From: Streptomyces sp. AM 4-1-1
GTDB lineage: Bacteria; Actinomycetota; Actinomycetes; Streptomycetales; Streptomycetaceae
Reading direction: 5' to 3'
Assembly: GCF_029167625.1 (NCBI RefSeq)
Contig: NZ_CP119145.1
Location: forward strand, 2,542,001-2,606,000
DNA: 64,000 nucleotides
Below are positions 1-64,000 of the stretch, one piece after another. A program made the position numbers and the translations under genes. Below the pieces are notes generated by a model. That model had not been told where the DNA came from, did no database searches, and saw only the letters and a program-made list of their open reading frames with translations. How positions within the stretch are numbered: position 1 is the stretch's first letter; each line of letters begins with the position of its first letter.

Positions 1-482
1 CGCCCGACGAGGTGGCGCTCGTGCGCGGGCTCATCGAACGGGCCCCGGACGACTCGCTGGTGGTGGGGGCGCACCGCAACTACCCGCTGGCGTACGAGGA
101 ATACTGGCGGCTGCGGCACTACTGGTTCCTGGACGACTCGAAGGCGCACGTACGGGAGATCCTGCGCGATCCGGCCACCGTGCTGGCCCGGGACATGGCG
201 GGGGTGCGGGCGCCGGGACGGGCGTACTTCCTGCTGACCCGGGGGCAGATCGCAGACTCGGAGATGAACGGCATGCTGACGGTCGGGCAGTTACGGCGGA
301 TCGAGCGCGCGCTGGCCGGTTCGCCGCTGTTCCGCGAGGTGGCCCGCAGCGGTGCCGGTGTCGTCTTCGAGCTGCGCGCGGAGGGTGCGGATGACAGAGA
401 CGGGGGCCGTGCGGACGAGGACGGCGCGGGCGGCGGGGACGACGGCGGCGGGGACGGGCCGGGAAGGAGCGGGACCCGGTGA
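1..482 (+). CDS. C-terminal part of a probable membrane-associated protein (5' end outside window)
   Basis: The frame is open from base 3 with no convincing start, so this is the 3' end of a longer gene; it stops at 480-482. About 120 residues look structured (motifs 'GAHRNYPLAYEEYW', 'AYFLLTRGQ'), in the style of the soluble C-terminus of large actinobacterial membrane glycosyltransferase-like proteins. The last ~35 residues are low-complexity Gly/Asp/Arg. No family can be named with certainty. It overlaps the next gene by GTGA, so they are probably co-transcribed. An in-frame TTA codon at 291-293 (in 'VGQLRR') makes translation potentially dependent on the bldA tRNA found at 41.5 kb. Confidence 0.7.
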   Translation, partial: PDEVALVRGLIERAPDDSLVVGAHRNYPLAYEEYWRLRHYWFLDDSKAHVREILRDPATVLARDMAGVRAPGRAYFLLTRGQIADSEMNGMLTVGQLRRIERALAGSPLFREVARSGAGVVFELRAEGADDRDGGRADEDGAGGGDDGGGDGPGRSGTR

Positions 483-898
483 CGCTCCGTTCACTCGCGC
501 TCAGGCTGCTGCCGCCCCTGACGGGCTGGCTGGCGGTCGCCGCGACCGCGCTGCCCGGCGGCTCACCACTGCGGGTCGCGCCCGTCGCGGTGTTCCTGCT
601 CACGGGGCCGGGCGCGGCCGTGCTGCGGGTGCTGCGGCCCGCGCTCCACCGCCGCCGGGCCGTCGGGCCGGTGGAGGAGTGGGACACGCACCACGAACGG
701 GACTCGGACCGGTTGGAACTCCTGGTGCTGGCCGTCCTGTTGAGCGTCGGCGCGCTCGTCGTCCTGGCCACCGTCCTGATGGCCACGCACACCTTCAGCG
801 GCCCGCGCGTCCTGCTGCCGCTCACCGCGCTGGCCACGCTCGCCGCCTGCTGCCCCCGGTGGGGCGGCTCCCCGGCGCGGAGGGGGCCGCCGCCGTGA
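479..898 (+). CDS. small integral membrane protein, unknown function
   Basis: 139 residues from a GTG that overlaps the upstream stop by four bases. Hydrophobic stretches lie at about residues 8-28 and 34-55, with a longer double one around 78-125 ('LLVLAVLLSVGALVVLATVL', then 'LLPLTALATLAACC'), separated by a basic, His/Arg-rich loop. I do not recognise a family. Translational coupling on both sides (GTGA at 479 and again at 895) ties it to the upstream partial gene and to the GH26-like hydrolase, which suggests a surface-polymer locus. Confidence 0.6.
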   Translation: MTLRSLALRLLPPLTGWLAVAATALPGGSPLRVAPVAVFLLTGPGAAVLRVLRPALHRRRAVGPVEEWDTHHERDSDRLELLVLAVLLSVGALVVLATVLMATHTFSGPRVLLPLTALATLAACCPRWGGSPARRGPPP

Positions 899-1947
899 CG
901 GCGTACCGGCGCCGCCGCGGCGGGCCGTGGACCGTGTCCGCCGTGTCCGTGTGCCTGCTGCTCGTGGCACTCCTCGCCCTGGACCGTTCCTCGGGGCCGG
1001 GCGCCGGGGCCCCGGGACACCACGAGCGGTGCCGTCGGCCGACCGCGCCGCTGATGCCCCGCTGCGGCGCGTGGTTCGGGGCGTACGTCCGGCACGACAG
1101 GGCGGATCTCCAGGAGAAGGTCCTCGCCTACGAGGCACGGATCGGGCGCCGGCTGGACATCGTGTACACGTACCACGACATGTCCCTCGGCAGCCCGGAG
1201 GGCGAGCTGCTGACCGAGCAGGAGCGCGAGGTCGGGGCCGACCGGATGCTGCTGCTGTCGTGGGAGAGCAAGTGGTGGGGCGGCGCCCCCGCACAGCAGC
1301 CCGGCTGGCGGGAGATCGCGGCGGGCGCGCTCGACACCGCGGTGATCGACGTGCAGGCCAGGCGGATCGGGGCGTACCGGAAGCCGGTGTTCCTCTCCTT
1401 CGACCTGGAGATGGACACCCGTACCCCCGCCGCCGGGACCCCGGCCGACTACGTGGCCGCGTACCGCCACATCCATGACAGGTTCCGGGCGCTGGGGGTG
1501 ACGAACGTGGTGTGGACGTGGATCATCACCGGCTATCCGGGGCACGACGCCCTCTTCCCCCGGCTGTACCCGGGGGACGCGTACGTCGACTGGATCGGCT
1601 ACAACCAGTACAACTACTACCGCTGTCACCAGGCGCCCTGGCGGTCCTTCGAGGAGACGCAGTCCGCCCCGCACGACTGGATACGGAGTCACCTCTCCGC
1701 CCGCAAGCCGCTGATGCTCTCGGAGTTCGGCACGGCGGACGACCCGTCGCGGCCACGCGCCCAGGCCCGCTGGTACGCGCGGGTGCCGTCCGTGCTGAAG
1801 CGGCTCGACGGTGTGTACGCGGCGCTCCAGTGGAACGGCCGTGACCCCGGCCCCGGCTGTGATCTCTCGCTCGCCCGTGACGCGTCCTGGGAGGCGCTGC
1901 GCGAGGCGGTCGCCGATCCGTATCTGAACCAGCCGCCTCCACGGTGA
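895..1947 (+). CDS. GH26-like glycoside hydrolase, membrane-anchored or secreted
   Basis: 350 residues from the GTG at 895, chosen because it overlaps the previous stop (GTGA) and is followed by a signal-anchor: basic 'YRRRRGG', then the hydrophobic run 'VSAVSVCLLLVALLAL'. The body reads like glycosyl hydrolase family 26 (beta-mannanase superfamily): 'CGAWFGAYV' near the N-terminus, 'PVFLSFDLEMD', 'GDAYVDWIGYNQYNYY', and 'LMLSEFGT', whose Glu fits the catalytic nucleophile of clan GH-A. Such proteins are common in actinobacterial exopolysaccharide loci, where they trim or release the polymer; the substrate here cannot be read from sequence. The frame stays open far upstream, but that part has no signal sequence and overlaps the coupled genes. 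Confidence 0.75.
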   Translation: MTAYRRRRGGPWTVSAVSVCLLLVALLALDRSSGPGAGAPGHHERCRRPTAPLMPRCGAWFGAYVRHDRADLQEKVLAYEARIGRRLDIVYTYHDMSLGSPEGELLTEQEREVGADRMLLLSWESKWWGGAPAQQPGWREIAAGALDTAVIDVQARRIGAYRKPVFLSFDLEMDTRTPAAGTPADYVAAYRHIHDRFRALGVTNVVWTWIITGYPGHDALFPRLYPGDAYVDWIGYNQYNYYRCHQAPWRSFEETQSAPHDWIRSHLSARKPLMLSEFGTADDPSRPRAQARWYARVPSVLKRLDGVYAALQWNGRDPGPGCDLSLARDASWEALREAVADPYLNQPPPR

Positions 1948-2048
1948 ACCGAACCCCACCCGTAACGGCACTTACCGGTCACGGACTGTCGTCGCATCGA
2001 CATCACCCGACCCGACACGACACCACCGGACCTTGTCATACTGGGAAC

Positions 2049-2426
2049 GTGTCCAGCTCCCACACTCCGGAGAACGCCGATCACTCGGGTCCTGCCGCGC
2101 AGGCCCTGCACCAAGCCTTCGGGGGTGAGTACGCGCTCGGCGACACCTGGATCGTCACGGCCGAAGGTGAGGTCGACGCGGACAACATCTCCGGTCTGCG
2201 GGCCACGCTGGAGACGGCCGCCGCCACCTACCCGGTCGTCATCCTCGACACGAGCGCCCTCGCCTTCGCCGACTCCAGCTTCCTCAATCTGCTCGTACGG
2301 GTGCACAAGCGGACGTCGCTGCGGATCGCGGCCCCGCCGCCGCAGCTCCGCCGTCTGCTGGCCATCACGGGCGCGGACCGGGCGCTGCGGATCTACCCGG
2401 ACGTGGCACACGCCACCGAGGACTGA
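2049..2426 (+). CDS. STAS-domain anti-sigma factor antagonist-like protein
   Basis: About 125 residues from the GTG at 2049; the frame stays open upstream to 1944, but that part is His/Thr-rich and unlike the family. It shows the STAS pattern of RsbV/SpoIIAA proteins: 'WIVTAEGEVDADNISGLRATL', then strand-helix 'VVILDTSALAFADSSFLNLLV', where the serine pair in 'ADSSF' sits at the usual phosphorylation position. In partner switching the unphosphorylated form binds an anti-sigma kinase and frees the sigma factor. It lies tail to tail with the large stress-signalling operon and could be a client of its PP2C phosphatases; that link is inference. Confidence 0.75.
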   Translation: MSSSHTPENADHSGPAAQALHQAFGGEYALGDTWIVTAEGEVDADNISGLRATLETAAATYPVVILDTSALAFADSSFLNLLVRVHKRTSLRIAAPPPQLRRLLAITGADRALRIYPDVAHATED

Positions 2427-2460
2427 CCGACAGCCGGGGCGGGCTCCGGCCGGTGGCTAA

Positions 2461-2620
2461 GGGCTGTCCCGCGATCCGTGGTGGATCAGCGTGCGGCGTC
2501 AGATGCGGTGCATCGCCAGGCGGAGGAGCGTCCGCATACTGGATGTATGCGGACGTTCCGACAACGCCGCGAGGTGCCGTAGCTGTCGTCGCACGCCCAC
2601 CAGGGATCGCGGGACAGCCC
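2461..2620. mobile_element. MITE-like element, copy 1
   Basis: 160 bp, non-coding, with near-perfect terminal inverted repeats of about 24 bp: the left end begins GGGCTGTCCCGCGATCC and the right end read in reverse gives the same 17 bases, both continuing into TGGTGG. A same-length second copy lies at 35319-35478, about 93% identical by eye (around 11 differences). Inside is an 11-bp perfect inverted repeat at 2529-2555 around a 5-nt loop. TA flanks the element after one extra base on each side, a possible target duplication. No transposase is encoded, as expected for a MITE mobilised in trans. The right end is 5 bp from the stop codon of the receiver-PP2C gene. Confidence 0.8.
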
Positions 2621-2625
2621 GTAGG

Positions 2626-4233
2626 TCAGTCCAGCCGGACGACGAGCAGGGCGATGTCGTCGTCCTTGTTCTCGCCGAACGTCCGCAGCACCTCTTCGCA
2701 CAGGGCCTCCGGCTCGGCCGGTCCGGCCTCGGCGACGGCCCGGAACTTGTTGAGGCTGTCGTCCAGGTCCTCGTCGCGCACCTCCACCAGGCCGTCGGTG
2801 ATCAGCACCAGACGTGTGCCGGGGACGGTGTCCACCACGGTCGACGGCGGGTGCGGAAGGTCGAGCCCCAGCAGCGGTCCGTGTTCGTGGACGAAGGTCG
2901 CGGGCCCGTCCGGCCTGACCAGCAGCGGTGGGATGTGCCCGGCGTTGGACACATGGACACGGCGTCCGCCGGGTTCGATGAGGATCACGCACAGGGTCAC
3001 CGTCACGCCCGGCCGCGAGTAGGCGAGCAGTGATTCGAGGCGTTCGTTGATGTGGTGCGGGGTGTGGCCCTCCAGGGCGTAGGCGCGCAGCGCGTGCCGC
3101 ACCTCACCCATCACGGTGGCGGCGGCCAGTGAGTGTCCCGCGACGTCGCCGATCGCCAGCAGCAGTCCGTCGTCCGTCCGGATGGCCTCGTAGAAGTCGC
3201 CGCCGATCTCGGTGTGTGTCGAGGCGGGCAGGTACCGGAACGCCATCTCGACGCCCGGCACGCTCGGCAGCCGGTCCGGCAGGAACGTCCGCTGGAGGGA
3301 GAGCGCGAGGGAGTGCTCCTCGTTGTAGCTGCGCAGCGCCTCCAGCGACAGCGCGCAGGCGTGGACCAGTTGCTGGAACAGCTTCTGCCCGTCGGGCCCG
3401 GGGACCGCGGCGGCGGGTACGGCGAAACAGACCGGCGGGCGGCCGTGTTTGGTGCGGGCCACCATCAGGGCGACGTCCTCGTCCAGTTGACCGCCCGGTA
3501 CCAGCATCCGCCACCGGGCCCGTGGCAGGACCGTCATCTCGGCCCCCGTACCGCTGCGGAGGGCGTGGCCGGAGAGCCGGCCCAGCAGATCGGGGTCGGT
3601 GGGCACCAGCCGGGGGGTGGCTCCGGGGCCCTCCACCTCGCTGCGGACGGCCTGGCCCTGCGGGGTCAGGAACACGGCGGTGGCGGCGCACGACAGCAGG
3701 TCCGCCGCGCCGCCGGTCGCGGCGGTGGCGAACGAGTGGAAGCCGACGGCCCGGTAGACGTCGAGGGTGGTCCGGTTCAGCGTGACCAGCCGCTCGGCCA
3801 GGCGCTCGGCCCGGCGCCTGGCCCTGGCATAACGCAGCGTGGCCGTGACGGTGGCCAGCAGCTCCACCGGGTCGATGGGCTGGTTGAGGTACGCGTCGGC
3901 CCCGCGGCGCAGGCCCTGCGCGTGGTCCTCGGGCGTGACGGCGGCGGCGGAGATGTGGATCACCGGCAGCCCGACGGTCGCGGGGTCGCTCTTGATGCGC
4001 TCGCACACCTCGAAGCCGCTCATGTCGGGCAGCCGTACGTCGATGATCGCGGCTTCCGGGCCGGGCGTCCCGGACTCGGCCAGCAGCGCCAGTCCCGTCC
4101 TCCCGTCGGCCGCGGCGATCACGGTGTGTCCGGCGCGGCCGAGCCAGCTGGTGAGGACGTACCGGTTCACCTCGTCGTCGTCGATCACCAGCACGGTCGC
4201 GGGTGCGTCGTCACGGCTCGCGTCGGAGTTCAC
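2626..4233 (-). CDS. receiver-PP2C (SpoIIE-type) protein phosphatase
   Basis: 535 residues starting at a GTG that overlaps the upstream kinase stop (GTGA). Residues ~12-130 form a CheY-like receiver: acidic cluster 'DDDE', phospho-acceptor Asp65 in 'AIIDVRLPD'. The conserved lysine is replaced by Gln118 ('YLNQPIDP'), so signalling may be altered. A linker of ~180 residues resembles a GAF-like region. Residues ~320-535 are a SpoIIE/RsbU PP2C phosphatase with 'IGGDFYE', 'IGDVAGHS', 'SNAGHIPP', 'ITDGLVE' and 'DDDIALLVV', the metal-binding aspartates of the family. It should dephosphorylate an RsbV-like STAS antagonist. It is the last gene of the stressosome operon, plausibly its output. Confidence 0.9.
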   Translation of the reverse strand: MNSDASRDDAPATVLVIDDDEVNRYVLTSWLGRAGHTVIAAADGRTGLALLAESGTPGPEAAIIDVRLPDMSGFEVCERIKSDPATVGLPVIHISAAAVTPEDHAQGLRRGADAYLNQPIDPVELLATVTATLRYARARRRAERLAERLVTLNRTTLDVYRAVGFHSFATAATGGAADLLSCAATAVFLTPQGQAVRSEVEGPGATPRLVPTDPDLLGRLSGHALRSGTGAEMTVLPRARWRMLVPGGQLDEDVALMVARTKHGRPPVCFAVPAAAVPGPDGQKLFQQLVHACALSLEALRSYNEEHSLALSLQRTFLPDRLPSVPGVEMAFRYLPASTHTEIGGDFYEAIRTDDGLLLAIGDVAGHSLAAATVMGEVRHALRAYALEGHTPHHINERLESLLAYSRPGVTVTLCVILIEPGGRRVHVSNAGHIPPLLVRPDGPATFVHEHGPLLGLDLPHPPSTVVDTVPGTRLVLITDGLVEVRDEDLDDSLNKFRAVAEAGPAEPEALCEEVLRTFGENKDDDIALLVVRLD

Positions 4234-5672
4234 CGGTGGGTCCCGTCGGCGGGCGCGTCGGACGGGGCGGGCGGGGCGTCGGCGGTGTCGGGTCTCTCCA
4301 CCGCGGGAGGCGTCGGCAGGTCGGGGAGCCGCACCTCGACCCGGGTACCGACCCCCGGGGTGCTGGTCAGCGTGAGCGTGCCGCCCAGCAGTTCCGCGAG
4401 CGTACGGGCGTACGGCAGTCCGAGGCCGGTGCCCGGTCGGCCCCGCTGGTGCGGGCCGCGCACCTGGTAGAACTCCTCGAAGATCCGCTTGAGTTCGCCC
4501 CGCGGGATGCCGACGCCGGTGTCGGTGACCGTGAAGACCAGCCAGGGGGTCGGTGTCCCGTCCGTGGTGAAGTCCAGGCGCACCTCACCGTGTTCGGTGA
4601 ACTTCAGCGCGTTGGACAGGAGGTTGCGCAGGATACGGCTCAGCAGCACCTCGTCGGTGACCACCACCGGAAGCGTGCCGGACTCGGGCATCACCAGAGC
4701 GACGCCCTCCGAGTGCACCGTGCCGCGCATCAGCCCGCCGAGCTGACCGAACAGGGTCCGCAGATCGACCGGGGCCGGGTGCGGGTGCAGTTGTCCCGAC
4801 TCCGCCTTGGCGACGTCGAGGAGATCGCCGACCAGGGCGAGCAGGGTGTGGCCCGCCGAGGCGATGAGCGAGACCTGCTGCCGCTGCTCGTCCTTCAGAT
4901 CCGGTGAGTCGGGCGCCAGGAGGAGGCGGGAGAGGGCGACCACGGCGTTGACGGGGGTGCGCAGTTCATGGCTGATGTTCGTCCAGAACCGGGTCTTCGC
5001 CTCGCTCGTCTCCCGCAACTGGCGGGACTTGTCCTCCAGTTCGGCGTGCAGGGCGACCACACCGCTGTTGGTCTCCTCCAACTCCTGGGACAGCTCGGTG
5101 TAGAGGGCCAGGACACCCTTGTTGGTCTCCTCCAACTCCTCGTTGAGCCGACGCAGTTCCTCGCGCTGGGCCCGGGTCTCCTCGATCGTCGAGATCAGGT
5201 CGCGGGTCTGCGCGCGTAGGTCCTCGACGAGGGTGGTCGGAGTGGTGCGGTGCAGGGCGTCGCGCAGCCGGGTGTGCCTGAGGGCGGGGGCGGTGTCGGC
5301 CATCGGCACGGGCTGTTCGATGACGACTCGGCTTCGCGGGGAGCCCTCCTCGTACCGCACCCGGTGCACGAGGCGGGCGGCCAGTTCCAGCGACTCCGGG
5401 CCGGGACGGGTGCCGTGGTCCCAGGCGAGTACGACGACGAGCGACGGCGGACCCTCGCTGTGCAGTGCGAACGTCACGGCCAGACCGTCGCAGCCGAGCC
5501 GGTCGCGTCCGAGTTCGCTCAGCGCGGTCGCCAGCCGCACCTGGTCCTGCCGGGGCAGTCCCAGGACCTCGGCCGCCGCCTGACCGCTGCGCCGGAGCGC
5601 GAAGATGTCCTGTGCCGAGCCGATGGCGAACGCCAGCACGGACTCGGGGTCGGTGGCGAACGTACTCACCAT
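4230..5672 (-). CDS. soluble sensor histidine kinase with N-terminal ATPase-like domain
   Basis: 480 residues; ATG at 5672 overlaps the upstream gene by 7 bp. Residues 1-125 resemble an anti-sigma/RsbT-type ATPase fold but the N-box asparagine is missing ('SELGRDRLG'), so this part is probably non-catalytic. Residues ~145-225 form a coiled coil rich in Glu/Leu with internal duplication ('EELEETNKGVLALYTEL', 'QELEETNSGVVALHAEL'). Then HisKA ('NISHELRTP', His235) and HATPase_c ('LLSNALKF', 'DTGVGIP', 'GTGLGLP'). No transmembrane segment is seen. It probably phosphorylates the receiver of the adjacent PP2C protein or passes stressosome input onward. The ~45-residue tail is Pro/Ala-rich. Confidence 0.88.
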   Translation of the reverse strand: MVSTFATDPESVLAFAIGSAQDIFALRRSGQAAAEVLGLPRQDQVRLATALSELGRDRLGCDGLAVTFALHSEGPPSLVVVLAWDHGTRPGPESLELAARLVHRVRYEEGSPRSRVVIEQPVPMADTAPALRHTRLRDALHRTTPTTLVEDLRAQTRDLISTIEETRAQREELRRLNEELEETNKGVLALYTELSQELEETNSGVVALHAELEDKSRQLRETSEAKTRFWTNISHELRTPVNAVVALSRLLLAPDSPDLKDEQRQQVSLIASAGHTLLALVGDLLDVAKAESGQLHPHPAPVDLRTLFGQLGGLMRGTVHSEGVALVMPESGTLPVVVTDEVLLSRILRNLLSNALKFTEHGEVRLDFTTDGTPTPWLVFTVTDTGVGIPRGELKRIFEEFYQVRGPHQRGRPGTGLGLPYARTLAELLGGTLTLTSTPGVGTRVEVRLPDLPTPPAVERPDTADAPPAPSDAPADGTHR

Positions 5673-6757
5673 GCCCCCTTGACGACCACGATCCCTGCGT
5701 CGTCGCGGCGTACCGCTGCCTCGCGCAACAGATGACCCGCCATCACGGTCGGGGTGTGGCGGAGCAGATTCGGTATCGCCCCCGCCGTCCAGCGCTCGGT
5801 CAGCCCGTCGGAGTGCATGACGAGGGCGCCGCCGGGAACGAGTGGCTGCTCGAACGTCCGGAGGGTGCGCATCTGCTGGCCGACGATGCCGGGGGCCGAC
5901 AGCAGCCCGTTGCGGGACTCGGGGCCGAGGAGGAAACCGGCGACGTTGCCGATGCCGCAGTAGCGGAGCAGACCGGCGTCCGGTTCGATCCGGGCCACGG
6001 CCACAGCGCCGCCCCGCGTACCGCGCAGCGCCTTGTGGATGTCGTTCAGGATGCCTTCGGGCTGGCGCGCGGACGTGTGGTGGAACGCCTTCACGGCCGC
6101 CTCGGAGGCCAGCGCGGCGAGCGGCCCGTGGCCGAGCCCGTCGCACACCATGACGAGCAGCGCCCGCTCCCGGCTTCCCCCGCCGGACGGGCTGTCACCC
6201 GGATCGACGCGGGCGGCCCAGGCGTCGCCGCAGCTGGTCTCCCCGCTGATCGGGCGGGTGATGCCGGCCACGACCGCGGGGGCGGTGGGCGGCTGCCCCG
6301 GCGTGGCCATGAAGGCGTCGCCGGGGTTCCGCGACCAGAACTGGGCGGCCAGGACCGTGCCCCGCCCCGGGACGGAGTGCAGGTCGAAGGTGTCGGCGAG
6401 CCGGGCCACGGCACCGAGCCCGATGCCGAGCGTGCCCGCCGTGGACACCCCGTCGGACAGTGCGGCGACCGGGTCGGTCATGCCGGGCCCGGTGTCCACG
6501 GTGACGAACTCCACACCCGCGCGGTCCTCGGTGCGCAGCACCCGCAGCAGCAGCGAGCCGTCCACCGCGTGGCGCTGCAGATTGGTCGCCGCCTCGGTGA
6601 CGGCGAGCGCCACCTCCGAGGCCCGGTGGCTGTTCAGGCCGATCCGGCGGGCCAGGGTGGCCGCCGCCCCCCTCGCCATCGACGGCAGGGAGGGCTCCGC
6701 CCGGAACCACGCGATGTCCTCACAGGCCGGCACGGTACGGCCGCTCAACTCGGTCAT
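5666..6757 (-). CDS. fused RsbT/W-type ATPase and PP2C phosphatase
   Basis: 363 residues from the ATG at 6757, which forms an ATGA overlap with the rsbT stop; another ATG 9 bp upstream is possible. Residues ~15-145: GHKL ATPase of the anti-sigma/RsbT class ('ALAVTEAATNLQRHA', 'DTGPGM', 'LGIGLGAV'). Residues ~165-363: SpoIIE/RsbX PP2C domain ('SGETSCGDAW', 'VCDGLGHGPLA', 'CGIGNVAG', 'HSDGLTE', 'DDAGIVVV'). RsbX-type phosphatases reset the stressosome by dephosphorylating RsbS and RsbR, so kinase-like and phosphatase-like modules in one chain could act on the same targets in opposite directions. That role is inference; the domain calls are clear. Confidence 0.88.
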   Translation of the reverse strand: MTELSGRTVPACEDIAWFRAEPSLPSMARGAAATLARRIGLNSHRASEVALAVTEAATNLQRHAVDGSLLLRVLRTEDRAGVEFVTVDTGPGMTDPVAALSDGVSTAGTLGIGLGAVARLADTFDLHSVPGRGTVLAAQFWSRNPGDAFMATPGQPPTAPAVVAGITRPISGETSCGDAWAARVDPGDSPSGGGSRERALLVMVCDGLGHGPLAALASEAAVKAFHHTSARQPEGILNDIHKALRGTRGGAVAVARIEPDAGLLRYCGIGNVAGFLLGPESRNGLLSAPGIVGQQMRTLRTFEQPLVPGGALVMHSDGLTERWTAGAIPNLLRHTPTVMAGHLLREAAVRRDDAGIVVVKGAW

Positions 6758-7176
6758 CGCGTCCACTTCACCACGGTCACGGTGGTGCCGCGGCCGGCCT
6801 CGGTGGACAGGTCGAAGTCGTCCACGAGCCGTCGCGCGCCGCTCAGCCCGAGTCCGAGCCCGCTGCCCGACGTCCAGCCGTCGGTCATCGCCTGCTCCAC
6901 GTCGGGGATGCCCGGCCCCGAGTCCTCGAAGACGGCGGCCACGCCCAGCTTCCCGTTCTTGCGGACGGCGCCGGCGGTGAGCACGCCACCACCGCCGTAG
7001 ATCAGGGTGTTACGGGCCAGTTCGCTGACCGCTGTGATGAATTTGGTCTGGTCGACGAGCGACAGCTTGCACCGCTGGGTGAGCGCCCTGGCCAGTTGCC
7101 TGGCACGCACGATGTCGTCGTTGCTGACGATGGGGTGCGTCTGCGGTGGTTCCTCAGCGGCCCAAGGGGGGATCAT
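6754..7176 (-). CDS. rsbT: RsbT-like serine/threonine protein kinase (stressosome switch kinase)
   Basis: 140 residues. GHKL ATPase signature with N-box 'TAVSELARNTLIYG', G1 'EDSGPGIPD' and G2 'SGSGLGLGLSGARRL', typical of RsbT. In the Bacillus model RsbT sits on RsbR/RsbS complexes, phosphorylates them under stress and is released to activate a PP2C phosphatase. It overlaps rsbS upstream and the ATPase-phosphatase fusion downstream by four bases each, fixing it in the operon. The N-terminal ~15 residues before 'HPIVSNDDIVRARQ' are poorly conserved in type, so the exact start is less certain. Confidence 0.9.
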   Translation of the reverse strand: MIPPWAAEEPPQTHPIVSNDDIVRARQLARALTQRCKLSLVDQTKFITAVSELARNTLIYGGGGVLTAGAVRKNGKLGVAAVFEDSGPGIPDVEQAMTDGWTSGSGLGLGLSGARRLVDDFDLSTEAGRGTTVTVVKWTR

Positions 7177-7547
7177 GCCCGGTCCGGGCGGGTGTCTGAC
7201 CGACGCAGCAGCGTCAGCCCCTTTTCCAGGTTGAGCGCGGTACGCACCCCACCCAGCGAAAGACCGAGTTCGACGAGTGTGATGGCGACCGCCGGACGCA
7301 TCCCCACCACCACGGTCTCGGCGTCCAGCATGCGTGAGATCGCCGCGATGGTGGCCAGCATGCGTCCCACGAAGGAGTCGACGATCTCGACCGCGGTGAT
7401 GTCGATCACGACACCGCGGGCCGCCTTGGCCACGATCTGTTCGGCCAGGTCCTCCTGCAGGTTGAGGACGGTCTGGTCCTCAAGGTCCACCTGGATGGAG
7501 ACCAGCAGGACGTCACCGATCTGCAGGACGGGTACGCGCTCGGTCAT
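7173..7547 (-). CDS. rsbS: RsbS-like STAS antagonist (stressosome scaffold)
   Basis: 124 residues, essentially one STAS domain: 'VPVLQIGDVLLVSIQVDLED', then 'GVVIDITAVEIVDSFVGRML', where Ser58 corresponds to the serine phosphorylated by RsbT in RsbS proteins. 'VVVGMRPAVAITLVELGL' completes the fold. The C-terminal 'RRSDTRPDRA' is a short basic tail. It starts inside the last codons of rsbR and ends inside the start of rsbT, the canonical R-S-T order. Confidence 0.92.
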   Translation of the reverse strand: MTERVPVLQIGDVLLVSIQVDLEDQTVLNLQEDLAEQIVAKAARGVVIDITAVEIVDSFVGRMLATIAAISRMLDAETVVVGMRPAVAITLVELGLSLGGVRTALNLEKGLTLLRRSDTRPDRA

Positions 7548-8395
7548 CGACGGGACCCTTGGTGAGCGACGAGGTCGATGCCCGACTTCTTCAGCGCGAG
7601 CTGGAGGGCGTCCGCAAGGGTGGCCTTCGTCACGATGTCACCGAACTCGATGCCGAGCGCCACGATCGTCTGGGCGATCTGCGGCCGGATTCCGGACACG
7701 GTGCATTCGGCGCCCATGAGGCGGGCGGCGACGATCGTCTTGAGCAGGTGCTGGGCGACCTGTGTGTCGACCGCCGGTACCCCGGTGATGTCGATGATGG
7801 CCTGCTCGGAGCCGGTGTCCACCAGTGCCTGGAGAAGCTTCTCCATCACGACCTGGGTCCGGGCGGAGTCGAGGGTCCCCACGAGCGGCACGGCGATCAC
7901 GCCGTCCCACAGCTTGACCACAGGGGTGGACAGCTCCATCAGCTGGTCGGACTGGGCGCTGATGATCTCCTCGCGCGCCCTGCTGTGCGTCTCGATCGTG
8001 AACAGACCGAGTTCGTCGAGCAGTCGGGCGAGACGCAGATACGCCTGGATCTCCTGGGCGGAGCCGTCCTGGAGAACCTTCTCCAGCTCCCCCTTCAGCG
8101 CGAACACGCTGATCGCGGTCTCGCTCGGCGTGAAGCCCTGGCGGGCGCGGTTGCGCGACAGTTCGGTGAGCAGAGCCCTGACCTCGGACAGCTCCTCGGC
8201 GTGGAGGTCCTGACCGCCCGCCCGGAGCGCTTCCTGGAGCGCCGTGTACAGCTCGCGCAGCTCACGGTCCAGCTCCGCCCGGCTCAGTCTGCCGCCCAGG
8301 GTGCCGGAGACACGCTCCACCCACCCGGCCGTGACCTCCTGGCTGTCGGCCGAGAGCAGTTTCACCATCTCGGCGGAGGCGTTTTGCTTCGCCAT
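7544..8395 (-). CDS. rsbR: RsbR-like stressosome sensor
   Basis: 283 residues. The N-terminal ~150 residues are alpha-helical, like the globin-type RsbR_N sensory domain. The C-terminal STAS domain (~160-275) contains 'VPLVGTLDSART' with Thr174 and 'GVPAVDTQVAQHLL' with Thr211, the positions of the two threonines (171 and 205 in B. subtilis RsbRA) phosphorylated by RsbT. The ATG is preceded by AAGGAG at good spacing, with an AT-rich leader upstream. It is the first gene of a six-gene operon in which all junctions overlap by 4-7 bp. The input signal is unknown. Confidence 0.9.
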   Translation of the reverse strand: MAKQNASAEMVKLLSADSQEVTAGWVERVSGTLGGRLSRAELDRELRELYTALQEALRAGGQDLHAEELSEVRALLTELSRNRARQGFTPSETAISVFALKGELEKVLQDGSAQEIQAYLRLARLLDELGLFTIETHSRAREEIISAQSDQLMELSTPVVKLWDGVIAVPLVGTLDSARTQVVMEKLLQALVDTGSEQAIIDITGVPAVDTQVAQHLLKTIVAARLMGAECTVSGIRPQIAQTIVALGIEFGDIVTKATLADALQLALKKSGIDLVAHQGSRR

Positions 8396-9022
8396 CGCAG
8401 TTACTCCTTACACCCTGAATAATATGGTCCGACAACCGACTTGATCCGACAATCAGAGGGAAGCGTACGGCATCTCCCTGAGTGTGCGCGCACGAAGGAA
8501 TCTCCCGTTCCGACGGGCGTACATACCAGGGAGCGGGGAACACGTCCGCCCCCGTCGACGGGGAAGTCCCCGGCAATCAGGCAAGGCGGTCGGTTCTCGT
8601 GCTTTCGTCCGAGAGTGCCGCTCGTTTCGGCCACAACACGAATGTGACCGAAACGACGACCGCATTGTGGAACGACCCGATTATGGACGGGAACAGGGCT
8701 GTGTGTGGCGTTTCCCGCTTACGGCCTCCCTATCGCGGGGGAGGTCGTTACGAAGGTGTCACGCCGGGAGCTCCCGGCAATTGACCTGGCCATGCGGCCG
8801 GAATGGCAGCCGTCCTGACATGGGCGCACGGGCGCATGGTGTCGGGGATCACGGAACGGGCCGGGGCGAGGCGGCGGGCGGCGGGGAGCACGGAGCGGCG
8901 CCGGGGCGGCAGGCGGCGGGCGGCGGGGACCACGGAACGGGCCGAAGCGGCAGGGGGCGGGGACTACGGAACGGGCCGGGGCGGGGCGGCAGGGGGCGGG
9001 GACGGGCCCGGGGTGGCCGGGC
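8396..9022. other. leader region of the stressosome operon plus tandem repeats
   Basis: 627 bp without a convincing gene. The first 300 bp are less GC-rich than the surroundings and hold the rsbR leader. An 8-bp direct repeat TCCGACAA occurs at 8428-8435 and 8445-8452, 17 bp apart, just upstream of the rsbR ribosome site, a possible operator. The half next to the deacetylase gene carries four degenerate 35-41-bp tandem units (8849-9003). Short open frames here look like chance. Confidence 0.6.
8849..9003. repeat. intergenic tandem repeat, four units of 35-41 bp
   Basis: Each unit starts with the pattern ACGGAACGGGCCGGGGC or a close variant and ends in GGCGGGGA. The units differ by small indels. 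The array directly abuts the 3' end of the deacetylase gene. Confidence 0.7.
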
Positions 9023-9892
9023 TCAGCCCGCGAAGACCGGACCGCGCAGTGCGGCGCGGGCGCGTCGGCAGAGCCGCCAGCCGACGGTGGGCAGCGCGTC
9101 CGGGAACGGCGCGACGGCCGCGCCTACGCCGGACAGCCATGCCTCGATGTCCGCGACCGTGTGACCGCGACGCAGGATCAGCCGGGCGATGCGGTACGGC
9201 TCGTCGTCCGTCGAGCTGAGCGCGTGCCGGACGGCGACCGCGCTCCGGTATCCGGCGGTCCGCGCCGCCCGGCGCACGGCCGGACTGTTGTAGCCGTGCG
9301 GATAGGCGAGATGGACCACCTCATGTCCCAGCACGTCCTCCAACTCCGCTTTGGAGTCGCCGAGTTCACGACGCAGAGCGGCGGCGGGCAGGGTGTCGAG
9401 CTGGGGGTGGGTGACGGTGTGGGCGCCGACCTCGATCCCGTACCGCTCCAGCAGCGGCGCCCGGTCCAGCCGCATCATCGGGGCGGGCGGCAGCAGGCTC
9501 CCCCGGGTCCCGCCCCGGTCGGTGGTGGGCCCCGCGCCGACGTGGGGGGAGCGGACGAGCGCTCCGGTGGTGAGATACGCGGTGCCGGGCATCGACCGCG
9601 CGGCCAGCGCCTCGGCGGTCGGGCCCGGCAGATCCGCGAATCCGTCGTCGAAGGTGAGAACCAAGGGCCGGGCCGGCAGCGGAGCACACCCGCCGGGGCG
9701 GCCGGCCAGCGCGTCGGCGAGGACGCCGACGGGCACGGGGGTCCGCCCGGACGACTCGATCAGATCGAGGTGGGCGGCGAAGTCCCTTGGCCGCACGGTG
9801 AATTCGGCGATCCAGTCGGGCGGATCTTCCATCACCGCGTGATAGAGGAGTACGGGGACGACGACGGCCGCCGCACCCCGCCCGGCGGTCAT
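9023..9892 (-). CDS. NodB-type polysaccharide deacetylase (CE4)
   Basis: 289 residues from the ATG at 9892, chosen because it forms an ATGA overlap with the glycosyltransferase stop. CE4 motifs are present: 'VLTFDDGFAD' (catalytic and metal-binding aspartates), 'VGAHTVTHPQLD' (metal-binding histidines) and 'HLAYPHGYNSPAVRRA' (motif 3). 'VPVLLYHAV' near the N-terminus is typical of PgaB/IcaB-like exopolysaccharide deacetylases. No signal peptide is evident, so export or cytoplasmic action is unclear. Coupling to a GT2 transferase and proximity to a CelD-like acetyltransferase point to synthesis or modification of an N-acetylated surface polymer or glycolipid. Confidence 0.88.
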   Translation of the reverse strand: MTAGRGAAAVVVPVLLYHAVMEDPPDWIAEFTVRPRDFAAHLDLIESSGRTPVPVGVLADALAGRPGGCAPLPARPLVLTFDDGFADLPGPTAEALAARSMPGTAYLTTGALVRSPHVGAGPTTDRGGTRGSLLPPAPMMRLDRAPLLERYGIEVGAHTVTHPQLDTLPAAALRRELGDSKAELEDVLGHEVVHLAYPHGYNSPAVRRAARTAGYRSAVAVRHALSSTDDEPYRIARLILRRGHTVADIEAWLSGVGAAVAPFPDALPTVGWRLCRRARAALRGPVFAG

Positions 9893-11625
9893 CGTGACTC
9901 CCACGGCAACGGGAGGGAGCGGACCCGGTGGCGGGCGCGCACGTATCCGATCGGGCCGTACAGCATGCCCCGGCGTTCCAGCCGGGAGAGGTGCCGGGGC
10001 CAGGGGTGGCTCCGGGCGTCGTGCGCGCCGAGGGCTCCTCCACCGCCGAACCCCGTGCGTTCTCCGGGCAGCAGACGGCCCGGCAGGTCCCCCGGCGCCA
10101 CGGTGCGGGACGCGGTCATCGCGCGGGCGTGGGCGAGTCCGCGCGGCAGCCGGGCGAGGAGAGCGGGCAGCAGCGCGGGGTGGCGGACGAGGAGCGCGGT
10201 GAGACAGGCGGTGAGCCCGGCCCCGTACCCGTACGCCTGGTCGCGCAGGTCCTGCCAGCGCTCACGGTGGTGATGCCAGACCAACGCGTCCGGCGTGTAC
10301 CGGAGTTGGTGACCGGCGGCGAGAACACGCACAAAGGCGTAGAGGTCGTCGCCGCCCCTGGCGGGGGTCCCGGTCCCGGTCGCCGGGTCGAAGCCGCCGA
10401 CGGCCCGCAGCGGTCCGGCGCGGAACGCCATGTTGGCGCCGGAGCCGAACCGTCCCGCGGTGAACGGGAACAGCGGTTCGTCGGCGGGCGGACGCGCCGG
10501 GTCGTACTGGCGGGCGGCGAAGCCCTTCGCGAAGCCGCCGTGGCTCTCCAGGAGTATCTGCGCGGGCGTGGTCAGCCGGGCGGGGAGGATCAGCCCGGTG
10601 ACGCAGCCGATGCGCGGGTCGGCCGCGAACGGTGTGGTGAGGGCGGTCAGCCAGTGCGGATCGGCGATCACGTCGTCGTCCGTGAAGGCGAGAATCCCGG
10701 CCGCCGCGACGGCGACGCCCCGGTTGTGGGCGGCGGCCAGTCCGGGCACGGGCTCGGTGACATGGCGGACGCCCCTCGCGGCGTACTCGGCGGCGACGAG
10801 GTCGCGGGTGGCGGTGGTGGCCGGGGCGTTGTCGACGACGACGACCTCGAAGTCCGGGTGATCCTGGGCGAGGAGCGAGTCGAGGGCGCGGGCGAGCTGT
10901 CCGGGGCGTTCGCGGGTGGCGACGACGACCGTGGTGAGGGGCGGCTCGACGAACCGCTCACCGTCGGGGTCCCGGCCCGGCCCTGGACCCTGCTGCCGGA
11001 GTTCCGGGTCCTGGGCTTGTGGGTCCTGGGCTTGTGGGTTCCGGCCTTGCGGGTCCCAGGCGTACGGGTACCGGCCTTGCGGGTCCTGGGCTTGCGGGTA
11101 CCGGCCTTGCGGGTCCCAGGCGTACGGGTACCGGCCTTGCGGGTACCGGCCTTGCGGGTACCGGCCTTGCGGGTCCTGGGCTTGTGGGTACCCGCCTTGC
11201 GGGTCCCAGGCGTACGGGTCCCAGGCTTGCGGGTACCGGCCATGCGGGTCCCAGGCGTACGGGTCCTGGGCTTGCGGGTCCCAGACGTGCGAGTTCCGGC
11301 CTTCCGGGCCCCAGGCTTGCGGGTCCGGTCCGCCTGGGAGGGTGATGCGGTCGGCCGCCTGGGCGGCGAGCGCGGCGGCCGGGTCGTCGCCCGCGCGGAC
11401 GCGGCCGAGCAGCGTGCCGACCGGGCGGCCCCGGAACCGTACGAGCGCGAAGACCTGCCGGTCCCGTCCGTCGTTCCGGCCGGGCAGCGGCGGCGGGCCG
11501 CCGGGCACGGGCCGCAGCTCCCACCCGTGGGGCCCGTCCAGCTCCAGCTCGGCCACGGCGATGTCATGGATGCGCGGCAAGCGCGGCTCCCGGTGCGGCG
11601 GTCGCTCCCGCTGTCCGTACGGCAT
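9889..11625 (-). CDS. GT2-family glycosyltransferase with an internal pentapeptide-repeat linker
   Basis: 578 residues. The N-terminal ~95 residues form a small domain ('IHDIAVAELELDGPHGWELR'); the catalytic GT-A domain starts near residue 228 ('PLTTVVVATRERP', 'ALDSLLAQDHPDFEVVVVDN') with the metal-binding acidic motif 'FTDDDVIADP' and 'GSGANMAFR'; the tail is mostly helical and basic. Between them residues 104-208 are 21 consecutive five-residue units of types 'AWDPQ', 'GRYPQ' and 'AQDPQ', encoded by 15-bp DNA repeats. This linker is not part of the GT2 fold and looks like an in-frame expansion. The gene is coupled to the deacetylase. Acceptor and sugar donor are unknown. Confidence 0.88.
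   Translation of the reverse strand: MPYGQRERPPHREPRLPRIHDIAVAELELDGPHGWELRPVPGGPPPLPGRNDGRDRQVFALVRFRGRPVGTLLGRVRAGDDPAAALAAQAADRITLPGGPDPQAWGPEGRNSHVWDPQAQDPYAWDPHGRYPQAWDPYAWDPQGGYPQAQDPQGRYPQGRYPQGRYPYAWDPQGRYPQAQDPQGRYPYAWDPQGRNPQAQDPQAQDPELRQQGPGPGRDPDGERFVEPPLTTVVVATRERPGQLARALDSLLAQDHPDFEVVVVDNAPATTATRDLVAAEYAARGVRHVTEPVPGLAAAHNRGVAVAAAGILAFTDDDVIADPHWLTALTTPFAADPRIGCVTGLILPARLTTPAQILLESHGGFAKGFAARQYDPARPPADEPLFPFTAGRFGSGANMAFRAGPLRAVGGFDPATGTGTPARGGDDLYAFVRVLAAGHQLRYTPDALVWHHHRERWQDLRDQAYGYGAGLTACLTALLVRHPALLPALLARLPRGLAHARAMTASRTVAPGDLPGRLLPGERTGFGGGGALGAHDARSHPWPRHLSRLERRGMLYGPIGYVRARHRVRSLPLPWESR
11002..11316 (-). repeat. coding minisatellite, 21 units of 15 bp
   Basis: On the plus strand the units appear as variants of CCTTGCGGGTACCGG and CCAGGCGTACGGGTC. 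They encode pentapeptides whose fourth residue is nearly always Pro and whose last is usually Gln. Several adjacent units are identical, as expected from recent slippage or unequal exchange. The unit is a multiple of three, so length changes keep the frame. Confidence 0.95.
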
Positions 11626-11892
11626 GTGCGTCCCGTCCCGTCTCCCGGTCGCGGCGTCGCACCCGCCCGCCGCCGGCCCGTGTCCCGTACCGCGTGGCCC
11701 TGTCGGTCGTACCCTGCGGCCCGGCCATGTCGGTCATGGCCCGTGGCGCTGTCGGTCATGGCCCGTGGCGCTGTCGGTCGTGGCCCTGTCGGTCGCGCTC
11801 CGTGGCTCGACCGGTCGTCCGTCGTGCGCTATTGGTCGCGCTCCGTGGCCCGTGCCCGTGGCCCATGGCCCGACCGGCCCTGCCTCGTGGCG
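11626..11892. other. repeat-rich spacer between glycosyltransferase and acetyltransferase genes
   Basis: 267 bp with no gene. It contains two tandem copies of a 22-bp unit (CATGGCCCGTGGCGCTGTCGGT type, about 11734-11777) followed by degenerate 15-22-bp relatives ending in TGTCGGTC. It separates two genes of the same orientation, so the downstream pair needs read-through or its own promoter; none is obvious. Confidence 0.6.
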
Positions 11893-13269
11893 CTACCGGT
11901 GGCCGTGGCCCGTGGCCCTGTCGGTCGAGTCGGTCGTGTCACCCGCCCCCGTCCGCCCGTTGGGCTGCTCCGGCCCGTTCGGACGCTCCGGCCCGTTCGG
12001 ACGTTCCTGGCTGTCCAGGCGCTCCTGCCCGGTCCGTGTCGCGGCGCGCAGCCGCCCGGCGCGTTCCAGGTTCCGCCGCGCGAGACCCGCGAGCCGGGGC
12101 CTGTCCCGTACGAAGGTGTGGGCCCGGCGCGACGGCTCGCGGCCGATCCACCGGAGCGCCGCGCCCGCGCCGGGGCGCGTCGACGCGCCCTCGTACACCG
12201 TCAGCTCGCCCGTCCTCAGCGCATCCTTGTACTCGGCCGCGCCGCGCCCCAGGTCGAGCAGTCCGATGCCGTCACGGGCCGCCGCCTCCGCCATCCGCAG
12301 ATGGAGGATCAGCCCCGGCGAGTGCGTGGCGAACTCCGGGTCGTACGCCGGGAACCAGCAGGACAGCACGGTCCGCGAGCGCAGTCCGAAGTGCGCGGCG
12401 ACGGGCCGGTCCCCCGCGTACAGCACCGACAGCAGTCCGGCGCAGCCGGGCGCACGGGTGTGCGACAGGAACGTGACGAGGTCGCTGATCCAGCCCTTCG
12501 CGAACCGGTCGCGGCGGCCGGTCCTGCGGTACTGGTCGGATTTCCAGCCCATGAGCGTACGCAGCATCGCCGGATCGCGTTCGTCGAGGACGAACCGCAC
12601 CTCGCCGACCCGGCGGCCGAGCCTGCGCTCCTTGGCGAGGGTGGTCCGCAGGAAGGTGGGCGAGCGGACGCGCAGACCCGCTTCGTACGCCTGGTAGCCG
12701 TCGCCGATCTCGATGACGTACGAGGGGTACGGATGGGCGGCGCCCGGGTCGAAGAGTTCCTGGCCCGCTTCGAGGTTGTCGTACTCCCAGGCGGAGAGCC
12801 CGCAGGCGCGGAGCACGGCCCGTTCGTCGAGGACCAGGCCGGGGCGGAGTACGGGGCCCTGGACATCGGACACCCCGAAGCCGATGGCGGTGCCGTGGCC
12901 GAGCGGTCGCCTCTCGAAGGGCAGGAACCCCGCGATGTCCCCGGCGATGTCCCCACCCGTGTGCGTCGCGGTGTGACCGGAGGTGTGCGTCGCGGTGTGG
13001 CCGGCGTTGTGCGTCGCGATGTGATGGGCGGTGTGCGTCGCGGTGTGACCGGGGCGGTCGCCGGTCTCGCCTTCGTCGCCCTCTCCGCTCTCTTCCCCGA
13101 TCACGGCCACCTGGGCGCGCGGGCGGACCCTGCCGACGGCCAGGGTGAATTCCGGTTCCATGAACGGGCTGGCCGGTGCGCCGGACTTCGCCCGCAGCTC
13201 CCGCCAGGCCGCGATCTCCCGCGAGCCCAGCTCCCCGGGCCTGACCACGCGTACGCGCCGACCGCTCAA
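11893..13269 (-). CDS. CelD/BcsL-like GNAT acetyltransferase with His-rich repeat insertion
   Basis: 458 residues. The fold resembles the double-GNAT 'cellulose biosynthesis protein CelD' family: N-terminal 'SPFMEPEFTLAVGRVRPRAQVAVI', middle 'GFLPFERRPLG' and 'DVQGPVLRPG', C-terminal 'LSVLYAGDRPVAAHFGLRS', 'YDPEFATHSPGLILHLRMAEAA' and 'LLDLGRGAAEYKDAL'. The loop after 'AVIGEESG' is expanded by a Gly/Asp/Glu run and a His/Thr-rich octapeptide repeat (residues ~72-104), and the tail has 'RPNGPE' repeats. Family members acetylate or otherwise acylate surface polysaccharides or lipids. The start lies 63 bp from hutI, whose stop is upstream on the same strand. Confidence 0.8.
   Translation of the reverse strand: MSGRRVRVVRPGELGSREIAAWRELRAKSGAPASPFMEPEFTLAVGRVRPRAQVAVIGEESGEGDEGETGDRPGHTATHTAHHIATHNAGHTATHTSGHTATHTGGDIAGDIAGFLPFERRPLGHGTAIGFGVSDVQGPVLRPGLVLDERAVLRACGLSAWEYDNLEAGQELFDPGAAHPYPSYVIEIGDGYQAYEAGLRVRSPTFLRTTLAKERRLGRRVGEVRFVLDERDPAMLRTLMGWKSDQYRRTGRRDRFAKGWISDLVTFLSHTRAPGCAGLLSVLYAGDRPVAAHFGLRSRTVLSCWFPAYDPEFATHSPGLILHLRMAEAAARDGIGLLDLGRGAAEYKDALRTGELTVYEGASTRPGAGAALRWIGREPSRRAHTFVRDRPRLAGLARRNLERAGRLRAATRTGQERLDSQERPNGPERPNGPEQPNGRTGAGDTTDSTDRATGHGHR
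12959..13054 (-). repeat. coding minisatellite, four units of 24 bp
   Basis: Four uninterrupted 24-bp units beginning GTGTGCGTCGCGGTGTG on the plus strand (the third starts TTGTGCGTCGCGATGTG). Each encodes an octapeptide of the type 'GHTATHT' plus one variable residue, giving a histidine-rich loop that could bind metal. The unit length preserves the frame. Confidence 0.92.
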
Positions 13270-13332
13270 CTGGACCCCCCGGTCTACGGCCTGTCCCCTG
13301 GGTCACGCTGCCCGAAACGGTACTGGGGACGG

Positions 13333-14547
13333 TCACCGAGCGGTAGACGGCCGCCCTGTCCGGTGAGCGTCCACGACCCGCTCGCCGCGCTGCCAGACCC
13401 CCGCGACCAGGGGCACTCCGGGCCGGTAGGCGAGGTGGACGTGGCTCGGGGCGTCGAGCAGGAGCAGGTCGGCGCGGGCGCCGGGGGCGATGCGGCCGAC
13501 GTCGGTGCGGCGCAGTGCGGCGGCGCCGCCCGCGGTGGCGGACCAGACGGCCTCGTCGGGGGTCATCCCCATGTCGCGTACGGCGAGGGCGACGCAGAAC
13601 GGCATGGAGGAGGTGAACGACGAGCCGGGGTTGCAGTCCGTGGAGAGGGCGACGGTGGCGCCCGCGTCGAGGATGCGGCGGGCGTCGGGCCAGGCCGCGC
13701 GGGTGGAGAACTCCGCGCCCGGCAGCAGGGTGGCGACGGTACGGCCCTGGGCCAGGGCGTCGATGTCGGCGTCGGTGAGATGGGTGCAGTGGTCGGCGGA
13801 CGCGGCGTCGAGTTCGACCGCGAGCTGGACGCCGGGGCCGTGACCGAGCTGGTTGGCGTGGACGCGCGGGTGCAGGCCCCTGGCGCGGCCCGCGGTGAGG
13901 ACGGCGCGGGCCTGGTCGCCGTCGAAGGCGCCCCTTTCGCAGAACACGTCGATCCAGCGGGCGTGCGGGGCGCAGGCGTCGAGCATGGGGCCGGTGACGA
14001 GGTCGACGTACCCCGCCGGGTCGTCGGCGAACTCGTCGGGCACGACATGGGCGCCGAGGTAGGTGACCTCGTCGGTGTGGCGGGCGGCGACGCGCAGGGC
14101 GCGGGACTCGTCGTCGACGGTGAGGCCGTAGCCGGACTTGGTCTCGAAGGTGGTGGTGCCCTGGTGGAGCGCTTCGTCGAGATAGCGGGCGACGTTGGCG
14201 GAGAGTTCGTCGTCGGTGGCGGCGCGGGTGGCGGCGACGGTGGTCCGGATGCCGCCGGCGGAGTAGGGGCGGCCGGACATCCGTGCGTTGAACTCCTGGG
14301 TGCGGTCGCCCGCGAAGAGCAGGTGCGAGTGGGAGTCGACGAAGCCGGGGAGAACCGCGCGGCCACCGGCGTCGACGGCGTTGTCAGTGGCGGGTGCTTT
14401 GCTTGATTCACCGGTCCAGACGACCCGGTCGCCTTCGATGACGACGGCCGCGTCCCGGATCAGGCCGAGGAAGGTTCCGTCACTCAGGGGGGCGAGCGGA
14501 TCGTTGGTGACCAGACTGGCGATGTTGGTGATGGCGGTCGTCGTCAT
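13333..14547 (-). CDS. hutI: imidazolonepropionase
   Basis: 404 residues, the usual length. It hydrolyses 4-imidazolone-5-propanoate to N-formimino-L-glutamate, the third step of histidine breakdown. Amidohydrolase metal-site motifs: '[17 protein letters not shown]', 'ETKSGYGLT', 'GAHVVPDEF', '[10 protein letters not shown]', 'STDCNPGSS'. It starts with an ATG about 220 bp after the hutF stop and is the last hut gene; the spacer contains GC-rich repeats, so read-through from hutF is likely but not certain. Confidence 0.95.
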
Positions 14548-14768
14548 CTCGGGGTTCTTCTCCTCGCATCACTTCGGCCGCGACGGCGGTTCCTGCCGTG
14601 GCGGCGGTTTCGGCTGCGGCGATGGTGCCTGCTGCTGCGGCGGCGGTTCCGACTGTGGCGGTGGTACCTGCTGCGGCGGCGGTTTCGGCTGTGACCGTGG
14701 GGCCCGCCGTGACGGTGGTACGAGGCGGGTCGGGGACACGGGGCAGGTCGGGGGCGGCGTGGGGCGGG
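14548..14768. other. spacer between hutF and hutI with degenerate tandem repeats
   Basis: 221 bp. From about 14595 to 14700 there are two and a half copies of a ~37-38-bp unit built around GGCGGCGGTTTCGGCTG and GGTACCTGCTGC. I see no gene, terminator or promoter of confidence. Confidence 0.55.
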
Positions 14769-16421
14769 TCAGCGGTGCAGGGCGGCGACGGCCGAGGCGA
14801 GCGCTGCCGGGACGTCCTCGATCAGCGTGTGCCGGCCGTCCCGTACGAGGTGACGACCCGCCACGACCGTGTGCCGCACATCAGCGGCGGAGGCGGCGAA
14901 TACGGCTGTCTCGGCGCCCAGTCGGGGCGCCGGTCCCGCTGTCCTGACGGTGTCCAGGGCGATGGTCGTGAAGTCGGCGGACGCGCCCGGTTCGAGGACG
15001 CCCGCGTCGGGGCGGCCGAGTGCGGCGTGACCGTCCGCGGAGGCGGCCCGCAGCAGGGCGCCCGCGGTCCAGTGGCCACGGATGTGGGTGCGCAGCCGTT
15101 CGTCGAGTTCCATCGCGCGGGCCTCTTCGAAGAGGTCGATCACGGCGTGGCTGTCGCTGCCGAGCGACAGGGGCGAACCCGCGCCCTGGAGGGCGGCGGC
15201 CGGGCCGATGCCGTCGGCGAGGTCGCGTTCGGTGGTGGGGCACATGCAGGTGCCGGTCCCGGAGGAGCCGAGCAGTTCGATGTCCTCGTCGGTGAGGTGG
15301 GTGTTGTGGATGCCGGTGGTGCGCGGGCCGAGCACTCCGTGGTCGGCGAGCAGCCGCGTCGGGGTGCGGCCGTGGGCGGCCTGACAGGCGTCGTTCTCCG
15401 CGGTCTGCTCGGAGAGGTGGACGTGGAGCGGGGCACGCCGTTCCTCGGCCCAGGCGGCGACGGTCCCGAGCTGTGCGGCGGGGACGGCGCGTACGGAGTG
15501 GACGGCCGCGCCGATCAGGGCGTGGTCACTGTCCTTGAGGAGGGAGGCGCGTTCGGCCCAGGCGTCGGCGGTGGTGTCGGAGAAGCGCAGTTGGGAGGGG
15601 TTGGGCGGTTGGCCGAACCCGGCGGCGAGGTAGGCGGTGTCCAGGAGGGTGATCCGGATGCCGGCCTCGGCGGCGGCGGCGATCAGGGCCTCGCCCATCG
15701 CGTTCGGGTTGTCGTAGGGGGCGCCGCCCGGTGCGTGGTGCAGATAGTGGAACTCGCCCACGGCGGTGATCCCGGCCAGCGCCATCTCGGCGTACACGGC
15801 ACGGGCCAGGTCGTAATAGGTGTCGGGGGTGAGGCGGGACGCGGCCTGGTACATGGTCTCGCGCCACGTCCAGAAGGTGCCGGAGCCGACCTGGACGGTG
15901 GCGCGCAGGGCGCGGTGGAAGGCGTGCGAGTGGGTGTTGGCGAGGCCGGGGAGGGTGAGGCCGCGCAGCACGGTGGCACCCCGCGGCGGGGTGCCGACGC
16001 CGACGCGGACTGCGGAGATCCGCCCTTCGGTCACGTCCAGGAGGACACCCGGCTCGACATGGGCGCCGAGCCAGGCGTGGGACGCCCAGTACGACACATC
16101 GGCGGGCCGCGGCGGCTCGGACCGGGGGCCGGGGCCGGGGCCGGGGCGGAGGTGCGGGCCGCCATCGGCTCCGGGCACCGGCCCGGGTCCGGGCTTGGTG
16201 ACGCGACGGCCGGACGTGGGCCCGGAGTTGACGCGGGGCCCGGACGTGAGCCGAGTCCGACGACCGGGGTCGGACGTGGACCGGGTTCCGCAGCCGGGGT
16301 CGGACGTGCGGCCGGTCCCGGATGTGGAGGCGGACCCGGGCTCGGGCACGGGGGCGTGTCCGTACCCGTCCTCGGGTCGTGGACCAGGGGCGCTGTTCGG
16401 CGGCTCCGTCTTCAGCGGCAC
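14769..16421 (-). CDS. hutF: formimidoylglutamate deiminase
   Basis: Amidohydrolase that converts N-formimino-L-glutamate to N-formyl-L-glutamate and ammonia. Key motifs: 'LPGLANTHSHAFHRAL', 'VGEFHYLHH', 'PLHVHLSEQ', 'IHNTHLTDEDI', 'SLGSDSHAVID'. The family core begins at 'SYWASHAWLGAHVEPGV' (residue ~110), so the first ~108 residues are an unusual Pro/Gly/Ser/Thr-rich extension with repeats such as 'TSDPG'. The ATG at 16421 overlaps the upstream gene by 10 bp; a GTG at 16097 would give a normal-length protein of about 442 residues. The call of HutF rather than another deaminase rests on operon context plus motifs. Confidence 0.9.
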   Translation of the reverse strand: MPLKTEPPNSAPGPRPEDGYGHAPVPEPGSASTSGTGRTSDPGCGTRSTSDPGRRTRLTSGPRVNSGPTSGRRVTKPGPGPVPGADGGPHLRPGPGPGPRSEPPRPADVSYWASHAWLGAHVEPGVLLDVTEGRISAVRVGVGTPPRGATVLRGLTLPGLANTHSHAFHRALRATVQVGSGTFWTWRETMYQAASRLTPDTYYDLARAVYAEMALAGITAVGEFHYLHHAPGGAPYDNPNAMGEALIAAAAEAGIRITLLDTAYLAAGFGQPPNPSQLRFSDTTADAWAERASLLKDSDHALIGAAVHSVRAVPAAQLGTVAAWAEERRAPLHVHLSEQTAENDACQAAHGRTPTRLLADHGVLGPRTTGIHNTHLTDEDIELLGSSGTGTCMCPTTERDLADGIGPAAALQGAGSPLSLGSDSHAVIDLFEEARAMELDERLRTHIRGHWTAGALLRAASADGHAALGRPDAGVLEPGASADFTTIALDTVRTAGPAPRLGAETAVFAASAADVRHTVVAGRHLVRDGRHTLIEDVPAALASAVAALHR

Positions 16422-17818
16422 GCGAGACCTTCCAGTACGTCGGCGAGTGCGGTCACCCCGGCCGCGCAGTCGTCCTCGGCGGCGTGTTCGGCCGGCGAGT
16501 GCGAGATCCCGGTGGGGTTCCGTACGAACAGCATGGCGGTAGGGACCGAAGCGGACAAAATACCCGCGTCGTGTCCGGCGCCCGTGCCGAGCACGGGCAC
16601 CGCCCGCCCGGTGTCGGCGGCGCCTCCGCGGGCCCGGCCGGTCAGGATCGCGCGCAGTTCGTCGCGCAGGGCGTGCTGGAAGTCCACGACGGGCGTGAAG
16701 GACTCCCGTACGACGTCGAGGTCGATGCCCGCCCGCTCGGCGTGCTCCCGGGCGGCCCGCTCGATTCCGGAGACCACGGCGTCGAGCGTGGCCTGGTCGG
16801 CGGCGCGCGAGTCGAGCCAGCCACGGACGAGGGACGGGATGGCGTTGACGCCGTTCGGTTCGACGGCGACCTTGCCGAAGGTGGCGAGGGCGCCGGTGAG
16901 TTCCGCCTCGCGCCGGGCGGCGAGCACGGTCTCGGCGTACGTGAGCATCGGGTCGCGCCGGTCGGCGAGCCGGGTGGTGCCCGCGTGGTTCGCCTCGCCC
17001 CGGAAGTCGTACCGCCAGCGGCCGTGCGGCCAGATCGCTGAGGCGATGCCGACGGGGTCGCCGGTGAGGTCGAGGGCCCGGCCCTGCTCGACGTGGAGTT
17101 CGACGAACGCGCCGATGCGGGCGAGCCGTTCGGGGTCGGGGCCGATGGCATCGGGGTCGTATCCCGCTGCCGCCATGGCCTGCGGCAGCGTGACGCCCGC
17201 CGCGTCGCGGAGCCGGTGCGCCTGGTCGACGGTCAGCTGCCCGGCGGCGAGCCGGGACCCGACGCAGGCGAGGCCGAAACGGGCACCTTCCTCGTCACCG
17301 AAGTTGGCGATGGCCAGCGGCCTGGTGAACCGCGCGCCCCTGGCACGGAGTTCGTCGAGCGCGGCGAAGGAGGAGACGACACCGAGCGGACCGTCGAAGG
17401 CTCCGCCGTCCGGTACGGAGTCGAGGTGTGAGCCGGTGACGACGGCGTCGGGGCCGAGGGGGTCGCCGAGCCAGGCCCACTGGTTGCCGTTGCGGTCGAC
17501 CTCGTATCCGAGCCCGCGCGCCTCGGCCTGTTCGCGGAACCACGCCCGGCACTCGGCGTCGGCGGCCGTCCAGGCGTGACGACGGTAGCCGCCGCTCCCG
17601 GCGTCGCGCCCGAGCGGCGCCAGCTCCCGCCACATGGTCAGGAACCCGGCCGGGGACGGGGGCGCGGCACCGGACGACGAGGACGGGGCGCCAGGCGGCG
17701 AGGACGGGGCCGCCGCGTGCCGGGCCGCCGACGTGTGCGGGGCCACCGACGCGTGCGGGGCCGTCGACGGATGCGGGACTGCCGACGGATGCGGGGCGTC
17801 CCGTTCGGTGGGGGTCAC
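16412..17818 (-). CDS. M20-family amidohydrolase (allantoate amidohydrolase/carbamoylase type) of the hut operon
   Basis: 468 residues, GTG start overlapping the hutU stop (GTGA). Zinc-peptidase-like motifs of the AllC/carbamoylase group: '[20 protein letters not shown]', '[10 protein letters not shown]', '[11 protein letters not shown]', 'NHAGTT', 'GAGHDAG' and 'ISHSPAE'. The core starts near 'MWRELAPLG' (residue 62); the residues before it are Pro/His/Ser/Ala-rich and made by an 18-bp repeat. Members hydrolyse N-carbamoyl, formyl or ureido amino acids. Sitting between hutU and hutF, with no HutG in view, it may release glutamate from N-formylglutamate; this is inference. Confidence 0.85.
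17724..17795 (-). repeat. coding minisatellite, four units of 18 bp
   Basis: Four adjacent 18-bp units related to GCCGTCGACGGATGCGGG encode hexapeptides of the type 'PHPSAV' at the very N-terminus of the M20 amidohydrolase. The frame is kept, and the region lies outside the enzyme fold. Confidence 0.92.
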
Positions 17819-19473
17819 TCGCCCTCCCGCATCGGGACGCGGACGCCCTTCTCTTCCGCGACCGACTCCGCGATGTCGTAACCGGCGTCGACGTGCCGGA
17901 TGACACCCGTGCCCGGGTCGTTGGTCAGGACCCGGCGGATCTTCTCGCCCGCCAGCTCCGTGCCGTCGGCGACCGTGACCTGGCCCGCGTGGATCGAGCG
18001 GCCCATGCCGACACCGCCGCCGTGGTGGATGGAGACCCAGGACGCCCCCGAAGCCACGTTGACCATGGCGTTCAGCAGCGGCCAGTCGGCGATGGCGTCG
18101 GAGCCGTCGAGCATCGCCTCGGTCTCGCGGTACGGCGAGGCGACCGAGCCGCAGTCCAGGTGGTCACGGCCGATGGCCAGCGGGGCGGCCAGCTCGCCGC
18201 TCGCGACCATGTCGTTGAACCGCTCACCGGCCCGGTCGCGCTCCCCGTAACCGAGCCAGCAGATCCGGGCGGGCAGTCCCTGGAAGTGGACGCGCTCGCC
18301 CGCCATCCTGATCCAGCGGTGCAACGACTCGTTCTCCGGGAAGAGTTCGAGCAGCGCCTTGTCCGTCTTGTGGATGTCCGACGCCTCGCCGGACAGCGCG
18401 GCCCAGCGGAACGGCCCCCTGCCCTCGCAGAACAGCGGCCTGATGTACGCGGGGACGAAGCCCGGGAAGTCGAACGCCCGGCTGTATCCAGCCAGTTGTG
18501 CCTCACCTCGGATCGAGTTGCCGTAGTCGAAGACCTCGGCGCCCGCGTCCATGAAGCCGACCATCGCCTCGACGTGCGCGGCCATCGACTCGCGTGCCCG
18601 GCGGGTGAAGTCGGCGGGCTTCTCGGTCGCGTAGGAGGCCATGTCGTCGAAGTCGACGCCCAGCGGCAGATAGGCCAGCGGGTCGTGCGCGCTCGTCTGG
18701 TCGGTGACGACGTCGATCGGCGCGCCCTCGGCGAGCATCCGGGGAAGCAGCTCCGCGGCGTTGCCGAGCAGGCCGATGGAGAGCGGGCGCCGGGCGTCAC
18801 GCGCTTCGACGGCCAGGTGGAGGGCGTGCTCCAGCGAGTCGGCGCGCACATCGAGGAACCGGTGCTCGATGCGCCGTTCGATCGCGCGCGGGTCGCAGTC
18901 GATACAGATCGCGACACCGTCGTTCATGGTCACGGCGAGCGGCTGGGCACCGCCCATTCCACCGAGTCCGGCGGTCAGCGTGATCGTCCCGGCCAGCGAT
19001 CCGCCGAACCGCTTCGCGGCGACGGCGGCGAACGTCTCGTACGTGCCCTGGAGGATGCCCTGCGTACCGATGTAGATCCAGGACCCGGCGGTCATCTGCC
19101 CGTACATGGTGAGGCCGAGCGCTTCGAGCCGCCGGAACTCCTCCCAGTTCGCCCAGTCCCCCACCAGGTTGGAGTTGGCGATCAGCACCCGGGGCGCCCA
19201 TTCGTGGGTCTGCATGACCCCGACCGGCCGCCCGGACTGCACGAGCATCGTCTCGTCCTGCTTGAGCGTCCGCAGCGTGCGCACCATGGCGTCGAACGAC
19301 CGCCAGTCGCGGGCCGCCTTGCCGGTGCCGCCGTAGACGACGAGCTTGTCGGGGTGCTCGGCGACCTCGGGGTCGAGGTTGTTCTGCAACATGCGGAGGG
19401 CGGCTTCCTGCTGCCATCCCAGGGCACTCAGTTCCGTACCGCGCGGTGCCCGTACGGGGCGGGGTCCTGACAT
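17815..19473 (-). CDS. hutU: urocanate hydratase
   Basis: 552 residues from the ATG at 19473, chosen for GAGGAGG eight bases upstream; an in-frame start at 19506 lies within the promoter palindrome. The enzyme adds water to urocanate with tightly bound NAD+, giving imidazolone propionate. Family landmarks: '[12 protein letters not shown]', 'LVQSGRPVG', '[12 protein letters not shown]', '[15 protein letters not shown]', 'DQTSAHDPL', '[13 protein letters not shown]'. It is the promoter-proximal gene of the hut operon and is followed at once by the M20 amidohydrolase. Confidence 0.96.
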
Positions 19474-19493
19474 GGCGGTGCCTCCTCGCGAAT

Positions 19494-19510
19494 GTAAATG
19501 AACCATTCAC
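19494..19510. promoter_or_regulatory. imperfect palindrome upstream of hutU, candidate operator
   Basis: GTAAATGAACCATTCAC lies 21 bp upstream of the hutU start and is an imperfect dyad with arms GTGAATG and CATTTAC. It is AT-rich against the background, in the divergent interval between hutU and the LC7-like operon, so it could control either. No factor can be assigned. Confidence 0.45.
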
Positions 19511-19690
19511 ATCCTGTGCGGATGAATAGTCGTAGTCAACAGGGCGCCGCCGCGAGAAGGCCGGAAGGGGGCCGGAAGTATCGCATCCGTTCGCGCATGC
19601 CTGTGGAAAATGCCAGAACTGCCACCCGGCGTCGGCACGTTGCGTAGCCTCGGGGTCACAGCCGTACAAGACGTCGGGAGGGGAGACCGC

Positions 19691-20188
19691 GTGCCCGGAA
19701 TTGACGAATGCCTGCTCGAAGTCATGAGACTGCCCGGCGCCCGGGGTGCCGCGGTGGTCGACTGGACGAGTGGCCTCGCCCTCGGCACCATCGGCGACTC
19801 ACCCAACGGCGACCACGAGGCCACCGCGGCCGAGACGGCGGAGGTCGCCAGGATGGCGGCGGAACAGCCCGCGTTCGCCCTGTTCGCCGACGATCCGCAC
19901 ACCGCGCGCCCCCCGGCCGACCCGAGCGGTTCGAGCGGCCCGGCCGATCCGGGCGGCCCCGGCGGTGCGGCCGAACGGCCGGAGCACGACGGTACGGGGC
20001 CGGTGCGGGGGCCCGCCGTCGAGGACGTCATCGTCACCACACGGGCCGGTTACCACATCCTGAGGTTCGTCGAGACCGCCTTCGACAGCAGCATCTTTCT
20101 CCATCTGTGGCTGGACCGCGCGGACGGCAATCTCGCGCTCGCCCGATTACGGCTCGGCGAGACGGCGGATCGGCTGGTCCTCGCATGA
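19691..20188 (+). CDS. roadblock/LC7-like protein, divergent member
   Basis: About 165 residues from a GTG preceded by GGGAGGGGAG. The N-terminus ('LPGARGAAVVDWTSGLALGTIGDSP') and C-terminus ('SIFLHLWLDRADGNLALARLRL') match the pattern of the protein at 21773, so they are paralogues. Between them is a disordered Pro/Gly/Ser/Asp insert (residues ~75-108). Roadblock/LC7 proteins usually dimerise and regulate small Ras-like GTPases (MglB, CvnB). A TTA codon at 20147-20149 lies near the end, so expression may need bldA. It overlaps the next gene by ATGA. Confidence 0.75.
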   Translation: MPGIDECLLEVMRLPGARGAAVVDWTSGLALGTIGDSPNGDHEATAAETAEVARMAAEQPAFALFADDPHTARPPADPSGSSGPADPGGPGGAAERPEHDGTGPVRGPAVEDVIVTTRAGYHILRFVETAFDSSIFLHLWLDRADGNLALARLRLGETADRLVLA

Positions 20189-21084
20189 CGTCGTCGCCCT
20201 GCCCGGCCACACCCCCCGGCATCGCGCCCCCCACGGCTCCGAACACCGCGCCCCCGAACCGCGCGGCCCGCGACACCGCACCCCTCGCGCCCCCCTCCGC
20301 CCCGCAGCTCCCGCCTTCCGCACCTGACTTCGGGGCGTCCCTCTCCCCCATGCTCCAGCGGCTCGCGGTCGAGCGCGCGACCGGCGCCCTGATGCGGGAC
20401 CGGGGCACCCTCTACCTCGCCGACGGCCAGGTGGTGCACGCCGAGAGTCCGGCGACCCCCGGCATCGACGTCCTCCTCACCACGAGCGGCGCGCTGCGCC
20501 ACGAGGGCTGGTGGGACGCGGTCGCCCAGGCCGGTGCCGGACAGCGGGTGGGCCGCTACCTCGTCGACAGCGGGCGGGTCCCCGGCGGGGCGCTGGAGCT
20601 GTGCCACCTGGGCGCGTTGTACGACGCCGCGTTCTTCGCGCTCGCCCCGACCCGCACCCCGTCGAGATTCCGTTACGGGGTGTCGCACTGGATCGGTCCC
20701 GTCCGTCCCGTACCGGCCGAGGCCGTACAGCGCGAGACGCTTCGGCGCCGCGAACTCCTCGACCGGATCTGGCCGGACGCCGAGACGGACACCGCGCCCC
20801 TCGTCCGCCCGGCCCGGCCCTCCGACCTGTCGGTACCGCCACGTCAGCGGGTGGTGCTCGGCCTGGTGGACGGGGCGCGGACCGCCACGGACATCGCCCT
20901 CGCACTGGGGCGCTCGGCGTTCCACACCCTCGTGGACCTGCGCCGGCTGGCGGCGGCCGGTCTGGTCTCGGCGGTACGCGAACCGGTCGACGCCGGGTCC
21001 GGCCGGGTCACGCTCCCCGAGGTCACGGCCGATCCCGACGTCGCTCTGCTGCGTCGGCTCAAAGACGCGTTGGAGGCCCTGTGA
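20185..21084 (+). CDS. PATAN/DUF4388-like regulatory protein with C-terminal winged helix
   Basis: 299 residues from the ATG in the ATGA overlap. Residues 1-45 are Pro/Ala-rich. Residues ~50-150 fit the PATAN (DUF4388) pattern seen in two-component systems: 'LSPMLQRLAVERATGALMRD', 'TLYLADGQVVHAESP', 'VGRYLVDSGRVPGGAL'. The C-terminal ~90 residues look like a winged helix ('VVLGLVDGARTATDIALAL', then 'LRRLAAAGLVSAV'). The function is unknown. Partners are likely the flanking LC7 proteins. It may read out a signal by DNA or protein binding, which is inference. Confidence 0.7.
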   Translation: MTSSPCPATPPGIAPPTAPNTAPPNRAARDTAPLAPPSAPQLPPSAPDFGASLSPMLQRLAVERATGALMRDRGTLYLADGQVVHAESPATPGIDVLLTTSGALRHEGWWDAVAQAGAGQRVGRYLVDSGRVPGGALELCHLGALYDAAFFALAPTRTPSRFRYGVSHWIGPVRPVPAEAVQRETLRRRELLDRIWPDAETDTAPLVRPARPSDLSVPPRQRVVLGLVDGARTATDIALALGRSAFHTLVDLRRLAAAGLVSAVREPVDAGSGRVTLPEVTADPDVALLRRLKDALEAL

Positions 21085-21122
21085 TACGCGCGCTCAGGCA
21101 GCGTGCCGGGAGGAGACAGCTG

Positions 21123-21602
21123 ATGGTCCCCGAGGCCGACGTCCTCGTCGAACTCCAGCGGCTGCGGGCCCGCGTACCGCTCCTCGCGGGCGCGCTCGCC
21201 GCCAGCACCGACGGTCTCGTACTCGCCCATGACACCCCGGGCGTGGAGGCCGAGGGGGTCGCCGCTCTCACCGCCGCCGCCCTCGGTGTCGCCGTCCGGA
21301 TGACGGACGCGACGGGCCGGGGCGGCTTCCGTGAACTCCTCGTCCGGGGCGAGGCGGGATACATCGCGACCTACGCGGCGGGCTCGTCGGCCGTGCTGAC
21401 CCTGCTCGCCGAGGACCGGATCAACGTCGGCAGGCTCCACCTGGAGGGCCGCCGGGCGAGCGCGCGCATCGGCGAACTCGTCGACACCGCACTGGAACGC
21501 CCCGACCAGCCCGCCGCCCCGCCCCGGCCACCCCTGCAACCGCGTACTCCGCCGCCGACCCGGATGCCGCAGCCACCCCACGACCCACAGACACACATCT
21601 GA
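21123..21602 (+). CDS. roadblock/LC7-domain protein
   Basis: 159 residues from the ATG at 21123, which has GGAGGAG at ideal spacing; a GTG at 21081 that overlaps the previous stop would add 14 residues. The N-terminal 110 residues match roadblock/LC7 proteins of actinomycetes ('LLAGALAASTDGLVLAHDTPG', 'AAALGVAVRMTD', 'LLAEDRINVGRLHLEGR'). The C-terminus is a Pro-rich tail. No Ras-like GTPase gene is adjacent, unlike in conservons. Confidence 0.75.
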   Translation: MVPEADVLVELQRLRARVPLLAGALAASTDGLVLAHDTPGVEAEGVAALTAAALGVAVRMTDATGRGGFRELLVRGEAGYIATYAAGSSAVLTLLAEDRINVGRLHLEGRRASARIGELVDTALERPDQPAAPPRPPLQPRTPPPTRMPQPPHDPQTHI

Positions 21603-21772
21603 CGCGTCCGGCACGCCTGACGCGCCTGTCACATGTACCGGTCCCTACCGGTCATCACATCCGCACCGGACTGTCACGTCCGCACGAACCGACGCACACG
21701 AACCAACCCACACCCGAAACCACTCATCACGGAGCCGGTCCCCCCGACCGCCCAGGAAAGGAATCACCACTC

Positions 21773-22147
21773 ATGGCCAACACCGAAGCGTCACTGAAGG
21801 AAGCGATGGCCGCGATCGAGGGCGCCGTCGGTGCCGCCCTCGTCGACTACACCAGCGGGATGGCGTTGGGCACCATCGGCGGCGGCAAGGACTTCAACCT
21901 GGAGATCGCGGCGGCCGGCAACACCGATGTCGTACGGGCCAAGCTGCGCACCATGGAACACCTCGGCATCCAGGACGAGATCGAGGACATCCTGATCACC
22001 CTCGGCACCCAGTACCACCTGATCCGGCTGCTCAGGACCCGTGGGAACAGCGGCCTGTTCCTCTATCTCGTACTGGACTCCGGCCGGGCCAACCTGGCGA
22101 TGGCCCGTCACCAGCTCAGGCGGATCGAGGCCGAGCTGGAGGTCTGA
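21773..22147 (+). CDS. roadblock/LC7-like small protein
   Basis: 124 residues with a good ribosome site (AGGAAAGG). One compact alpha/beta domain: 'AIEGAVGAALVDYTSGMALG', 'EDILITLGTQYHLIRLLR', 'GLFLYLVLDSGRANLAMARH'. It is the clean version of the fold found in the 19691 gene. It lies 170 bp after the other three genes, close enough for co-transcription. Its probable role is as a dimeric scaffold or regulator. Confidence 0.78.
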   Translation: MANTEASLKEAMAAIEGAVGAALVDYTSGMALGTIGGGKDFNLEIAAAGNTDVVRAKLRTMEHLGIQDEIEDILITLGTQYHLIRLLRTRGNSGLFLYLVLDSGRANLAMARHQLRRIEAELEV

Positions 22148-22222
22148 GGACCTTCCGCGCCCCCGGCGAAGGCGGCTCCGGAACACCCCTCCCGCTCCGG
22201 CTCCGGCGGGCCGGGCCCCGGC

Positions 22223-22789
22223 TCAGCGGTGACGTCGTGCCCCACCGGGTGCGGCGTCACCCGCCATCGGACCGGTCGTGCGGTACGCCTCGACCTGCTC
22301 ACCGGCGGGGCGACCCTTCTCGACCAGATCGGTGCGGACCCAGTACAGGACGTCCGCCGCCCGCTCCCGTCTGCCGATCGCGACCGCCTTGATCCAGAGC
22401 CCGGCCCCGGCGCCCGCGAGCATCAGCCCACCGGCCCCGGGCAGGACGAATCCACTGGCGACCGCGACCAGGAAGGCGGCGAGCAGCCACCGACGACGGG
22501 CGCGCCGCCAGTTCCGTACGGTCACCGCCCGGTCCTGGAGGAAGTCGGCGCGGGCGGCGCGCGTGGCCGCCTCGGCGAGGGCGGTGTACCGCCGGTTACG
22601 GACGAGCGCGACGACGGCCGCGGTGATCAGGAAGAGCGCGGCTCCCGCCAGCAGCCCGATCCGCCGGCCGGTGAGCCCCGGCACCAGTGCCCCGACGACG
22701 GCGGCGATCAGCCCGGGCCACCACAGCGGCGCGGCCCCGGCCCGTACGATCACGGCCACCCTCGCCAACGACTGCGCTCCGCGTCCCAC
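22223..22789 (-). CDS. membrane protein, unknown function
   Basis: 188 residues from a GTG at 22789 with GGAGAGG upstream; the frame is open further upstream but the extra residues are not membrane-like. Predicted segments: 'LWWPGLIAAVVGALVPGL', 'IGLLAGAALFLITAAVVALV', and a longer pair 'WLLAAFLVAVASGFVLPG' plus 'GGLMLAGAGAGLWIKAVAI'. A basic loop (~70-100) is cytoplasmic by the positive-inside rule. No family is recognised. Confidence 0.65.
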   Translation of the reverse strand: MGRGAQSLARVAVIVRAGAAPLWWPGLIAAVVGALVPGLTGRRIGLLAGAALFLITAAVVALVRNRRYTALAEAATRAARADFLQDRAVTVRNWRRARRRWLLAAFLVAVASGFVLPGAGGLMLAGAGAGLWIKAVAIGRRERAADVLYWVRTDLVEKGRPAGEQVEAYRTTGPMAGDAAPGGARRHR

Positions 22790-22847
22790 GCCCGTACCCC
22801 TCTCCGCGACTTCCCGTGCCGTGCCGCACCGGGAGGCGCGGCTGCTG

Positions 22848-22871
22848 GACGCGGAGATTAATAGCCGCGTC
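22848..22871. promoter_or_regulatory. inverted repeat upstream of the 22223-22789 gene
   Basis: GACGCGG and CCGCGTC flank a 10-nt AT-rich centre containing ATTAAT, about 60 bp upstream of the GTG start. This is a plausible operator or -10-containing promoter. Confidence 0.35.
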
Positions 22872-23068
22872 TGAACAATGTCTGAGAAACAACGCCCGGA
22901 ACCCGTCATCCACACCGGGACCCCACGCCCCGGACCACCGGGACCACTGCAATCGCCCCGACCACCGCAATCACCCGGACCACCGGAGCCGCCCGGACCA
23001 CCGGGACTTCCACCCCGTGGCTCCGCCGCTCCCCCGCCCCGGCGCTCCCCTGCTCCACGAACAGCCCG

Positions 23069-23920
23069 CTACTCCACGAACAGCCCGCGCGCGGCCGCCG
23101 CGGCGTCGAACTCCTCCAGCCGCGCCTGCGCCTGAGGCAGGTCGTCACACATCGCTTCCAGCAGCACCCGCCCCAGCATCATCGGCGCGCACGCCGTGTC
23201 GAAGGCCAGGCCGGTGCCGACGGCGGCCGGGATCAGCAGGTCGCTGCACTTCGCGACGGGCGCGAACGCCGAGTCCGCGACGGTCACCACCGTCAGCCCG
23301 CGCCCCCGCGCGTACACCAGCGCGTCCACGACCTCCCTCGGATGGCGCGGCAGCGCGAAGCAGAGCAGGGCGCTCGCCCCCGCCCGGCGCGCCGCGTCGA
23401 TGCGGTCGTGCACCATGCTGCCGCCCTCGTCCAGCACCCGGACGTCCGGATGGACCTTGGCGGCGAAGTAACCGAACCCCCTGGCCTGCGACGACGCGGC
23501 GCGCAGTCCGAGCACGGGCAGCGGCCGGGACGCGGCCAGCAGCTTCCCGGCCTTCTCGACCGGGCCGGGGTCGGCCAGCAGTTCGGCGAGCTGCCGCAGG
23601 TTCTCGATCTCGGCGTGCACGGCCTGCTGGTACTCGGTGTACGTCTCCTCGGTCCCGTCCATGGCGGACTCGGCGGGCCCGGGGGCGACCTCCCGCAGGT
23701 GGCGGCGGAGGGCGGGATACCCGTCGAACCCGAGGGCGACCGCGAACCGGGTGACGGACGGCTGGCTGACCCCCGCCAGCTCGGCCAGTTCGACACTCGA
23801 CAGGAACGGCACATCGGCGGCCCGGCGCACCATCGAGTGCGCGATGCGCCGCTGGGTCGGTGTCAGCCGATGTCCCTCGAAGAGCCGCTGCAACCGCGCC
23901 GCCGGGCCGCTCCCGCTCAT
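23069..23920 (-). CDS. MurR/RpiR-family transcriptional regulator
   Basis: 283 residues from the ATG at 23920 (GAGGGGGA upstream); an earlier in-frame start adds 17 unlikely residues. N-terminal HTH_6: 'LTPTQRRIAHSMVRRAADVPF', 'SSVELAELAGVSQPSVTRFA', 'LGFDGYPALRRHLRE'. C-terminal SIS domain: 'VLGLRAASSQARGFGYFAAK', 'ALLCFALPRHPREVVDAL', 'VVTVADSAFAP'. SIS domains bind sugar phosphates or related effectors. Neighbouring genes give no clear target; the hut operon is 3.6 kb away. Confidence 0.88.
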   Translation of the reverse strand: MSGSGPAARLQRLFEGHRLTPTQRRIAHSMVRRAADVPFLSSVELAELAGVSQPSVTRFAVALGFDGYPALRRHLREVAPGPAESAMDGTEETYTEYQQAVHAEIENLRQLAELLADPGPVEKAGKLLAASRPLPVLGLRAASSQARGFGYFAAKVHPDVRVLDEGGSMVHDRIDAARRAGASALLCFALPRHPREVVDALVYARGRGLTVVTVADSAFAPVAKCSDLLIPAAVGTGLAFDTACAPMMLGRVLLEAMCDDLPQAQARLEEFDAAAAARGLFVE

Positions 23921-24085
23921 GCCGTCCCCCTCGAAGAGCACGTGGTGCCGGTCAGGCACCGACCGATCCATTCAGCCAGCCAGCAGCCTGCATGTCCATA
24001 TGCAACCAGAGGACCGGCCACCGCCTCCCCGTCACCCCGTCCCGCTCCTGTTGCGGGATCGCGCCGCGCTCCGGAACCTGGAGAC

Positions 24086-24664
24086 ATGACCCCAGCCAAC
24101 ACGACGGGCCTCGGCGGCACGGTCGTCCAGTACGGGGACCCCGAGCCCGCACACGTCCTGAGCGTCTACGCCGATCTGCGCTGTCCGTACTGCAAGCGCA
24201 TGGAGCACGGCCTCGGGGCGGTCATGGAGGAGCTGGCGGACCGGAGCCGTCTGACCGTCGAGTACCACTTCGCGACGTTCATCGACGGCGCGGCGGGCGG
24301 CAGCGGCTCCCTCCAGGCGCTGGCGGCGCTGGGGGCGGCGGCCGACGAGGGGCAGAAGGCGTTCATGCACTACCTCAGGGCCCTGTACGCCGAGCAGCCC
24401 GACGAGAGCGACGACGCGTTCGCCGACCGGTCCACCCTGCTGCGGATCGCCGAGGAGGTCGAGGCGCTGCGGGGCGAGGACTTCCGGCAGAAGGTCACCA
24501 CGGGCGCCTACGTGCCGTGGGCCCGCGAGGTGGCCGCGGCCTTCGGGACGAGCGGTGTCGACAGCACACCGACGGTCCTTCTCGACGGAGCACCGCTGCC
24601 GGTGATCAACCCGATGGGGTACACGATCACCCCGGAGGCGTTCCTCGCGGAACTCCCGGCCTGA
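24086..24664 (+). CDS. DsbA/thioredoxin-fold oxidoreductase, cytoplasmic
   Basis: 192 residues from the ATG at 24086, which follows GGAG. The open frame continues upstream without DsbA character. The thioredoxin-fold active site is 'ADLRCPYCKRMEHG' (CPYC), followed by the helical insertion typical of DsbA/FrnE proteins and the cis-proline loop 'VDSTPTVLLDGA'. There is no signal peptide, so it acts inside the cell on unknown thiol partners. It is followed by a repeat and a terminator and is probably monocistronic. Confidence 0.88.
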   Translation: MTPANTTGLGGTVVQYGDPEPAHVLSVYADLRCPYCKRMEHGLGAVMEELADRSRLTVEYHFATFIDGAAGGSGSLQALAALGAAADEGQKAFMHYLRALYAEQPDESDDAFADRSTLLRIAEEVEALRGEDFRQKVTTGAYVPWAREVAAAFGTSGVDSTPTVLLDGAPLPVINPMGYTITPEAFLAELPA

Positions 24665-24769
24665 GACGAGACCCGGCCCGGGACGCGGCACGCCTGAGAC
24701 GCGGCACGCCTGAGACGAGACCCGGCCCGGGACACTGCACGGCCCGGGACGCTCCACGGCCCGAGAAGC
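24662..24769. repeat. degenerate tandem repeat after the DsbA-like gene
   Basis: Alternating ~33-bp and ~16-bp pieces built from TGAGACGAGACCCGGCCCGG and TGAGACGCGGCACGCC, ending in ACGGCCCGGGACGCTCC variants. Confidence 0.65.
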
Positions 24770-24772
24770 GGC

Positions 24773-24797
24773 GTTGTCCCGGCCCCCGCGGGACAAC
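24773..24797 (+). terminator. stem-loop terminator, 9-bp perfect stem
   Basis: GTTGTCCCG and CGGGACAAC around a 7-nt loop, about 110 bp after the DsbA-like gene. As usual in streptomycetes there is no long T run. Confidence 0.7.
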
Positions 24798-24846
24798 CAG
24801 AGGCCGACTGGGGGGCTAGCCCTACTGCCCCGGACGGCCCACGCTT

Positions 24847-24858
24847 CGTAACGTTACG
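24847..24858. promoter_or_regulatory. perfect 12-bp palindrome CGTAACGTTACG before a membrane protein gene
   Basis: The palindrome ends three bases before the ATG at 24862, so it would overlap the transcription or translation start region. It is preceded by GGGGGGCTAGCCCTACTG, which could contain the promoter. A leaderless or repressor-controlled start is possible. Confidence 0.4.
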
Positions 24859-24861
24859 ACC

Positions 24862-25290
24862 ATGGAAGCCCGCGACCCTGAACTCAAGCGTGAGTTGGAT
24901 GCCACCCTGCACGCCCGCAGTGAGCTGGGGGCGGAGTACGAGCCCGCGCTTGTCGAATCGTTCCTGGCGAAGGTCGAACAACGCCTCGACGGAACCCTGG
25001 ACCGCCGCGTCCGGCGCCATCTCGCCGAACAGCAGATCGTCGTCGCCCGGGGAGCCCGCTCGCCGGAGCCGCCCATGGGCAACTTCGGCGAGCGTTTCGG
25101 CTTCGGGATCATCTCGCTGATCCTGGCGGTGCCCCTGTCCGCGATCGGGGTGGTGAACGCCGGGATCGAGGGACTGGTCGTCGCCTGGCTGGGCATCGTC
25201 GGCGTCAACGTGGTCCATGCCGCCCGCAGTTGGCCGTGGTTCCAGCGCGGCGACAAGACACGCGGGTCCGGCTCCGACTGGGAGAGCTAG
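24862..25290 (+). CDS. small membrane protein, unknown function
   Basis: 142 residues. The N-terminal 65 residues are soluble and charged, with a likely amphipathic helix ('YEPALVESFLAKVEQRLD'). Then two transmembrane segments: 'FGIISLILAVPLSAIGVV' and 'GLVVAWLGIVGVNVVHAA', ending in a short polar tail. There is no clear Shine-Dalgarno sequence before the ATG; a 12-bp palindrome lies there instead. The family is not recognised. Confidence 0.72.
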   Translation: MEARDPELKRELDATLHARSELGAEYEPALVESFLAKVEQRLDGTLDRRVRRHLAEQQIVVARGARSPEPPMGNFGERFGFGIISLILAVPLSAIGVVNAGIEGLVVAWLGIVGVNVVHAARSWPWFQRGDKTRGSGSDWES

Positions 25291-25363
25291 TGCCGCTCCC
25301 GGCATCAGGGGGTCTTTCGTTCGGATCAGGCCGGGCTCGCGGGCTCTGGCACCGAGTCGCGCG

Positions 25364-26611
25364 TCACGCGACCCGGACGTCCTCGGCCGGCGCGGCGGGC
25401 CCGGGGTCGGACAGATGTGTCCGCTCGGGCAGCAGGAGCGGGGTGGCGAGCAGAAGGACGCCGGAGAGGGTGATCGCGGCGAGTGGGCTGGTGAGTGTGG
25501 CGAGGACGCCCCAGACCGCCATCAGGGCGGCCTGTGCGAGTTTGCTGACGGCACTCCACGTACTGAGGACCCGGGCGGTGTGATCCTTGGGGGTCCGTCG
25601 CAGGCGCTCTGTCGCGTGGATCGGATTGAAGACGCCCATGCAGGTGATCAGCAGGGCCTCGACGAGGATCACGGTGAGGAGTCCGGGGACGCCGGGACGG
25701 ACGAACATGAGACCGAGGGGGAAGAGCGATCGCAGCCGGCCTGAGACGATCATGACCCGGTACCGGCCGTAGCGGGTCACGAGGGGCGCGGAGAGGCGGG
25801 CGCCCACGAAGCCGCCGAGCGCCGGGATGCCGAAGGCGAGACCGTACTGCCAGGCCGGGAAGTGGTACTGGCCCAGCAGGAGGACGGACAGGAGCGGGAC
25901 GGTGGCCATGATGAGGCCGCTGACCAGGACCGAGTTGAGGAACAGGCGCCTCAGTACGGGGTCGCGGAGGATGAGCCGCCGGCCGTCGAGGAGGTCGGCC
26001 CCGCGCGGCCCTGCGGCCCGGTCGTGGGGTGCCGCGACATCGCCTCCACGGATGCGGAGGACCCCGAGCGCGGACAGCAGGTAGCTGAGGGCGTCGGCCA
26101 TGACAGTGACGACCGGGCCGAGCAGCCCCACGAGCGCGCCACCGAGGGGCGGGCCCACCGAGGTCGCCACCCAGCTCGTGCCCTCGAACCTCCCGTTCGC
26201 CACGAGGAGTTGATCGCCGCGGACGAGATGCTTCAGATACGCGCCGGACGCGGCGGTGAAGGCGATGCCCGCGGTGCCGGAGATGACCGAGACGGCCAGC
26301 AGCTGGCCGTACGAGAGCAGTCCGAGGACGTACCCGATCGGGACGCTCGCCACCGCGACGAACCGGATCAGGTCCATCGCGATCATCACCGGACGCTTGG
26401 CCCGGTGATCGATCCACGGCCCGAGCGAGAACGCGACGATCGCCGCGACGGCGAGCCCGGCCGCCTCCAGGAGCGACACGGCGAACGCCGACGAGTGCAG
26501 CACTCGGACCGCGATCAGCGGGAACGCGCCGAAGGCGATCCACGTCCCGTACGTACTGACGGCGTAGGCCGACCACAGCCAACCGAAATCGCGCCCCAAC
26601 CGCACGCCCAT
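25364..26611 (-). CDS. MFS transporter
   Basis: 415 residues with about 12 hydrophobic segments. N-terminal 'DFGWLWSAYAVSTYGTWIAFGAFP' and 'LGPWIDHRAKRPVMIAMDLIR' match the MFS_3/MdtH-like exporters that expel drugs, with the conserved cytoplasmic loop between helices 2 and 3. The C-terminus is polar. It diverges from a LysR gene over a 130-bp interval with a matching inverted pair of CAACCGATG motifs, so that LysR protein is its likely regulator. The substrate is unknown. Confidence 0.85.
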   Translation of the reverse strand: MGVRLGRDFGWLWSAYAVSTYGTWIAFGAFPLIAVRVLHSSAFAVSLLEAAGLAVAAIVAFSLGPWIDHRAKRPVMIAMDLIRFVAVASVPIGYVLGLLSYGQLLAVSVISGTAGIAFTAASGAYLKHLVRGDQLLVANGRFEGTSWVATSVGPPLGGALVGLLGPVVTVMADALSYLLSALGVLRIRGGDVAAPHDRAAGPRGADLLDGRRLILRDPVLRRLFLNSVLVSGLIMATVPLLSVLLLGQYHFPAWQYGLAFGIPALGGFVGARLSAPLVTRYGRYRVMIVSGRLRSLFPLGLMFVRPGVPGLLTVILVEALLITCMGVFNPIHATERLRRTPKDHTARVLSTWSAVSKLAQAALMAVWGVLATLTSPLAAITLSGVLLLATPLLLPERTHLSDPGPAAPAEDVRVA

Positions 26612-26633
26612 GCGACTCCCTCGCCCCTCGTGA

Positions 26634-26721
26634 CAACCGATGTTCGGGTCCCCGCATCACACCGGCCGCACCGTCGCGGGATCAAACAACCGCCCCCCGG
26701 GCGAGCCACAACCATCGGTTG
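26634..26721. promoter_or_regulatory. divergent control region, paired CAACCGATG/CATCGGTTG
   Basis: CAACCGATG at 26634-26642 and its exact reverse complement at 26713-26721 lie near the start of each divergent gene (MFS and LysR), extending to CAACCGATGtT and CAACCGATGgT. Two inverted half-sites are a reasonable autoregulatory operator for the LysR protein. Confidence 0.5.
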
Positions 26722-26741
26722 GGCACACCTATGCTGGATCG

Positions 26742-27704
26742 ATGGACACCGAGGCGGTGCGATCGTTCGTGCGCGCGGCCGAGCTCGGACAGCTGAAACA
26801 CGCGGCCGACGAGCTCGGCGTGACGCAACAGGCCGTGTCGAAGCGGATAGCGACCCTTGAGCGCGGACTCGGCGTCCGGTTGTTCGCCCGCACCGCCCGA
26901 GGGGTCGAGCTGACACTCGACGGCCAGGCCTTCCTCCCGCACGCCCGGAACATCGTCACGGGTGCCGACCGTGCCGTCACCGCGATCGGACCGGGCTCGC
27001 GGGCCCTTCGCGTCGACGTCCTCGGCCTGCGGTCCGCGCAGGCCGTCGTCCTGCACGACTACTGGCGGTCGCGTCCCGGAACCGAGCTCGACGTGGTGAC
27101 CCTCAGGGTCGACGACCCGCGCTTGGCGGTCGCCGCCGTCCAGGCGGGCGACATCGACGCCTCGTTCCGCTCGGTCACCGACCCGGCCGCACTGCCGGGC
27201 GACGTGCGGATGATCCACGCGTTCGACTCCCCGCTGGAACTCCTCGTCGGCCCGAGGCACCCGCTCGCCTCCGCACGAACACTGACACCGTCCCAGCTGC
27301 GCGGGCACCGGATCTGGGTGCCGGGGATCGCGCCGCGGAGCGAATGGGCGGACTTCTACGACCAGCTCGTCACCGGCTTCGACCTCCGCGTCGACGCCGC
27401 GGGCCCGAACTTCGGCAACGAGGTACTCCTCGACGTCCTCGCGGACTCCCGGGACGTGGCGACCTTCGTGGGCTCGCGCGACCGGTACATCTGGCCGACC
27501 AGCCACGACCTGCGCCGCATCCCGATCGAGAATCCGACGCTCGCCTACCCGCTCTCGCTCCTCCTCCCCCGAGCAAACCCGCACCCAGGGCTCCGAGCGG
27601 TCATCAACCACTTCGGAAGCCTGGCACCGCTCCCCGAGGCAACCTGGCGCCCGTCCTGGGCGACGGCACCGCACCGCGGCGACGGAGACGTCGAACACGC
27701 CTGA
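26742..27704 (+). CDS. LysR-family transcriptional regulator
   Basis: 320 residues from the ATG at 26742, the normal LysR start ('MDTEAVRSFVRAAELGQLKHAADELG'). HTH: 'QQAVSKRIATLERGLGVRLF'. Substrate-binding domain from ~90 to ~300, with 'ELLVGPRHPLA' and 'LDVLADSRDVATFVGS'. It faces away from the MFS exporter gene and probably controls it. Confidence 0.88.
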   Translation: MDTEAVRSFVRAAELGQLKHAADELGVTQQAVSKRIATLERGLGVRLFARTARGVELTLDGQAFLPHARNIVTGADRAVTAIGPGSRALRVDVLGLRSAQAVVLHDYWRSRPGTELDVVTLRVDDPRLAVAAVQAGDIDASFRSVTDPAALPGDVRMIHAFDSPLELLVGPRHPLASARTLTPSQLRGHRIWVPGIAPRSEWADFYDQLVTGFDLRVDAAGPNFGNEVLLDVLADSRDVATFVGSRDRYIWPTSHDLRRIPIENPTLAYPLSLLLPRANPHPGLRAVINHFGSLAPLPEATWRPSWATAPHRGDGDVEHA

Positions 27705-28212
27705 CGCCAACGGCCACTTCCGGCACCCCACCGCGCACCGGCACCGGACCCGTACCGGACCGTCACAACGCACCCGCGGCCGGCAGGACGGCACCGGTTG
27801 GCCGGCCACAACCGGCAGGGCCGTGTACGAGGCCCCTCCGGGGCCACAGGGTGGGGGACCGCCGCGCCCCCGGTCGCCCGGGGGCCGGGACGACGGCGGT
27901 CCCCGCCCGGGACGCGGGCCCGGATCGGAGCCGGACGCACACGTCCTGGCGACGGTGGAGGTCCGGGAGCCGCTCCGTAGTCCGTGTCGCCGTAGGTGGT
28001 GCCGGCGGGTCTCCCCGCCGACATCCACCAATGTGCCGGACGCGTGTTAAGCGGACGCTGCGTCCATGTGTCGCGCCCGTACCGTTTCCGCGAAGACCGG
28101 GAAACCCGGGGCCGGGAAGCACTGGGACCGGGAAACCCGAGGACGGACGGCCCTGGTACGAGGAAGCCCGAGGTCCGGACCGGACGACCCGCCCTCACTC
28201 CCTCCCCCTCCG
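27705..28212. other. non-coding interval between convergent LysR and CBS genes
   Basis: 508 bp. Hairpins: GGCCCC/GGGGCC at 27831-27845 and an 8-bp stem GCCCCCGG/CCGGGGGC at 27866-27885, good bidirectional terminator candidates. A 14-bp direct repeat GACCGGGAAACCCG occurs at 28095 and 28126. No gene is supported. Confidence 0.6.
27866..27885. terminator. stem-loop between convergent genes
   Basis: An 8-bp perfect GC stem with a 4-nt loop lies between the LysR and cystathionine beta-synthase genes, which point toward each other. Confidence 0.55.
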
Positions 28213-29613
28213 CTACTTCGCGTTCGACTCCTTCGCCAGGAACGCCAGCAGGTCCTGCCGGCTCACCACTCCCGTCGGCTTGCCGTCGACCAGCACGATC
28301 GCCGCGTCCTCGCCCTTCGAGCCGCTGAGCACCGACATCAGGTCCTCGACCGGCTCGCCCGAGCCGACCTGCGGCAGCGGGGCCGACATGTGCTTCTCCA
28401 GCGGGTCGGTGAGCGAGGCGCGCTGGGCGAAGAGCGCGTTCAGCAGCTCCCGTTCCACCACCGAGCCGATGACCTCGGCGGCCATCACGTCCGGGTGGCC
28501 CGCGCCCGGCTTCACGATCGGCATCTGCGAGACGCCGTACTCGCGCAGCACCTCGATCGCCTCCCCGACGGTCTCCTCCGGGTGCATGTGCACCAGCGTC
28601 GGCAGCGGCCCGGCCTTGTGCGCGAGGACGTCGCCGACCCTGGCGGACGGGCCCGTGTTGTCCAGGAAGCCGTAGTCGGCCATCCACTCGTCGTTGAAGA
28701 TCTTGCTGAGGTAGCCCCGGCCGCTGTCCGGCAGCAGCACGACCACCACGTCGTCCTCACCGAGCCGCTTCGCGACCTCGAGCGCCGCCACCACGGCCAT
28801 CCCGCAGGAGCCGCCGACCAGCAGGCCCTCCTCCTTCGCGAGGCGCCGGGTCATCCGGAAGGAGTCCTTGTCCGAGACCGGAACGATCTCGTCCGTGACC
28901 GTGCGGTCGTACGCCGTCGGCCAGAAGTCCTCGCCGACGCCCTCGACGAGATACGGGCGCCCGGAGCCGCCGGAATAGACCGAGCCCTCCGGGTCGGCGC
29001 CGACGATCCGCACAGCGCCGTCGCTGACGTCCTTGAGGTAACGGCCGGTGCCGGAGATCGTGCCCCCGGTGCCCACCCCCGCCACGAAGTGGGTGATCCG
29101 CCCGTCCGTCTGCTCCCACAGCTCGGGACCGGTGGTCTCGTAGTGCGAACGCGGATTGTTCGGGTTGGAGTACTGGTCGGGCTTCCAGGCCCCCGGCGTC
29201 TCCCGGACCAGCCGGTCGGAGACGTTGTAGTACGAGTCGGGGTGCTCAGGGTCGACGGCCGTGGGACAGACCACGACCTCCGCGCCGTACGCCCGCAGCA
29301 CGTTGATCTTGTCGGTGGACACCTTGTCCGGGCAGACGAAGACGCACTTGTAGCCCTTCTGCTGGGCGACGATGGCCAGGCCGACGCCGGTGTTGCCGCT
29401 CGTCGGCTCGACGATCGTGCCGCCGGGCAGCAGCTCACCGCTCTGCTCGGCCGCCTCGATCATGCGCAGGGCGATACGGTCCTTCACCGAACCGCCCGGG
29501 TTGAAGTACTCGACCTTGGCGAGGACCGTCGCCTGGATGCCCGCCGTCACGCTGCGAAGCCTCACCAACGGGGTATTGCCTACGAGGCTGATCATCGAAT
29601 CGTGGAATTGCAC
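28213..29613 (-). CDS. cystathionine beta-synthase (PLP-dependent, with C-terminal CBS pair)
   Basis: 466 residues from the GTG at 29613 ('VQFHDSMISLVGNTPLVRL'), with GGAG upstream. Residues 1-325 are the fold-type II PLP enzyme: 'NPGGSVKDRIA' (PLP lysine), 'PTSGNTGVGLAI', 'GVGTGGTISGTGRYL'. Residues ~330-460 hold two CBS motifs ('MHPEETVGEAIEVLREYGVSQ', 'SGSKGEDAAIVLVDGKPTGVVSR'). It should condense serine and homocysteine to cystathionine in reverse transsulfuration; cysteine synthase is the alternative, but the C-terminal pair favours CBS. The regulatory ligand is not known. Confidence 0.92.
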   Translation of the reverse strand: MQFHDSMISLVGNTPLVRLRSVTAGIQATVLAKVEYFNPGGSVKDRIALRMIEAAEQSGELLPGGTIVEPTSGNTGVGLAIVAQQKGYKCVFVCPDKVSTDKINVLRAYGAEVVVCPTAVDPEHPDSYYNVSDRLVRETPGAWKPDQYSNPNNPRSHYETTGPELWEQTDGRITHFVAGVGTGGTISGTGRYLKDVSDGAVRIVGADPEGSVYSGGSGRPYLVEGVGEDFWPTAYDRTVTDEIVPVSDKDSFRMTRRLAKEEGLLVGGSCGMAVVAALEVAKRLGEDDVVVVLLPDSGRGYLSKIFNDEWMADYGFLDNTGPSARVGDVLAHKAGPLPTLVHMHPEETVGEAIEVLREYGVSQMPIVKPGAGHPDVMAAEVIGSVVERELLNALFAQRASLTDPLEKHMSAPLPQVGSGEPVEDLMSVLSGSKGEDAAIVLVDGKPTGVVSRQDLLAFLAKESNAK

Positions 29614-29751
29614 CTGTGTACTCCGGGGTCTCCGAGATGGTCCGGCCAGCGTATGCGCCCGGGCGCCGGACGATACGAGATTGAGCGACAGTCCTTCCGG
29701 GGCAGTTAGCTGTATGTACGGCGGTACGGCAAGGGAGAGGTGGACCGGGCT

Positions 29752-30999
29752 GTGTCGAGAGCGAGGGTGGCGCGACGGATCGCGGCGGGGGCGGCCTACG
29801 GCGGCGGCAGCGTCGGACTGATCGGGGCGGCGGCCGTCGGCGTCCTGCTGGCCGAGGTCCAGCTGGCGAAGCGGCAGGTGGGAGGGGGTACCGCGCCCGT
29901 ACCGCCGAGCGCGGACGGACGGTACGGGGTGGCGTTCGCGGGCCCCGCCGATCCGTTGCGCCTCGCGCTGCTCGGGGACTCGACCGCGGCCGGCCAGGGG
30001 GTGCGCCGGGCCGGGCAGACCCCGGGGGCGCTGCTGGCGTCCGGGCTGGCGGCGGTGGCGGAGCGCCCGGTGGACCTGCGGAACGTGGCGCTGCCGGGGG
30101 CCACCTCGGACGATCTGGAGCGGCAGGTGTCGCTGCTGCTCGCCGACCGGTCCCACACCCCCGACGTCTGCGTGATCATGATCGGTGCGAACGATGTGAC
30201 GCACCGCATGCCCGCCACCCGGTCGGTGCGCTGTCTGACGACGGCGGTCCGCAGGCTGCGCACGGCGGGCGCGGAGGTCGTGGTGGGCACCTGCCCCGAC
30301 CTGGGCACGATCGAGCCGGTGTACCAGCCGCTGCGCTGGCTGGCCCGGCGGGCGAGCAGGCAGCTGGCGGCGGCCCAGACGATCGGTGCGGTGGAGCAGG
30401 GCGGGCGGACGGTGTCGCTGGGCGATCTGCTCGGCCCGGAGTTCGAGGCGAACCCGCGCGAGCTGTTCGGCCCCGACAACTACCACCCCTCCGCGGAGGG
30501 GTACGCGACCGCCTCGATGGCGGTGCTGCCCACCCTGTGCGCGGCGCTGGGGCTGTGGCCGGACGCCGACCGCCTCGACGGCACGCGGCGCGAGGACATG
30601 CTGCCGGTGGCCGAGGCGGCCTCCCAGGCCGCGCGGGAGGCCGGTACGGAGGTGACGGGCGCCCGGGCACCCTGGGCCCTGCTCAAGCACCGCAGGTGGC
30701 GGCGTCTGCCCACGTATGCGGAGCCGCACCCGCATCCGCATACGCATCCGCGCTGGTACCCGCACCGGCGCTCCGGGACGGCCGAGGCCCCGGAGGCTCC
30801 GGAGGCCGCCGGGACCACAAGGACCGCCGGAGCCACCGGGACCGCACCAGCCGCGGAGATCACGGACACGACAGGCGCCGCGGACACCGCAGGCAGCGCG
30901 GAGGACACCGGGCCGCAGCCCCCGAGGACCAGGCCCGGACGCGGCGCGGGCCAGGGCCCGGACACCGGTGGCGCGCACGTGCCCGACAGCGCCGACTGA
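29752..30999 (+). CDS. SGNH/GDSL hydrolase, membrane-anchored
   Basis: 415 residues from the GTG at 29752 (GGGAGAGG at workable spacing; a GTG at 29740 is too close to it). The N-terminus carries a hydrophobic anchor ('GGGSVGLIGAAAVGVLLAEV'). SGNH blocks: 'LALLGDSTAAGQG' (nucleophile Ser), the glycine of block II near 'LPGATSDDL', 'IMIGANDVTH' and 'DNYHPSAEGYA' (catalytic Asp/His). The ~110-residue C-terminal tail is disordered, with His/Pro stretches ('EPHPHPHTHPRW') and Thr/Ala/Gly repeats. It is probably an esterase or acyl hydrolase facing the cell envelope. Confidence 0.88.
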   Translation: MSRARVARRIAAGAAYGGGSVGLIGAAAVGVLLAEVQLAKRQVGGGTAPVPPSADGRYGVAFAGPADPLRLALLGDSTAAGQGVRRAGQTPGALLASGLAAVAERPVDLRNVALPGATSDDLERQVSLLLADRSHTPDVCVIMIGANDVTHRMPATRSVRCLTTAVRRLRTAGAEVVVGTCPDLGTIEPVYQPLRWLARRASRQLAAAQTIGAVEQGGRTVSLGDLLGPEFEANPRELFGPDNYHPSAEGYATASMAVLPTLCAALGLWPDADRLDGTRREDMLPVAEAASQAAREAGTEVTGARAPWALLKHRRWRRLPTYAEPHPHPHTHPRWYPHRRSGTAEAPEAPEAAGTTRTAGATGTAPAAEITDTTGAADTAGSAEDTGPQPPRTRPGRGAGQGPDTGGAHVPDSAD

Positions 31000-31118
31000 G
31001 CGTTCGCTTAGAAAAGAGTCCCGCGTCACACGACCGGCCCGATGACCCCGGCGATACGGGCGGGTAGCTTCCATGACAGTGCCGCCGCCCTGCCGTCCAT
31101 CCCTCATGGAGCCGTGTG

Positions 31119-32339
31119 ATGCCCGAAGCCGTGATCGTCTCTGCCGCCCGTTCCCCCATCGGCCGGGCCTTCAAGGGCTCGCTGAAGGATCTGCGCGCGG
31201 ACGACCTGACCGCCACGATCATCCGGACCGCGCTGGACAAGGTGCCGCAGCTGGACCCGAGGGACATCGACGACCTGATGCTCGGCTGCGGTCTCCCGGG
31301 CGGCGAGCAGGGCAACAACCTGGGCCGGATCATCGCCGTGCACCTGGGCATGGACCACCTCCCCGGCTGCACGGTCACGCGGTACTGCTCGTCCTCGCTC
31401 CAGACCAGCCGCATGGCGCTGCACGCCATCAAGGCGGGCGAGGGTGACGTCTTCCTCTCGGCCGGTGTCGAGATGGTGTCCCGGTTCGCGAAGGGCAGCT
31501 CGGACAGCCTGCCGGACACGCACAATCCGCTGTTCGCCGAGGCCGAGGCCCGTACCGCCGCCCGCGCCGAGCAGGCCGGCACCGACTGGCACGATCCGCG
31601 CGAGGACGGCCTCGTGCCGGACGCGTACATCGCGATGGGACAGACCGCCGAGAACCTGGCGCGGCTCAAGGGCATCACCCGCGAGGAGATGGACGAGTTC
31701 GGCGTACGGTCGCAGAACCTCGCCGAGGAGGCCCTCAAGAACGGCTTCTGGGAGCGCGAGATCACCCCGGTCACGACCCCCGACGGCACGGTCGTCGCGA
31801 AGGACGACGGTCCCCGCGCGGGCGTCACGATGGAGGGCGTGCGCGGTCTCAAGCCGGTGTTCCGCCCCGACGGCCTGGTCACCGCGGGCAACTGCTGCCC
31901 GCTCAACGACGGCGCCGCCGCACTGGTGATCATGTCGGACACCAAGGCGCGCGAGCTGGGCCTGACCCCGCTGGCCCGGATCGTCTCGACCGGTGTCTCG
32001 GCGCTGTCGCCCGAGATCATGGGGTACGGCCCCGTCGAGGCCAGCAGGCAGGCGCTGAAGCGGGCCGGGCTGACCGTCGACGACATCGATCTGGCCGAGA
32101 TCAACGAGGCGTTCGCCGCCCAGGTGATCCCGTCCTACCGCGATCTCGGGCTCCCGCTGGAGAAGGTCAACGTCAACGGCGGGGCGATCGCCGTCGGCCA
32201 CCCGTTCGGTATGACGGGGGCGCGGATCACCGGGACGCTGATCAACAGCCTCCAGTTCCACGACAAGCAGTTCGGCCTGGAGACGATGTGTGTCGGCGGC
32301 GGTCAGGGCATGGCCATGGTCATCGAACGCCTCAGCTGA
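31119..32339 (+). CDS. acetyl-CoA C-acyltransferase (thiolase)
   Basis: 406 residues from the ATG at 31119 (GGAG 7 bases before; the overlapping GTG at 31116 is possible). Thiolase signatures: nucleophilic cysteine in '[15 protein letters not shown]', 'NEAFAAQ', '[16 protein letters not shown]' with the active-site His, and C-terminal '[11 protein letters not shown]' with the second cysteine. It performs reversible condensation or cleavage of acyl-CoA in fatty acid breakdown or acetoacetyl-CoA formation. It seems monocistronic; the next gene is 464 bp away. Confidence 0.93.
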
Positions 32340-32358
32340 CCCCCCACCGCCCACCGAC

Positions 32359-32529
32359 GCCCACTCCCCCCGGCCGTCGAGCGCCCACCGACGCCCCCTC
32401 GCCCCGACCGGCGAGCACCCAATACCCTCCGCTCGCTCCGACCGTCGGGCACCCATCAACGCCCACTCGCCCCGACCGTCGGGCACCCACCGACGTCCGC
32501 TCACCACCCACCGCCGTCCGCCCACCGAC
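32359..32529. repeat. intergenic VNTR, five units of 34-35 bp
   Basis: Four consecutive units are exactly 34 bp and a fifth is 35. The common core is CGACCGTCGGGCACCCA preceded by GCCCACTCGCC. It is clearly non-coding here, 20 bp after the thiolase stop. Confidence 0.85.
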
Positions 32530-32618
32530 CACCACCGGCCGCCCACCGGCACCGCGCCCCTGCGGCGGACGACGCGAGCCGCCGAAAATGGCCGGTTCCG
32601 ATCCCCGTCCGAGACCGA

Positions 32619-32655
32619 ATCTCCCCCAGGATGTGATGTATCTCCTGGGGGAGAT
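32619..32655. terminator. hairpin with 13-bp perfect stem
   Basis: ATCTCCCCCAGGA and TCCTGGGGGAGAT around an 11-nt loop. It could end the thiolase transcript; its position about 150 bp before the next start also allows a leader structure. Confidence 0.65.
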
Positions 32656-32803
32656 GCGTTTCCGCAGGTCACGCCGGTATGGGAGGTAAACCTCGGGTCC
32701 AAGGACCTGTCCATTTCGTGACGTAATGCACTGACACCGCGCACGACCACCGGACAAGCTGAGGTAGGAAGTCGGGGAATCGATTGAAACCGGGAGTACG
32801 TCA

Positions 32804-33691
32804 GTGAGCGCCATGCCTCTTGCCCTGTTGCTGACCACCGCTGCCGCCACGGCCGTGGGCGCCGCTGCTCTGCACGCCGCCCACGGGCTGCGCAGGCAGG
32901 TCTCCGCCCTCCGTACGGAACTGGCCGAGGACCGCGCCCGCGCCGCGGTCGTACCACCGCAGAGCCGTACCACCGTCACCGCGACCGACGAGATACGCGC
33001 TGCCGTCGCCGAGGCCCTCGCCGAGGAGCGCGAGCGCGAACTGGCGGAGGCCCGTGCGTTCTGGGCGGCGCAGGAGGCGCGCGACGCCGCCGACGCCCCG
33101 TCCCTCCTCGGGGGCCTCGCCGGGACCGGTGAGGAGACGCCGTTCTTCCTGCCCCGCCAGTCGGACTTCGCCGGCTTCGAGGCGATGGACCTCGACGCCG
33201 AAGCGCTGGAGGAGCTGGCCGAGCTGGGTGAACGCACCGAACTGACGGAGCCCGCCGAGCTGCCGGACGGCCCGGAGTCCGTCGAACTGCCGGACGGTCC
33301 CGAGTTCCCCGAGGACTCCCCCGAGCTGGCCGCCGCCCGGCGCCGCCACCCCTCGCACCCCGACTTCGTACCGGTACGGACCCCGGTGGTCACCGACCAC
33401 GAGCGCACGGTGAACCGCCTGGAGGAGCTGGCCGACAGCCGTACGGAACTGGCGGACGTCCGCCCCGGACCGCTCGGCACGCTCGATGTGTACGTCTTCG
33501 CCGACGGCACCACGCTCTGCATGACCCCCGGCCACCGGGAGACCGCCGAACGGCTGGCCGAGTCACTGCTGTCGGGCCAGCACCCGGTGCTGCTGGGCGG
33601 CTCCGGGGTCTCGGGGGCCTATGCCCTGACGTTCTCCTGCGGCGACGACAACGTGTACATCCTCGCCGACCGCGTCATCGCCTCGTTCTGA
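32804..33691 (+). CDS. membrane-anchored protein with acidic linker, unknown function
   Basis: 295 residues from the GTG at 32804 (GGGAG 7 bases before). An N-terminal hydrophobic anchor ('MPLALLLTTAAATAVGAAAL'), then an Ala/Glu/Arg-rich probable coiled coil (~35-90), a strongly acidic region with internal duplication ('ELPDGPESVELPDGPEFPED'), and a C-terminal ~100-residue domain ('TLDVYVFADGTTLCMTPGHR', 'GVSGAYALTFSCGDDNVYIL') that looks like a small alpha/beta fold. I do not recognise the family. Confidence 0.72.
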   Translation: MSAMPLALLLTTAAATAVGAAALHAAHGLRRQVSALRTELAEDRARAAVVPPQSRTTVTATDEIRAAVAEALAEERERELAEARAFWAAQEARDAADAPSLLGGLAGTGEETPFFLPRQSDFAGFEAMDLDAEALEELAELGERTELTEPAELPDGPESVELPDGPEFPEDSPELAAARRRHPSHPDFVPVRTPVVTDHERTVNRLEELADSRTELADVRPGPLGTLDVYVFADGTTLCMTPGHRETAERLAESLLSGQHPVLLGGSGVSGAYALTFSCGDDNVYILADRVIASF

Positions 33692-33696
33692 CCAGC

Positions 33697-33740
33697 TGAC
33701 GCACCGACCCGCGGAAACTGACGCACCGACCCGCGGAAAC
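33697..33740. repeat. perfect 22-bp tandem duplication
   Basis: Two identical copies of a 22-bp unit ending CGACCCGCGGAAA follow the 32804 gene. The lack of any mismatch suggests a recent duplication. Confidence 0.9.
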
Positions 33741-33804
33741 ACCCTTCCACCGCACCCCGAGACCCCTCCCCCGCCCCGCCCCACCACCCCATCCCGAAAC
33801 ACGC

Positions 33805-33824
33805 GCCCCGCACCGCCGCGGGGC
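33805..33824. terminator. stem-loop between convergent genes
   Basis: GCCCCGC and GCGGGGC around a 6-nt loop, between the convergent 32804 and 33845 genes. Confidence 0.5.
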
Positions 33825-33844
33825 CGCCCCCGGCAGCGGTCGGC

Positions 33845-34162
33845 CTACGGGAAGGCCCGAGCCGCCGCCTCCGCCACGAACCCCACGGCCTCGTCCAGCT
33901 CTTCGGACGGGGCCGCTGCCAGTGCCACCGCCAAGTCGTGTCCCGCGACGGCCAGTTGATCACCGACGACGAAGACCCCGAGGTCCGGCGGGAGCAGGGG
34001 AGGCCGGTCCGGCGTCTCGATGCGCTGGGCCCGCACGGCGAGTTCCCGGGCGGTGGCCAGCCCCTCGGCAGCCGCCCCGCGCCGCAGCCGGCTCTGCGGA
34101 GCGGCGCGCAGCCGGTCGGCGAACCGGTCCACGGCGGTGATCAACGGAGTCGTATCGAGCAT
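33845..34162 (-). CDS. small conserved-type protein, unknown function
   Basis: 105 residues, mostly alpha-helical: 'PLITAVDRFADRLRAAPQSRL', 'AAEGLATARELAVRAQRIE', then 'VFVVGDQLAVAGHDLAVAL' and 'ELDEAVGFVAEAAARAFP'. No transmembrane segment or motif is recognised. The codon bias is that of a real gene. The start is assigned by the ATG and the helical pattern. Confidence 0.6.
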   Translation of the reverse strand: MLDTTPLITAVDRFADRLRAAPQSRLRRGAAAEGLATARELAVRAQRIETPDRPPLLPPDLGVFVVGDQLAVAGHDLAVALAAAPSEELDEAVGFVAEAAARAFP

Positions 34163-34261
34163 CCCGCGACCCTACGCGGCCCGGCGGGACCGCTGCCAAC
34201 CCGCGCGGCTCCCCCGCCCCGGCCGACCGCCGGACCGCCCACCGGGGCGGGGCGGGCGCAC

Positions 34262-34302
34262 GAGAGGGGCCCGCAGGCACTGTGCGCCTGCGAGCCCCTC
34301 TC
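34262..34302. terminator. strong interrupted-stem terminator
   Basis: GAGAGGGGC pairs with GCCCCTCTC outside, and CGCAGGC with GCCTGCG inside, with one mismatch between the blocks and a 7-nt loop. It lies 59 bp after the stop of the Bax-inhibitor-like gene, which reads leftward. Confidence 0.8.
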
Positions 34303-34360
34303 ACGTACTCACCGTGTACCGCCACCGGTCCCCGACGACCGGCCGACCGGTACCGCGGGG

Positions 34361-35248
34361 TCAGTCGTCGCCGCTGAGGATGGAGAGCAGTCGCAGCATC
34401 TCCAGGTAGATCCACACCAGCGTCATCGTCAGCCCGAAGGCGGCCAGCCAGGACTCCTCGCGGGGAGCCCCGAACGCGATGCCGTCCTCGACCTGCTTGA
34501 AGTCCAGGGCAAGGAAGCACGCGCCGAGGATGATCCCGACGACACCGAAGAGGATGCCGAGACCACCGCTGCGGAAGCCCAGGCCGTCACCGCCGCTGAA
34601 GACGCTGAACAGCAGGTTGACCACCATCAGGAGCATGAAGCCCATGGCGGCGGCCATCACGAAGCCGTAGAACCGGCGGGTGACACGAATCCAGCGCATC
34701 TTGTACGCGACGAGCACACCGGCGAAGACACACATGGTGCCCATCACCGCCTGCACGACCACGCCGGGACCGATGTACGTGCTGACCGCGCTCGACAGCA
34801 CACCGAGGAAGACACCCTCGAAGGCGGCGTACGCGATGATCAGCGCCGGGACCGGCTTGCGCTTGAACGACTGGACCAGCGACAGGACGAAGCCGATCAG
34901 CGCGGCGCCGATCGCGATGCCGTACGACTTGCCGAGGTTCGCCTCGTCCACCGGCAGCAGCGCCCAGGCGAGAACCGCGCCCAGGACGACCGTGCCCAGC
35001 GTCAGACCGGTGCGCGTGACGACATCGTCGATCGTCATCACGGAACCGCGCGCGGGCGCCTGCGGAACGCCGTACTGGGTGTCCTGCTGTGCGTAAGGGT
35101 TGGTGGCGTACGGGTTGGCGGCGGCCCCCTGAGCGTACGGGTTCGCACCCGCTGCGGGGCCCCCGGCCTGCGGCGCCGCGTTGAAGCCCGCGTAGCCGTT
35201 GTCGCGGCTGAACCCCCGTCGCGAGAAGACCGGGTTGCTGCTCCTCAT
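34361..35248 (-). CDS. Bax inhibitor-1/YccA family membrane protein
   Basis: 295 residues from the ATG at 35248 with GGAGGAG upstream. The first ~70 residues are a Tyr/Gln/Ala-rich cytoplasmic segment ('NPYAQGAAANPYATNPYAQQ'). Seven hydrophobic helices follow, e.g. 'GTVVLGAVLAWALLPV', 'GAALIGFVLSLVQSF', 'AVMGTMCVFAGVLVAYKM', 'ILFGVVGIILGACFLALDF' and 'SWLAAFGLTMTLVWIYLEML'. The acidic pair near the last helices ('LDFKQVEDG') fits the pH-sensitive aspartates of this family, which act as ion leak channels. Confidence 0.9.
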   Translation of the reverse strand: MRSSNPVFSRRGFSRDNGYAGFNAAPQAGGPAAGANPYAQGAAANPYATNPYAQQDTQYGVPQAPARGSVMTIDDVVTRTGLTLGTVVLGAVLAWALLPVDEANLGKSYGIAIGAALIGFVLSLVQSFKRKPVPALIIAYAAFEGVFLGVLSSAVSTYIGPGVVVQAVMGTMCVFAGVLVAYKMRWIRVTRRFYGFVMAAAMGFMLLMVVNLLFSVFSGGDGLGFRSGGLGILFGVVGIILGACFLALDFKQVEDGIAFGAPREESWLAAFGLTMTLVWIYLEMLRLLSILSGDD

Positions 35249-35318
35249 CTCACTCCTCCATGGCCACCCTGCGCGGCCTTGCCACAAGAGTAATGGGTAG
35301 GCAAAAGAATCACCCTAA

Positions 35319-35478
35319 GGGCTGCCCCGCAATCCGTGGTGGATCAGCGTGCGGCGTCGGATGCGGTGCATCGTAAGGCGGAGGGACGTCCGCATACTGG
35401 ATGTATGGGGACTTTCCGACAACGCCGCGAGGTGCCGTAGCTGTCGTCGCACGCCCACCAGGGACTGCGGGACAGCCC
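35319..35478. mobile_element. MITE-like element, copy 2
   Basis: 160 bp, the same length and orientation as the element at 2461-2620 and about 93% identical by eye. The terminal inverted repeats have more mismatches (left GGGCTGCCCCGCAATCC, right GGGCTGTCCCGCAGTCC when reversed), and the internal palindrome has decayed by one pair. It lies 70 bp before the bax gene's start region and 96 bp outside the left boundary of the bldA-linked island. Confidence 0.8.
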
Positions 35479-35573
35479 TTGGTGCCAGGGGCGGATCTTC
35501 GGATACGCCACCTGTCGCGTACCCGAACGAAAAGCCGCCGACGGAAGGCCGCCGACCACCGCGCCGACCGACG

Positions 35574-35599
35574 AAGTGCCCGGAGCCGGACTCGAACCG
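35574..35599. repeat. left attachment-site copy (duplicate of the bldA 3' end)
   Basis: 26 bp identical to 41489-41514, in the same orientation. It contains TGCCCGGAGCCGGACTCGA, i.e. the acceptor and T-arm segment of the tRNA-Leu(UAA) gene read on the plus strand. No tRNA body follows, so this is a displaced 3' fragment, as left by tRNA-targeted integration. Confidence 0.88.
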
Positions 35600-35701
35600 C
35601 GCCCGTGCACCCACTCCGACCCACTCCGACCTGGAAAACGCACTGCCCTCGGCGAACGAACCCGCCCCGGCCGTTCCTGGCTTCCCTCTGTCCGGTGGCG
35701 G

Positions 35702-36835
35702 TCAGATCGCACCGGCGACCTTGCCCAACAGGGCGGCACTCGCCGGAATGTCGTGGCTGAGCCGGACCGCGCGGTGCGGCAGTTCGGCGAGGCGTGACGC
35801 CACCTCGGTACGCGCGCTCTCCCTGCCGCCGGCGTCCACGCCTTGAGCAAGCCCGAAGACGTCCGGGTAGCGGTCCTCCGTCGCGCCCGACATGAAGTCC
35901 GCCTCTCCCAGCGTGCGGGTGCCGTCGACGACGTCCGGCGCCGCGTCGGCGTCGATCCGGGGGAAGAGGAGGGCCGCCGCCCGGCCGCCGGTGGCCAGCG
36001 GCACGCCGAACAGCTCTGGGAACTGGTCCGGAAACACCTGGACCTTCCTCTCGCGCTTCTTGTTCTCCCACAGCGGCGTGTGGTCCCCGGCGAGCAGCGC
36101 CTCGGTCACGGACTCGTGCTGGGTCGGGTGGAAGCTGCCTCCGGCCCGCAGGTGCTCCCGCGCGGTGACGTCCCAGCCCAGCGAGTGGAGCAGCCCGAGG
36201 CCGAGCGCGGCGGCGGACGGCCAGGGCACGACCTCGACGCCCCGTTCGCCGGTCGGCCGGACCAGGACCCGGTCGTTGGCGAGGAGCTGCCAGCCGTGCG
36301 AGGCGAGCAGCAGGGCCGTGGTCGTCTTCCCGGCCCCCTTGTCGCCAAAGGTGAGGAGCGTCGCGCCGTCGTCCGGCCTGACGACCGCAGAGGAGTGGAG
36401 CACGGCCCAGCCGTCCCGCAGGAGCTGACCACGGATCGCCTCCCGCGCCAGGCGTGCGGCGGCAAGGGCGAGGGGCTGCGCGTGGGTACCGGCGAGGACG
36501 AGACGACCGGAGGACGGCGTACTGCGGTACGCGATCGTCTCGTCAGGTGACGTGGCGATGATGTCATCGCCGTCACGCGCCACCAGCAACGGGTGCTTCG
36601 CGTAGTCCACGGTCGCCGTGGGCCGGCCGTCCCGGACGAGAAGGGTGATCTCCTCATGGTCCGCGGGCTCGACGTCCGCGATCACGACGGCGCCGGCGCA
36701 CACGGAGGCCGCGTCCACCGACGTGGCGTTCCACCACGGGCCGAAGTACCGGAGGGCCCAGTCCGTGACCTCCGTACGGTTGCTGAGCACGGTGACGGCC
36801 GCGGCGGCGGCCTCAAGTCGGGTGGCGCTGGTCAT
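35702..36835 (-). CDS. HprK-like P-loop kinase
   Basis: 377 residues from the ATG at 36835, which forms an ATGA overlap with the preceding dehydrogenase fragment. The Walker A motif 'LTFGDKGAGKTTTALLLASHG' lies near residue 180, flanked by 'WAVLHSSAVV' and 'ANDRVLVRPT', the arrangement of HPr kinase-like proteins. Later parts ('AALLFPRIDADAAP') fit the same group. HprK-like proteins without a PTS context occur in RiPP and other biosynthetic loci, where they phosphorylate peptides or small molecules. Here the partners are a kinase and a dehydrogenase-like protein, both broken. Confidence 0.7.
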   Translation of the reverse strand: MTSATRLEAAAAAVTVLSNRTEVTDWALRYFGPWWNATSVDAASVCAGAVVIADVEPADHEEITLLVRDGRPTATVDYAKHPLLVARDGDDIIATSPDETIAYRSTPSSGRLVLAGTHAQPLALAAARLAREAIRGQLLRDGWAVLHSSAVVRPDDGATLLTFGDKGAGKTTTALLLASHGWQLLANDRVLVRPTGERGVEVVPWPSAAALGLGLLHSLGWDVTAREHLRAGGSFHPTQHESVTEALLAGDHTPLWENKKRERKVQVFPDQFPELFGVPLATGGRAAALLFPRIDADAAPDVVDGTRTLGEADFMSGATEDRYPDVFGLAQGVDAGGRESARTEVASRLAELPHRAVRLSHDIPASAALLGKVAGAI

Positions 36836-37460
36836 GTGGCGATCCTCTCGGTATGTACGGGGAGATGGGAGTAGGCGTCGCGGAGACTGCTGGCCGCAGA
36901 GTCCAGAGACAGGCGTTCGGAACGGGTGAGCGAGGGTGGGCACGGTACGGCCCTGCCGCCGGTGAAGCGCATCGGAATTCCGAGCCAGACATCTCCGTAC
37001 GGCACGGACAGCTCCTCGATACCGTCGACCAGACCGAGGGCCTTGGAGAGCGTGGACAGCACGGCACCGGCGGGCCCGCAGCGGGTACGGCCGATGCCGT
37101 TACGGATCAGCGCCGGCCGCCGTCGAAGGTCTTCCACGACCACGTGCACCGGGATCGCGAGCGGGCGGCCGGCGACGGTGGTGGTGGACACGCACACGAC
37201 GGCGCGGTCACCGTGCTCGCCGATCACGTGTCCGTGCACGAGGTCCGGGGACACCTGGGCGTACCGGGCCAGCAGGAGCCGGTACCGGACCGAGTCGAGG
37301 TTCGACCCGATCCCGAAGACCCGGGCGCAGCCCGACACCTCGGCGAAGTGGCGGGCCATCAGGTCCACGGGGTTCGTCACGACGAGGACGGTCCCGCCGT
37401 ACCCGCGCAGCTCCCGCGCGAGCGCGCCGAGAGCGGGTGCGTTCGCTGCTGCGCCTCCGC
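36832..37460 (-). pseudogene. lactate/malate dehydrogenase, N-terminally truncated
   Basis: From about 37443 down to the stop at 36832 the frame matches the C-terminal two thirds of an L-lactate/malate dehydrogenase: 'APALGALARELRGYGG', 'VVTNPVDLMARHFAEVSG', 'VHGHVIGEHGD' (catalytic His), 'LSVPYGDVWLGIPMRF'. The NAD-binding 'GxGxxG' half is missing; upstream this frame is an antisense-like shadow of the kinase gene. The fragment lacks a start of its own and reads out of frame with the kinase. A deletion that removed the end of one gene and the beginning of the other explains this. Confidence 0.75.
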
Positions 37461-38338
37461 GCCGAATGTCCGAGGGCGAGGAGGAGCGCCCGGCCGGTGA
37501 GCTTCGCGACATCCGGCTGAGGCCCGGCCGCCCACTGCACGGCCGGGTCGATGAAGTTGAGACGGGGGCCGTCGATGTAGACGTGCTCGGGTTTGAGGTC
37601 CCCGAACACCACGGTGTTCCGGCAGGGTGAGATCGCACCGGCCATCCGGAGCAGCCGCCACACCGCGCACCGGACCAGCTCCACGACCTCCTGACGCTCG
37701 TTTTCCGGGAGCCCGCTCTCCCGGCCGAGCGTCCGCAGATAGCTGGTGGCGCTCAAACCTGTGAACTTCCGGCGGAAGACGCCGACGACGGATCGCTCAC
37801 CGACCGGCGGCGCTCCGCGCAAGCACTCGGCGCCGGCCGGACCGTGCAGACCTCCGAGGGCGAGGAGGACCGCGTCGAGGAGAGCGTCCGTCTCCCACGG
37901 GCGGGCCGCCAGCTCGTCAGCCAGAGACGTCCCCGCCGCGATCCGCGTGACGAGGACTCCCCCGTGGAAGCCGGCTGTCTCGCATACCCGAGGGCGCCCG
38001 AGCTCACGAAGGAACTCCAGATTCTGCGCCTCGCGCGCCGTCAGCAGCTCGATGCTCCGGACGTACGCACGTTGCGCTTCCTGAACCTCCTCCCATGTTC
38101 CTCCGGCGCCCCGCAGGATGGACACCATGGAGATACCGAGCCAGCTGTACTTCGCGACCAACTCCTCGTCGTCCACCGTGACCCGGCAGACGTAGGAAGT
38201 GACGCTCGGGCACTGCGAACCGAGCACGATCTCGTTGTTCGGCCACAGGTCCTCAACTGCGCGGGTGACGACCCGCTGGCTCGCGGTGTGCAGCAGCGCC
38301 GCATTCACCGTCTTGTTCTCGCTCGTGGTGAGGGTCAT
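37208..38338 (-). pseudogene. aminoglycoside phosphotransferase-like kinase, C-terminally truncated
   Basis: Starts at an ATG with AAGGAGG six bases upstream, so the 5' end is intact. Residues 1-290 look like a protein-kinase-fold small-molecule kinase: 'ELVAKYSWLGIS' (ATP lysine), 'VVFGDLKPEHVYIDG' (catalytic loop Asp), 'NFIDPAVQWAAG' (metal Asp), 'DVAKLTGRALLLALG'. After residue ~290 (near 37470) the frame turns into basic low-complexity sequence, because the DNA is now the dehydrogenase gene in another frame. The expected last ~60 residues are absent. Confidence 0.72.
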
Positions 38339-38465
38339 CGACCGCCTCCTTGGTGGGATCGCGCTTCCTACGGGTGCAGGGCACTCGGGCAGGCGGCGAT
38401 GGCCGCCTTGTTCGTGCGTGCCGAGGTGCTCGGCCATCCATTCGTGGTGCCGAAGAAGAGGGAGC

Positions 38466-39101
38466 TCATGGGGCTCTGGCGAAACAAGGCCAACCCGGTA
38501 TGCGATCTGCCTGGGAACGACAGCCGCGGGTATTCCTGTCTCCGTGCTCAGGCGACAGCCATGCCGACGCAGGCCAGGCAATCTGCAACAGCAGTGCCAC
38601 CAGCGCGGTGCACCCCCACCGTTCGTCCGGGGCCCGGTCTCGCATCCGGCACACCGGCCGTTCTCCTGGCAGGGGTGCCTTCCGCATGGCCGCCCCCATG
38701 ATCAGGAACGCGCAGCACGCCGCCGTACCGGCGATGAGGCCCAGGGTCCGTACGGTGCCGATCGGCTGGTAGGTGACCCCGGCCCAGAGGAACATGGCGG
38801 GAGCGAGAGCGGCCACGGCGCCCGCCCACAGTCCTGCCTCAGGGTGATCACGTACGATCCGGCGCAGCTGGTGCTGCGTCCGCTCGGCCGCCGAGGGCCG
38901 CTCGTACGGGCAGCAGTCCAGGCAACGCGAAGCCTCGCCGCACTGGATGCACAGAGCCAGAGCAGTACCGCAGTCCTCGCACGGGTCTCCGACTCGTCTC
39001 TCCTCAATTCTTCGTTCGGATGGTGTGTGCGCGACCCGCGGCCGGGGTTGGCCGACGAACGCGAGGAATCCGAAGCGGCTCGGAACGGCCGACACAATCA
39101 A
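38466..39101 (-). CDS. cysteine-rich (zinc-ribbon-like) membrane protein, unknown function
   Basis: Up to 211 residues; the start is uncertain (TTG at 39101 or GTG at 39095). A cluster of cysteines ('DPCEDCGTALALCIQCGEA', then 'CLDCCPYE') could bind one or two metal ions. Three hydrophobic stretches follow: 'LWAGAVAALAPAMFLWAGV', 'LGLIAGTAACCAFLIMGAA' and 'GCTALVALLLQIAWPASAWL'. No family is recognised. It sits between the kinase scar and the frameshifted gene inside the island. Confidence 0.5.
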   Translation of the reverse strand: MIVSAVPSRFGFLAFVGQPRPRVAHTPSERRIEERRVGDPCEDCGTALALCIQCGEASRCLDCCPYERPSAAERTQHQLRRIVRDHPEAGLWAGAVAALAPAMFLWAGVTYQPIGTVRTLGLIAGTAACCAFLIMGAAMRKAPLPGERPVCRMRDRAPDERWGCTALVALLLQIAWPASAWLSPEHGDRNTRGCRSQADRIPGWPCFARAP

Positions 39102-39242
39102 GCGCCCTCAGTCCTCACCCAGGGCGCCGCCTTCCGGCGGGGGCGAGCCTCGCGCCAGGCCGATCGGTAGCTCGGCAGCGAGCGGGAGTTCATCGCGTAC
39201 CGGCTCACGTACGGGCCGCGACGGTCCGCAGCGTGGTTCGCG

Positions 39243-39663
39243 TCAGCCTGCTTGCGTGAGGCCGGCCGGAACATCGGGCGTTGTGCCGATGCACGCGGCA
39301 AAGGCATGGCGCTGCAGCAGCCACGTCACGATGCCCTCGTAGGTGGTGTCCCATGCGGAGGTGACGATTCCGTCGGCCTGACCCGAGTCGATCAGCTCGG
39401 CGACGCGCGGCCAGAGCGGCCACGTCATGGCGGGGCGTTCCGGGCGGTGCCGTGTCGACGAGTTCCGCGACGACCGCCCAGTCTCGCGCTTCAGCGAATA
39501 TGCGGTGCGAAGCCAGAGGCTGTCCGGCCCGGACCACCGGTCGGCAGTCGTACAGCACGACGCGGACACTGGAGATGCGTGCGGGCAATCCCTCACGGTG
39601 ACCGCCGCTTGCCGCCTCGGCCAGGACTGCGCGGCGAGTCCGTTGCTGGGGGGTCTGGTTCAT
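39243..39663 (-). pseudogene. small XRE-associated gene with a frameshift
   Basis: The start is the ATG at 39663. The first frame reads sensibly for ~80 residues ('VRVVLYDCRPVVRAGQPLAS', 'DWAVVAELVDTAPPGTPR'); then the sense continues in another frame ('LWPRVAELIDSGQADGIV', 'GIVTWLLQRHAFAACIGT') to a stop at 39243. The switch occurs around 39425-39430 and needs one extra base. In streptomycetes small proteins of this type often stand beside XRE/TPR regulators, as here (from memory). It is either a real mutation or a one-base sequence error. Confidence 0.6.
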
Positions 39664-39666
39664 GCA

Positions 39667-39680
39667 AGAAGCTTGCTTCT
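39667..39680. promoter_or_regulatory. inverted repeat AGAAGC-TT-GCTTCT at the start of the frameshifted gene
   Basis: Perfect 6-bp arms directly upstream of the ATG at 39663, overlapping where a ribosome or RNA polymerase would bind. It is a plausible operator for the neighbouring XRE regulator. Confidence 0.4.
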
Positions 39681-39799
39681 GAAGAACGTTGACATGAAGA
39701 AGCGCCCCGTACGACTTCCCCGATCCGCCAGGCAGGGAGTCGTACAGGGCGTAGCAGTGGTAAGTGACTACGCGTCAGGATCGGTACGTGTCGTACGAG

Positions 39800-41038
39800 T
39801 CATAGCGCGGTCTTCGCGGTCGCGGGCATGAAGCTGCCCGTCCCGGCCGGGACTGCGCCGATCAGCTTCGACACCCGGCGCAGCCGTGCCGTGCTGGCCA
39901 CTCCCACCTTCTGGACGATCACGGAGGGCAGCGCCTGATGACGCGCCCACTCGGGAGCAGCGAGCAGGGCTTCCTCCAGGGTATCCAGCGAAGCATCGAA
40001 CATCTTCGCGTCGGCCTGCGCCATGGCCTTGTCCATCGCGTACCGGTTCCGGGCTGCTCCGGAGAGCGCCGACACATCCTTGATCGAGTCGATGAGCGTC
40101 AGCGCCTTTCCGGTCTGCCCAAGTGCGACGTTCACACCGACCGCCTGCGTCGTCGCTGACAGCGGCCCGAAGACGGTCCCGTGGGCGCGATGCTCGGACC
40201 CCATACGGGCGCCTGTCGCCTGGGACTGCGACAGGTAATCGGCCGCCCGTTCCTTGTCTCCCATTCGCGAGGCGACGACGGCCGCGAAGTTCACGTGGCT
40301 GCCGTACGCCACCAACTGGTCCACGGTCGCCTTCGAGAACCGGGGCTCGACGTCCACGGCCGACTTCTCCGCCAGGGCGAGCGCTTCATCCAGCCGCGCG
40401 TCCCGCAAATAGATCCAGGACCGGCCTGACGCCACCAGGGCTGCCCGCATGTCGTCCGCCGCCCGGTCCGCTGCCTGCTGCGCATGGCCGATCGCCGCGT
40501 ACGCCAGGTCGCGGGACCCCATGAGGTTCGCTACGTACGCGGCGAGACGGTAGGCGTCAGCGACGAAGCCCCACGCCTGGGACTGCGCGTCAGCAGGTTG
40601 CGCGTGCGCGTGGGCACCGGCTTCGGCGAGGAGCAGCGCCGTGACCGCGCCGGCCTCCACGTAGTCGCCCTTCCAGTAGAGGTCCCAGCATCGGTTCGTG
40701 GTCCGCCGAAGCTCGGCTGCGCTGTGCGCGTTGATGCCTGCGGGGAGCAGCCCGACAGCCGAGTCATGGACGGCACAGGACAGGTCACGCATCGTGATGC
40801 GGTCCCCGTGCTCCATGGCCCGGCGCGGTCCCTGCTGCCCGAGGATGACGGAGGTGTCCACGCGTAGCGCGGCGGCGATTTTCATAAGTGTCGGCAGAGT
40901 GAGTCGCTTGTCCTGCTCCGCCCCCCGAACCGTGGGGAGGGACAATTCGGTCATTTCCGCAAGATCCGACTGCCGGATTGCCTTCCCCCGCAAGATCTTG
41001 ATGCGCTCGCCGGTCGTGTACTCACTCCAACGTGGCAT
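39800..41038 (-). CDS. XRE-family regulator with TPR-like C-terminal region
   Basis: 412 residues from the ATG at 41038 (GGAGA upstream). N-terminal HTH_3: 'TGERIKILRGKAIRQSDLAEMTELSLPTVR'-like segment at residues ~8-40. The remaining ~330 residues are helical with repeated Ala-rich pairs ('AYAAIGHAQQAADRAADDMR', 'EALALAEKSAVDVE', 'SLDTLEEALLAAPEW'), resembling tetratricopeptide arrays that bind peptides. Proteins of this build are common in streptomycetes as regulators of small neighbouring genes. It is the gene closest to the tRNA-side end of the island. Confidence 0.82.
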   Translation of the reverse strand: MPRWSEYTTGERIKILRGKAIRQSDLAEMTELSLPTVRGAEQDKRLTLPTLMKIAAALRVDTSVILGQQGPRRAMEHGDRITMRDLSCAVHDSAVGLLPAGINAHSAAELRRTTNRCWDLYWKGDYVEAGAVTALLLAEAGAHAHAQPADAQSQAWGFVADAYRLAAYVANLMGSRDLAYAAIGHAQQAADRAADDMRAALVASGRSWIYLRDARLDEALALAEKSAVDVEPRFSKATVDQLVAYGSHVNFAAVVASRMGDKERAADYLSQSQATGARMGSEHRAHGTVFGPLSATTQAVGVNVALGQTGKALTLIDSIKDVSALSGAARNRYAMDKAMAQADAKMFDASLDTLEEALLAAPEWARHQALPSVIVQKVGVASTARLRRVSKLIGAVPAGTGSFMPATAKTAL

Positions 41039-41491
41039 GCCTGTCTCCATTTCTGGCGTCCACCAGGAACGGTACCCCCGCCGCCCGGACCAGTACTGGC
41101 GCAGGACCTTGCGAACTTCTGTCGTGTGGCCATTTGGGATGTCACGCTCACGATCGGCCCCGAAGCCACTGCGGCCAGACGGTGGTGCCCCGCGCCCGGA
41201 GTGTCGTAGATCGGGGCTCCTGCTACGGGACTGCCGGTGGCGGCTCGGGGGCGGGCCAACCGCCCCGCGCTCATCGGACTCGGGCCACAGTCTGGCGAGC
41301 CGCTGGTTCGCGCGAGGGCGACGGCATCAAGCGACGAGCCACGGCATCCGTGAAGACCTTCGCCGGGGCTCGTCGCCGAACCGCTCGCCCTCCGGGTCAC
41401 GTCACCGGATCGGCCCGGGGCACCGCTGCACCTGGTGGCTCGCGGTCTCCCCGTCCTCGCTCTTCCGCCTCGAAGCCGCCACCAAGAAAAG
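41039..41491. other. non-coding island edge between the XRE gene and the tRNA
   Basis: About 450 bp. Open frames exist on both strands but have no domain-like content. This is where an integrase or excisionase gene would often lie in an intact element; I see none. It probably holds the XRE promoter and remnant DNA. Confidence 0.5.
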
Positions 41492-41514
41492 TGCCCGGAG
41501 CCGGACTCGAACCG
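41489..41514. repeat. right attachment-site copy inside the bldA 3' end
   Basis: 26 bp shared with 35574-35599, covering the acceptor-stem 3' strand and T-arm of the tRNA gene (read on the minus strand). The intact tRNA is on this side, so this copy reconstitutes the gene. Confidence 0.88.
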
Positions 41515-41574
41515 GCACGCCCCCGAGGGGCAGCGAGGTTTAAGCTCGCCGTGTCTACGTTCCACCATCCGGGC
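41492..41574 (-). tRNA. bldA: tRNA-Leu, anticodon UAA (bldA)
   Basis: On the minus strand the gene begins GCCCGGATGGTGG and ends with TCCGGGC plus discriminator A; these form a perfect 7-bp acceptor stem. The anticodon stem-loop is GGCGAG-CTTAAAC-CTCGC, so the anticodon is TAA, reading the UUA codon. There is a long variable arm (class II) and a standard T-loop GGTTCGAGTCC. CCA is not encoded. In Streptomyces the only tRNA for UUA is bldA, which controls sporulation and antibiotic production because TTA codons occur mainly in regulatory and accessory genes. Confidence 0.95.
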
Positions 41575-42052
41575 GTCGCGCGCGGCTCCGCGTTGGCACA
41601 TGACCCTATCGGGGGGCGTCCCTCGATCAGCCGTACAGCCACCCGAGGTTGTCTTATTTTATTGACCGTTTGAGGGTCCGTCAGACACTCGGAAACGACA
41701 TCGGCACATGCCTGGTGGGGTACCGGTGCTCACAGAGCGGCAATCAGGATTGACGGAAAGTCGCCTGCCGTATCGGGAGGATTCGCCCTCACGGTGCGCC
41801 GGTCACTCTCACGGGTGATGGGCCGGACCGGGCCGGGTCGCCTCAGGGGTGCCGTCATACCAGAGGAGGACGAACGGTCCCGGCCGTGCGACTCGAGAGG
41901 GCCACGGGAACGGGCACCGCGACTGACGACTCGCGGCCGGTGAGCGGTGACGATGGAGGAGTCCCCGTCGAAGCCGATCGAAGGCCGCCGACGCTGCTCG
42001 GAAGCAGCCGGAGCGGACCGCGGTCGTCGGTCCCGAAACAGGAGTGTTCCCC
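41575..42052. other. divergent promoter region of bldA and the ABC exporter
   Basis: 478 bp without a gene. The bldA upstream part has a TAGGGT hexamer on the minus strand about 35 bp before the tRNA, a possible -10, and an AT-rich patch at 41650-41666 (TTATTTTATTGACC). The half before the ABC gene has no strong repeat. An AGGAG at 42038 serves the ABC gene. Confidence 0.5.
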
Positions 42053-42823
42053 GTGACGACCACCTACACCGCCCGCCGCACCACCGCGGTCGCCGCACGC
42101 GCCACGGACCTGTCCAAGGTGTACGGGCAGGGCGAGACCCGCGTCACGGCCCTGGACCAGGTCACCGTGGACTTCCCGCAGGGCGAGTTCACCGCGATCA
42201 TGGGCCCGTCCGGCTCCGGCAAGTCGACCCTCATGCACTGTGTGGCCGGGCTCGACAGCTTCAGCAGCGGCTCGGTGCGGATCGGTGAGACGGAGCTGGG
42301 CACGCTCAAGGACAAGCAGCTGACCCAGCTGCGCCGGGACAAGATCGGCTTCATCTTCCAGGCGTTCAACCTGCTGCCGACGCTGACGGCGCTGGAGAAC
42401 ATCACGCTTCCCATGGACATCGCCGGCCGCAAGCCCGACGCGGACTGGCTGCGCCAGGTCATCGAGATGGTCGGCCTGGCCGACCGGCTGAAGCACCGCC
42501 CGACCGAGCTGTCCGGCGGTCAGCAGCAGCGCGTGGCCGTGGCCCGCGCCCTGGCCTCCCAGCCCGAGATCATCTTCGGCGACGAGCCCACCGGTAACCT
42601 CGACTCGCGTTCCGGCGCCGAGGTCCTGGGCTTTCTGCGCAATTCCGTACGCGAACTGGGCCAGACCGTCGTCATGGTGACCCACGATCCGATGGCCGCC
42701 TCCTACGCGGACCGGGTCGTCTTCCTCGCGGACGGCCGGGTCGTGGACCAGATGATGCACCCCACCGCGGACGGCGTCCTGGACCGGATGAAGGCGTTCG
42801 ACGCCAAGGGCCGTACGAGCTGA
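42053..42823 (+). CDS. ABC transporter ATP-binding protein (MacB/LolD type)
   Basis: 256 residues from the GTG at 42053 (AGGAG at good spacing). Walker A 'MGPSGSGKSTLMH', Q-loop 'IFQAFNLLP', signature 'LSGGQQQRVAVARAL', Walker B 'IIFGDEPTGNLD', switch 'VTHDP'. It powers the FtsX-type permease encoded 275 bp downstream. The family moves lipids, lipoproteins or peptides or works mechanically on the envelope. The C-terminus ('GVLDRMKAFDAKGRTS') is short. Confidence 0.92.
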   Translation: MTTTYTARRTTAVAARATDLSKVYGQGETRVTALDQVTVDFPQGEFTAIMGPSGSGKSTLMHCVAGLDSFSSGSVRIGETELGTLKDKQLTQLRRDKIGFIFQAFNLLPTLTALENITLPMDIAGRKPDADWLRQVIEMVGLADRLKHRPTELSGGQQQRVAVARALASQPEIIFGDEPTGNLDSRSGAEVLGFLRNSVRELGQTVVMVTHDPMAASYADRVVFLADGRVVDQMMHPTADGVLDRMKAFDAKGRTS

Positions 42824-43098
42824 ACGGCCCGCAGCTCCGCGGAGCCCCACGCCGGTCGCCCCACCCGGACGTTCCCCGGCCCCACGCCACCCCGCCCAGG
42901 GACGTTCCCGCGTCTCCGCGTTCCCGCCCGCGGCCCCGGCCTCCCGGCCCGTGAACTCCCTTTCGTCCCGGCCCCCGGCACCCTGCCCGTGAACGCCCTC
43001 TCCTCCCGGCCCCCGGCCCTCCCCGGCCCCCTCCCTCCTCTCCCCCTTCTCCCCCTCCCGTTTCCGGCCCGTCGGAACCCATCCCAGGACTGACAGAC
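42824..43098. other. GC-rich spacer with degenerate repeats between ABC genes
   Basis: 275 bp, strongly C-rich on the plus strand. Pieces such as CCTCCCGGCCCGTGAACTCC recur as variants (about 42945 and 42984), followed by runs of CCCGGCCC. It is long for two subunits of one transporter, so internal processing or a second promoter is possible. Confidence 0.5.
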
Positions 43099-45624
43099 AT
43101 GTTCCGTACCGCCCTGCGCAATGTGCTCGCGCACAAGGCCAGGCTGCTGATGACCGTGCTCGCCGTGATGCTCGGTGTGGCCTTCGTCTCCGGCACCCTC
43201 GTCTTCACCGACACGCTCGGCAACGCCTTCCGCAACCAGTCGGCCAAGAGCTACGACAACATCGCGGTCGGCGTCACCAGCTACGTCGACCGCGACGACC
43301 CGAAGTCCGGCATCGACACCCCCACCCTGAAGAAGATCCAGGGCCTGGACGGCGTGGCCGCCGCCACCGGGCGGGTCTCCGGCTTCGCGGGGGTCGCCGA
43401 CCCCGACGGCAAGCTGATCGGCAACGGCTGGTCCAACACCGGGTCCAACTACTCGCCCGGTGAGAACGGCGCGGACGCCCTGTACACCTTCGTGGACGGT
43501 ACGGGCCCCGCCTCCGCCGACGCCGTCGCGCTCGACAAGGAGACCGCGAGCAGGGGCAAGTACCGGGTCGGTGATCCGGTACGGGTCGCCACGAACGGTC
43601 CGGTGAAGGAGTACACCCTCGCCGGCGTCTTCACCACCGACGACGGCGCGGTCAACGCGGGCGGCAGCCTGGTCCTCTTCGACACCGCCGTCGCCCAGCA
43701 ACTCTTCCTGCGCCCCGGCTACTTCGAGGACATCGACGTCGCCGCCGCGCCCGGCGCCACCGATCAGCAACTGCTCGCCGCGGTGAAGCCGCTGCTGCCG
43801 GAGCACGCGAACGCCAGGACGGGCAAGGCGCTCGCCGACGAGAACGCCGAGTCGATCGAGAGGGAGATGAGCACCATCAACACGGTGCTGCTCGTCTTCG
43901 CCGGCATCGCGCTCTTCGTCGGCACCTTCCTCATCGCCAACACGTTCACCATGCTCGTCGCCCAGCGCACCAAGGAGCTGGCCCTCCTGCGGGCGGTCGG
44001 CGCCTCCCGGCGCCAGGTCAAGCGCTCGGTGCTGATCGAGGCACTGGTCGTGGGCCTGCTCGCGTCGGTGGTGGGCTTCCTGCTCGGCCTCGGCCTCGCC
44101 GTCGGACTGCGCTCCGCGATGGGCGTGTTCGGCGCGAAGATCCCGGCCGGACCGCTGGTGGTCTCGCTCACCGCGGTCGGCGCCGCGCTCGGTGTCGGTG
44201 TCCTGATCACCGTGCTCGCCGCCTGGCTGCCCGCCCGCCGGGCCGCGAAGATCCCGCCCATCGCGGCGATGAGCAGCGTGCACTCGGTGGCGACCACCAA
44301 ATCACTGGTCGTACGGAACTCGATCGGCGGCGTGCTCACGCTGCTCGGCGCGGCGGCGATCGTCGGTGGCGCGGCGGCGGCCGGCAAGGGCGGCCGGACG
44401 CTCATCGGCGGCGGGGCCTTCCTGGCCCTGATCGGCATCATCGTGCTGATCCCGCTGTTGTCGCGACCGGTGATCGCGCTGGCCCGCCCGGCGATGCAGC
44501 GGCTGTTCGGGGTGTCCGGGAAGCTCGCCGCGCAGAACGCGGTCCGCAATCCACGGCGTACCGGAGCCACCGCGTCCGCCCTGGCGATCGGACTCACCCT
44601 GGTCACCGGTCTCTCGGTGCTCGGTGTCACCCTCGGCCAGGCCCTCGACCGGATGACGACGGACAACATCAAGGCCGACTACATGGTCTCGATGGCGGGC
44701 GGCGGCACACTGGACCCGTCGGCGCTGACCGCCCTGGAGAAGGCGGACGGGGTGTCGGCGGTCTCGCCGCGCCAGCTCACCTCGCTCTCCCTCGGTGACG
44801 ACGGGGAGTCCGCCGCGGCGGTGACGCCCGGCGATGTGGAACGGCTCTTCGACCTGCGGACCGTGTCCGGTTCGCTGGCGTCGCTCGGCGAGGGACGGAT
44901 CGCGGTCGACGAGAAGATCGCGAAGGCCAAGGGGTGGAAGACCGGTGACACCCTTCCGATCACGTTCAGCGACGAGAAGAAGGGCAGCATCACGGTCGGC
45001 GCGGTCTTCGAGGAGAACCAGTTCCTCTCGTCGGTCCTGATCTCCACCGCCACCGTCGCCCCGCACACGCCCCACCCGGACGTCCCCGAAGTGTGGGTGA
45101 AGACGGACGGCGGCGCGTCCGAGGCGAACGAGCAGGCGCTGGTCGACGCGCTGGGCGACAACCCGGCGATGAGCATCATGGACCGGCAGGACCTCCGGAA
45201 CATGTTCGGCGGCGTCATCAGCACGGTCCTGAACATCATGTACGGACTGCTGGCGATGGCCCTGATCATCGCGGTGCTCGGAGTCGTCAACACGCTGGCG
45301 ATGTCGGTCTTCGAGCGTCAGCAGGAGATCGGGATGCTGCGGGCGATCGGCCTGGACCGCGGCAAGGTCAAGCGCATGATCCGGCTGGAGGCCGTGGTGA
45401 TCTCGCTCTTCGGCGCGGTGATCGGGATCGGCCTCGGTGCCTTCCTGGGCTGGGCGATCGGCCAGTCCATCAGGTCCGAGATCCCGGGTTACGCACTGGT
45501 CCTGCCGTGGGGCCGGATCGCGCTCTTCCTGGTGCTCGCCGGTGTGGTGGGGGTGCTGGCCTCGCTGTGGCCGGCCCGCAACGCCGCGAAGCTGAACATG
45601 CTGACCGCGATCAAGACGGAGTGA
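43099..45624 (+). CDS. ABC transporter permease, double FtsX/MacB type
   Basis: 841 residues. The first helix ('ARLLMTVLAVMLGVAFVSGT') is followed by an extracellular domain and an FtsX block ('VLLVFAGIALFVGTFLIANTF', 'TKELALLRAVGASRRQVKRS'); the pattern repeats in the second half ('MYGLLAMALIIAVLGVVNTLA', 'QQEIGMLRAIGLDRGKVKRM'). Two FtsX domains in one chain are usual for actinobacterial members. It works with the ATPase encoded upstream. A 17-bp perfect terminator follows. Confidence 0.92.
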   Translation: MFRTALRNVLAHKARLLMTVLAVMLGVAFVSGTLVFTDTLGNAFRNQSAKSYDNIAVGVTSYVDRDDPKSGIDTPTLKKIQGLDGVAAATGRVSGFAGVADPDGKLIGNGWSNTGSNYSPGENGADALYTFVDGTGPASADAVALDKETASRGKYRVGDPVRVATNGPVKEYTLAGVFTTDDGAVNAGGSLVLFDTAVAQQLFLRPGYFEDIDVAAAPGATDQQLLAAVKPLLPEHANARTGKALADENAESIEREMSTINTVLLVFAGIALFVGTFLIANTFTMLVAQRTKELALLRAVGASRRQVKRSVLIEALVVGLLASVVGFLLGLGLAVGLRSAMGVFGAKIPAGPLVVSLTAVGAALGVGVLITVLAAWLPARRAAKIPPIAAMSSVHSVATTKSLVVRNSIGGVLTLLGAAAIVGGAAAAGKGGRTLIGGGAFLALIGIIVLIPLLSRPVIALARPAMQRLFGVSGKLAAQNAVRNPRRTGATASALAIGLTLVTGLSVLGVTLGQALDRMTTDNIKADYMVSMAGGGTLDPSALTALEKADGVSAVSPRQLTSLSLGDDGESAAAVTPGDVERLFDLRTVSGSLASLGEGRIAVDEKIAKAKGWKTGDTLPITFSDEKKGSITVGAVFEENQFLSSVLISTATVAPHTPHPDVPEVWVKTDGGASEANEQALVDALGDNPAMSIMDRQDLRNMFGGVISTVLNIMYGLLAMALIIAVLGVVNTLAMSVFERQQEIGMLRAIGLDRGKVKRMIRLEAVVISLFGAVIGIGLGAFLGWAIGQSIRSEIPGYALVLPWGRIALFLVLAGVVGVLASLWPARNAAKLNMLTAIKTE

Positions 45625-45644
45625 CGAGCGGTACGGGACAGCTC

Positions 45645-45693
45645 GCGGGGAGGGCCGGCAGTCGCGTTCGTCGCGGCTGCCGGCCCTCCCCGC
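45645..45693. terminator. terminator with 17-bp perfect stem
   Basis: GCGGGGAGGGCCGGCAG and its exact complement flank a 15-nt loop, 20 bp after the permease stop. It sits between convergent genes, so it probably works both ways. Confidence 0.88.
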
Positions 45694-45708
45694 GCCCCGG
45701 GGTCTCCG

Positions 45709-45797
45709 CCGGATCACCGGATCACCGGATCACCGGATCATCCGGATCGCCGAGGTCCCCCGGATCACCCGGATCGCCGAGGCCCCCGGATCAGCCG
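45709..45797. repeat. 8-bp microsatellite CCGGATCA and longer derivatives
   Basis: Four perfect CCGGATCA units (45709-45740), then imperfect CCGGATCGCCGAGG-type units at ~27-bp period up to the stop of the cyclopropane synthase gene. The last units overlap its final codons ('SGTG' end). Confidence 0.85.
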
Positions 45798-47095
45798 GTG
45801 CCGGACGCCGTCCAGTCGCGTGCGCGCAGTGGCATCCGGGAGGAGCCGCCGTCGGCCGGGCGCACCACGAGGATCTGGTTGACGCCGATCTTGTTGTGCT
45901 CGAAGGAGAGCGCGGAGGCGGCCATGTAGAGCCGCCAGACCCTGGCCCGGCCGGGCGAGGTCATCCGTACCGCGCGGTCCCAGTGCCGCTCCAGGTTGGC
46001 GACCCAGCGGCGCAGGGTCAGCGCGTAGTGCTCGCGGATCGCCTCGACGTCCCGGGCCTCGAACCCGGCCTCCTCCAGGGTGGCGAGGGTGCGGCCGACC
46101 GGGGCGAGTTCACCGTCGGGGAAGACGTACGCGTCGATGAACTCGTCGATCTCGTAGGCCGACTCGTCCTTCTCGGGCCGGCGCGCGATCTGGTGGTTCA
46201 GCAGCCTGCCGCCGGGCTTGAGGAGGGCGTAGAGGTCGTCGGCGTACTCCCGGTAGCGGATCGAACCGACGTGCTCGGCCATGCCGATCGACGAGATCGC
46301 GTCGTACGGGCCGTCCCGGACGTCACGGTAGTCCTGGACCCGGATCTCGATCCGGTCGGTCAGGCCCTCCTCGGCGATGCGCTTTCGGGCGTACGCGGCC
46401 TGTTCGGTGGAGAGGGTCACTCCGGTGACCTGGGCGCCGTACTCACGGGCGGCGTGCATGGCCATGGAGCCCCAGCCGCAGCCGACGTCGAGGAGGCGGT
46501 CGCCCTCCTTCAGTGCCAGCTTCCGGCACACCAGGTCGAGCTTGTCGCGCTGGGCGTCCTCCAGGGTGCCGTCCTTCTCCCAGTAGGCGCAGGAGTAGAC
46601 CATGGACGGGCCGAGGACCAGTTCGTAGAAGTCATTGCCCACGTCGTAGTGGTGGCTGATGGCCTCCTTGTCGCGGCGCTTGGTGTGCAACGCGCCGGTG
46701 CGGCGGCGGACCTCCTCGGGAGGTGGCGGGGGCGGCGGCAGGAATCCGCCGAGCTGGACGAGGCCGCGGGCGAAGGCGCGGACCTTCGGGTCGCGTGCCG
46801 GATGGATGGATTCGTTCGCGTCGGGACCGCGGTCCCAGAGCAGACCGGCCAGTTGGTCCAGTGCTTCGTAGAGATTGCCCTCGACGTCGATCTCACCGGC
46901 CACCCAGGCGCGGGCCAGACCCAGCTCGCCCGGCTTCCAGAGGAGTCTGCGCAGTGCGCGGCGGTGGCGGATGACGAGGACGGGGGCATCAGGCGGTCCG
47001 GATTCGCTGCCGTCCCAGGCCCGGACACGGACCGGTAGGGGTTCTCCCAGCAACTCCTCGGCGAGAGCGGTCAGCCGCAACGCGGCATCTGGCAT
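45791..47095 (-). CDS. cyclopropane-fatty-acyl-phospholipid synthase-like methyltransferase
   Basis: 434 residues from the ATG at 47095 with GGAGG upstream. The N-terminal ~130 residues form the CFA-type cap ('LLWKPGELGLARAWVAGEID'). The SAM domain has 'LLDVGCGWGSMAMHAAREYG', 'VTGVTLSTEQAAYARKR' and 'ISSIGMAEHVG', and the C-terminus 'GVNQILVVRP'. 'HYDVGNDFYELVLGPSMVYSCAYW' is the family substrate region. It methylenates unsaturated acyl chains of membrane lipids, or an equivalent lipid. The preceding in-frame starts are weaker. Confidence 0.92.
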   Translation of the reverse strand: MPDAALRLTALAEELLGEPLPVRVRAWDGSESGPPDAPVLVIRHRRALRRLLWKPGELGLARAWVAGEIDVEGNLYEALDQLAGLLWDRGPDANESIHPARDPKVRAFARGLVQLGGFLPPPPPPPEEVRRRTGALHTKRRDKEAISHHYDVGNDFYELVLGPSMVYSCAYWEKDGTLEDAQRDKLDLVCRKLALKEGDRLLDVGCGWGSMAMHAAREYGAQVTGVTLSTEQAAYARKRIAEEGLTDRIEIRVQDYRDVRDGPYDAISSIGMAEHVGSIRYREYADDLYALLKPGGRLLNHQIARRPEKDESAYEIDEFIDAYVFPDGELAPVGRTLATLEEAGFEARDVEAIREHYALTLRRWVANLERHWDRAVRMTSPGRARVWRLYMAASALSFEHNKIGVNQILVVRPADGGSSRMPLRARDWTASGTG

Positions 47096-47276
47096 GGCGC
47101 ACACCTCCGTGGTGGTGTTTCCCAAATAAGCCCAAGCATGACCAAACATGCCTAAAAGCACGCCGCGACGCCCCGGGCGTCTCGGCGAGCCATGTCTCGC
47201 TCAACAGTCTCCGGTCCGAACACCATTCCGCCACCGGGCAACAAAACGGCAAAGCCCCCCGGGGAGCGGGGATACG

Positions 47277-47320
47277 CCGAAGGGGCCGCCCGCACCACGG
47301 ATGGCGGACGACCCCTTCGG
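47277..47320. terminator. terminator after ndh
   Basis: CCGAAGGGG pairs with CCCCTTCGG, with inner CG and CCGC/GCGG pairs, about 95 bp after the ndh stop (ndh reads leftward). Confidence 0.7.
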
Positions 47321-47330
47321 TCGCGTCCTG

Positions 47331-47390
47331 CTCTACTGCTTCGTACCGCTCTCTACTGCTTCGTGCCGCTCGGCACCGCCTCGTACCGCT
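47331..47390. repeat. three tandem 20-bp units
   Basis: CTCTACTGCTTCGTACCGCT, then the same with one change, then a more diverged third copy. Intergenic, between the ndh stop and its terminator. Confidence 0.88.
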
Positions 47391-47415
47391 CAGCGCGCCG
47401 GCGCCGGGAGCGGCG

Positions 47416-48807
47416 CTAGGAGGCGTTCGCCTTCTCGCCCTCGGACTTGACGGCGGGGGCGGCCGGGGCCGGGGCGGGCTTGGCGGCCTCGTAGAACTCC
47501 TCACGCGGAGTCTCCATGGCGCCGAGCGAGACGACCTCGCGCTTGAGGAACATCCCCAGGGTCCAGTCGGCGAAGATCCGGATCTTGCGGTTCCAGGTCG
47601 GCATCGCCATCCCGTGGTAGCCACGGTGCATGTACCAGGCGAGGCGGCCCTTCACCTTGATCTTCATCTTGCCGACGACGATCATCGCGACGCCCTTGTG
47701 CAGACCGAGACCCGCGACCGCGCCCTTGTTGGCGTGGCTGTAGTCCGCCTGCGGGAAGCCGCGCATCCCGGAGATGACGTTGTCACCGAGGACCTTCGCC
47801 TGACGCAGCGCGTGCTGGGCGTTGGGCGGGCACCAGGCGTTCGGGTTGCCGGCCTTGCGGCCGACGAGGTCCGGCACCTGGGCGTTGTCGCCCGCGGCCC
47901 AGATGTAGTCGGTGCCCTGCACCTGGAGCTTCTCGGAGGTGTCGACGTGACCACGGGGGCCGAGCGGCAGGCCGAAGCGGGCCAGCACCGGGTTCGGCTT
48001 CACACCGGCGGTCCACACGATGGTGTTGGAGTCGACCTCCAGGCCGTTCTTCAGCACCACGTGACCGTCGACGCAGGAGTCCATGGACGTGGAGAGGTAG
48101 ATCTCCACACCGCGGCCCTCAAGGTGCTCCTTGCCGTACGCGCCCAGCTTCGGGCCGACCTCGGGAAGGATCTTGTCGGCGGCGTCGACGAGGATGAAGC
48201 GCATGTCCTCGCGCTTCACGTTCGTGTAGTACTTCGCCGCGTCGCGGGCCATGTCCTCGACCTCACCGATGGTCTCCGCACCGGCGAAACCGCCGCCCAC
48301 GAAGACGAAGGTGAGGGCCTTGCGCCGGATGTCCTCGTCGGTCGTCGAGTCGGCCTTGTCCAGCTGCTCAAGGACGTGGTTGCGCAGGCCGATCGACTCC
48401 TCGATGCCCTTCATACCGATGCCCTGCTCGGCGAGGCCGGGGATCGGGAAGGTACGGGAGACGGCGCCCATCGCGATGACCAGGTAGTCGAAGGGCAGCT
48501 CGTAGGCCTCGCCGACGAGCGGCGCGACCGTGGCGACCTTGCGGTCCTGATCGATGGTGGTGACCCGACCGGTCAGAACCTCCGCCTTCGGCAGCACGCG
48601 TCGCAACGGGACGACGACATGCCGCGGGGAGATGCTGCCGGCGGCGGCTTCGGGGAGGAAGGGCTGGTAGGTCATGTACGAGCGCGGGTCGACGACCGTG
48701 ACGGTCGCCTCTCCGTACCGCATCTTCTTCAGAATGCGACGAGCTGCGTACAGGCCTACGTACCCACCGCCTACTACGAGGATCCTGGGACGCTCCGTGG
48801 TGCTCAT
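47416..48807 (-). CDS. ndh: type II NADH:quinone oxidoreductase
   Basis: 463 residues from the ATG at 48807. FAD motif 'ILVVGGGYVGLYAARRI', NADH motif 'FVFVGGGFAGAETIGE', 'WAAGDNAQVPD' near the flavin, and the C-terminal amphipathic membrane-binding region ('GRLAWYMHRGYHGMAMP', 'WTLGMFLKREVVS'). The last ~30 residues are Ala/Pro/Lys-rich. It passes electrons from NADH to menaquinone without pumping protons. The upstream region carries two Rex-like operators, fitting control by the NADH/NAD+ ratio. Confidence 0.93.
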   Translation of the reverse strand: MSTTERPRILVVGGGYVGLYAARRILKKMRYGEATVTVVDPRSYMTYQPFLPEAAAGSISPRHVVVPLRRVLPKAEVLTGRVTTIDQDRKVATVAPLVGEAYELPFDYLVIAMGAVSRTFPIPGLAEQGIGMKGIEESIGLRNHVLEQLDKADSTTDEDIRRKALTFVFVGGGFAGAETIGEVEDMARDAAKYYTNVKREDMRFILVDAADKILPEVGPKLGAYGKEHLEGRGVEIYLSTSMDSCVDGHVVLKNGLEVDSNTIVWTAGVKPNPVLARFGLPLGPRGHVDTSEKLQVQGTDYIWAAGDNAQVPDLVGRKAGNPNAWCPPNAQHALRQAKVLGDNVISGMRGFPQADYSHANKGAVAGLGLHKGVAMIVVGKMKIKVKGRLAWYMHRGYHGMAMPTWNRKIRIFADWTLGMFLKREVVSLGAMETPREEFYEAAKPAPAPAAPAVKSEGEKANAS

Positions 48808-48841
48808 GGCATCGAGTATCCACCCCCCTCGGGGGGGTACC

Positions 48842-48859
48842 TCGTGAGCCCCTTCACAA
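48842..48859. promoter_or_regulatory. Rex-like operator, proximal to ndh
   Basis: TTGTGAAGGGGCTCACGA on the minus strand, centred ~43 bp before the ndh start codon. It matches the Rex consensus TTGTGAAnnnnTTCACAA except at two positions of the second arm. Rex is the NADH-sensing repressor of respiratory genes in Streptomyces. Confidence 0.6.
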
Positions 48860-49113
48860 GGTTTGACCCACCCTCTGCTACACTGCGCCGCCCTCGTGAT
48901 GGAGATCATGAACCCGGAGGGAACCAGAGGCGGGTGGCGAACGTTTCCCACACCCTGTGAGCTGGGGTTCGATCCAACTCGCCGCCTGAACCACACCCTG
49001 GCGCCACGCCTCCGCAACGCCCCCGAAACCTGACTCGACACCCTCCGAAGCCTCCGACGGACGGCCCGGAGGGCACCTTCCGCGCGGAAGCCCGCCCGGG
49101 AGGGGCCATTTCC

Positions 49114-49131
49114 TTGTGAAGAACTTCACGA
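49114..49131. promoter_or_regulatory. Rex-like operator, distal
   Basis: TTGTGAAGAACTTCACGA differs from the consensus TTGTGAAnnnnTTCACAA by one base. It lies ~315 bp upstream of the ndh start with no other gene start nearby; it may mark a distal ndh promoter or an unannotated transcript. Confidence 0.65.
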
Positions 49132-49526
49132 AGTTGTTCGCGGCACCCCGCCGAGGCCCGCGCCGAACCCGCCGAATACAAGCTCAACAGTGCGCGGAAA
49201 CCTTCGCATGAGCGTGCGCAGGCGGCTGCCGCCTGACACTTCCATGGCATGCGCCCTCCCCGGCCCCCGGAACCCCAATGGGCCCGGCCCTCACTCGCTC
49301 ACCGGGGACGGGCCCATCGCAGGGACGGACGGGACGACGGACAACGGTCGCCCCGCCCTACAGCGCCCCGCTCCGCAGAGCACCGACCAGACGGCCGACC
49401 GGCCCGTAACCGAGCACCAACGCCACCTCAACGCAGCGGCCCACCGCCGCGTCGGCGAGTGCTTCGCCGCCCTGGCCTTCGCCCCGGCGGCCCGTTCGCC
49501 GTGGAACCCGCCTGAGACATCCGCTG

Positions 49527-49561
49527 CCCGCCCCGGTCCGGGCCCGCCGGACCGGGGCGGG
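49527..49561. terminator. terminator with 15-bp perfect stem
   Basis: CCCGCCCCGGTCCGG and its complement around a 5-nt loop, 55 bp after the MFS stop (reading leftward). Confidence 0.85.
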
Positions 49562-49615
49562 GCTGGACCGGACCTGGTTGCGACACGCGTCATCGCCTGG
49601 GTCCGGCGGCCGGCC

Positions 49616-50809
49616 TCAGCGGCGGCTGTAGCGGGCGCGGCCCACTGCGGCGGCGAGGGTCAGTGGGACGGTCAGGATCGCGGCCGTCAGAAACAGGCTC
49701 TGGTAGGCGTGGTGTTCGGCGGGTACAGCGGCGAGTGTGCTGGCCAGCGCGCTGCCGACGTAGAGGGCGAGGCCGAACATGGCGACGCCGGTGGCGCGGG
49801 CCGTCGGTGACAGGACGGTGGCCCAGGACTGGATCGTGGAGTGCATGAACGACCAGCCGCCACCCAGCAGCAGGGCGGTCACCACCAGTGCCGGGACCGT
49901 CCGGCTGGCTGCGGCGAGTCCGAAGGCCGCCGCCATCTGGACTCCGCCGGTCACGATGAGCCGCGCCGGTGACCACCGGCCGACCAGGCGCTTGACCGAT
50001 TGGGCCGCTGCCATGGAGCCGACGCCGTAGAGCGCGGAAACCGCGCCCGCCAGTGCGGCCGAGGCGCCCTGTGCCTCAAGGGCAGGCGCGACGTAGGTCA
50101 GGAAACCCAGCAGGACCGCTCCCTCCAGCATGGCGACGGCCATCACGTACCACTGCCATCGAGAGCGCAGCACCACGCGGATCGGGGTGAGCAGAGAACC
50201 TGCCGGTTCACGCGGGGGCTCCGGCAACCTGCGCAGGGCGACGGCCAGGTACACGGCCAGCACCCCGGGGAGTGCGAACACCAACCGCCAGCTGACGTAG
50301 TGCGCCAGCGCCCCCGCGACAACAGTGGCCACTGCTGTGCCCAGGGCGAAAGCGGTCATCAGTTGGCTGAGCGGCCGCTGCCGCACCGCAGCGGGGACGG
50401 TGTCACCGATGTAGGTGATGGATGCCGCGATGGACGCGGCGAAGAAGGCGCCCGCGGCAGCGCGGGCCACGATCAGCACCGTCGCATCGGGTGCGAGCAC
50501 CGAGCACAGGGAGGCGACGGCCGCCCCGGTCAGTGAGACCCGCATGACCCCCACCCGGCCGATCCGGTCGCTGGCCAGGCCCCAGACAGGTTGCATCAGT
50601 CCGTAGCACAGGAAGTAGCCGCTGGCCGCGAGCATCACGGTCGGCAGGGAGACGCCCAGTTGGGTGCCGATGAGCAGAAGCATGGGTGTGATGCAGAAGC
50701 GGTCGAAGTTGCTGACGAAGCCCGCGGTGCGCAGCAATCGCAAGGAGGTGACAGGAAGTCCATCGGACTGTGCGGAGGTGCCGGCGGTCGCGGGAGCAGT
50801 GGCGTCCAC
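49616..50809 (-). CDS. MFS exporter
   Basis: 397 residues from the GTG at 50809 (AGGAG upstream). Twelve hydrophobic segments; the A-motif 'WGLASDRIGRVGVMRVSL' follows the second. It resembles the DHA1/AraJ-type exporters. It is divergent from an XRE regulator over a 193-bp interval and borders the biosynthetic operon, so it may export the product or give self-resistance (inference). Confidence 0.85.
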   Translation of the reverse strand: MDATAPATAGTSAQSDGLPVTSLRLLRTAGFVSNFDRFCITPMLLLIGTQLGVSLPTVMLAASGYFLCYGLMQPVWGLASDRIGRVGVMRVSLTGAAVASLCSVLAPDATVLIVARAAAGAFFAASIAASITYIGDTVPAAVRQRPLSQLMTAFALGTAVATVVAGALAHYVSWRLVFALPGVLAVYLAVALRRLPEPPREPAGSLLTPIRVVLRSRWQWYVMAVAMLEGAVLLGFLTYVAPALEAQGASAALAGAVSALYGVGSMAAAQSVKRLVGRWSPARLIVTGGVQMAAAFGLAAASRTVPALVVTALLLGGGWSFMHSTIQSWATVLSPTARATGVAMFGLALYVGSALASTLAAVPAEHHAYQSLFLTAAILTVPLTLAAAVGRARYSRR

Positions 50810-51002
50810 GAGGTGCTCCTTTCTCTGGTAAGTCGGCCCTCTTGGATCTTTTACGGGTCTTCCGGGGTCCGGTATCTCCAGCTCACCATCACTGCGGCCC
50901 GGGGCCTGCCCTCAGCCGATTACCCTTTCTCACACCTTGCCGGGCGCTCCGCAGAGTTCCGGCCGGGAAGAAAAGGAAGGACACACGGGAGGAGCCGCCG
51001 GG

Positions 51003-51860
51003 ATGCACGGTGTGGGGCCTGGAGGGGCGCGGGCGGGCGCCGTCCCGGTGAATGCCGTGGAGAACGGACCGGGCCGGGAACTGGGTGCCTTCCTTCGCTC
51101 CCGGCGCGAACGCCTGACCCCGGGTGAGGTGGGGCTGCCCGGCTCGCCGAGGCGCCGTACACCGGGTCTGCGACGCGGTGAGGTCGCCGAGTTGGCCGGG
51201 ATCAGCAGCTCCTGGTACGCGTGGCTGGAGCAGGGCCGGGTCCGTACGACGGAACAGGTACTGCGGTCGGTGGCGCGTGCCCTTCTGCTGGACGAGGACG
51301 AGACCGAGCACGTCCTGTCGTTCGTGGAACGCGCCGTGCCGGCCGCGTCCGCCCCGCGTTGGGTGTCCCGGAACCTGTTGTCGCTGGTCGAGGCACTTGC
51401 GCCGAACCCCGCGGTGGTTCTGGACCCGCACTGGGACCTACTGGCCTGGAACATCGGTTACGCGGCGCTGTTGACCGACCCGGCGCGGCTGACACCCAAG
51501 GAGCGCAATCTGCTGTGGCTGGTGTTCCGCTGGCCGCCTGCCCGTAGCCTGCTGGCCGAGTGGGAGCCTGAAGCCAGAAGCCTGCTGGGGCAGTTCCGCG
51601 CGAGGGCAGCCCGCCATCCGGAGGACGGACGGTACGCGGAGATCACCGCGGAGCTGCTGGCCGACCGGGACGCGGCCCGCTGGTACGGCGCCCGGGAAAC
51701 CGCGGGGTTCCACCCCGCCGTGCGGCGTTTCAGGCATCCCGTGGCCGGGGACCTGCGGTTGCGGTACGTCAAACTCGCCGCGGTCGACGAGCCGGGACAC
51801 CACCTCCTGGCCTATCTCCCCGACGATCCGCGGACCGAGTCGGCGGTGAGCGCTCTCTGA
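51003..51860 (+). CDS. XRE/MmyB-type transcriptional regulator
   Basis: 285 residues from the ATG at 51003 (GGAGGAG at 8 bases). HTH: 'LGAFLRSRRERLTPGEVGLP', 'RRTPGLRRGEVAELAGISSSWYAWLEQGR'-type segment at residues ~40-80, with the 'GLRRGEVA' hallmark. The C-terminal MmyB-like ligand domain (~110-270) has 'VVLDPHWDLLAWNIGYAALL' and 'VRRFRHPVAGDLRLRYVKL'. Regulators of this group often sit opposite the MFS, SDR or dehydrogenase gene they repress, as here. Confidence 0.88.
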   Translation: MHGVGPGGARAGAVPVNAVENGPGRELGAFLRSRRERLTPGEVGLPGSPRRRTPGLRRGEVAELAGISSSWYAWLEQGRVRTTEQVLRSVARALLLDEDETEHVLSFVERAVPAASAPRWVSRNLLSLVEALAPNPAVVLDPHWDLLAWNIGYAALLTDPARLTPKERNLLWLVFRWPPARSLLAEWEPEARSLLGQFRARAARHPEDGRYAEITAELLADRDAARWYGARETAGFHPAVRRFRHPVAGDLRLRYVKLAAVDEPGHHLLAYLPDDPRTESAVSAL

Positions 51861-51906
51861 GGACGGGACGGCGGACAGGAGCGGACGGGGCGGCGGACGG
51901 TCTGAC

Positions 51907-51931
51907 GGCGCCGGGCCCACTGCCCGGCGCC
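51907..51931. terminator. stem-loop, 10-bp perfect stem, between convergent genes
   Basis: GGCGCCGGGC and GCCCGGCGCC around a 5-nt loop. It separates the XRE gene from the 3' end of the biosynthetic operon. Confidence 0.8.
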
Positions 51932-51942
51932 GGTCCCTCAAC

Positions 51943-53052
51943 TCAGTTGGTCAGGACTGCCTTCAGTACCGAGCCAGAGGCGACCGCCGTCAGGGCGTCG
52001 GCATGCTTGTCCAGGGGAAAAGCTGTCACCAGGCTCGCAAGGCCGAAGCGCGCGAGGAGCGCCGGCAATAGCCGTACGTACTCCACCAGGTGGGCCCCCG
52101 TGAACGCCCAGGAGCCAATGACGTCCAGTTGCCGGTGGACTATCTGGTGCGGGTTGACGAGGGTGTCCCCCGCGTCGGTGTACTGGCCGATTATCAGATA
52201 GCTGCCGCCGCGCCGGGCCAGGGTGAGGCCTTGCCCCACGGCCGCCGGAACCCCGGCGCACTCGATCACCAGGTCCGCTCCGCCACCACCGGTGGCCGCC
52301 CGCACCTCGCGCAGGACTTCTTCGGGGTCGGAGGCGCCGACGATGTCCAGGTGCGCGTCGCCGATACCGGCTGCGGCGGCCTGAGCCAGCCGCCCGGCAG
52401 GGCCGCCGACGACAATAACCTTGGTGGCCCCCGCCAGTTGGGCGAAGGCAGCGGCTGCCAGGCCTACCGGACCGCTGCCCTGCACCACCACGACCTCACC
52501 GAGCCGTACGGGTCGGCGCTCGTACAGCGCGTGGGCCACCGTGGGCCCGGCGCAGGCCAGGGACATGGCTGCGAGCGGGTCGATGTCGCTGGCGATCTTC
52601 ACCACGGCGGTGCCGCGTTGCAACTCGATGTGGTCGGCCCAGGAGCCGGACAGTTCCGGGCCGTCGGCGAGCGAACGGTTGACGCCGTAGGTACGCCGGT
52701 TCTCGCACAGGGTCGGTTCACGATGCAGTCGGCAGGGCGGGCAGACACCGCAGGCGATGGAGGAGGCCCACATCACCGCGTCGCCGACGGCCAACGGCGC
52801 GCCGGTGGCGTCATGGTGGTTTCCGGCTCCCAACTCTGCGATGACACCCAGTCCTTCGTGACCCAGGACCAGTGGTAGGGGAATGTCCAGGTGGCCCTGA
52901 CCCAGATGAAGATCAGTGCCGCAGATCCCGCCATAGCCGCACTTCACGATCATCCCGCCGTCAGGGGCCGGCGGAAGGGTGAACGTCCGTAGCCGCGGCG
53001 GCTCTCCGAAACGTTCCAGGACGACGGCGCGGCCGGTCTCGGGCGTAGTCAT
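51943..53052 (-). CDS. zinc-dependent alcohol dehydrogenase (MDR family)
   Basis: 369 residues from the ATG at 53052, in ATGA overlap with the PhyH gene. Catalytic zinc ligands in 'GGICGTDLH' and 'LGHEGLGV'; structural zinc loop 'CGVCPPCRLHREPTLC'. Rossmann motif 'VVVQGSGPVGLAAAAFAQLAG'. It is the last gene of the operon and could oxidise or reduce an alcohol or aldehyde intermediate. Confidence 0.9.
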   Translation of the reverse strand: MTTPETGRAVVLERFGEPPRLRTFTLPPAPDGGMIVKCGYGGICGTDLHLGQGHLDIPLPLVLGHEGLGVIAELGAGNHHDATGAPLAVGDAVMWASSIACGVCPPCRLHREPTLCENRRTYGVNRSLADGPELSGSWADHIELQRGTAVVKIASDIDPLAAMSLACAGPTVAHALYERRPVRLGEVVVVQGSGPVGLAAAAFAQLAGATKVIVVGGPAGRLAQAAAAGIGDAHLDIVGASDPEEVLREVRAATGGGGADLVIECAGVPAAVGQGLTLARRGGSYLIIGQYTDAGDTLVNPHQIVHRQLDVIGSWAFTGAHLVEYVRLLPALLARFGLASLVTAFPLDKHADALTAVASGSVLKAVLTN

Positions 53053-53861
53053 ACCGTCACCGCCGCCAGGGTCTCGGAGAAAGGCGCGGGCAGTGCGCGC
53101 AGCGGCTCGGTGTTCCGGCACACAACATAGTCGGGGCGGGCTTCGCCAGCCGGCCGCGGCAGGTTCGTGACGTCGTTGTAAGTCGCGATCAAAAGCCTGC
53201 GCGTGAACGGCGACATGTTCGGCGCCGAGCCGTGCACGATCTCCGGCGAGAAGAACACCACGGAGCCGGCCGATCCCTTGGGACTTGTCATACCGTGGCG
53301 GTCGACGCATTCGGCGAGCTGCTGGGGGCCCAGGGAGATGTCGTCGGGATCGAGATGTTGTTCGGACCTGGCAGCGTCCGCACGTCCCTCACGGACGAGC
53401 CCGCCGCCATGTGAGCCGGGAAGGAAGATAACCGGCCCGTTGAACTCGGTGACCTCATCGAGAAAGACGGCGACGTTGACCTGCCTGGGTGCGGGCAGTC
53501 CGTCGGCGAGGCGCCAGGCGAGGTAGTCCTGGTGCCAAGCCCACTTGTCGCCGCCGAAGGCCGCCTTGGCATTGATCTTGAACTGGTAGATGTATACGTC
53601 ATCACTGAGCAGTTGCTGTACGGGCTGGAGAATGCGCGGGTCACGGGTGAGCCCCGCGCACTCCGGTTGCCGCTGGTGCGAGGAGTAGACCGCGCGGACC
53701 TCTGCCCCGTCCCCCTCCGTCACGACCTGTGGTCCGGGGACCTTGCTGTCACGTGCGAAGGCGAGCCGCAGTGCCTCCACTTCTTGCTGGTTCAACAGGG
53801 ATTCCAGCAACAGGAACCCATGGGAGCGGTAGGCGTCGACTTGTGACTGATTCAGTCGCAT
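53049..53861 (-). CDS. PhyH/EctD-like Fe(II)/2-oxoglutarate dioxygenase
   Basis: 270 residues from the ATG at 53861 (AGGAG upstream). Iron ligands: 'WAWHQDYLAWRLADGLP' (HxD) and 'EIVHGSAPN' (distal His); the 2-oxoglutarate arginine in 'TRRLLIATYN'. The overall pattern is close to ectoine hydroxylase and other PhyH enzymes that hydroxylate small amino-acid-like molecules. No ectoine genes are nearby; in this operon it probably hydroxylates the pathway product or an intermediate. Confidence 0.88.
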   Translation of the reverse strand: MRLNQSQVDAYRSHGFLLLESLLNQQEVEALRLAFARDSKVPGPQVVTEGDGAEVRAVYSSHQRQPECAGLTRDPRILQPVQQLLSDDVYIYQFKINAKAAFGGDKWAWHQDYLAWRLADGLPAPRQVNVAVFLDEVTEFNGPVIFLPGSHGGGLVREGRADAARSEQHLDPDDISLGPQQLAECVDRHGMTSPKGSAGSVVFFSPEIVHGSAPNMSPFTRRLLIATYNDVTNLPRPAGEARPDYVVCRNTEPLRALPAPFSETLAAVTV

Positions 53862-53912
53862 GCTTGTGCATCTCCTGAGAATGAGGGGTCATCTGGTGTG
53901 CAACGAGGACCA

Positions 53913-54645
53913 TCAGCCCATGAAATGGCCGCCATCGACAACGATTTGCTGGCCGGTGATGTAGCCGCTGCGTACGGAGACGAGGAATTCGAGAGTGTCG
54001 GTGATGTCCTCGACCGAACCCAGCCGCTGCCCGGGAATGGCCGCGACGACGGCTGCCCACCGTTCGGGCGTGTCAAGCCGGTAGCGTTCGACGACCTCTT
54101 GGGTGTCGGTGAATCCCGGGAGGAGGGCGTTGACCCTGATGTACGGGGCCATTCCAGGGCCATGCATTTCGTGAGCTGGAGCAGACCCGCCCTGCTCGCG
54201 CAGTAGTTGGCACCGTCCGGCCGTGGCCGGATGGCTGTGGTGGACGAGACGTTGACTATGCTGCCGCCTCCTGCCGAGACCATCGTGGGGGTCAGGGCGC
54301 GGCTGAGGTGGAACGGGCCGAGAGGTTGGTGGCCAGGACCATGTCCCAATCTTCGGTGGTCATGGCCAAGAAAGGCCGGTCGCGGTTGACGCCAGCGTTG
54401 TTGACGAGGACGGTCGGTGCGTCGTGTTCAGCGCTGATGCGGGCACACACAGAGCGGATCTCCTCTGGACAAGCAAGGTCGCAGCGCATCGCCTCGATCC
54501 GCCCGTCACCGGCCTGTACGGTCTGCTGTGCGGCGCGGTCGTCGTCGCGGTAGAGGGCAATCATCTGGTGCCCGAGTGCGGCGAGCCGCAGACTCAGTGC
54601 CTGCCCAATGCCACGGGTGCCGCCGCTGACCACGGACGTCGTCAT
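53913..54645 (-). pseudogene. short-chain dehydrogenase/reductase with two single-base frameshifts
   Basis: The SDR can be followed through three frames: 'TTSVVSGGTRGIGQALS' to 'VLVNNAGVNRDRPFL' and 'VLATNLS' (54645 to ~54320), then 'GPFHLSRALTPTMV', 'GSIVNVSSTTA', 'YCASRAGLLQLTKCMALE' (to ~54150), then 'APYIRVNALLPGFTDT' to 'GYITGQQIVVDGGHFMG'. Each switch is repaired by one added base, in CTCTCGG (CTC lost from CTCCTC-like) and GAATGG (one A short). The catalytic Tyr/Lys context ('YCASRAG') has Arg where Lys is usual. It is either a decayed gene or one with two one-base sequence errors. Confidence 0.82.
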
Positions 54646-54671
54646 AGTGGCTCAATTCACCTAGAAGCGGA

Positions 54672-55088
54672 TCAGTTGGCGGCCAGATCGCCACGCAGCA
54701 GGTTGGAGCCTTCAGGCACCGCGGCCGGGTCACCGCCGACCTCGGCGACGGCGTTGTGCTCATCGACGAAGACGACCCTGGGGACGAAGGAGGTGGACTG
54801 TTCGTCCTTCATGGCGGCGTAGGCAATGACGATGACCCGGTCGCCGGGGCTGATCAGCCGGGCGGCTGCGCCGTTGATGCCGATCACCCCGGAGCCGGCC
54901 TGCCCCTCGATGACGTAGGTGGACAGCCGGGAACCGTTCTCGATGTCGACGATGTCAACCTTTTCGCCGGGTAGCAGGTCGGCGGCCGTCATCAACTCGG
55001 AGTCGACAGTCAGCGAGCCGACATAGTGCAAGTCGGCCTGGGTGACGGTGGCCCGGTGGATCTTAGACTTCATCATGGTGCGGTACAC
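54672..55088 (-). CDS. panD: aspartate 1-decarboxylase (pyruvoyl enzyme), operon copy
   Basis: 138 residues from the GTG at 55088 (GAGGAA 5 bases before). This start places the self-cleavage site '[13 protein letters not shown]' exactly at Gly24-Ser25, as in other PanD proteins. Other landmarks: '[10 protein letters not shown]', '[14 protein letters not shown]', '[11 protein letters not shown]', '[10 protein letters not shown]'. It makes beta-alanine and CO2 from L-aspartate. It lies within a specialised operon rather than beside panB/panC, suggesting dedicated supply of beta-alanine, or of an analogue, to the pathway. Confidence 0.92.
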
Positions 55089-55131
55089 GGTGTTCCTCGC
55101 ATCGGATTGTCGGGGGCAGCGGATGTGGTGA

Positions 55132-55647
55132 TCAGGACGGCCAGGTTGCGTAGCGGCGCTTGACGTAAAGCAGGGGCGCGTCGGCGTCGGCCGGGCCAGG
55201 CAGGTGGGTGTGCAGCACCTCGCCGATGACAACGGTGTGGTCACCGGCTGACGCCAGCTGGGTGACGCGGCATTCCGCGATGGCGTGCGCATCCTGCGGC
55301 AGGACCGGCAGGCCGGTGGCGGGGGCCGGCTCCCAGGGGACTGTGGTGAAGCGCTCTGCCACCGGTCCGGCGAAGGCCTCGGCGGCGCGGCGTCCGGCAC
55401 TGTGCAGGAAATTGACGGCGAACGCCCCTCGTGCGGTGATCACCGGCAGGGTGCTGCCGGAGTTCGAGGCACACACCAGGAGCTGCGGCGGGCGGAGGGA
55501 GACCGAGCACAGGGCAGTGCAGGTGAAACCGTGTGGTGTTCCTTGATCGTCGCTGGTGGTGATGACGGTGACGCCGCTGGGGTGGGAGCCCATTAGAGCC
55601 CGGAAGACGTCCCGGTCGGCCGTTGTCTCGTCCGCGGTCAGGATCAC
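55132..55647 (-). CDS. flavin reductase (FMN/FAD:NADH, HpaC-like)
   Basis: 171 residues from a GTG at 55647 that overlaps the stop of the flavoprotein gene (GTGA). Flavin-binding pattern '[11 protein letters not shown]', '[20 protein letters not shown]', 'FAVNFL', and the C-terminal 'VIGEVLHTH' and 'PLLYVKRRY'. Such reductases feed reduced flavin to a partner oxygenase. Overlap with the 55644 gene makes that protein the obvious partner. Confidence 0.9.
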
Positions 55648-56834
55648 CACGAGAAGGCCCGGGCGTCGTAGAGATTGACACCGACGGCGGCCTTGCCGAG
55701 GTACTCCAGGCACTCGTGGGGCTTGGCTGGCATCACATGGGCGAACGCCACCTCGCGGGTGAGGCGTTCAAGCGGGTGGCTGCGGCTCACGGCTGCCGAG
55801 CCGCAAAGACGCACGGCATCCTGGGCCAGCTCTTGACCGACCTCGCCGACGACGAATTTGGCCGCGTGCACCGCGGCATTCGCCTCCAGGCTGCCGCGTT
55901 CGGCGTCGACCAGGTCGCCAGCCTCGTGGACCAGCGCGCGGGCCGCCCGCAGCCGGGCCGACATCCGTCCCAGTTCCTGCTGGAGCACCGGTGACGCTGC
56001 GCGGACGGGGACGGCGGTGACGTGGTCGACGACCTGTTGGAAGAGGGCTTCCGCGATACCCAAGTAGGCACCGGTGTAGCCAGCGATCATCCAATGCGGT
56101 TCGCGTACGACCTTGAACAGGGACATGCCCTCAACACCGAGGTAGAGGCGTGAGCGGGGCACTGCCACCGCGTCAAGGGACATGGCGGCGGTGCTGGTGC
56201 CGTACATCGCCGACATGCTGTGCACGGTGCCGAAGGTGACGCCTGGGTCGTCGGAGGCGACGACAAAGTGCGAGATATCCCCGGTGTCCTCGGTGCCGTC
56301 GTCGGCCGCGGCCGCGACGACGTAGTAGTCGGCCGCGCCGACGAGCGACACGAAGGACTTCCTGCCGGTGAGCAGATAGCTCTCGCCGTCGTCGGAGAGT
56401 CGGTAGCGGGTGCCCATGCCGCGGAGTTTGGCGCCGCGGCCGGTTTCTGAGGTGGCAGAGGCGAAGAGCTTGCGGCCGTGCACGACCTCATCCAGCATCC
56501 AGGTGCGAAACCGTTCAGCCGCTGGCGGCAGGCGGGTGCCCACCGTGTCCGCGAGCGCGCCGATCACTACGTTGTGCATGTTGAAGCCGAGGGTCGCGGC
56601 GCCGTTACGGGCACCGAGTTCGGCCAGCACCCGCCAGTAGTCGCCGAAGCCCAGACCCGCGCCGCCGACGTCCCGCGGGGCGAGCAGCGCCAGAAGGCCA
56701 GAATTGCGCAGAATATCGTAGGTCTCATGTCCGTTGGAGTGGCCGGCGTCCACGTCGGCGGCAAGCGGGGCAAGGGCCGCTCCGGTCTCGGCCGCGAGTT
56801 TGAGGATGTCGCCCAGGTGTGTCGGCAGCGTCAT
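55644..56834 (-). CDS. acyl-CoA-dehydrogenase-fold flavoprotein, probable two-component monooxygenase
   Basis: 396 residues from the ATG at 56834 (GGAGGAC upstream). ACAD fold: 'LAPRDVGGAGLGFGDYWRVLAEL', 'FASATSETGRGAKL', 'GRKSFVSLVGAADYYVVAA'. The usual catalytic glutamate region near the C-terminus is absent (it ends '[19 protein letters not shown]'). Together with the coupled flavin reductase, this suggests a DszC/HpaB-like monooxygenase that uses reduced flavin and O2, rather than an acyl-CoA dehydrogenase. The substrate is unknown, possibly carrier-bound. Confidence 0.82.
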   Translation of the reverse strand: MTLPTHLGDILKLAAETGAALAPLAADVDAGHSNGHETYDILRNSGLLALLAPRDVGGAGLGFGDYWRVLAELGARNGAATLGFNMHNVVIGALADTVGTRLPPAAERFRTWMLDEVVHGRKLFASATSETGRGAKLRGMGTRYRLSDDGESYLLTGRKSFVSLVGAADYYVVAAAADDGTEDTGDISHFVVASDDPGVTFGTVHSMSAMYGTSTAAMSLDAVAVPRSRLYLGVEGMSLFKVVREPHWMIAGYTGAYLGIAEALFQQVVDHVTAVPVRAASPVLQQELGRMSARLRAARALVHEAGDLVDAERGSLEANAAVHAAKFVVGEVGQELAQDAVRLCGSAAVSRSHPLERLTREVAFAHVMPAKPHECLEYLGKAAVGVNLYDARAFSW

Positions 56835-56848
56835 TGGTGTCCTCCGGG

Positions 56849-58006
56849 TCAGTTCTCGACGGCTAGGCCGAGTTGGCGGGCGATACCTACGCGCAGCAGG
56901 TCGTTGGGGCCGGCGTAGGTGAGGGCCGCCATGGGGCCAGCGAGGTCGGCCATCAGTTCGGAGCCGGTGAGGAAGGCCCGTACACCTGACAGGGCGGTGG
57001 CGTGCTCGGTGAGGCGTACGAAGTCTTCGGAGACGGAAATCTTGGTGAGGGCGGCCGCGGCAGCCAGTTGTCGGGCCGGTATGCCGGTGTCGAGCCGGGC
57101 GGCCATGGCATACAGCTGGACGCGTGAGCGGTGCAGTCCCAGCGCCATGTCGCTGAGACGGCCGGCGACTTGGTGGCTGGCGCCCATACGGCGTCCGAAG
57201 TGCTCCCGGCCGCATGCCCAGTCGATCGTGCGCGTCAAGGTGCGGTGCATGGGGCCGAGGGCGTACCCCAGGATGACCGAGCGTTCCCATGCGGTGGTGG
57301 AGGCCATCACGGCTAGACCGGAGCCTTCCTCTCCGATCAGCGCGTCGGCCGGCAGCCGGACGTCGTCGAAGAGCAGTTCGCCCATCGGAACGGTGGGGAG
57401 TGCGGTCTTGGTGAAGGTCTCGCCTCTCCGTACCCCGGGTAGGTCCAGAGGGAAGAGGAACGCGGACAGGGCGAACGGGGAACGCCCCTCGGCGGTGCGG
57501 GCGAAGACAATGGCGTGGTCAGCGATCGGTGCGGCGGTGATGAAAGTCTTGGCGCCGTCGAGCACGAAGCCGTCGCCCTCACGCCGTGCCCGTGTCGCCA
57601 TGGACAGCGGATCACTTCCACCTCCGCGCTCTGTCAACGCGTGGCAGAGCAGCGCCCTGCCGTCCTCAACGCCGTTGAGGACGCCCCGGGCGTCCGAAGC
57701 AAGCGCTGCGCGGAGCGGGAACTGCATGCCGAAAATCTGGGAGGCCAGGGCGTAGCAGATACCGGGGTCGACTCCGGCGAGTCCAATACCTTCGATCATG
57801 GCGAGGGAACGTGTGACCGGGCCGGGGCCTTCGGTACCGGGGTCTGCGAGCCGGAGGACGCCGAGGTCGGCCATGGTCTGCCACTGCACCACGAAATCCT
57901 TGTCCGCGACCTGTTCCCAAACGGGCGCAGCCAGGTCGCGGTAGTAGCCGACGAACTGCTCGGTGTGTGGGTCCCCGGTGCGCGGCAGACCGGTGACGGC
58001 GCTCAT
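56849..58006 (-). CDS. acyl-CoA/acyl-carrier dehydrogenase-like flavoprotein
   Basis: 385 residues, ATG within 4 bp of the carrier-protein stop. ACAD motifs: 'CHALTERGGGSDPLSMATRA', 'GAKTFITAAPIADHAIVFA', 'ERSVILGYALGPMHRTL', 'FVRLTEHATALSGVRAFL'. At the place of the common catalytic 'YEG', the sequence reads 'ALTYAGPNDLLRVGIAR', so the usual glutamate is Ala. Either the base lies elsewhere, as in some ACAD subfamilies, or the enzyme is not a plain desaturase. Gene order (ligase, carrier, dehydrogenase) recalls pyrrole-forming prolyl-carrier systems. Confidence 0.85.
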   Translation of the reverse strand: MSAVTGLPRTGDPHTEQFVGYYRDLAAPVWEQVADKDFVVQWQTMADLGVLRLADPGTEGPGPVTRSLAMIEGIGLAGVDPGICYALASQIFGMQFPLRAALASDARGVLNGVEDGRALLCHALTERGGGSDPLSMATRARREGDGFVLDGAKTFITAAPIADHAIVFARTAEGRSPFALSAFLFPLDLPGVRRGETFTKTALPTVPMGELLFDDVRLPADALIGEEGSGLAVMASTTAWERSVILGYALGPMHRTLTRTIDWACGREHFGRRMGASHQVAGRLSDMALGLHRSRVQLYAMAARLDTGIPARQLAAAAALTKISVSEDFVRLTEHATALSGVRAFLTGSELMADLAGPMAALTYAGPNDLLRVGIARQLGLAVEN

Positions 58007-58266
58007 TCGCGGCCCTTAGCGGTGAGGTTCCCGAGAGTCGCCCAGAGGGCCCCGGGAGTACGGAAGTTGGCGGCGACGATCTCGGTCTCGGGCAGTGAAA
58101 CACCGGCTTCCTTGTCCAGGGCCGCGACGATCTCCATGATGGCCAGTGAGTCGATCAGGCCCATTTCCAGGAGCGGGGTGTCCGCGTCCAGCGACTGCGA
58201 CTCTTCGCCGCGGCTCCAGGTGATACGGCTGCTGATGAGGGCGCAGAGGTCTTCGACGCTGTTCAT
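58003..58266 (-). CDS. stand-alone acyl/peptidyl carrier protein
   Basis: 87 residues. Carrier motif 'LLEMGLIDSLAIMEIVAAL' with the phosphopantetheine serine at position 40. Helical profile and length are typical. It overlaps the ligase gene upstream and the dehydrogenase downstream by four bases each. It should hold the activated amino or carboxylic acid as a thioester for the flavoenzymes. Confidence 0.92.
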   Translation of the reverse strand: MNSVEDLCALISSRITWSRGEESQSLDADTPLLEMGLIDSLAIMEIVAALDKEAGVSLPETEIVAANFRTPGALWATLGNLTAKGRE

Positions 58267-59834
58267 GTACGGCTCTCCTCAAGGGGTGCTGGTCCATCGA
58301 AGGTGGCGCTGCTCAAGGCTCGGCGGTCGACTTTCCCGCTGGTGGTGGTGGGCAGGGTGGTGAGAGGGACGACCCGATCGGGGAGCATCCGCTGAGGGAG
58401 AATGTCCCGAAGGCCGGACAGGACCTGTCGTTCCGTTGCGTTGGTCCGGGCGTAGACCCAGATCTGGCCGGCGTACTCGGCCTCCTTGGCGACCACGGCC
58501 GCGGTGGCGACCCCGGGCAGTTCAAGGACAGCGTTTTCGATGTCCAGCAGGTCGATGCGGTGTCCGCGCCGCTTGACCTGGGAATCGCGTCGGCCGCGCA
58601 GGAAGACCCTGCCGTCTGCGGTGATCCGCCCGATGTCGCCGCTGGCGTAGGCGCGGCGGGTGACGCCGTCCCGGAAAGTGACGCTGACGGTGGGGTCACT
58701 CAGTTCACCGCCGCGCAGATAGCCTTGGAACACGCTGGGTCCAGCGATGTGGATCTCGCCTTCCCCGTCGGTAGGCCGACCGTCGTCGTCAAGTACGTCG
58801 AGGTGGACGCCGCCGATGCCGCGGCCGATGGTCAGTTCCTGCTCGGCGGTCCAGTCGGCGGGCACGCGGTAGTAGGTGCAGGCATTGGTCTCGGTGGGTC
58901 CGTAAAGGTTGTAGAAGGGCACGCCGTTCATGAGGCGCAGATACCGTTCCAGTATCGGCGGGGCGAAAGCCTCTCCGCCGAAGGCGGCTATTCGTAGGTC
59001 AGTCGGCGGGGTTTCACCGAGGCCGCCCTGCTCAAGCATGTTGTGGTAGAGGGACGGCACGGCCACGAAAGCAGTGACCCGCTGCTCGCTCAGCCAGCTG
59101 ACCACGTCGCGCGGGAAGGCGCGCAACAGATCGGGCATAAGGACAGTACAGGCACCGGCGGCAGCCGCGCTGAACAGGTCGAAGGTGGTCAGGTCAAAGG
59201 TGAGAGCGGCCTGGGAGCCGATCCGGTCGTCGGGTGTGAGGCCGAATTCCGCCGCGGCCCACCAAGCGTAGTGAGCAACGTTCTCGTGTGAGAGCAGGAC
59301 GCCCTTCGGCCAGCCGGTGCTTCCGGAGGTGAAGAGGATGTAGCCGCCGCGGTCGGTGGGTGTCGGCAGGGGCGCGGGTCGCTGATCAGTGGTGAGGATG
59401 CGAAGCCAGTTCAGGCCGTGACCCAAGGCGCCTTCCTCGGCCGGGGTGCCGCCGCGGATGTTGGCGGCGGCCCGGCGGCCGGCGGCCAGAGAGCGGTCGG
59501 TGGTCAGCAGGAAGGACAACCCGGCGTTATGCACCATACGGGCGGTTCGCTCCGGCGGATCAGTGATGTCGAGTGGTGCGGTCACCGCGCCGGCTCGTAG
59601 CGCCCCGTAAAGGGCGATGACCGCAGCCGGGGATTTGGCCGCATAGACGCCGACCCGATCGCCCGGTGCGACGCCGATGGCGGCCAGACGTGCGGCCAGC
59701 GCATCGACGGCGCGATCCAGCCGGGCGTAGGTCCAGATCTCGCCGCATCCTTCCAGAGCGGGGCGGTTGGGGTGGCGATGGGCAGAACGGGCCAGCAGCG
59801 CGTCGAGGTGCGTCGTCGTGGTGGCGTCGGTCAT
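58263..59834 (-). CDS. stand-alone adenylation enzyme (NRPS A-domain type)
   Basis: 523 residues. Core motifs: A3 'YILFTSGSTGWPKGV', A4 'LTFDLTTFDLF', A5 'NLYGPTETNAC', A7 'YASGDIGRI', A8 'GRRDSQVKRRGHRIDL', A10 'TTTSGKVDRRAL' with the catalytic lysine. The A4 Asp that binds the alpha-amino group in NRPS A-domains is present. My hand alignment to GrsA gives the pocket code D-L-F-V-A-G-L-A-C-K; several positions (D, L, L, C, K) match prolyl-activating enzymes of pyrrole pathways, but others differ. It activates an acid as AMP ester and loads the neighbouring carrier. Confidence 0.92.
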   Translation of the reverse strand: MTDATTTTHLDALLARSAHRHPNRPALEGCGEIWTYARLDRAVDALAARLAAIGVAPGDRVGVYAAKSPAAVIALYGALRAGAVTAPLDITDPPERTARMVHNAGLSFLLTTDRSLAAGRRAAANIRGGTPAEEGALGHGLNWLRILTTDQRPAPLPTPTDRGGYILFTSGSTGWPKGVLLSHENVAHYAWWAAAEFGLTPDDRIGSQAALTFDLTTFDLFSAAAAGACTVLMPDLLRAFPRDVVSWLSEQRVTAFVAVPSLYHNMLEQGGLGETPPTDLRIAAFGGEAFAPPILERYLRLMNGVPFYNLYGPTETNACTYYRVPADWTAEQELTIGRGIGGVHLDVLDDDGRPTDGEGEIHIAGPSVFQGYLRGGELSDPTVSVTFRDGVTRRAYASGDIGRITADGRVFLRGRRDSQVKRRGHRIDLLDIENAVLELPGVATAAVVAKEAEYAGQIWVYARTNATERQVLSGLRDILPQRMLPDRVVPLTTLPTTTSGKVDRRALSSATFDGPAPLEESRT

Positions 59835-60598
59835 CGGGCTGCCTCGGCGCGATGCGCGACGAGGAAGTCACGGGTGGTCTCGATGACGAGGTCGGGGCAG
59901 AAGAGGTACGGGTAGTGGTCACACGCTTCGGGGACGAGACGCTGAACGGGGCCGCGCACCGATCGCTGTACGGAGTCGATCTGGTCGAGCGAGCCGTATT
60001 CGTCCGCATCGCCCTGAATCAGCAGGACCGGCGCCGTGACATCGAGATCGTTCTCGATGGACCAGTCGCGGAATCTGCGCGAAAGCCACACCTCGCTCCA
60101 GCGGTCGAAGACCGCGCGGGGGTGGTTGTGCACGAGGGCCATCTTCTTGGCGAGCGGCCCGGCTTCGTAGGAAGCCCGTGCGGCCTCGATGCCCAGGCGG
60201 TTCTGCTCTTCGAAGTACATGTGGGGCCCCATGCCGACGACGGCTTCCACCGGGAACGCGGATGCGTACAACAGGGCCATGGAGGCGCCATCGCTGTGTC
60301 CGACCAGCACCGGTCGGCGTATGCCCAGTGTGCCGAGGATCTCGGGCAGTACCTCCTGAGCATGCACATGCATATAGCGGGCGGTGAGCGGCTGTGGAGC
60401 GGGACCCGAACCGCCGTTGCCGTGCCGGGAGTAGACAAGGGCGCGCCGTCCGGTGGCGGCGGCGAGCTGGGCGGGAAAGCGTCCCCATGCGGCGACGCAG
60501 CCGAGGCCGCCGTGCAGAAAGACCAGGGGAGCCAGGTCCGGGTCACCATGTTTCATGACGTATTCGATGGGACCATTGCAAGTATCAACGATCGGCAC
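59831..60598 (-). CDS. alpha/beta hydrolase
   Basis: 255 residues from the GTG at 60598 (GGAAAGGA upstream); a longer frame exists but its extension is unlike the family. 'LVFLHGGLGCVAAWG' (oxyanion), 'VLVGHSDGASMALLYA' (nucleophile Ser), 'LLIQGDADEYG' (Asp) and 'EACDHYPYLF' (His). The first gene of the operon. It could be a thioesterase releasing the product from the carrier, an editing enzyme, or an esterase. Confidence 0.88.
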   Translation of the reverse strand: MPIVDTCNGPIEYVMKHGDPDLAPLVFLHGGLGCVAAWGRFPAQLAAATGRRALVYSRHGNGGSGPAPQPLTARYMHVHAQEVLPEILGTLGIRRPVLVGHSDGASMALLYASAFPVEAVVGMGPHMYFEEQNRLGIEAARASYEAGPLAKKMALVHNHPRAVFDRWSEVWLSRRFRDWSIENDLDVTAPVLLIQGDADEYGSLDQIDSVQRSVRGPVQRLVPEACDHYPYLFCPDLVIETTRDFLVAHRAEAAR

Positions 60599-61233
60599 GT
60601 CAAGATCCTTTCCGGCCTTTTGGGCACCAGAATGGGCATTCGAACAACAGGGAATAATGTTGACCGATGAACTTTCATACGCGCGGAGCGATGCGCCCAT
60701 TACCGAAATCGTCACCGCAGGGCAAGGGGTAGCCCATTCCGACATACACAGCCTTTGGAGCCCGGTTCCGAAAAATCGACACAGAAAAACGGACCGGGGA
60801 AGAGCACACCGAAGGTGCCACACAGAACGGAAGCGCGCGGGAGACCAGCGGGGTTCAGGCGACCGGGGCTGAAAAGGTTACGCATCAGGTGCCAGGACCA
60901 TGCTTTCCGAGGCCCGCACCCGTGGTCCTGCGCCCACAGACCGCCGGGGCCTGACTGCACATCGCCCCGTCGCCGCACGGGCCCGGCCGTGCGGCGACAG
61001 CCGAATTCTTTTACCTTCTCTTTGGTAGATTTTTCACTCTGCCAGTAAAGGCGCGTGCATCAAAAATCCTGCATACTGTCCCCCAATGCATGACCCGGCA
61101 CCTGAAGCACTTGGGCTGCGGACCCGCTGCACGTTTTTTGACGGTCGCGATGTCCGTTCGGCAACACCTGAAGACTAGACAGCACGCCGGGGTTGGAGAA
61201 ATGATTTTATTGAAGCACCTATACGCTGAAAGA
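60599..61233. other. divergent control region of the biosynthetic operon and its LysR gene
   Basis: 635 bp, less GC-rich than the window average, without a convincing gene. A 12-bp perfect hairpin at 60969-60998 is followed by TTCTTTT. TACC-N8-GGTA at 61012-61027 is a possible regulator site. TTGCATG-like AT-rich patches near 61060-61210 fit the LysR promoter. Confidence 0.55.
60969..60998 (+). terminator. terminator-like hairpin in the divergent region
   Basis: GTCGCCGCACGG and its complement around GCCCGG, followed on the plus strand by a T-rich tail. It is unusual upstream of two divergent genes: it would stop transcripts heading toward the LysR gene. Confidence 0.6.
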
Positions 61234-62082
61234 ATGAACATCGACCTGCGACACCTACGCTGTTTTCTGGCAGTCGCCGAGGATGGCGGCTTCACCGCCG
61301 CCGGCCGACGGCTGCATCTGGCCCAGCCGACCCTGACCCGCAACATCCGGACATTGGAAGCGGAGCTGGGCGTCCGACTCTTCGAACGCACCACCCGCAG
61401 GACCGAGTTAACCGAAAAGGGAGGCATGATGCGTGACGCCGTCGCGCCGTTGCTTCAACAGCTCGACTCGGTCCTGACGAATCTGCGTGAAGGGGAGAAA
61501 CTGCGCATCGGGTTCAGCTGGGGATTGCCCGATGGATTGTCCCGACTGGCTGCCCGGTTCGCGGAGGAGGCTGGCATCGAAGTCGAGTTCGTCCGGTGCG
61601 ACACCCGTCTGGCCGGACTCGACACAGGCGTCGTTGACTTGGGGCTTCTGCGGTGCAAGACGCTTCCCAAAGGACTGCGTGGTGTGTTTCTTCATGAGGA
61701 GCCGCGGATAGCGGCCGTCCCCGCGAACTGGCAGTTGGCCGAACGCCCGCACCTGGAGTGGGCGGAGCTGGCGGACTGGCCCCTGGTCATCAACACCGTC
61801 AGCGGGACCACCTTTCCCGACATGTGGCAGGACGGCGCACAGCCGGTGGTCGGTGCCGAATGCCGCAACTTCGACGAGTGGCTGGAGAAGGTGGCCGCCG
61901 GCCTGGGTGTAGGCACGGCCCCGGTCTCCGCTGCCCGGCGCTACCTCCACCCCGGTGTCCACCTCGTCCCGCTGGTCGGCGCCCCTACCGTGCGCGCCCA
62001 TCTTGCCCACCCCTCACAGGGCGCACATCCGCAGGCCGTACGCTTCGCCGACCGAGCCTGGCGCGCAGCGGAACACTGCTGA
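61234..62082 (+). CDS. LysR-family regulator with a TTA codon
   Basis: 282 residues from the ATG at 61234 ('MNIDLRHLRCFLAVAEDGGF'). HTH: 'AAGRRLHLAQPTLTRNIRTLE', 'LGVRLFERTTRRTEL'. Effector domain from residue ~88 ('LRIGFSWGLPDGLSRLAARF'). The TTA at 61408-61410 encodes Leu59, making its translation dependent on the bldA tRNA 20 kb away. It stands divergent to the operon start at 60598 and is its likely pathway regulator. Confidence 0.9.
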   Translation: MNIDLRHLRCFLAVAEDGGFTAAGRRLHLAQPTLTRNIRTLEAELGVRLFERTTRRTELTEKGGMMRDAVAPLLQQLDSVLTNLREGEKLRIGFSWGLPDGLSRLAARFAEEAGIEVEFVRCDTRLAGLDTGVVDLGLLRCKTLPKGLRGVFLHEEPRIAAVPANWQLAERPHLEWAELADWPLVINTVSGTTFPDMWQDGAQPVVGAECRNFDEWLEKVAAGLGVGTAPVSAARRYLHPGVHLVPLVGAPTVRAHLAHPSQGAHPQAVRFADRAWRAAEHC

Positions 62083-62610
62083 CCGATCGCGTGGCGGATG
62101 TACGACATCACGAAACGGCAGCTGTGGACCCCTGGCCTCGCCCCTGCCCAGACTCACAGTCCACCCGCGCCCCTTCGAATGAGGCGTGCTGAACGAGGCT
62201 CTTCCCCAGGCGAGTTGAGGCAGTACGTAGTCATCGACGACGTACGCGAGCCTGGTCCGCCCATGACATGCCCGCCGGCAACAGCCGCAGGCGCACTCGG
62301 TGGACCTGGACGGCGCGGGAACATCGGGGGCCGGCGGCCGGCGCCCAGCGACCCTATCGGCCTTCTCGCCACCGACCACCGCGCGGCAGCACCGCGCGGT
62401 GGTCGGTGGCGCCCCGGAGCAACTTCACAGGGGTGACCTCACATGGGGTGAACACGTCGTCGTTTGGCTGGTCACACGTGGGGCCAGGAGGAGATCCCGC
62501 CCCAGCTTCACGTGACCAGGCCCCGGTCCCGCTCCCGCGTCTCCTTGAGCGATCGACCGGCCGCTCCCGCCGACCGGGACCGGACCTACTCGATCAGCCA
62601 GGCTGGCGTG
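62083..62610. other. non-coding interval between LysR and ppx
   Basis: 528 bp. It contains the 19-bp hairpin at 62368-62410. The rest has no gene or repeat I can support. It marks the edge between accessory operon and core genes. Confidence 0.6.
62368..62410. terminator. terminator with 19-bp perfect stem
   Basis: GCCACCGACCACCGCGCGG and its exact complement around a 5-nt loop, between the convergent LysR and ppx genes. It is likely bidirectional. Confidence 0.9.
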
Positions 62611-63567
62611 TCACCGTTCGATGTCTTCCGCCAGTTTGCAAGCGATCCCGTCCAGGATGTCGTGCTCGCTGACGACCACCTCTCGGGCGCCCGTCCGCTT
62701 CATCACCTCCAGGAGGATCAACGCCCCCGAGGTGATCACGTCGACCCGGCCCGGGTGCATCGCGGGGATGGCGGTGCGTTCGGCGTGGGTGGAGGTGAGC
62801 AGGCGGCCGGTGATGTCCTGGACCTGTTCGAAGGTGACCCGGGAGTGGTGGATCGCGGCCGGGTCGTACTCCGCCAGGTCCAGCGCGATGGCGGCGACCG
62901 TCGTCACCGTCCCGGCCAGGCCGACCAGGGTGGCCGTCCCGGTGAGCGGGACGGTCTCCTCCGCGAGGTCCAGGGCGGCTTCGACGTCCGCGCGGATCGC
63001 GGTGACCTGGCCGAGCGTCGGCGGGTCCGAGACCGTGCCCTCGTGGACCAGGTGGCGCTCCGTCATCCGTACGCAGCCGATGTCCACGGACCGGGCCGCC
63101 GTCACCCGGTCGTCGCCGACCACGAACTCCGTGGAGCCGCCGCCGATGTCCACCACCAGGTACGGCTTCGCCAGGTCGTCGCGGCCGGTCAGCTCCTTGG
63201 TGGCGCCGATGAAGGAGAACTCCGCCTCCTGGTCACCGCTGATCACCTCGGGCTCGACGCCCAGGATGTCCACGACGCCCCGGACGAACTCGTCCCGGTT
63301 CTCCGCGTCGCGCGAGGCGGAGGTGGCGACGAAACGAATCCTCTCCGCGCCGTGCTCCTTGATCACCTCGGCGTACTCACGGCAGGCGGCGAAGGTCCGC
63401 TCCAGCGCCTCCGGTGCGAGCCGGCCGGTGCGGTCCACGCCCTGTCCGAGACGGACGATGTGCATCCGGCGGTCCAGGTCGGTCAGTTCCCCGGTCGCCG
63501 GGTCCGCGTCGGCGACGAGGAGGCGGATCGAGTTCGTACCGCAGTCGATGGCGGCGACCCTGGTCAT
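62611..63567 (-). CDS. ppx: Ppx/GppA-family exopolyphosphatase
   Basis: 318 residues from the ATG at 63567, in ATGA overlap with the DUF501 gene. 'VAAIDCGTNSIRLLVAD' and 'LVVDIGGGSTEFVVGDD' are the two phosphate-binding loops of the sugar-kinase/Hsp70 fold; 'ATSASRDAENRDEF' and 'VISGDQEAEFSF' are family regions. It is the short (~315-residue) actinobacterial type. It hydrolyses polyphosphate or pppGpp, affecting stress responses. The DUF501-ppx pair is common in actinobacteria, from memory. Confidence 0.93.
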   Translation of the reverse strand: MTRVAAIDCGTNSIRLLVADADPATGELTDLDRRMHIVRLGQGVDRTGRLAPEALERTFAACREYAEVIKEHGAERIRFVATSASRDAENRDEFVRGVVDILGVEPEVISGDQEAEFSFIGATKELTGRDDLAKPYLVVDIGGGSTEFVVGDDRVTAARSVDIGCVRMTERHLVHEGTVSDPPTLGQVTAIRADVEAALDLAEETVPLTGTATLVGLAGTVTTVAAIALDLAEYDPAAIHHSRVTFEQVQDITGRLLTSTHAERTAIPAMHPGRVDVITSGALILLEVMKRTGAREVVVSEHDILDGIACKLAEDIER

Positions 63568-64000
63568 GCCGACGCCTCCGGCTCGCAGGGGGCCACACAG
63601 GGGCCCTTGCGCCACCACTCGGGCAGCATCGCGACGGCCTCGTCACCCAGCGGGTTCACACCCGGTCCGGCGGCCAGCGAGTGGCCGACCAGGACGTGCA
63701 GGCACTTCACCCGGTCCGGCATGCCGCCCGCGCTGGGGAAGCCCTCCAGGACCTCGATGGCGTCGCGGCGGGCGAGGTAGTCCTCGTGGGCCGCGCGGTA
63801 GGCGGCGGCCAGCTCGGGGTCCGACCGGAGACGTTCCGTCATCTCCTTCATCACCCCGTTCGCCTCCAGCGTGCCGATCGCGGACGCGGCGCGCGGGCAC
63901 GTCAGGTAGTACGTCGTGGGGAACGGCGTGCCGTCCTCCAGCCGCGGCGACGTCTCGACCACGTCCGGATTGCCGCAGGGACAGCGGTGCGCGATGGCGC
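63564..64000 (-). CDS. DUF501-family protein, 5' end beyond window
   Basis: The frame is open to the window edge. The sequence at the edge reads 'HRCPCGNPDVVETSPRLEDG', so codons before the first in-window GTG (63962) belong to the gene. Further motifs: 'TPFPTTYYLTCPRAASAIG', 'VKCLHVLVGHSLAAGPGVNP', 'DEAVAMLPEWW'. Cysteines around 'CPCGNP' and 'LTCPRA' could bind metal. The function is unknown. It is translationally coupled to ppx. Confidence 0.85.
   Translation of the reverse strand, partial: AIAHRCPCGNPDVVETSPRLEDGTPFPTTYYLTCPRAASAIGTLEANGVMKEMTERLRSDPELAAAYRAAHEDYLARRDAIEVLEGFPSAGGMPDRVKCLHVLVGHSLAAGPGVNPLGDEAVAMLPEWWRKGPCVAPCEPEASA

Follow-up and report, generated by a model that had tools for sequence, protein, structure and literature searches.

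A compact Streptomyces operon as a candidate genetic basis for leucine-derived N-hydroxypyrroles

A ten-gene operon in the window that we analyzed (64,000 nucleotides of the Streptomyces sp. AM 4-1-1 genome) combines, as judged from gene content and key residues, two characterized modules, a Chm-type cassette and a GriE/F-type supply of 4-methylproline, with a gene for the aspartate 1-decarboxylase PanD. Gene content, gene order, key residues and co-occurrence among related loci were observed directly, and homology to enzymes characterized elsewhere suggests, with a probability that we put at about 0.8, that these proteins convert leucine into a carrier-bound 1-hydroxy-4-methylpyrrole-2-carbonyl group. 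The product would be 1-hydroxy-4-methylpyrrole-2-carboxylate, probably released onto beta-alanine. The operon is a complete, compact and testable candidate genetic basis for N-hydroxypyrroles proposed to come from leucine: a 4-methylproline supply appears to be grafted onto an N-oxygenase/dehydrogenase cassette whose adenylation pocket is changed at positions known to help decide between 4-alkylprolines and proline. It also suggests a way of putting a carrier-bound aromatic acid on beta-alanine without a condensation domain. In chalkophomycin, the N-hydroxypyrrole is a copper ligand, hence the interest in metal binding by the predicted product.

Organization and distribution of the operon

All ten genes listed by the initial annotation were found on the minus strand between positions 51943 and 60598, in the order that it gave. 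It had also described most junctions as overlapping by 4 bp, which holds for a bare majority only, namely five of nine (hydrolase/adenylation enzyme, adenylation enzyme/carrier, carrier/first ACAD-fold enzyme, second ACAD-fold enzyme/flavin reductase and PhyH/zinc dehydrogenase). The exporter and the two regulators that it placed at the edges were recovered as well: a divergent LysR regulator gene (61237..62082, plus strand; HTH_1 and LysR_substrate) at the upstream edge, a gene for an MmyB-type helix-turn-helix regulator (50937..51860, plus strand; MLTR_LBD) at the downstream edge and an MFS exporter gene (49616..50809, minus strand; MFS_1), which is the last gene of a 13-gene unit. The MFS protein would export the product, under control of the LysR and MmyB-type regulators. 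The Pfam families of the operon genes include no megasynthase, as had been noted.

Since the same ten genes occur together in 21 related loci of Streptomyces, Streptantibioticus and Kutzneria, their arrangement is not due to chance. The exceptions among these loci are one from S. netropsis (L026), in which the SDR gene was not detected, and one that begins inside the adenylation gene at a contig end and hence lacks the hydrolase gene (L009). Two Streptomyces plasmids with a nearly identical copy carry the 13-gene unit from the LysR to the MFS gene, the latter ending the unit in both. The LysR regulator, the MmyB-type regulator and the MFS exporter are present in 18, 21 and 20 of the 21 PhyH-bearing loci, respectively.

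These loci were compared within a sample of 54 core loci, 48 from a first set of 54 loci (from which L057-L062, having no core cassette, were excluded) and six from added regions; the latter cover six of 18 genomes, several of the others being the same places as first-set loci. Over kilobases, L069 and L070 share about 97% or more identity with L016 and L038, and several genes of L032 are split into pieces in different frames. A locus counts as "without PhyH" if PhyH was not found in the fetched stretch; for L029, this stretch reaches only a little beyond the flavin reductase gene.

Predicted supply and activation of 4-methylproline

The best solved match of the PhyH protein (53049..53861, minus strand), a putative Fe/2-oxoglutarate enzyme, is GriE (PDB 5nch, E = 1e-97; next match, 4.5e-66), and His110, Asp112, His210 and Arg242 of GriE are kept both here and in 21/21 PhyH-bearing loci. 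The zinc dehydrogenase gene (51943..53052, minus strand; ADH_zinc_N and ADH_N) accompanies PhyH in all 21 operon loci and adjoins it in other gene settings too; family and adjacency fit GriF, and it is on these features rather than on the GriF sequence itself that the likeness is based. GriE and GriF convert leucine into 4-methylproline (PMC5676206). By homology, PhyH would thus be a leucine 5-hydroxylase that acts first, together with the zinc dehydrogenase, to supply 4-methylproline as the starter: PhyH would hydroxylate L-leucine at C5 and the zinc dehydrogenase would oxidize 5-hydroxyleucine to 4-methylglutamate semialdehyde, cyclizing to 4-methyl-pyrroline-5-carboxylate, which the SDR or the housekeeping ProC may then reduce to 4-methylproline. 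The existence of PhyH relatives at 80-83% outside the 13-gene unit counts against this reading.

No F420-type (GriH-like) reductase was found among the ten genes by Pfam, and a FabG-like SDR stands in its place (53913..54645, minus strand); the copy of the S. coelicoflavus locus (L019) indeed matches FabG. The gene is spread over three reading frames here, two single-base gaps shortening it by two bases relative to five relatives, while both ends share one frame in 20/20 relatives that have it. The operon could then be a relic, with an inactive pathway or an altered product in this strain. We consider this improbable: all nine remaining genes are open, the unit is kept in S. netropsis although no SDR gene was detected there, deletion of griH, which encodes the terminal reductase of the GriE/F pathway, was without effect, perhaps owing to ProC (PMC5676206), and the gaps may be sequencing errors. 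A role of the SDR in processing beta-alanine was rejected, as the SDR-PhyH-ADH trio is found without panD in four of the five fetched stretches L098-L102 (panD is present in L100).

The stand-alone, ChmJ-like adenylation enzyme (58263..59834, minus strand; AMP-binding) would load 4-methylproline onto the free carrier. Its nine code positions read D-L-F-V-A-F-L-A-C, and three pocket positions are V-G-A here, not the Y-A-V of the proline type. These three positions are Met/Val/Ile-Gly-Ala in 21/21 core loci with PhyH and the dehydrogenase and Tyr-Ala-Val in 33/33 without (counts that include L038, whose adenylation gene lies on the other strand). Two of them correspond to LmbC L246/CcbC Y244 and LmbC G308/CcbC V306, which belong to a set of three residues that, according to mutagenesis, control the switch between 4-propylproline and proline (PMC5730197). 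The pocket is therefore predicted to agree with 4-methylproline rather than with plain proline. Because the PhyH-bearing loci form one clade in the adenylation-enzyme tree (48 rows), the pocket match may reflect a single event; in the DH1+MO2+PCP tree (44 rows, L033-L036 not included), two PhyH-less loci are nested inside the PhyH-bearing group.

The initial annotation had proposed another order of events, with beta-alanine or proline loaded onto the carrier and the product hydroxylated late by PhyH. PanD is indeed encoded in the operon and an L-proline--carrier ligase (6o6e) is among the solved relatives of the adenylation enzyme, but the pocket is without the Tyr and Val found in all 33 PhyH-less core loci, the GriE residues are kept in PhyH, and the PhyH-dehydrogenase pair also occurs in other gene settings; in L098-L102 it is joined by the SDR and lies near NRPS-type adenylation domains. 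We thus regard such loading as very improbable, and late hydroxylation of a finished product was rejected on account of the GriE residues and of a pocket that fits 4-methylproline.

Pyrrole formation and release from the carrier

The adenylation enzyme, the ChmI-like free carrier (58003..58266, minus strand; PP-binding, phosphopantetheine Ser40) and two ACAD-fold flavoproteins are present as one set, as in the Chm/Hrm-type cassette, a likeness that rests on gene content and key residues rather than on comparison with named Chm sequences. ChmF/J/I/H/G turn proline into N-hydroxypyrrole-2-carboxylate in vitro, ChmH keeping the catalytic Glu and ChmG having a Met (PMC11177257). The carrier-bound chemistry of the proline-to-pyrrole kind that had been proposed thus agrees with a ChmF/J/I/H/G-type cassette, and the two ACAD-fold enzymes are distinct, as claimed. 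The ChmH-like prolyl-carrier dehydrogenase (56849..58006, minus strand) has 6cxt (Bmp3) as best solved match, followed by the prolyl dehydrogenases 5zw0 and 4irn, and reaches 3.8e-64 against the NCBIfam RedW model, which is below the cut-off of that model; its catalytic residue, Glu241, is kept in 50/50 dehydrogenases of the core loci. Its partner (55644..56834, minus strand) has Met249 at the catalytic Glu position, as do 54/54 such partners in the core loci and 28/29 rows of alignment A1 (the exception, P0207, has Thr). The predicted structure of this partner is an ACAD fold. Its solved matches include KijD3 (3m9v and 4kcf), ranked behind acyl-CoA dehydrogenases, and its nearest solved relatives by sequence and fold are mostly acyl-CoA dehydrogenases, which counts against an N-oxygenase.

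The Met at the catalytic Glu position nevertheless assigns this second enzyme to the ChmG prolyl N-oxygenase type. With the Glu kept in the dehydrogenase and the Met of a prolyl N-oxygenase present in the second enzyme, the carrier-bound oxygenation foreseen by the initial annotation would take place at the ring nitrogen, a site that the annotation had missed. The Met-type enzyme, fed by the flavin reductase (55132..55647, minus strand; Flavin_Reduct, 2.7e-38), its likely partner, which is present in 31/54 core loci, would hydroxylate this nitrogen, and the Glu-type dehydrogenase would aromatize the ring to give the 1-hydroxy-4-methylpyrrole-2-carbonyl-carrier. A nitro or nitroso product was rejected, as the Pfam assignments of the ten genes include no enzyme for making one. 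A YqcI/YcgG gene is present in two of five cassette genomes examined, and in G001 (S. violaceusniger) it lies about 10 kb from the L042 N-oxygenase gene, provided that C1 is the same contig.

The PanD gene (54672..55076, minus strand) scores 159.6 bits against a TIGR00223 cut-off of 106 and is one of three panD genes in the genome, in line with the earlier claim of a copy dedicated to the operon. Among the 54 core loci, PanD is present in exactly the 21 with PhyH and the zinc dehydrogenase and in 0/33 others. The alpha/beta hydrolase (59831..60598, minus strand; Abhydrolase_1), called ChmF-like by family and cluster place and not by identity to ChmF itself, has homologues in 47/54 core loci, with Ser-Asp-His kept in 47/47 (Ser102-Asp199-His228 here; predicted structure at pLDDT 95). 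Its Phe129, Asn133 and Arg134 are found only in panD-containing loci: Asn133-Arg134 in 20/20 readable hydrolases of the 21 PhyH- and PanD-bearing loci and Thr-Leu/Val in 27/27 others; further columns also separate the two sets.

The hydrolase would release the product either by hydrolysis, as its characterized counterpart ChmF does (PMC11177257), or onto the amine of PanD-made beta-alanine. In the first case, the free 1-hydroxy-4-methylpyrrole-2-carboxylic acid (computed [M+H]+ 142.0499) or an ester of it would be made and PanD would raise beta-alanine for pantetheine and CoA or feed another pathway. No amide-forming enzyme is annotated among the operon genes, which counts against the second case. 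We judge the first case rather unlikely, considering that CoA supply needs no third panD besides the two others in the genome, that PanD strictly follows PhyH among the core loci and that the lid residues of the hydrolase differ between the two locus sets. We lean instead, slightly, towards coupling of the N-hydroxypyrrole to beta-alanine as an amide. A more tentative proposal is that this unit supplies the genetic basis so far missing for leucine-derived N-hydroxypyrroles of the surugapyrrole/glycerinopyrin type and that the ChmF-like hydrolase has turned into a beta-alanine N-acyltransferase, in which Asn133-Arg134, at the start of the lid, may hold the beta-alanine carboxylate while the thioester is aminolysed without a condensation domain or amide ligase. 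Its amide product would be N-(1-hydroxy-4-methylpyrrole-2-carbonyl)-beta-alanine (C9H12N2O4, computed [M+H]+ 213.0870). Because PhyH and PanD are always present or absent together in these loci, the methyl group could instead be what the changes in the hydrolase respond to. A predicted N-hydroxypyrrole in any event fits the small product that had been anticipated.

Comparison with known systems

The initial annotation knew of no characterized cluster with this gene set, which stands for the whole set in the literature that we searched and fails for its two main modules, both of which are characterized. N-hydroxypyrrole genes were surveyed as four classes of clusters from 97 organisms in a study that also mentions leucine as a proposed source of N-hydroxypyrroles (PMC11177257); that survey may include this operon type. 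The 1991 glycerinopyrin paper is among the references of PMC11177257 and presumably represents the proposed leucine case. Surugapyrroles A/B and glycerinopyrin are likewise Streptomyces N-hydroxypyrroles, and the literature that we searched describes no genes for them. The species given for surugapyrrole strain USF-6280 is S. coelicoflavus, and since S. coelicoflavus NBRC 15399 carries the unit, surugapyrrole/glycerinopyrin-type metabolites are candidate products, a link made through species and compound class rather than through comparison of structures.

The prolyl-carrier-to-pyrrole systems of RedW, PltE and Bmp3 (names from PMC11177257) also use an adenylation enzyme, a carrier and an ACAD-type dehydrogenase, but make the pyrrole from proline without N-hydroxylation. 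The closest parallels to the cassette are chmFGHIJ of chalkophomycin (PMC11177257) and hrmKLMN of hormaomycin, which share the stand-alone adenylation enzyme, free carrier, Glu-type dehydrogenase and Met-type N-oxygenase, the chm cluster also having an alpha/beta hydrolase, ChmF. S. anulatus homologues, which may be Chm proteins, stand at about 56%. In the chm system, however, ChmJ loads L-proline and the N-hydroxypyrrole passes to an NRPS/PKS, whereas the present operon has no megasynthase, an adenylation pocket of the 4-methylproline type, a module that supplies 4-methylproline, PanD and a flavin reductase. The leucine hydroxylase and zinc dehydrogenase pair is shared with griE/griF of griselimycin (PMC5676206) and mypE/F of mycoplanecin (PMC10817943); there the pair supplies the building of NRPS peptides and the reductase is GriH or ProC, while the operon described here has an SDR and a pyrrole-forming carrier.

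Organization of the operon and its neighbors

The ten genes that the initial annotation had assigned to one operon were indeed found in the proposed order (hydrolase, adenylation enzyme or A-enzyme, carrier, two ACAD-fold flavoproteins, flavin reductase, panD, SDR, PhyH, zinc dehydrogenase), all on the minus strand between positions 51943 and 60598 of the window, in a host genome of 7.47 Mb on two contigs. Its statement that most junctions overlap by 4 bp also held, for 5 of 9. On that strand, we chose start sites for the hydrolase (GTG at 60598), the flavin reductase (GTG at 55647), PanD (55076) and the zinc dehydrogenase (ATG at 53052). The annotated SDR gene is present, but not as the single open frame expected: its parts are spread over three frames, with two single-base gaps compared to five relatives, while both ends share one frame in all 20 relatives having an SDR. 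Decay and sequencing error are both possible.

In a tree built from the two flavoproteins plus the carrier, Streptomyces loci are nearest to this operon. We take the host to be a Streptomyces on this basis and also because genomes of its genus contain named Streptomyces loci, L069 matching L016 of S. chattanoogensis. In the 21 related loci that also carry PhyH and zinc dehydrogenase genes (PhyH-bearing loci, including the cut contig L009), the operon is flanked by genes for LysR (18/21), an MmyB-type regulator (21/21) and an MFS exporter (20/21). All 13 genes are also found on two large linear Streptomyces plasmid records (L109 and L110, NZ_CP109577.1 and NZ_CP108874.1; 371,812 and 892,277 bases) in the conserved order LysR, hydrolase, A-enzyme, carrier, two ACAD-type genes, flavin reductase, panD, SDR, PhyH, zinc dehydrogenase, regulator and MFS. 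Directly upstream lie transposase or integrase genes. We counted these two occurrences as one copy since most of their protein accessions are identical. Considering the neighbors kept in relatives and the plasmid copies beside transposase or integrase genes, the natural unit is one of 13 genes, and it looks mobile.

Elsewhere in the window, ordinary-looking genes were seen among ten scanned between 9889 and 47161, where a hut-type stretch (13333 to 19506: urocanase, two amidohydrolases, M20 peptidase), a PLP enzyme with a CBS domain, a thiolase and a cyclopropane synthase-like methyltransferase are located.

A cassette resembling N-hydroxypyrrole genes

According to PMC11177257, chalkophomycin biosynthesis involves proline that is loaded on ChmI by ChmJ and N-hydroxylated by ChmG, after which ChmH oxidizes the ring to an N-hydroxypyrrole and ChmF hydrolyzes the product off; ChmH has a catalytic Glu where ChmG has a Met. 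Similarly, the first ACAD-fold protein of the window has Glu241 and the second has Met249. Among the 54 core loci, whose make-up is given below, the Glu was found in 50/50 dehydrogenases and the Met in 54/54 partner flavoproteins, while alignment A1 of the second protein showed Met in 28 of 29 sequences and Thr in one. The first protein is nearest by sequence to 6cxt (Bmp3, as named in PMC11177257) and also to the prolyl-carrier dehydrogenases 5zw0 and 4irn, and the RedW model matched it at 3.8e-64, under the model's cut-off. For the second protein, the top solved matches are acyl-CoA dehydrogenases (best 5e-26), with the amino sugar N-oxygenase KijD3 at 9e-17; its predicted fold is an ACAD fold, and fold scores of this predicted model did not separate monooxygenases from dehydrogenases. 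Since neither solved matches nor fold scores decide, we consider it a putative N-oxygenase on the basis of its Met249, the genes that accompany it and the precedent of chm.

A gene of the YqcI/YcgG family, to which ChmN belongs, was found in two of five genomes having the cassette; in S. violaceusniger, it lies ~0.4 kb beyond the L042 stretch and ~10 kb away from the gene for the N-oxygenase, provided that C1 and the contig of L042 are one and the same. This co-occurrence ties the cassette family only loosely to chm-like clusters.

Four loci (L033-L036; S. diastatochromogenes, S. piniterrae and others) have an A-enzyme and a Met-type N-oxygenase, and no match to the cassette dehydrogenase, carrier or hydrolase was found in them. 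In L033, where gene names come from 8.4-14.7 kb, a hotdog thioesterase, two SDRs and a ketosynthase adjoin the pair. Such loci may use carrier-bound N-hydroxyproline without pyrrole formation. A proline-type cassette is also found in Pseudomonadota (L039-L041, L043 and L048 in Pseudomonas, L056 in Chromobacterium), where the gene for its hydrolase lies ~1.2 kb downstream of that for the N-oxygenase. The host genome itself gave 55 matches to the A-enzyme, and another A-enzyme (34%; L003) is accompanied by genes that are ACAD-like (35%) and flavin-reductase-like (41%).

Genes for a putative 4-methylproline supply

The best solved match of the PhyH protein is GriE, the leucine 5-hydroxylase of the griselimycin pathway (1e-97; next match 4.5e-66). 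The residues His110, Asp112, His210 and Arg242, named for iron and substrate in GriE by PMC5676206, occur at identical numbers in the window protein and are kept in 21/21 relatives. That paper describes the zinc dehydrogenase GriF as making a semialdehyde, which cyclizes, and a griH deletion as being without effect, the authors crediting ProC. The PhyH and zinc dehydrogenase genes of the window share a 4-bp overlap, a hydroxylase-dehydrogenase pairing that may correspond to GriE and GriF.

At 1e-55, PhyH matches were found in 24 of 392 same-genus genomes, the host included. Outside of the operon, an SDR-PhyH-dehydrogenase trio recurs in five loci (L098-L102), not far from matches to NRPS-type adenylation domains; none of the N-hydroxypyrrole cassette genes was found in these stretches. 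A Pfam check confirmed a condensation-adenylation-carrier protein in L098 only and thioesterases in L098 and L100; panD also shares the L100 stretch with the trio and the thioesterase. These loci possibly make 4-methylproline-containing peptides. Because the trio recurs without the cassette, the SDR tends to accompany the 4-methylproline genes, and it could be a pyrroline reductase. Six loci (L087-L089, L091-L093) have the PhyH-dehydrogenase pair without an adjoining SDR, and in L106-L108 PhyH is 80-83% identical, with a zinc dehydrogenase match that is absent or only a fragment; there, PhyH lies near an open frame of 1643-1670 aa with two A-domain matches.

A changed A-enzyme pocket and a candidate product

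A supply of 4-methylproline by PhyH and the dehydrogenase would lead one to expect an altered A-enzyme wherever both are present. We compared the A-enzymes of the 54 core loci, corresponding to 48 of the first 54 loci and six fetched later, among them two near-copies of loci that the set contained before; L057-L062, which do not have the cassette, were dropped. At window residues 257, 286 and 318, Met/Val/Ile, Gly and Ala were found in 21/21 loci with PhyH and dehydrogenase (Val, Gly and Ala in the window), and Tyr, Ala and Val in 33/33 without. In the first 48 rows, which include the window, full or nearly full separation of the two groups is seen in just seven columns of the protein (523 residues), two of which are among the nine presumed code positions (chance ~0.005, assuming independent columns). 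By motif spacing, positions 257 and 318 correspond to LmbC L246/CcbC Y244 and LmbC G308/CcbC V306, two of three residues that switch 4-propylproline vs proline by mutagenesis in PMC5730197; the third (A207/F205) remains Phe here, as would suit the smaller size of a methyl group. In the dehydrogenase, the residue four past the catalytic Glu is Ile/Val in 21/21 PhyH-bearing loci and Leu in 29/29 others.

When an A-enzyme tree is built without the pocket columns, the PhyH-bearing loci are a single clade, so the match between pocket and gene content may go back to one event in evolution. In the tree built from the two flavoproteins plus the carrier, L016 and L022 are nested inside the PhyH-bearing group; they lack PhyH, dehydrogenase, PanD and SDR, their A-enzymes are proline-type and their hydrolases are of the PhyH-less type. 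This nesting could stem from loss followed by reversal, or the first two genes may have been exchanged; in both cases, pocket and gene content match.

Surugapyrroles come from a Streptomyces sp., according to reference titles in PMC7397340, and S. coelicoflavus NBRC 15399 (L019) has the full unit, another strain of this species being given for the surugapyrrole producer. This is a notable coincidence because the N-oxygenase gene (at 1e-60) was found in only 18 of 392 same-genus genomes, the host included, and in a PhyH-type unit in eight. A surugapyrrole/glycerinopyrin-type product is a lead, not an identification.

Both main modules are known from characterized systems. The literature searched does not describe their fusion, the changed pocket, the strict PanD link or a possible release by beta-alanine, and a 4-methylproline reading of such clusters is absent from the sections of PMC11177257 considered here. 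That paper counts four classes of clusters that have N-hydroxypyrrole genes, from 97 organisms, and mentions "nonassembly line-type" enzymes for some; the 13-gene unit is probably among them.
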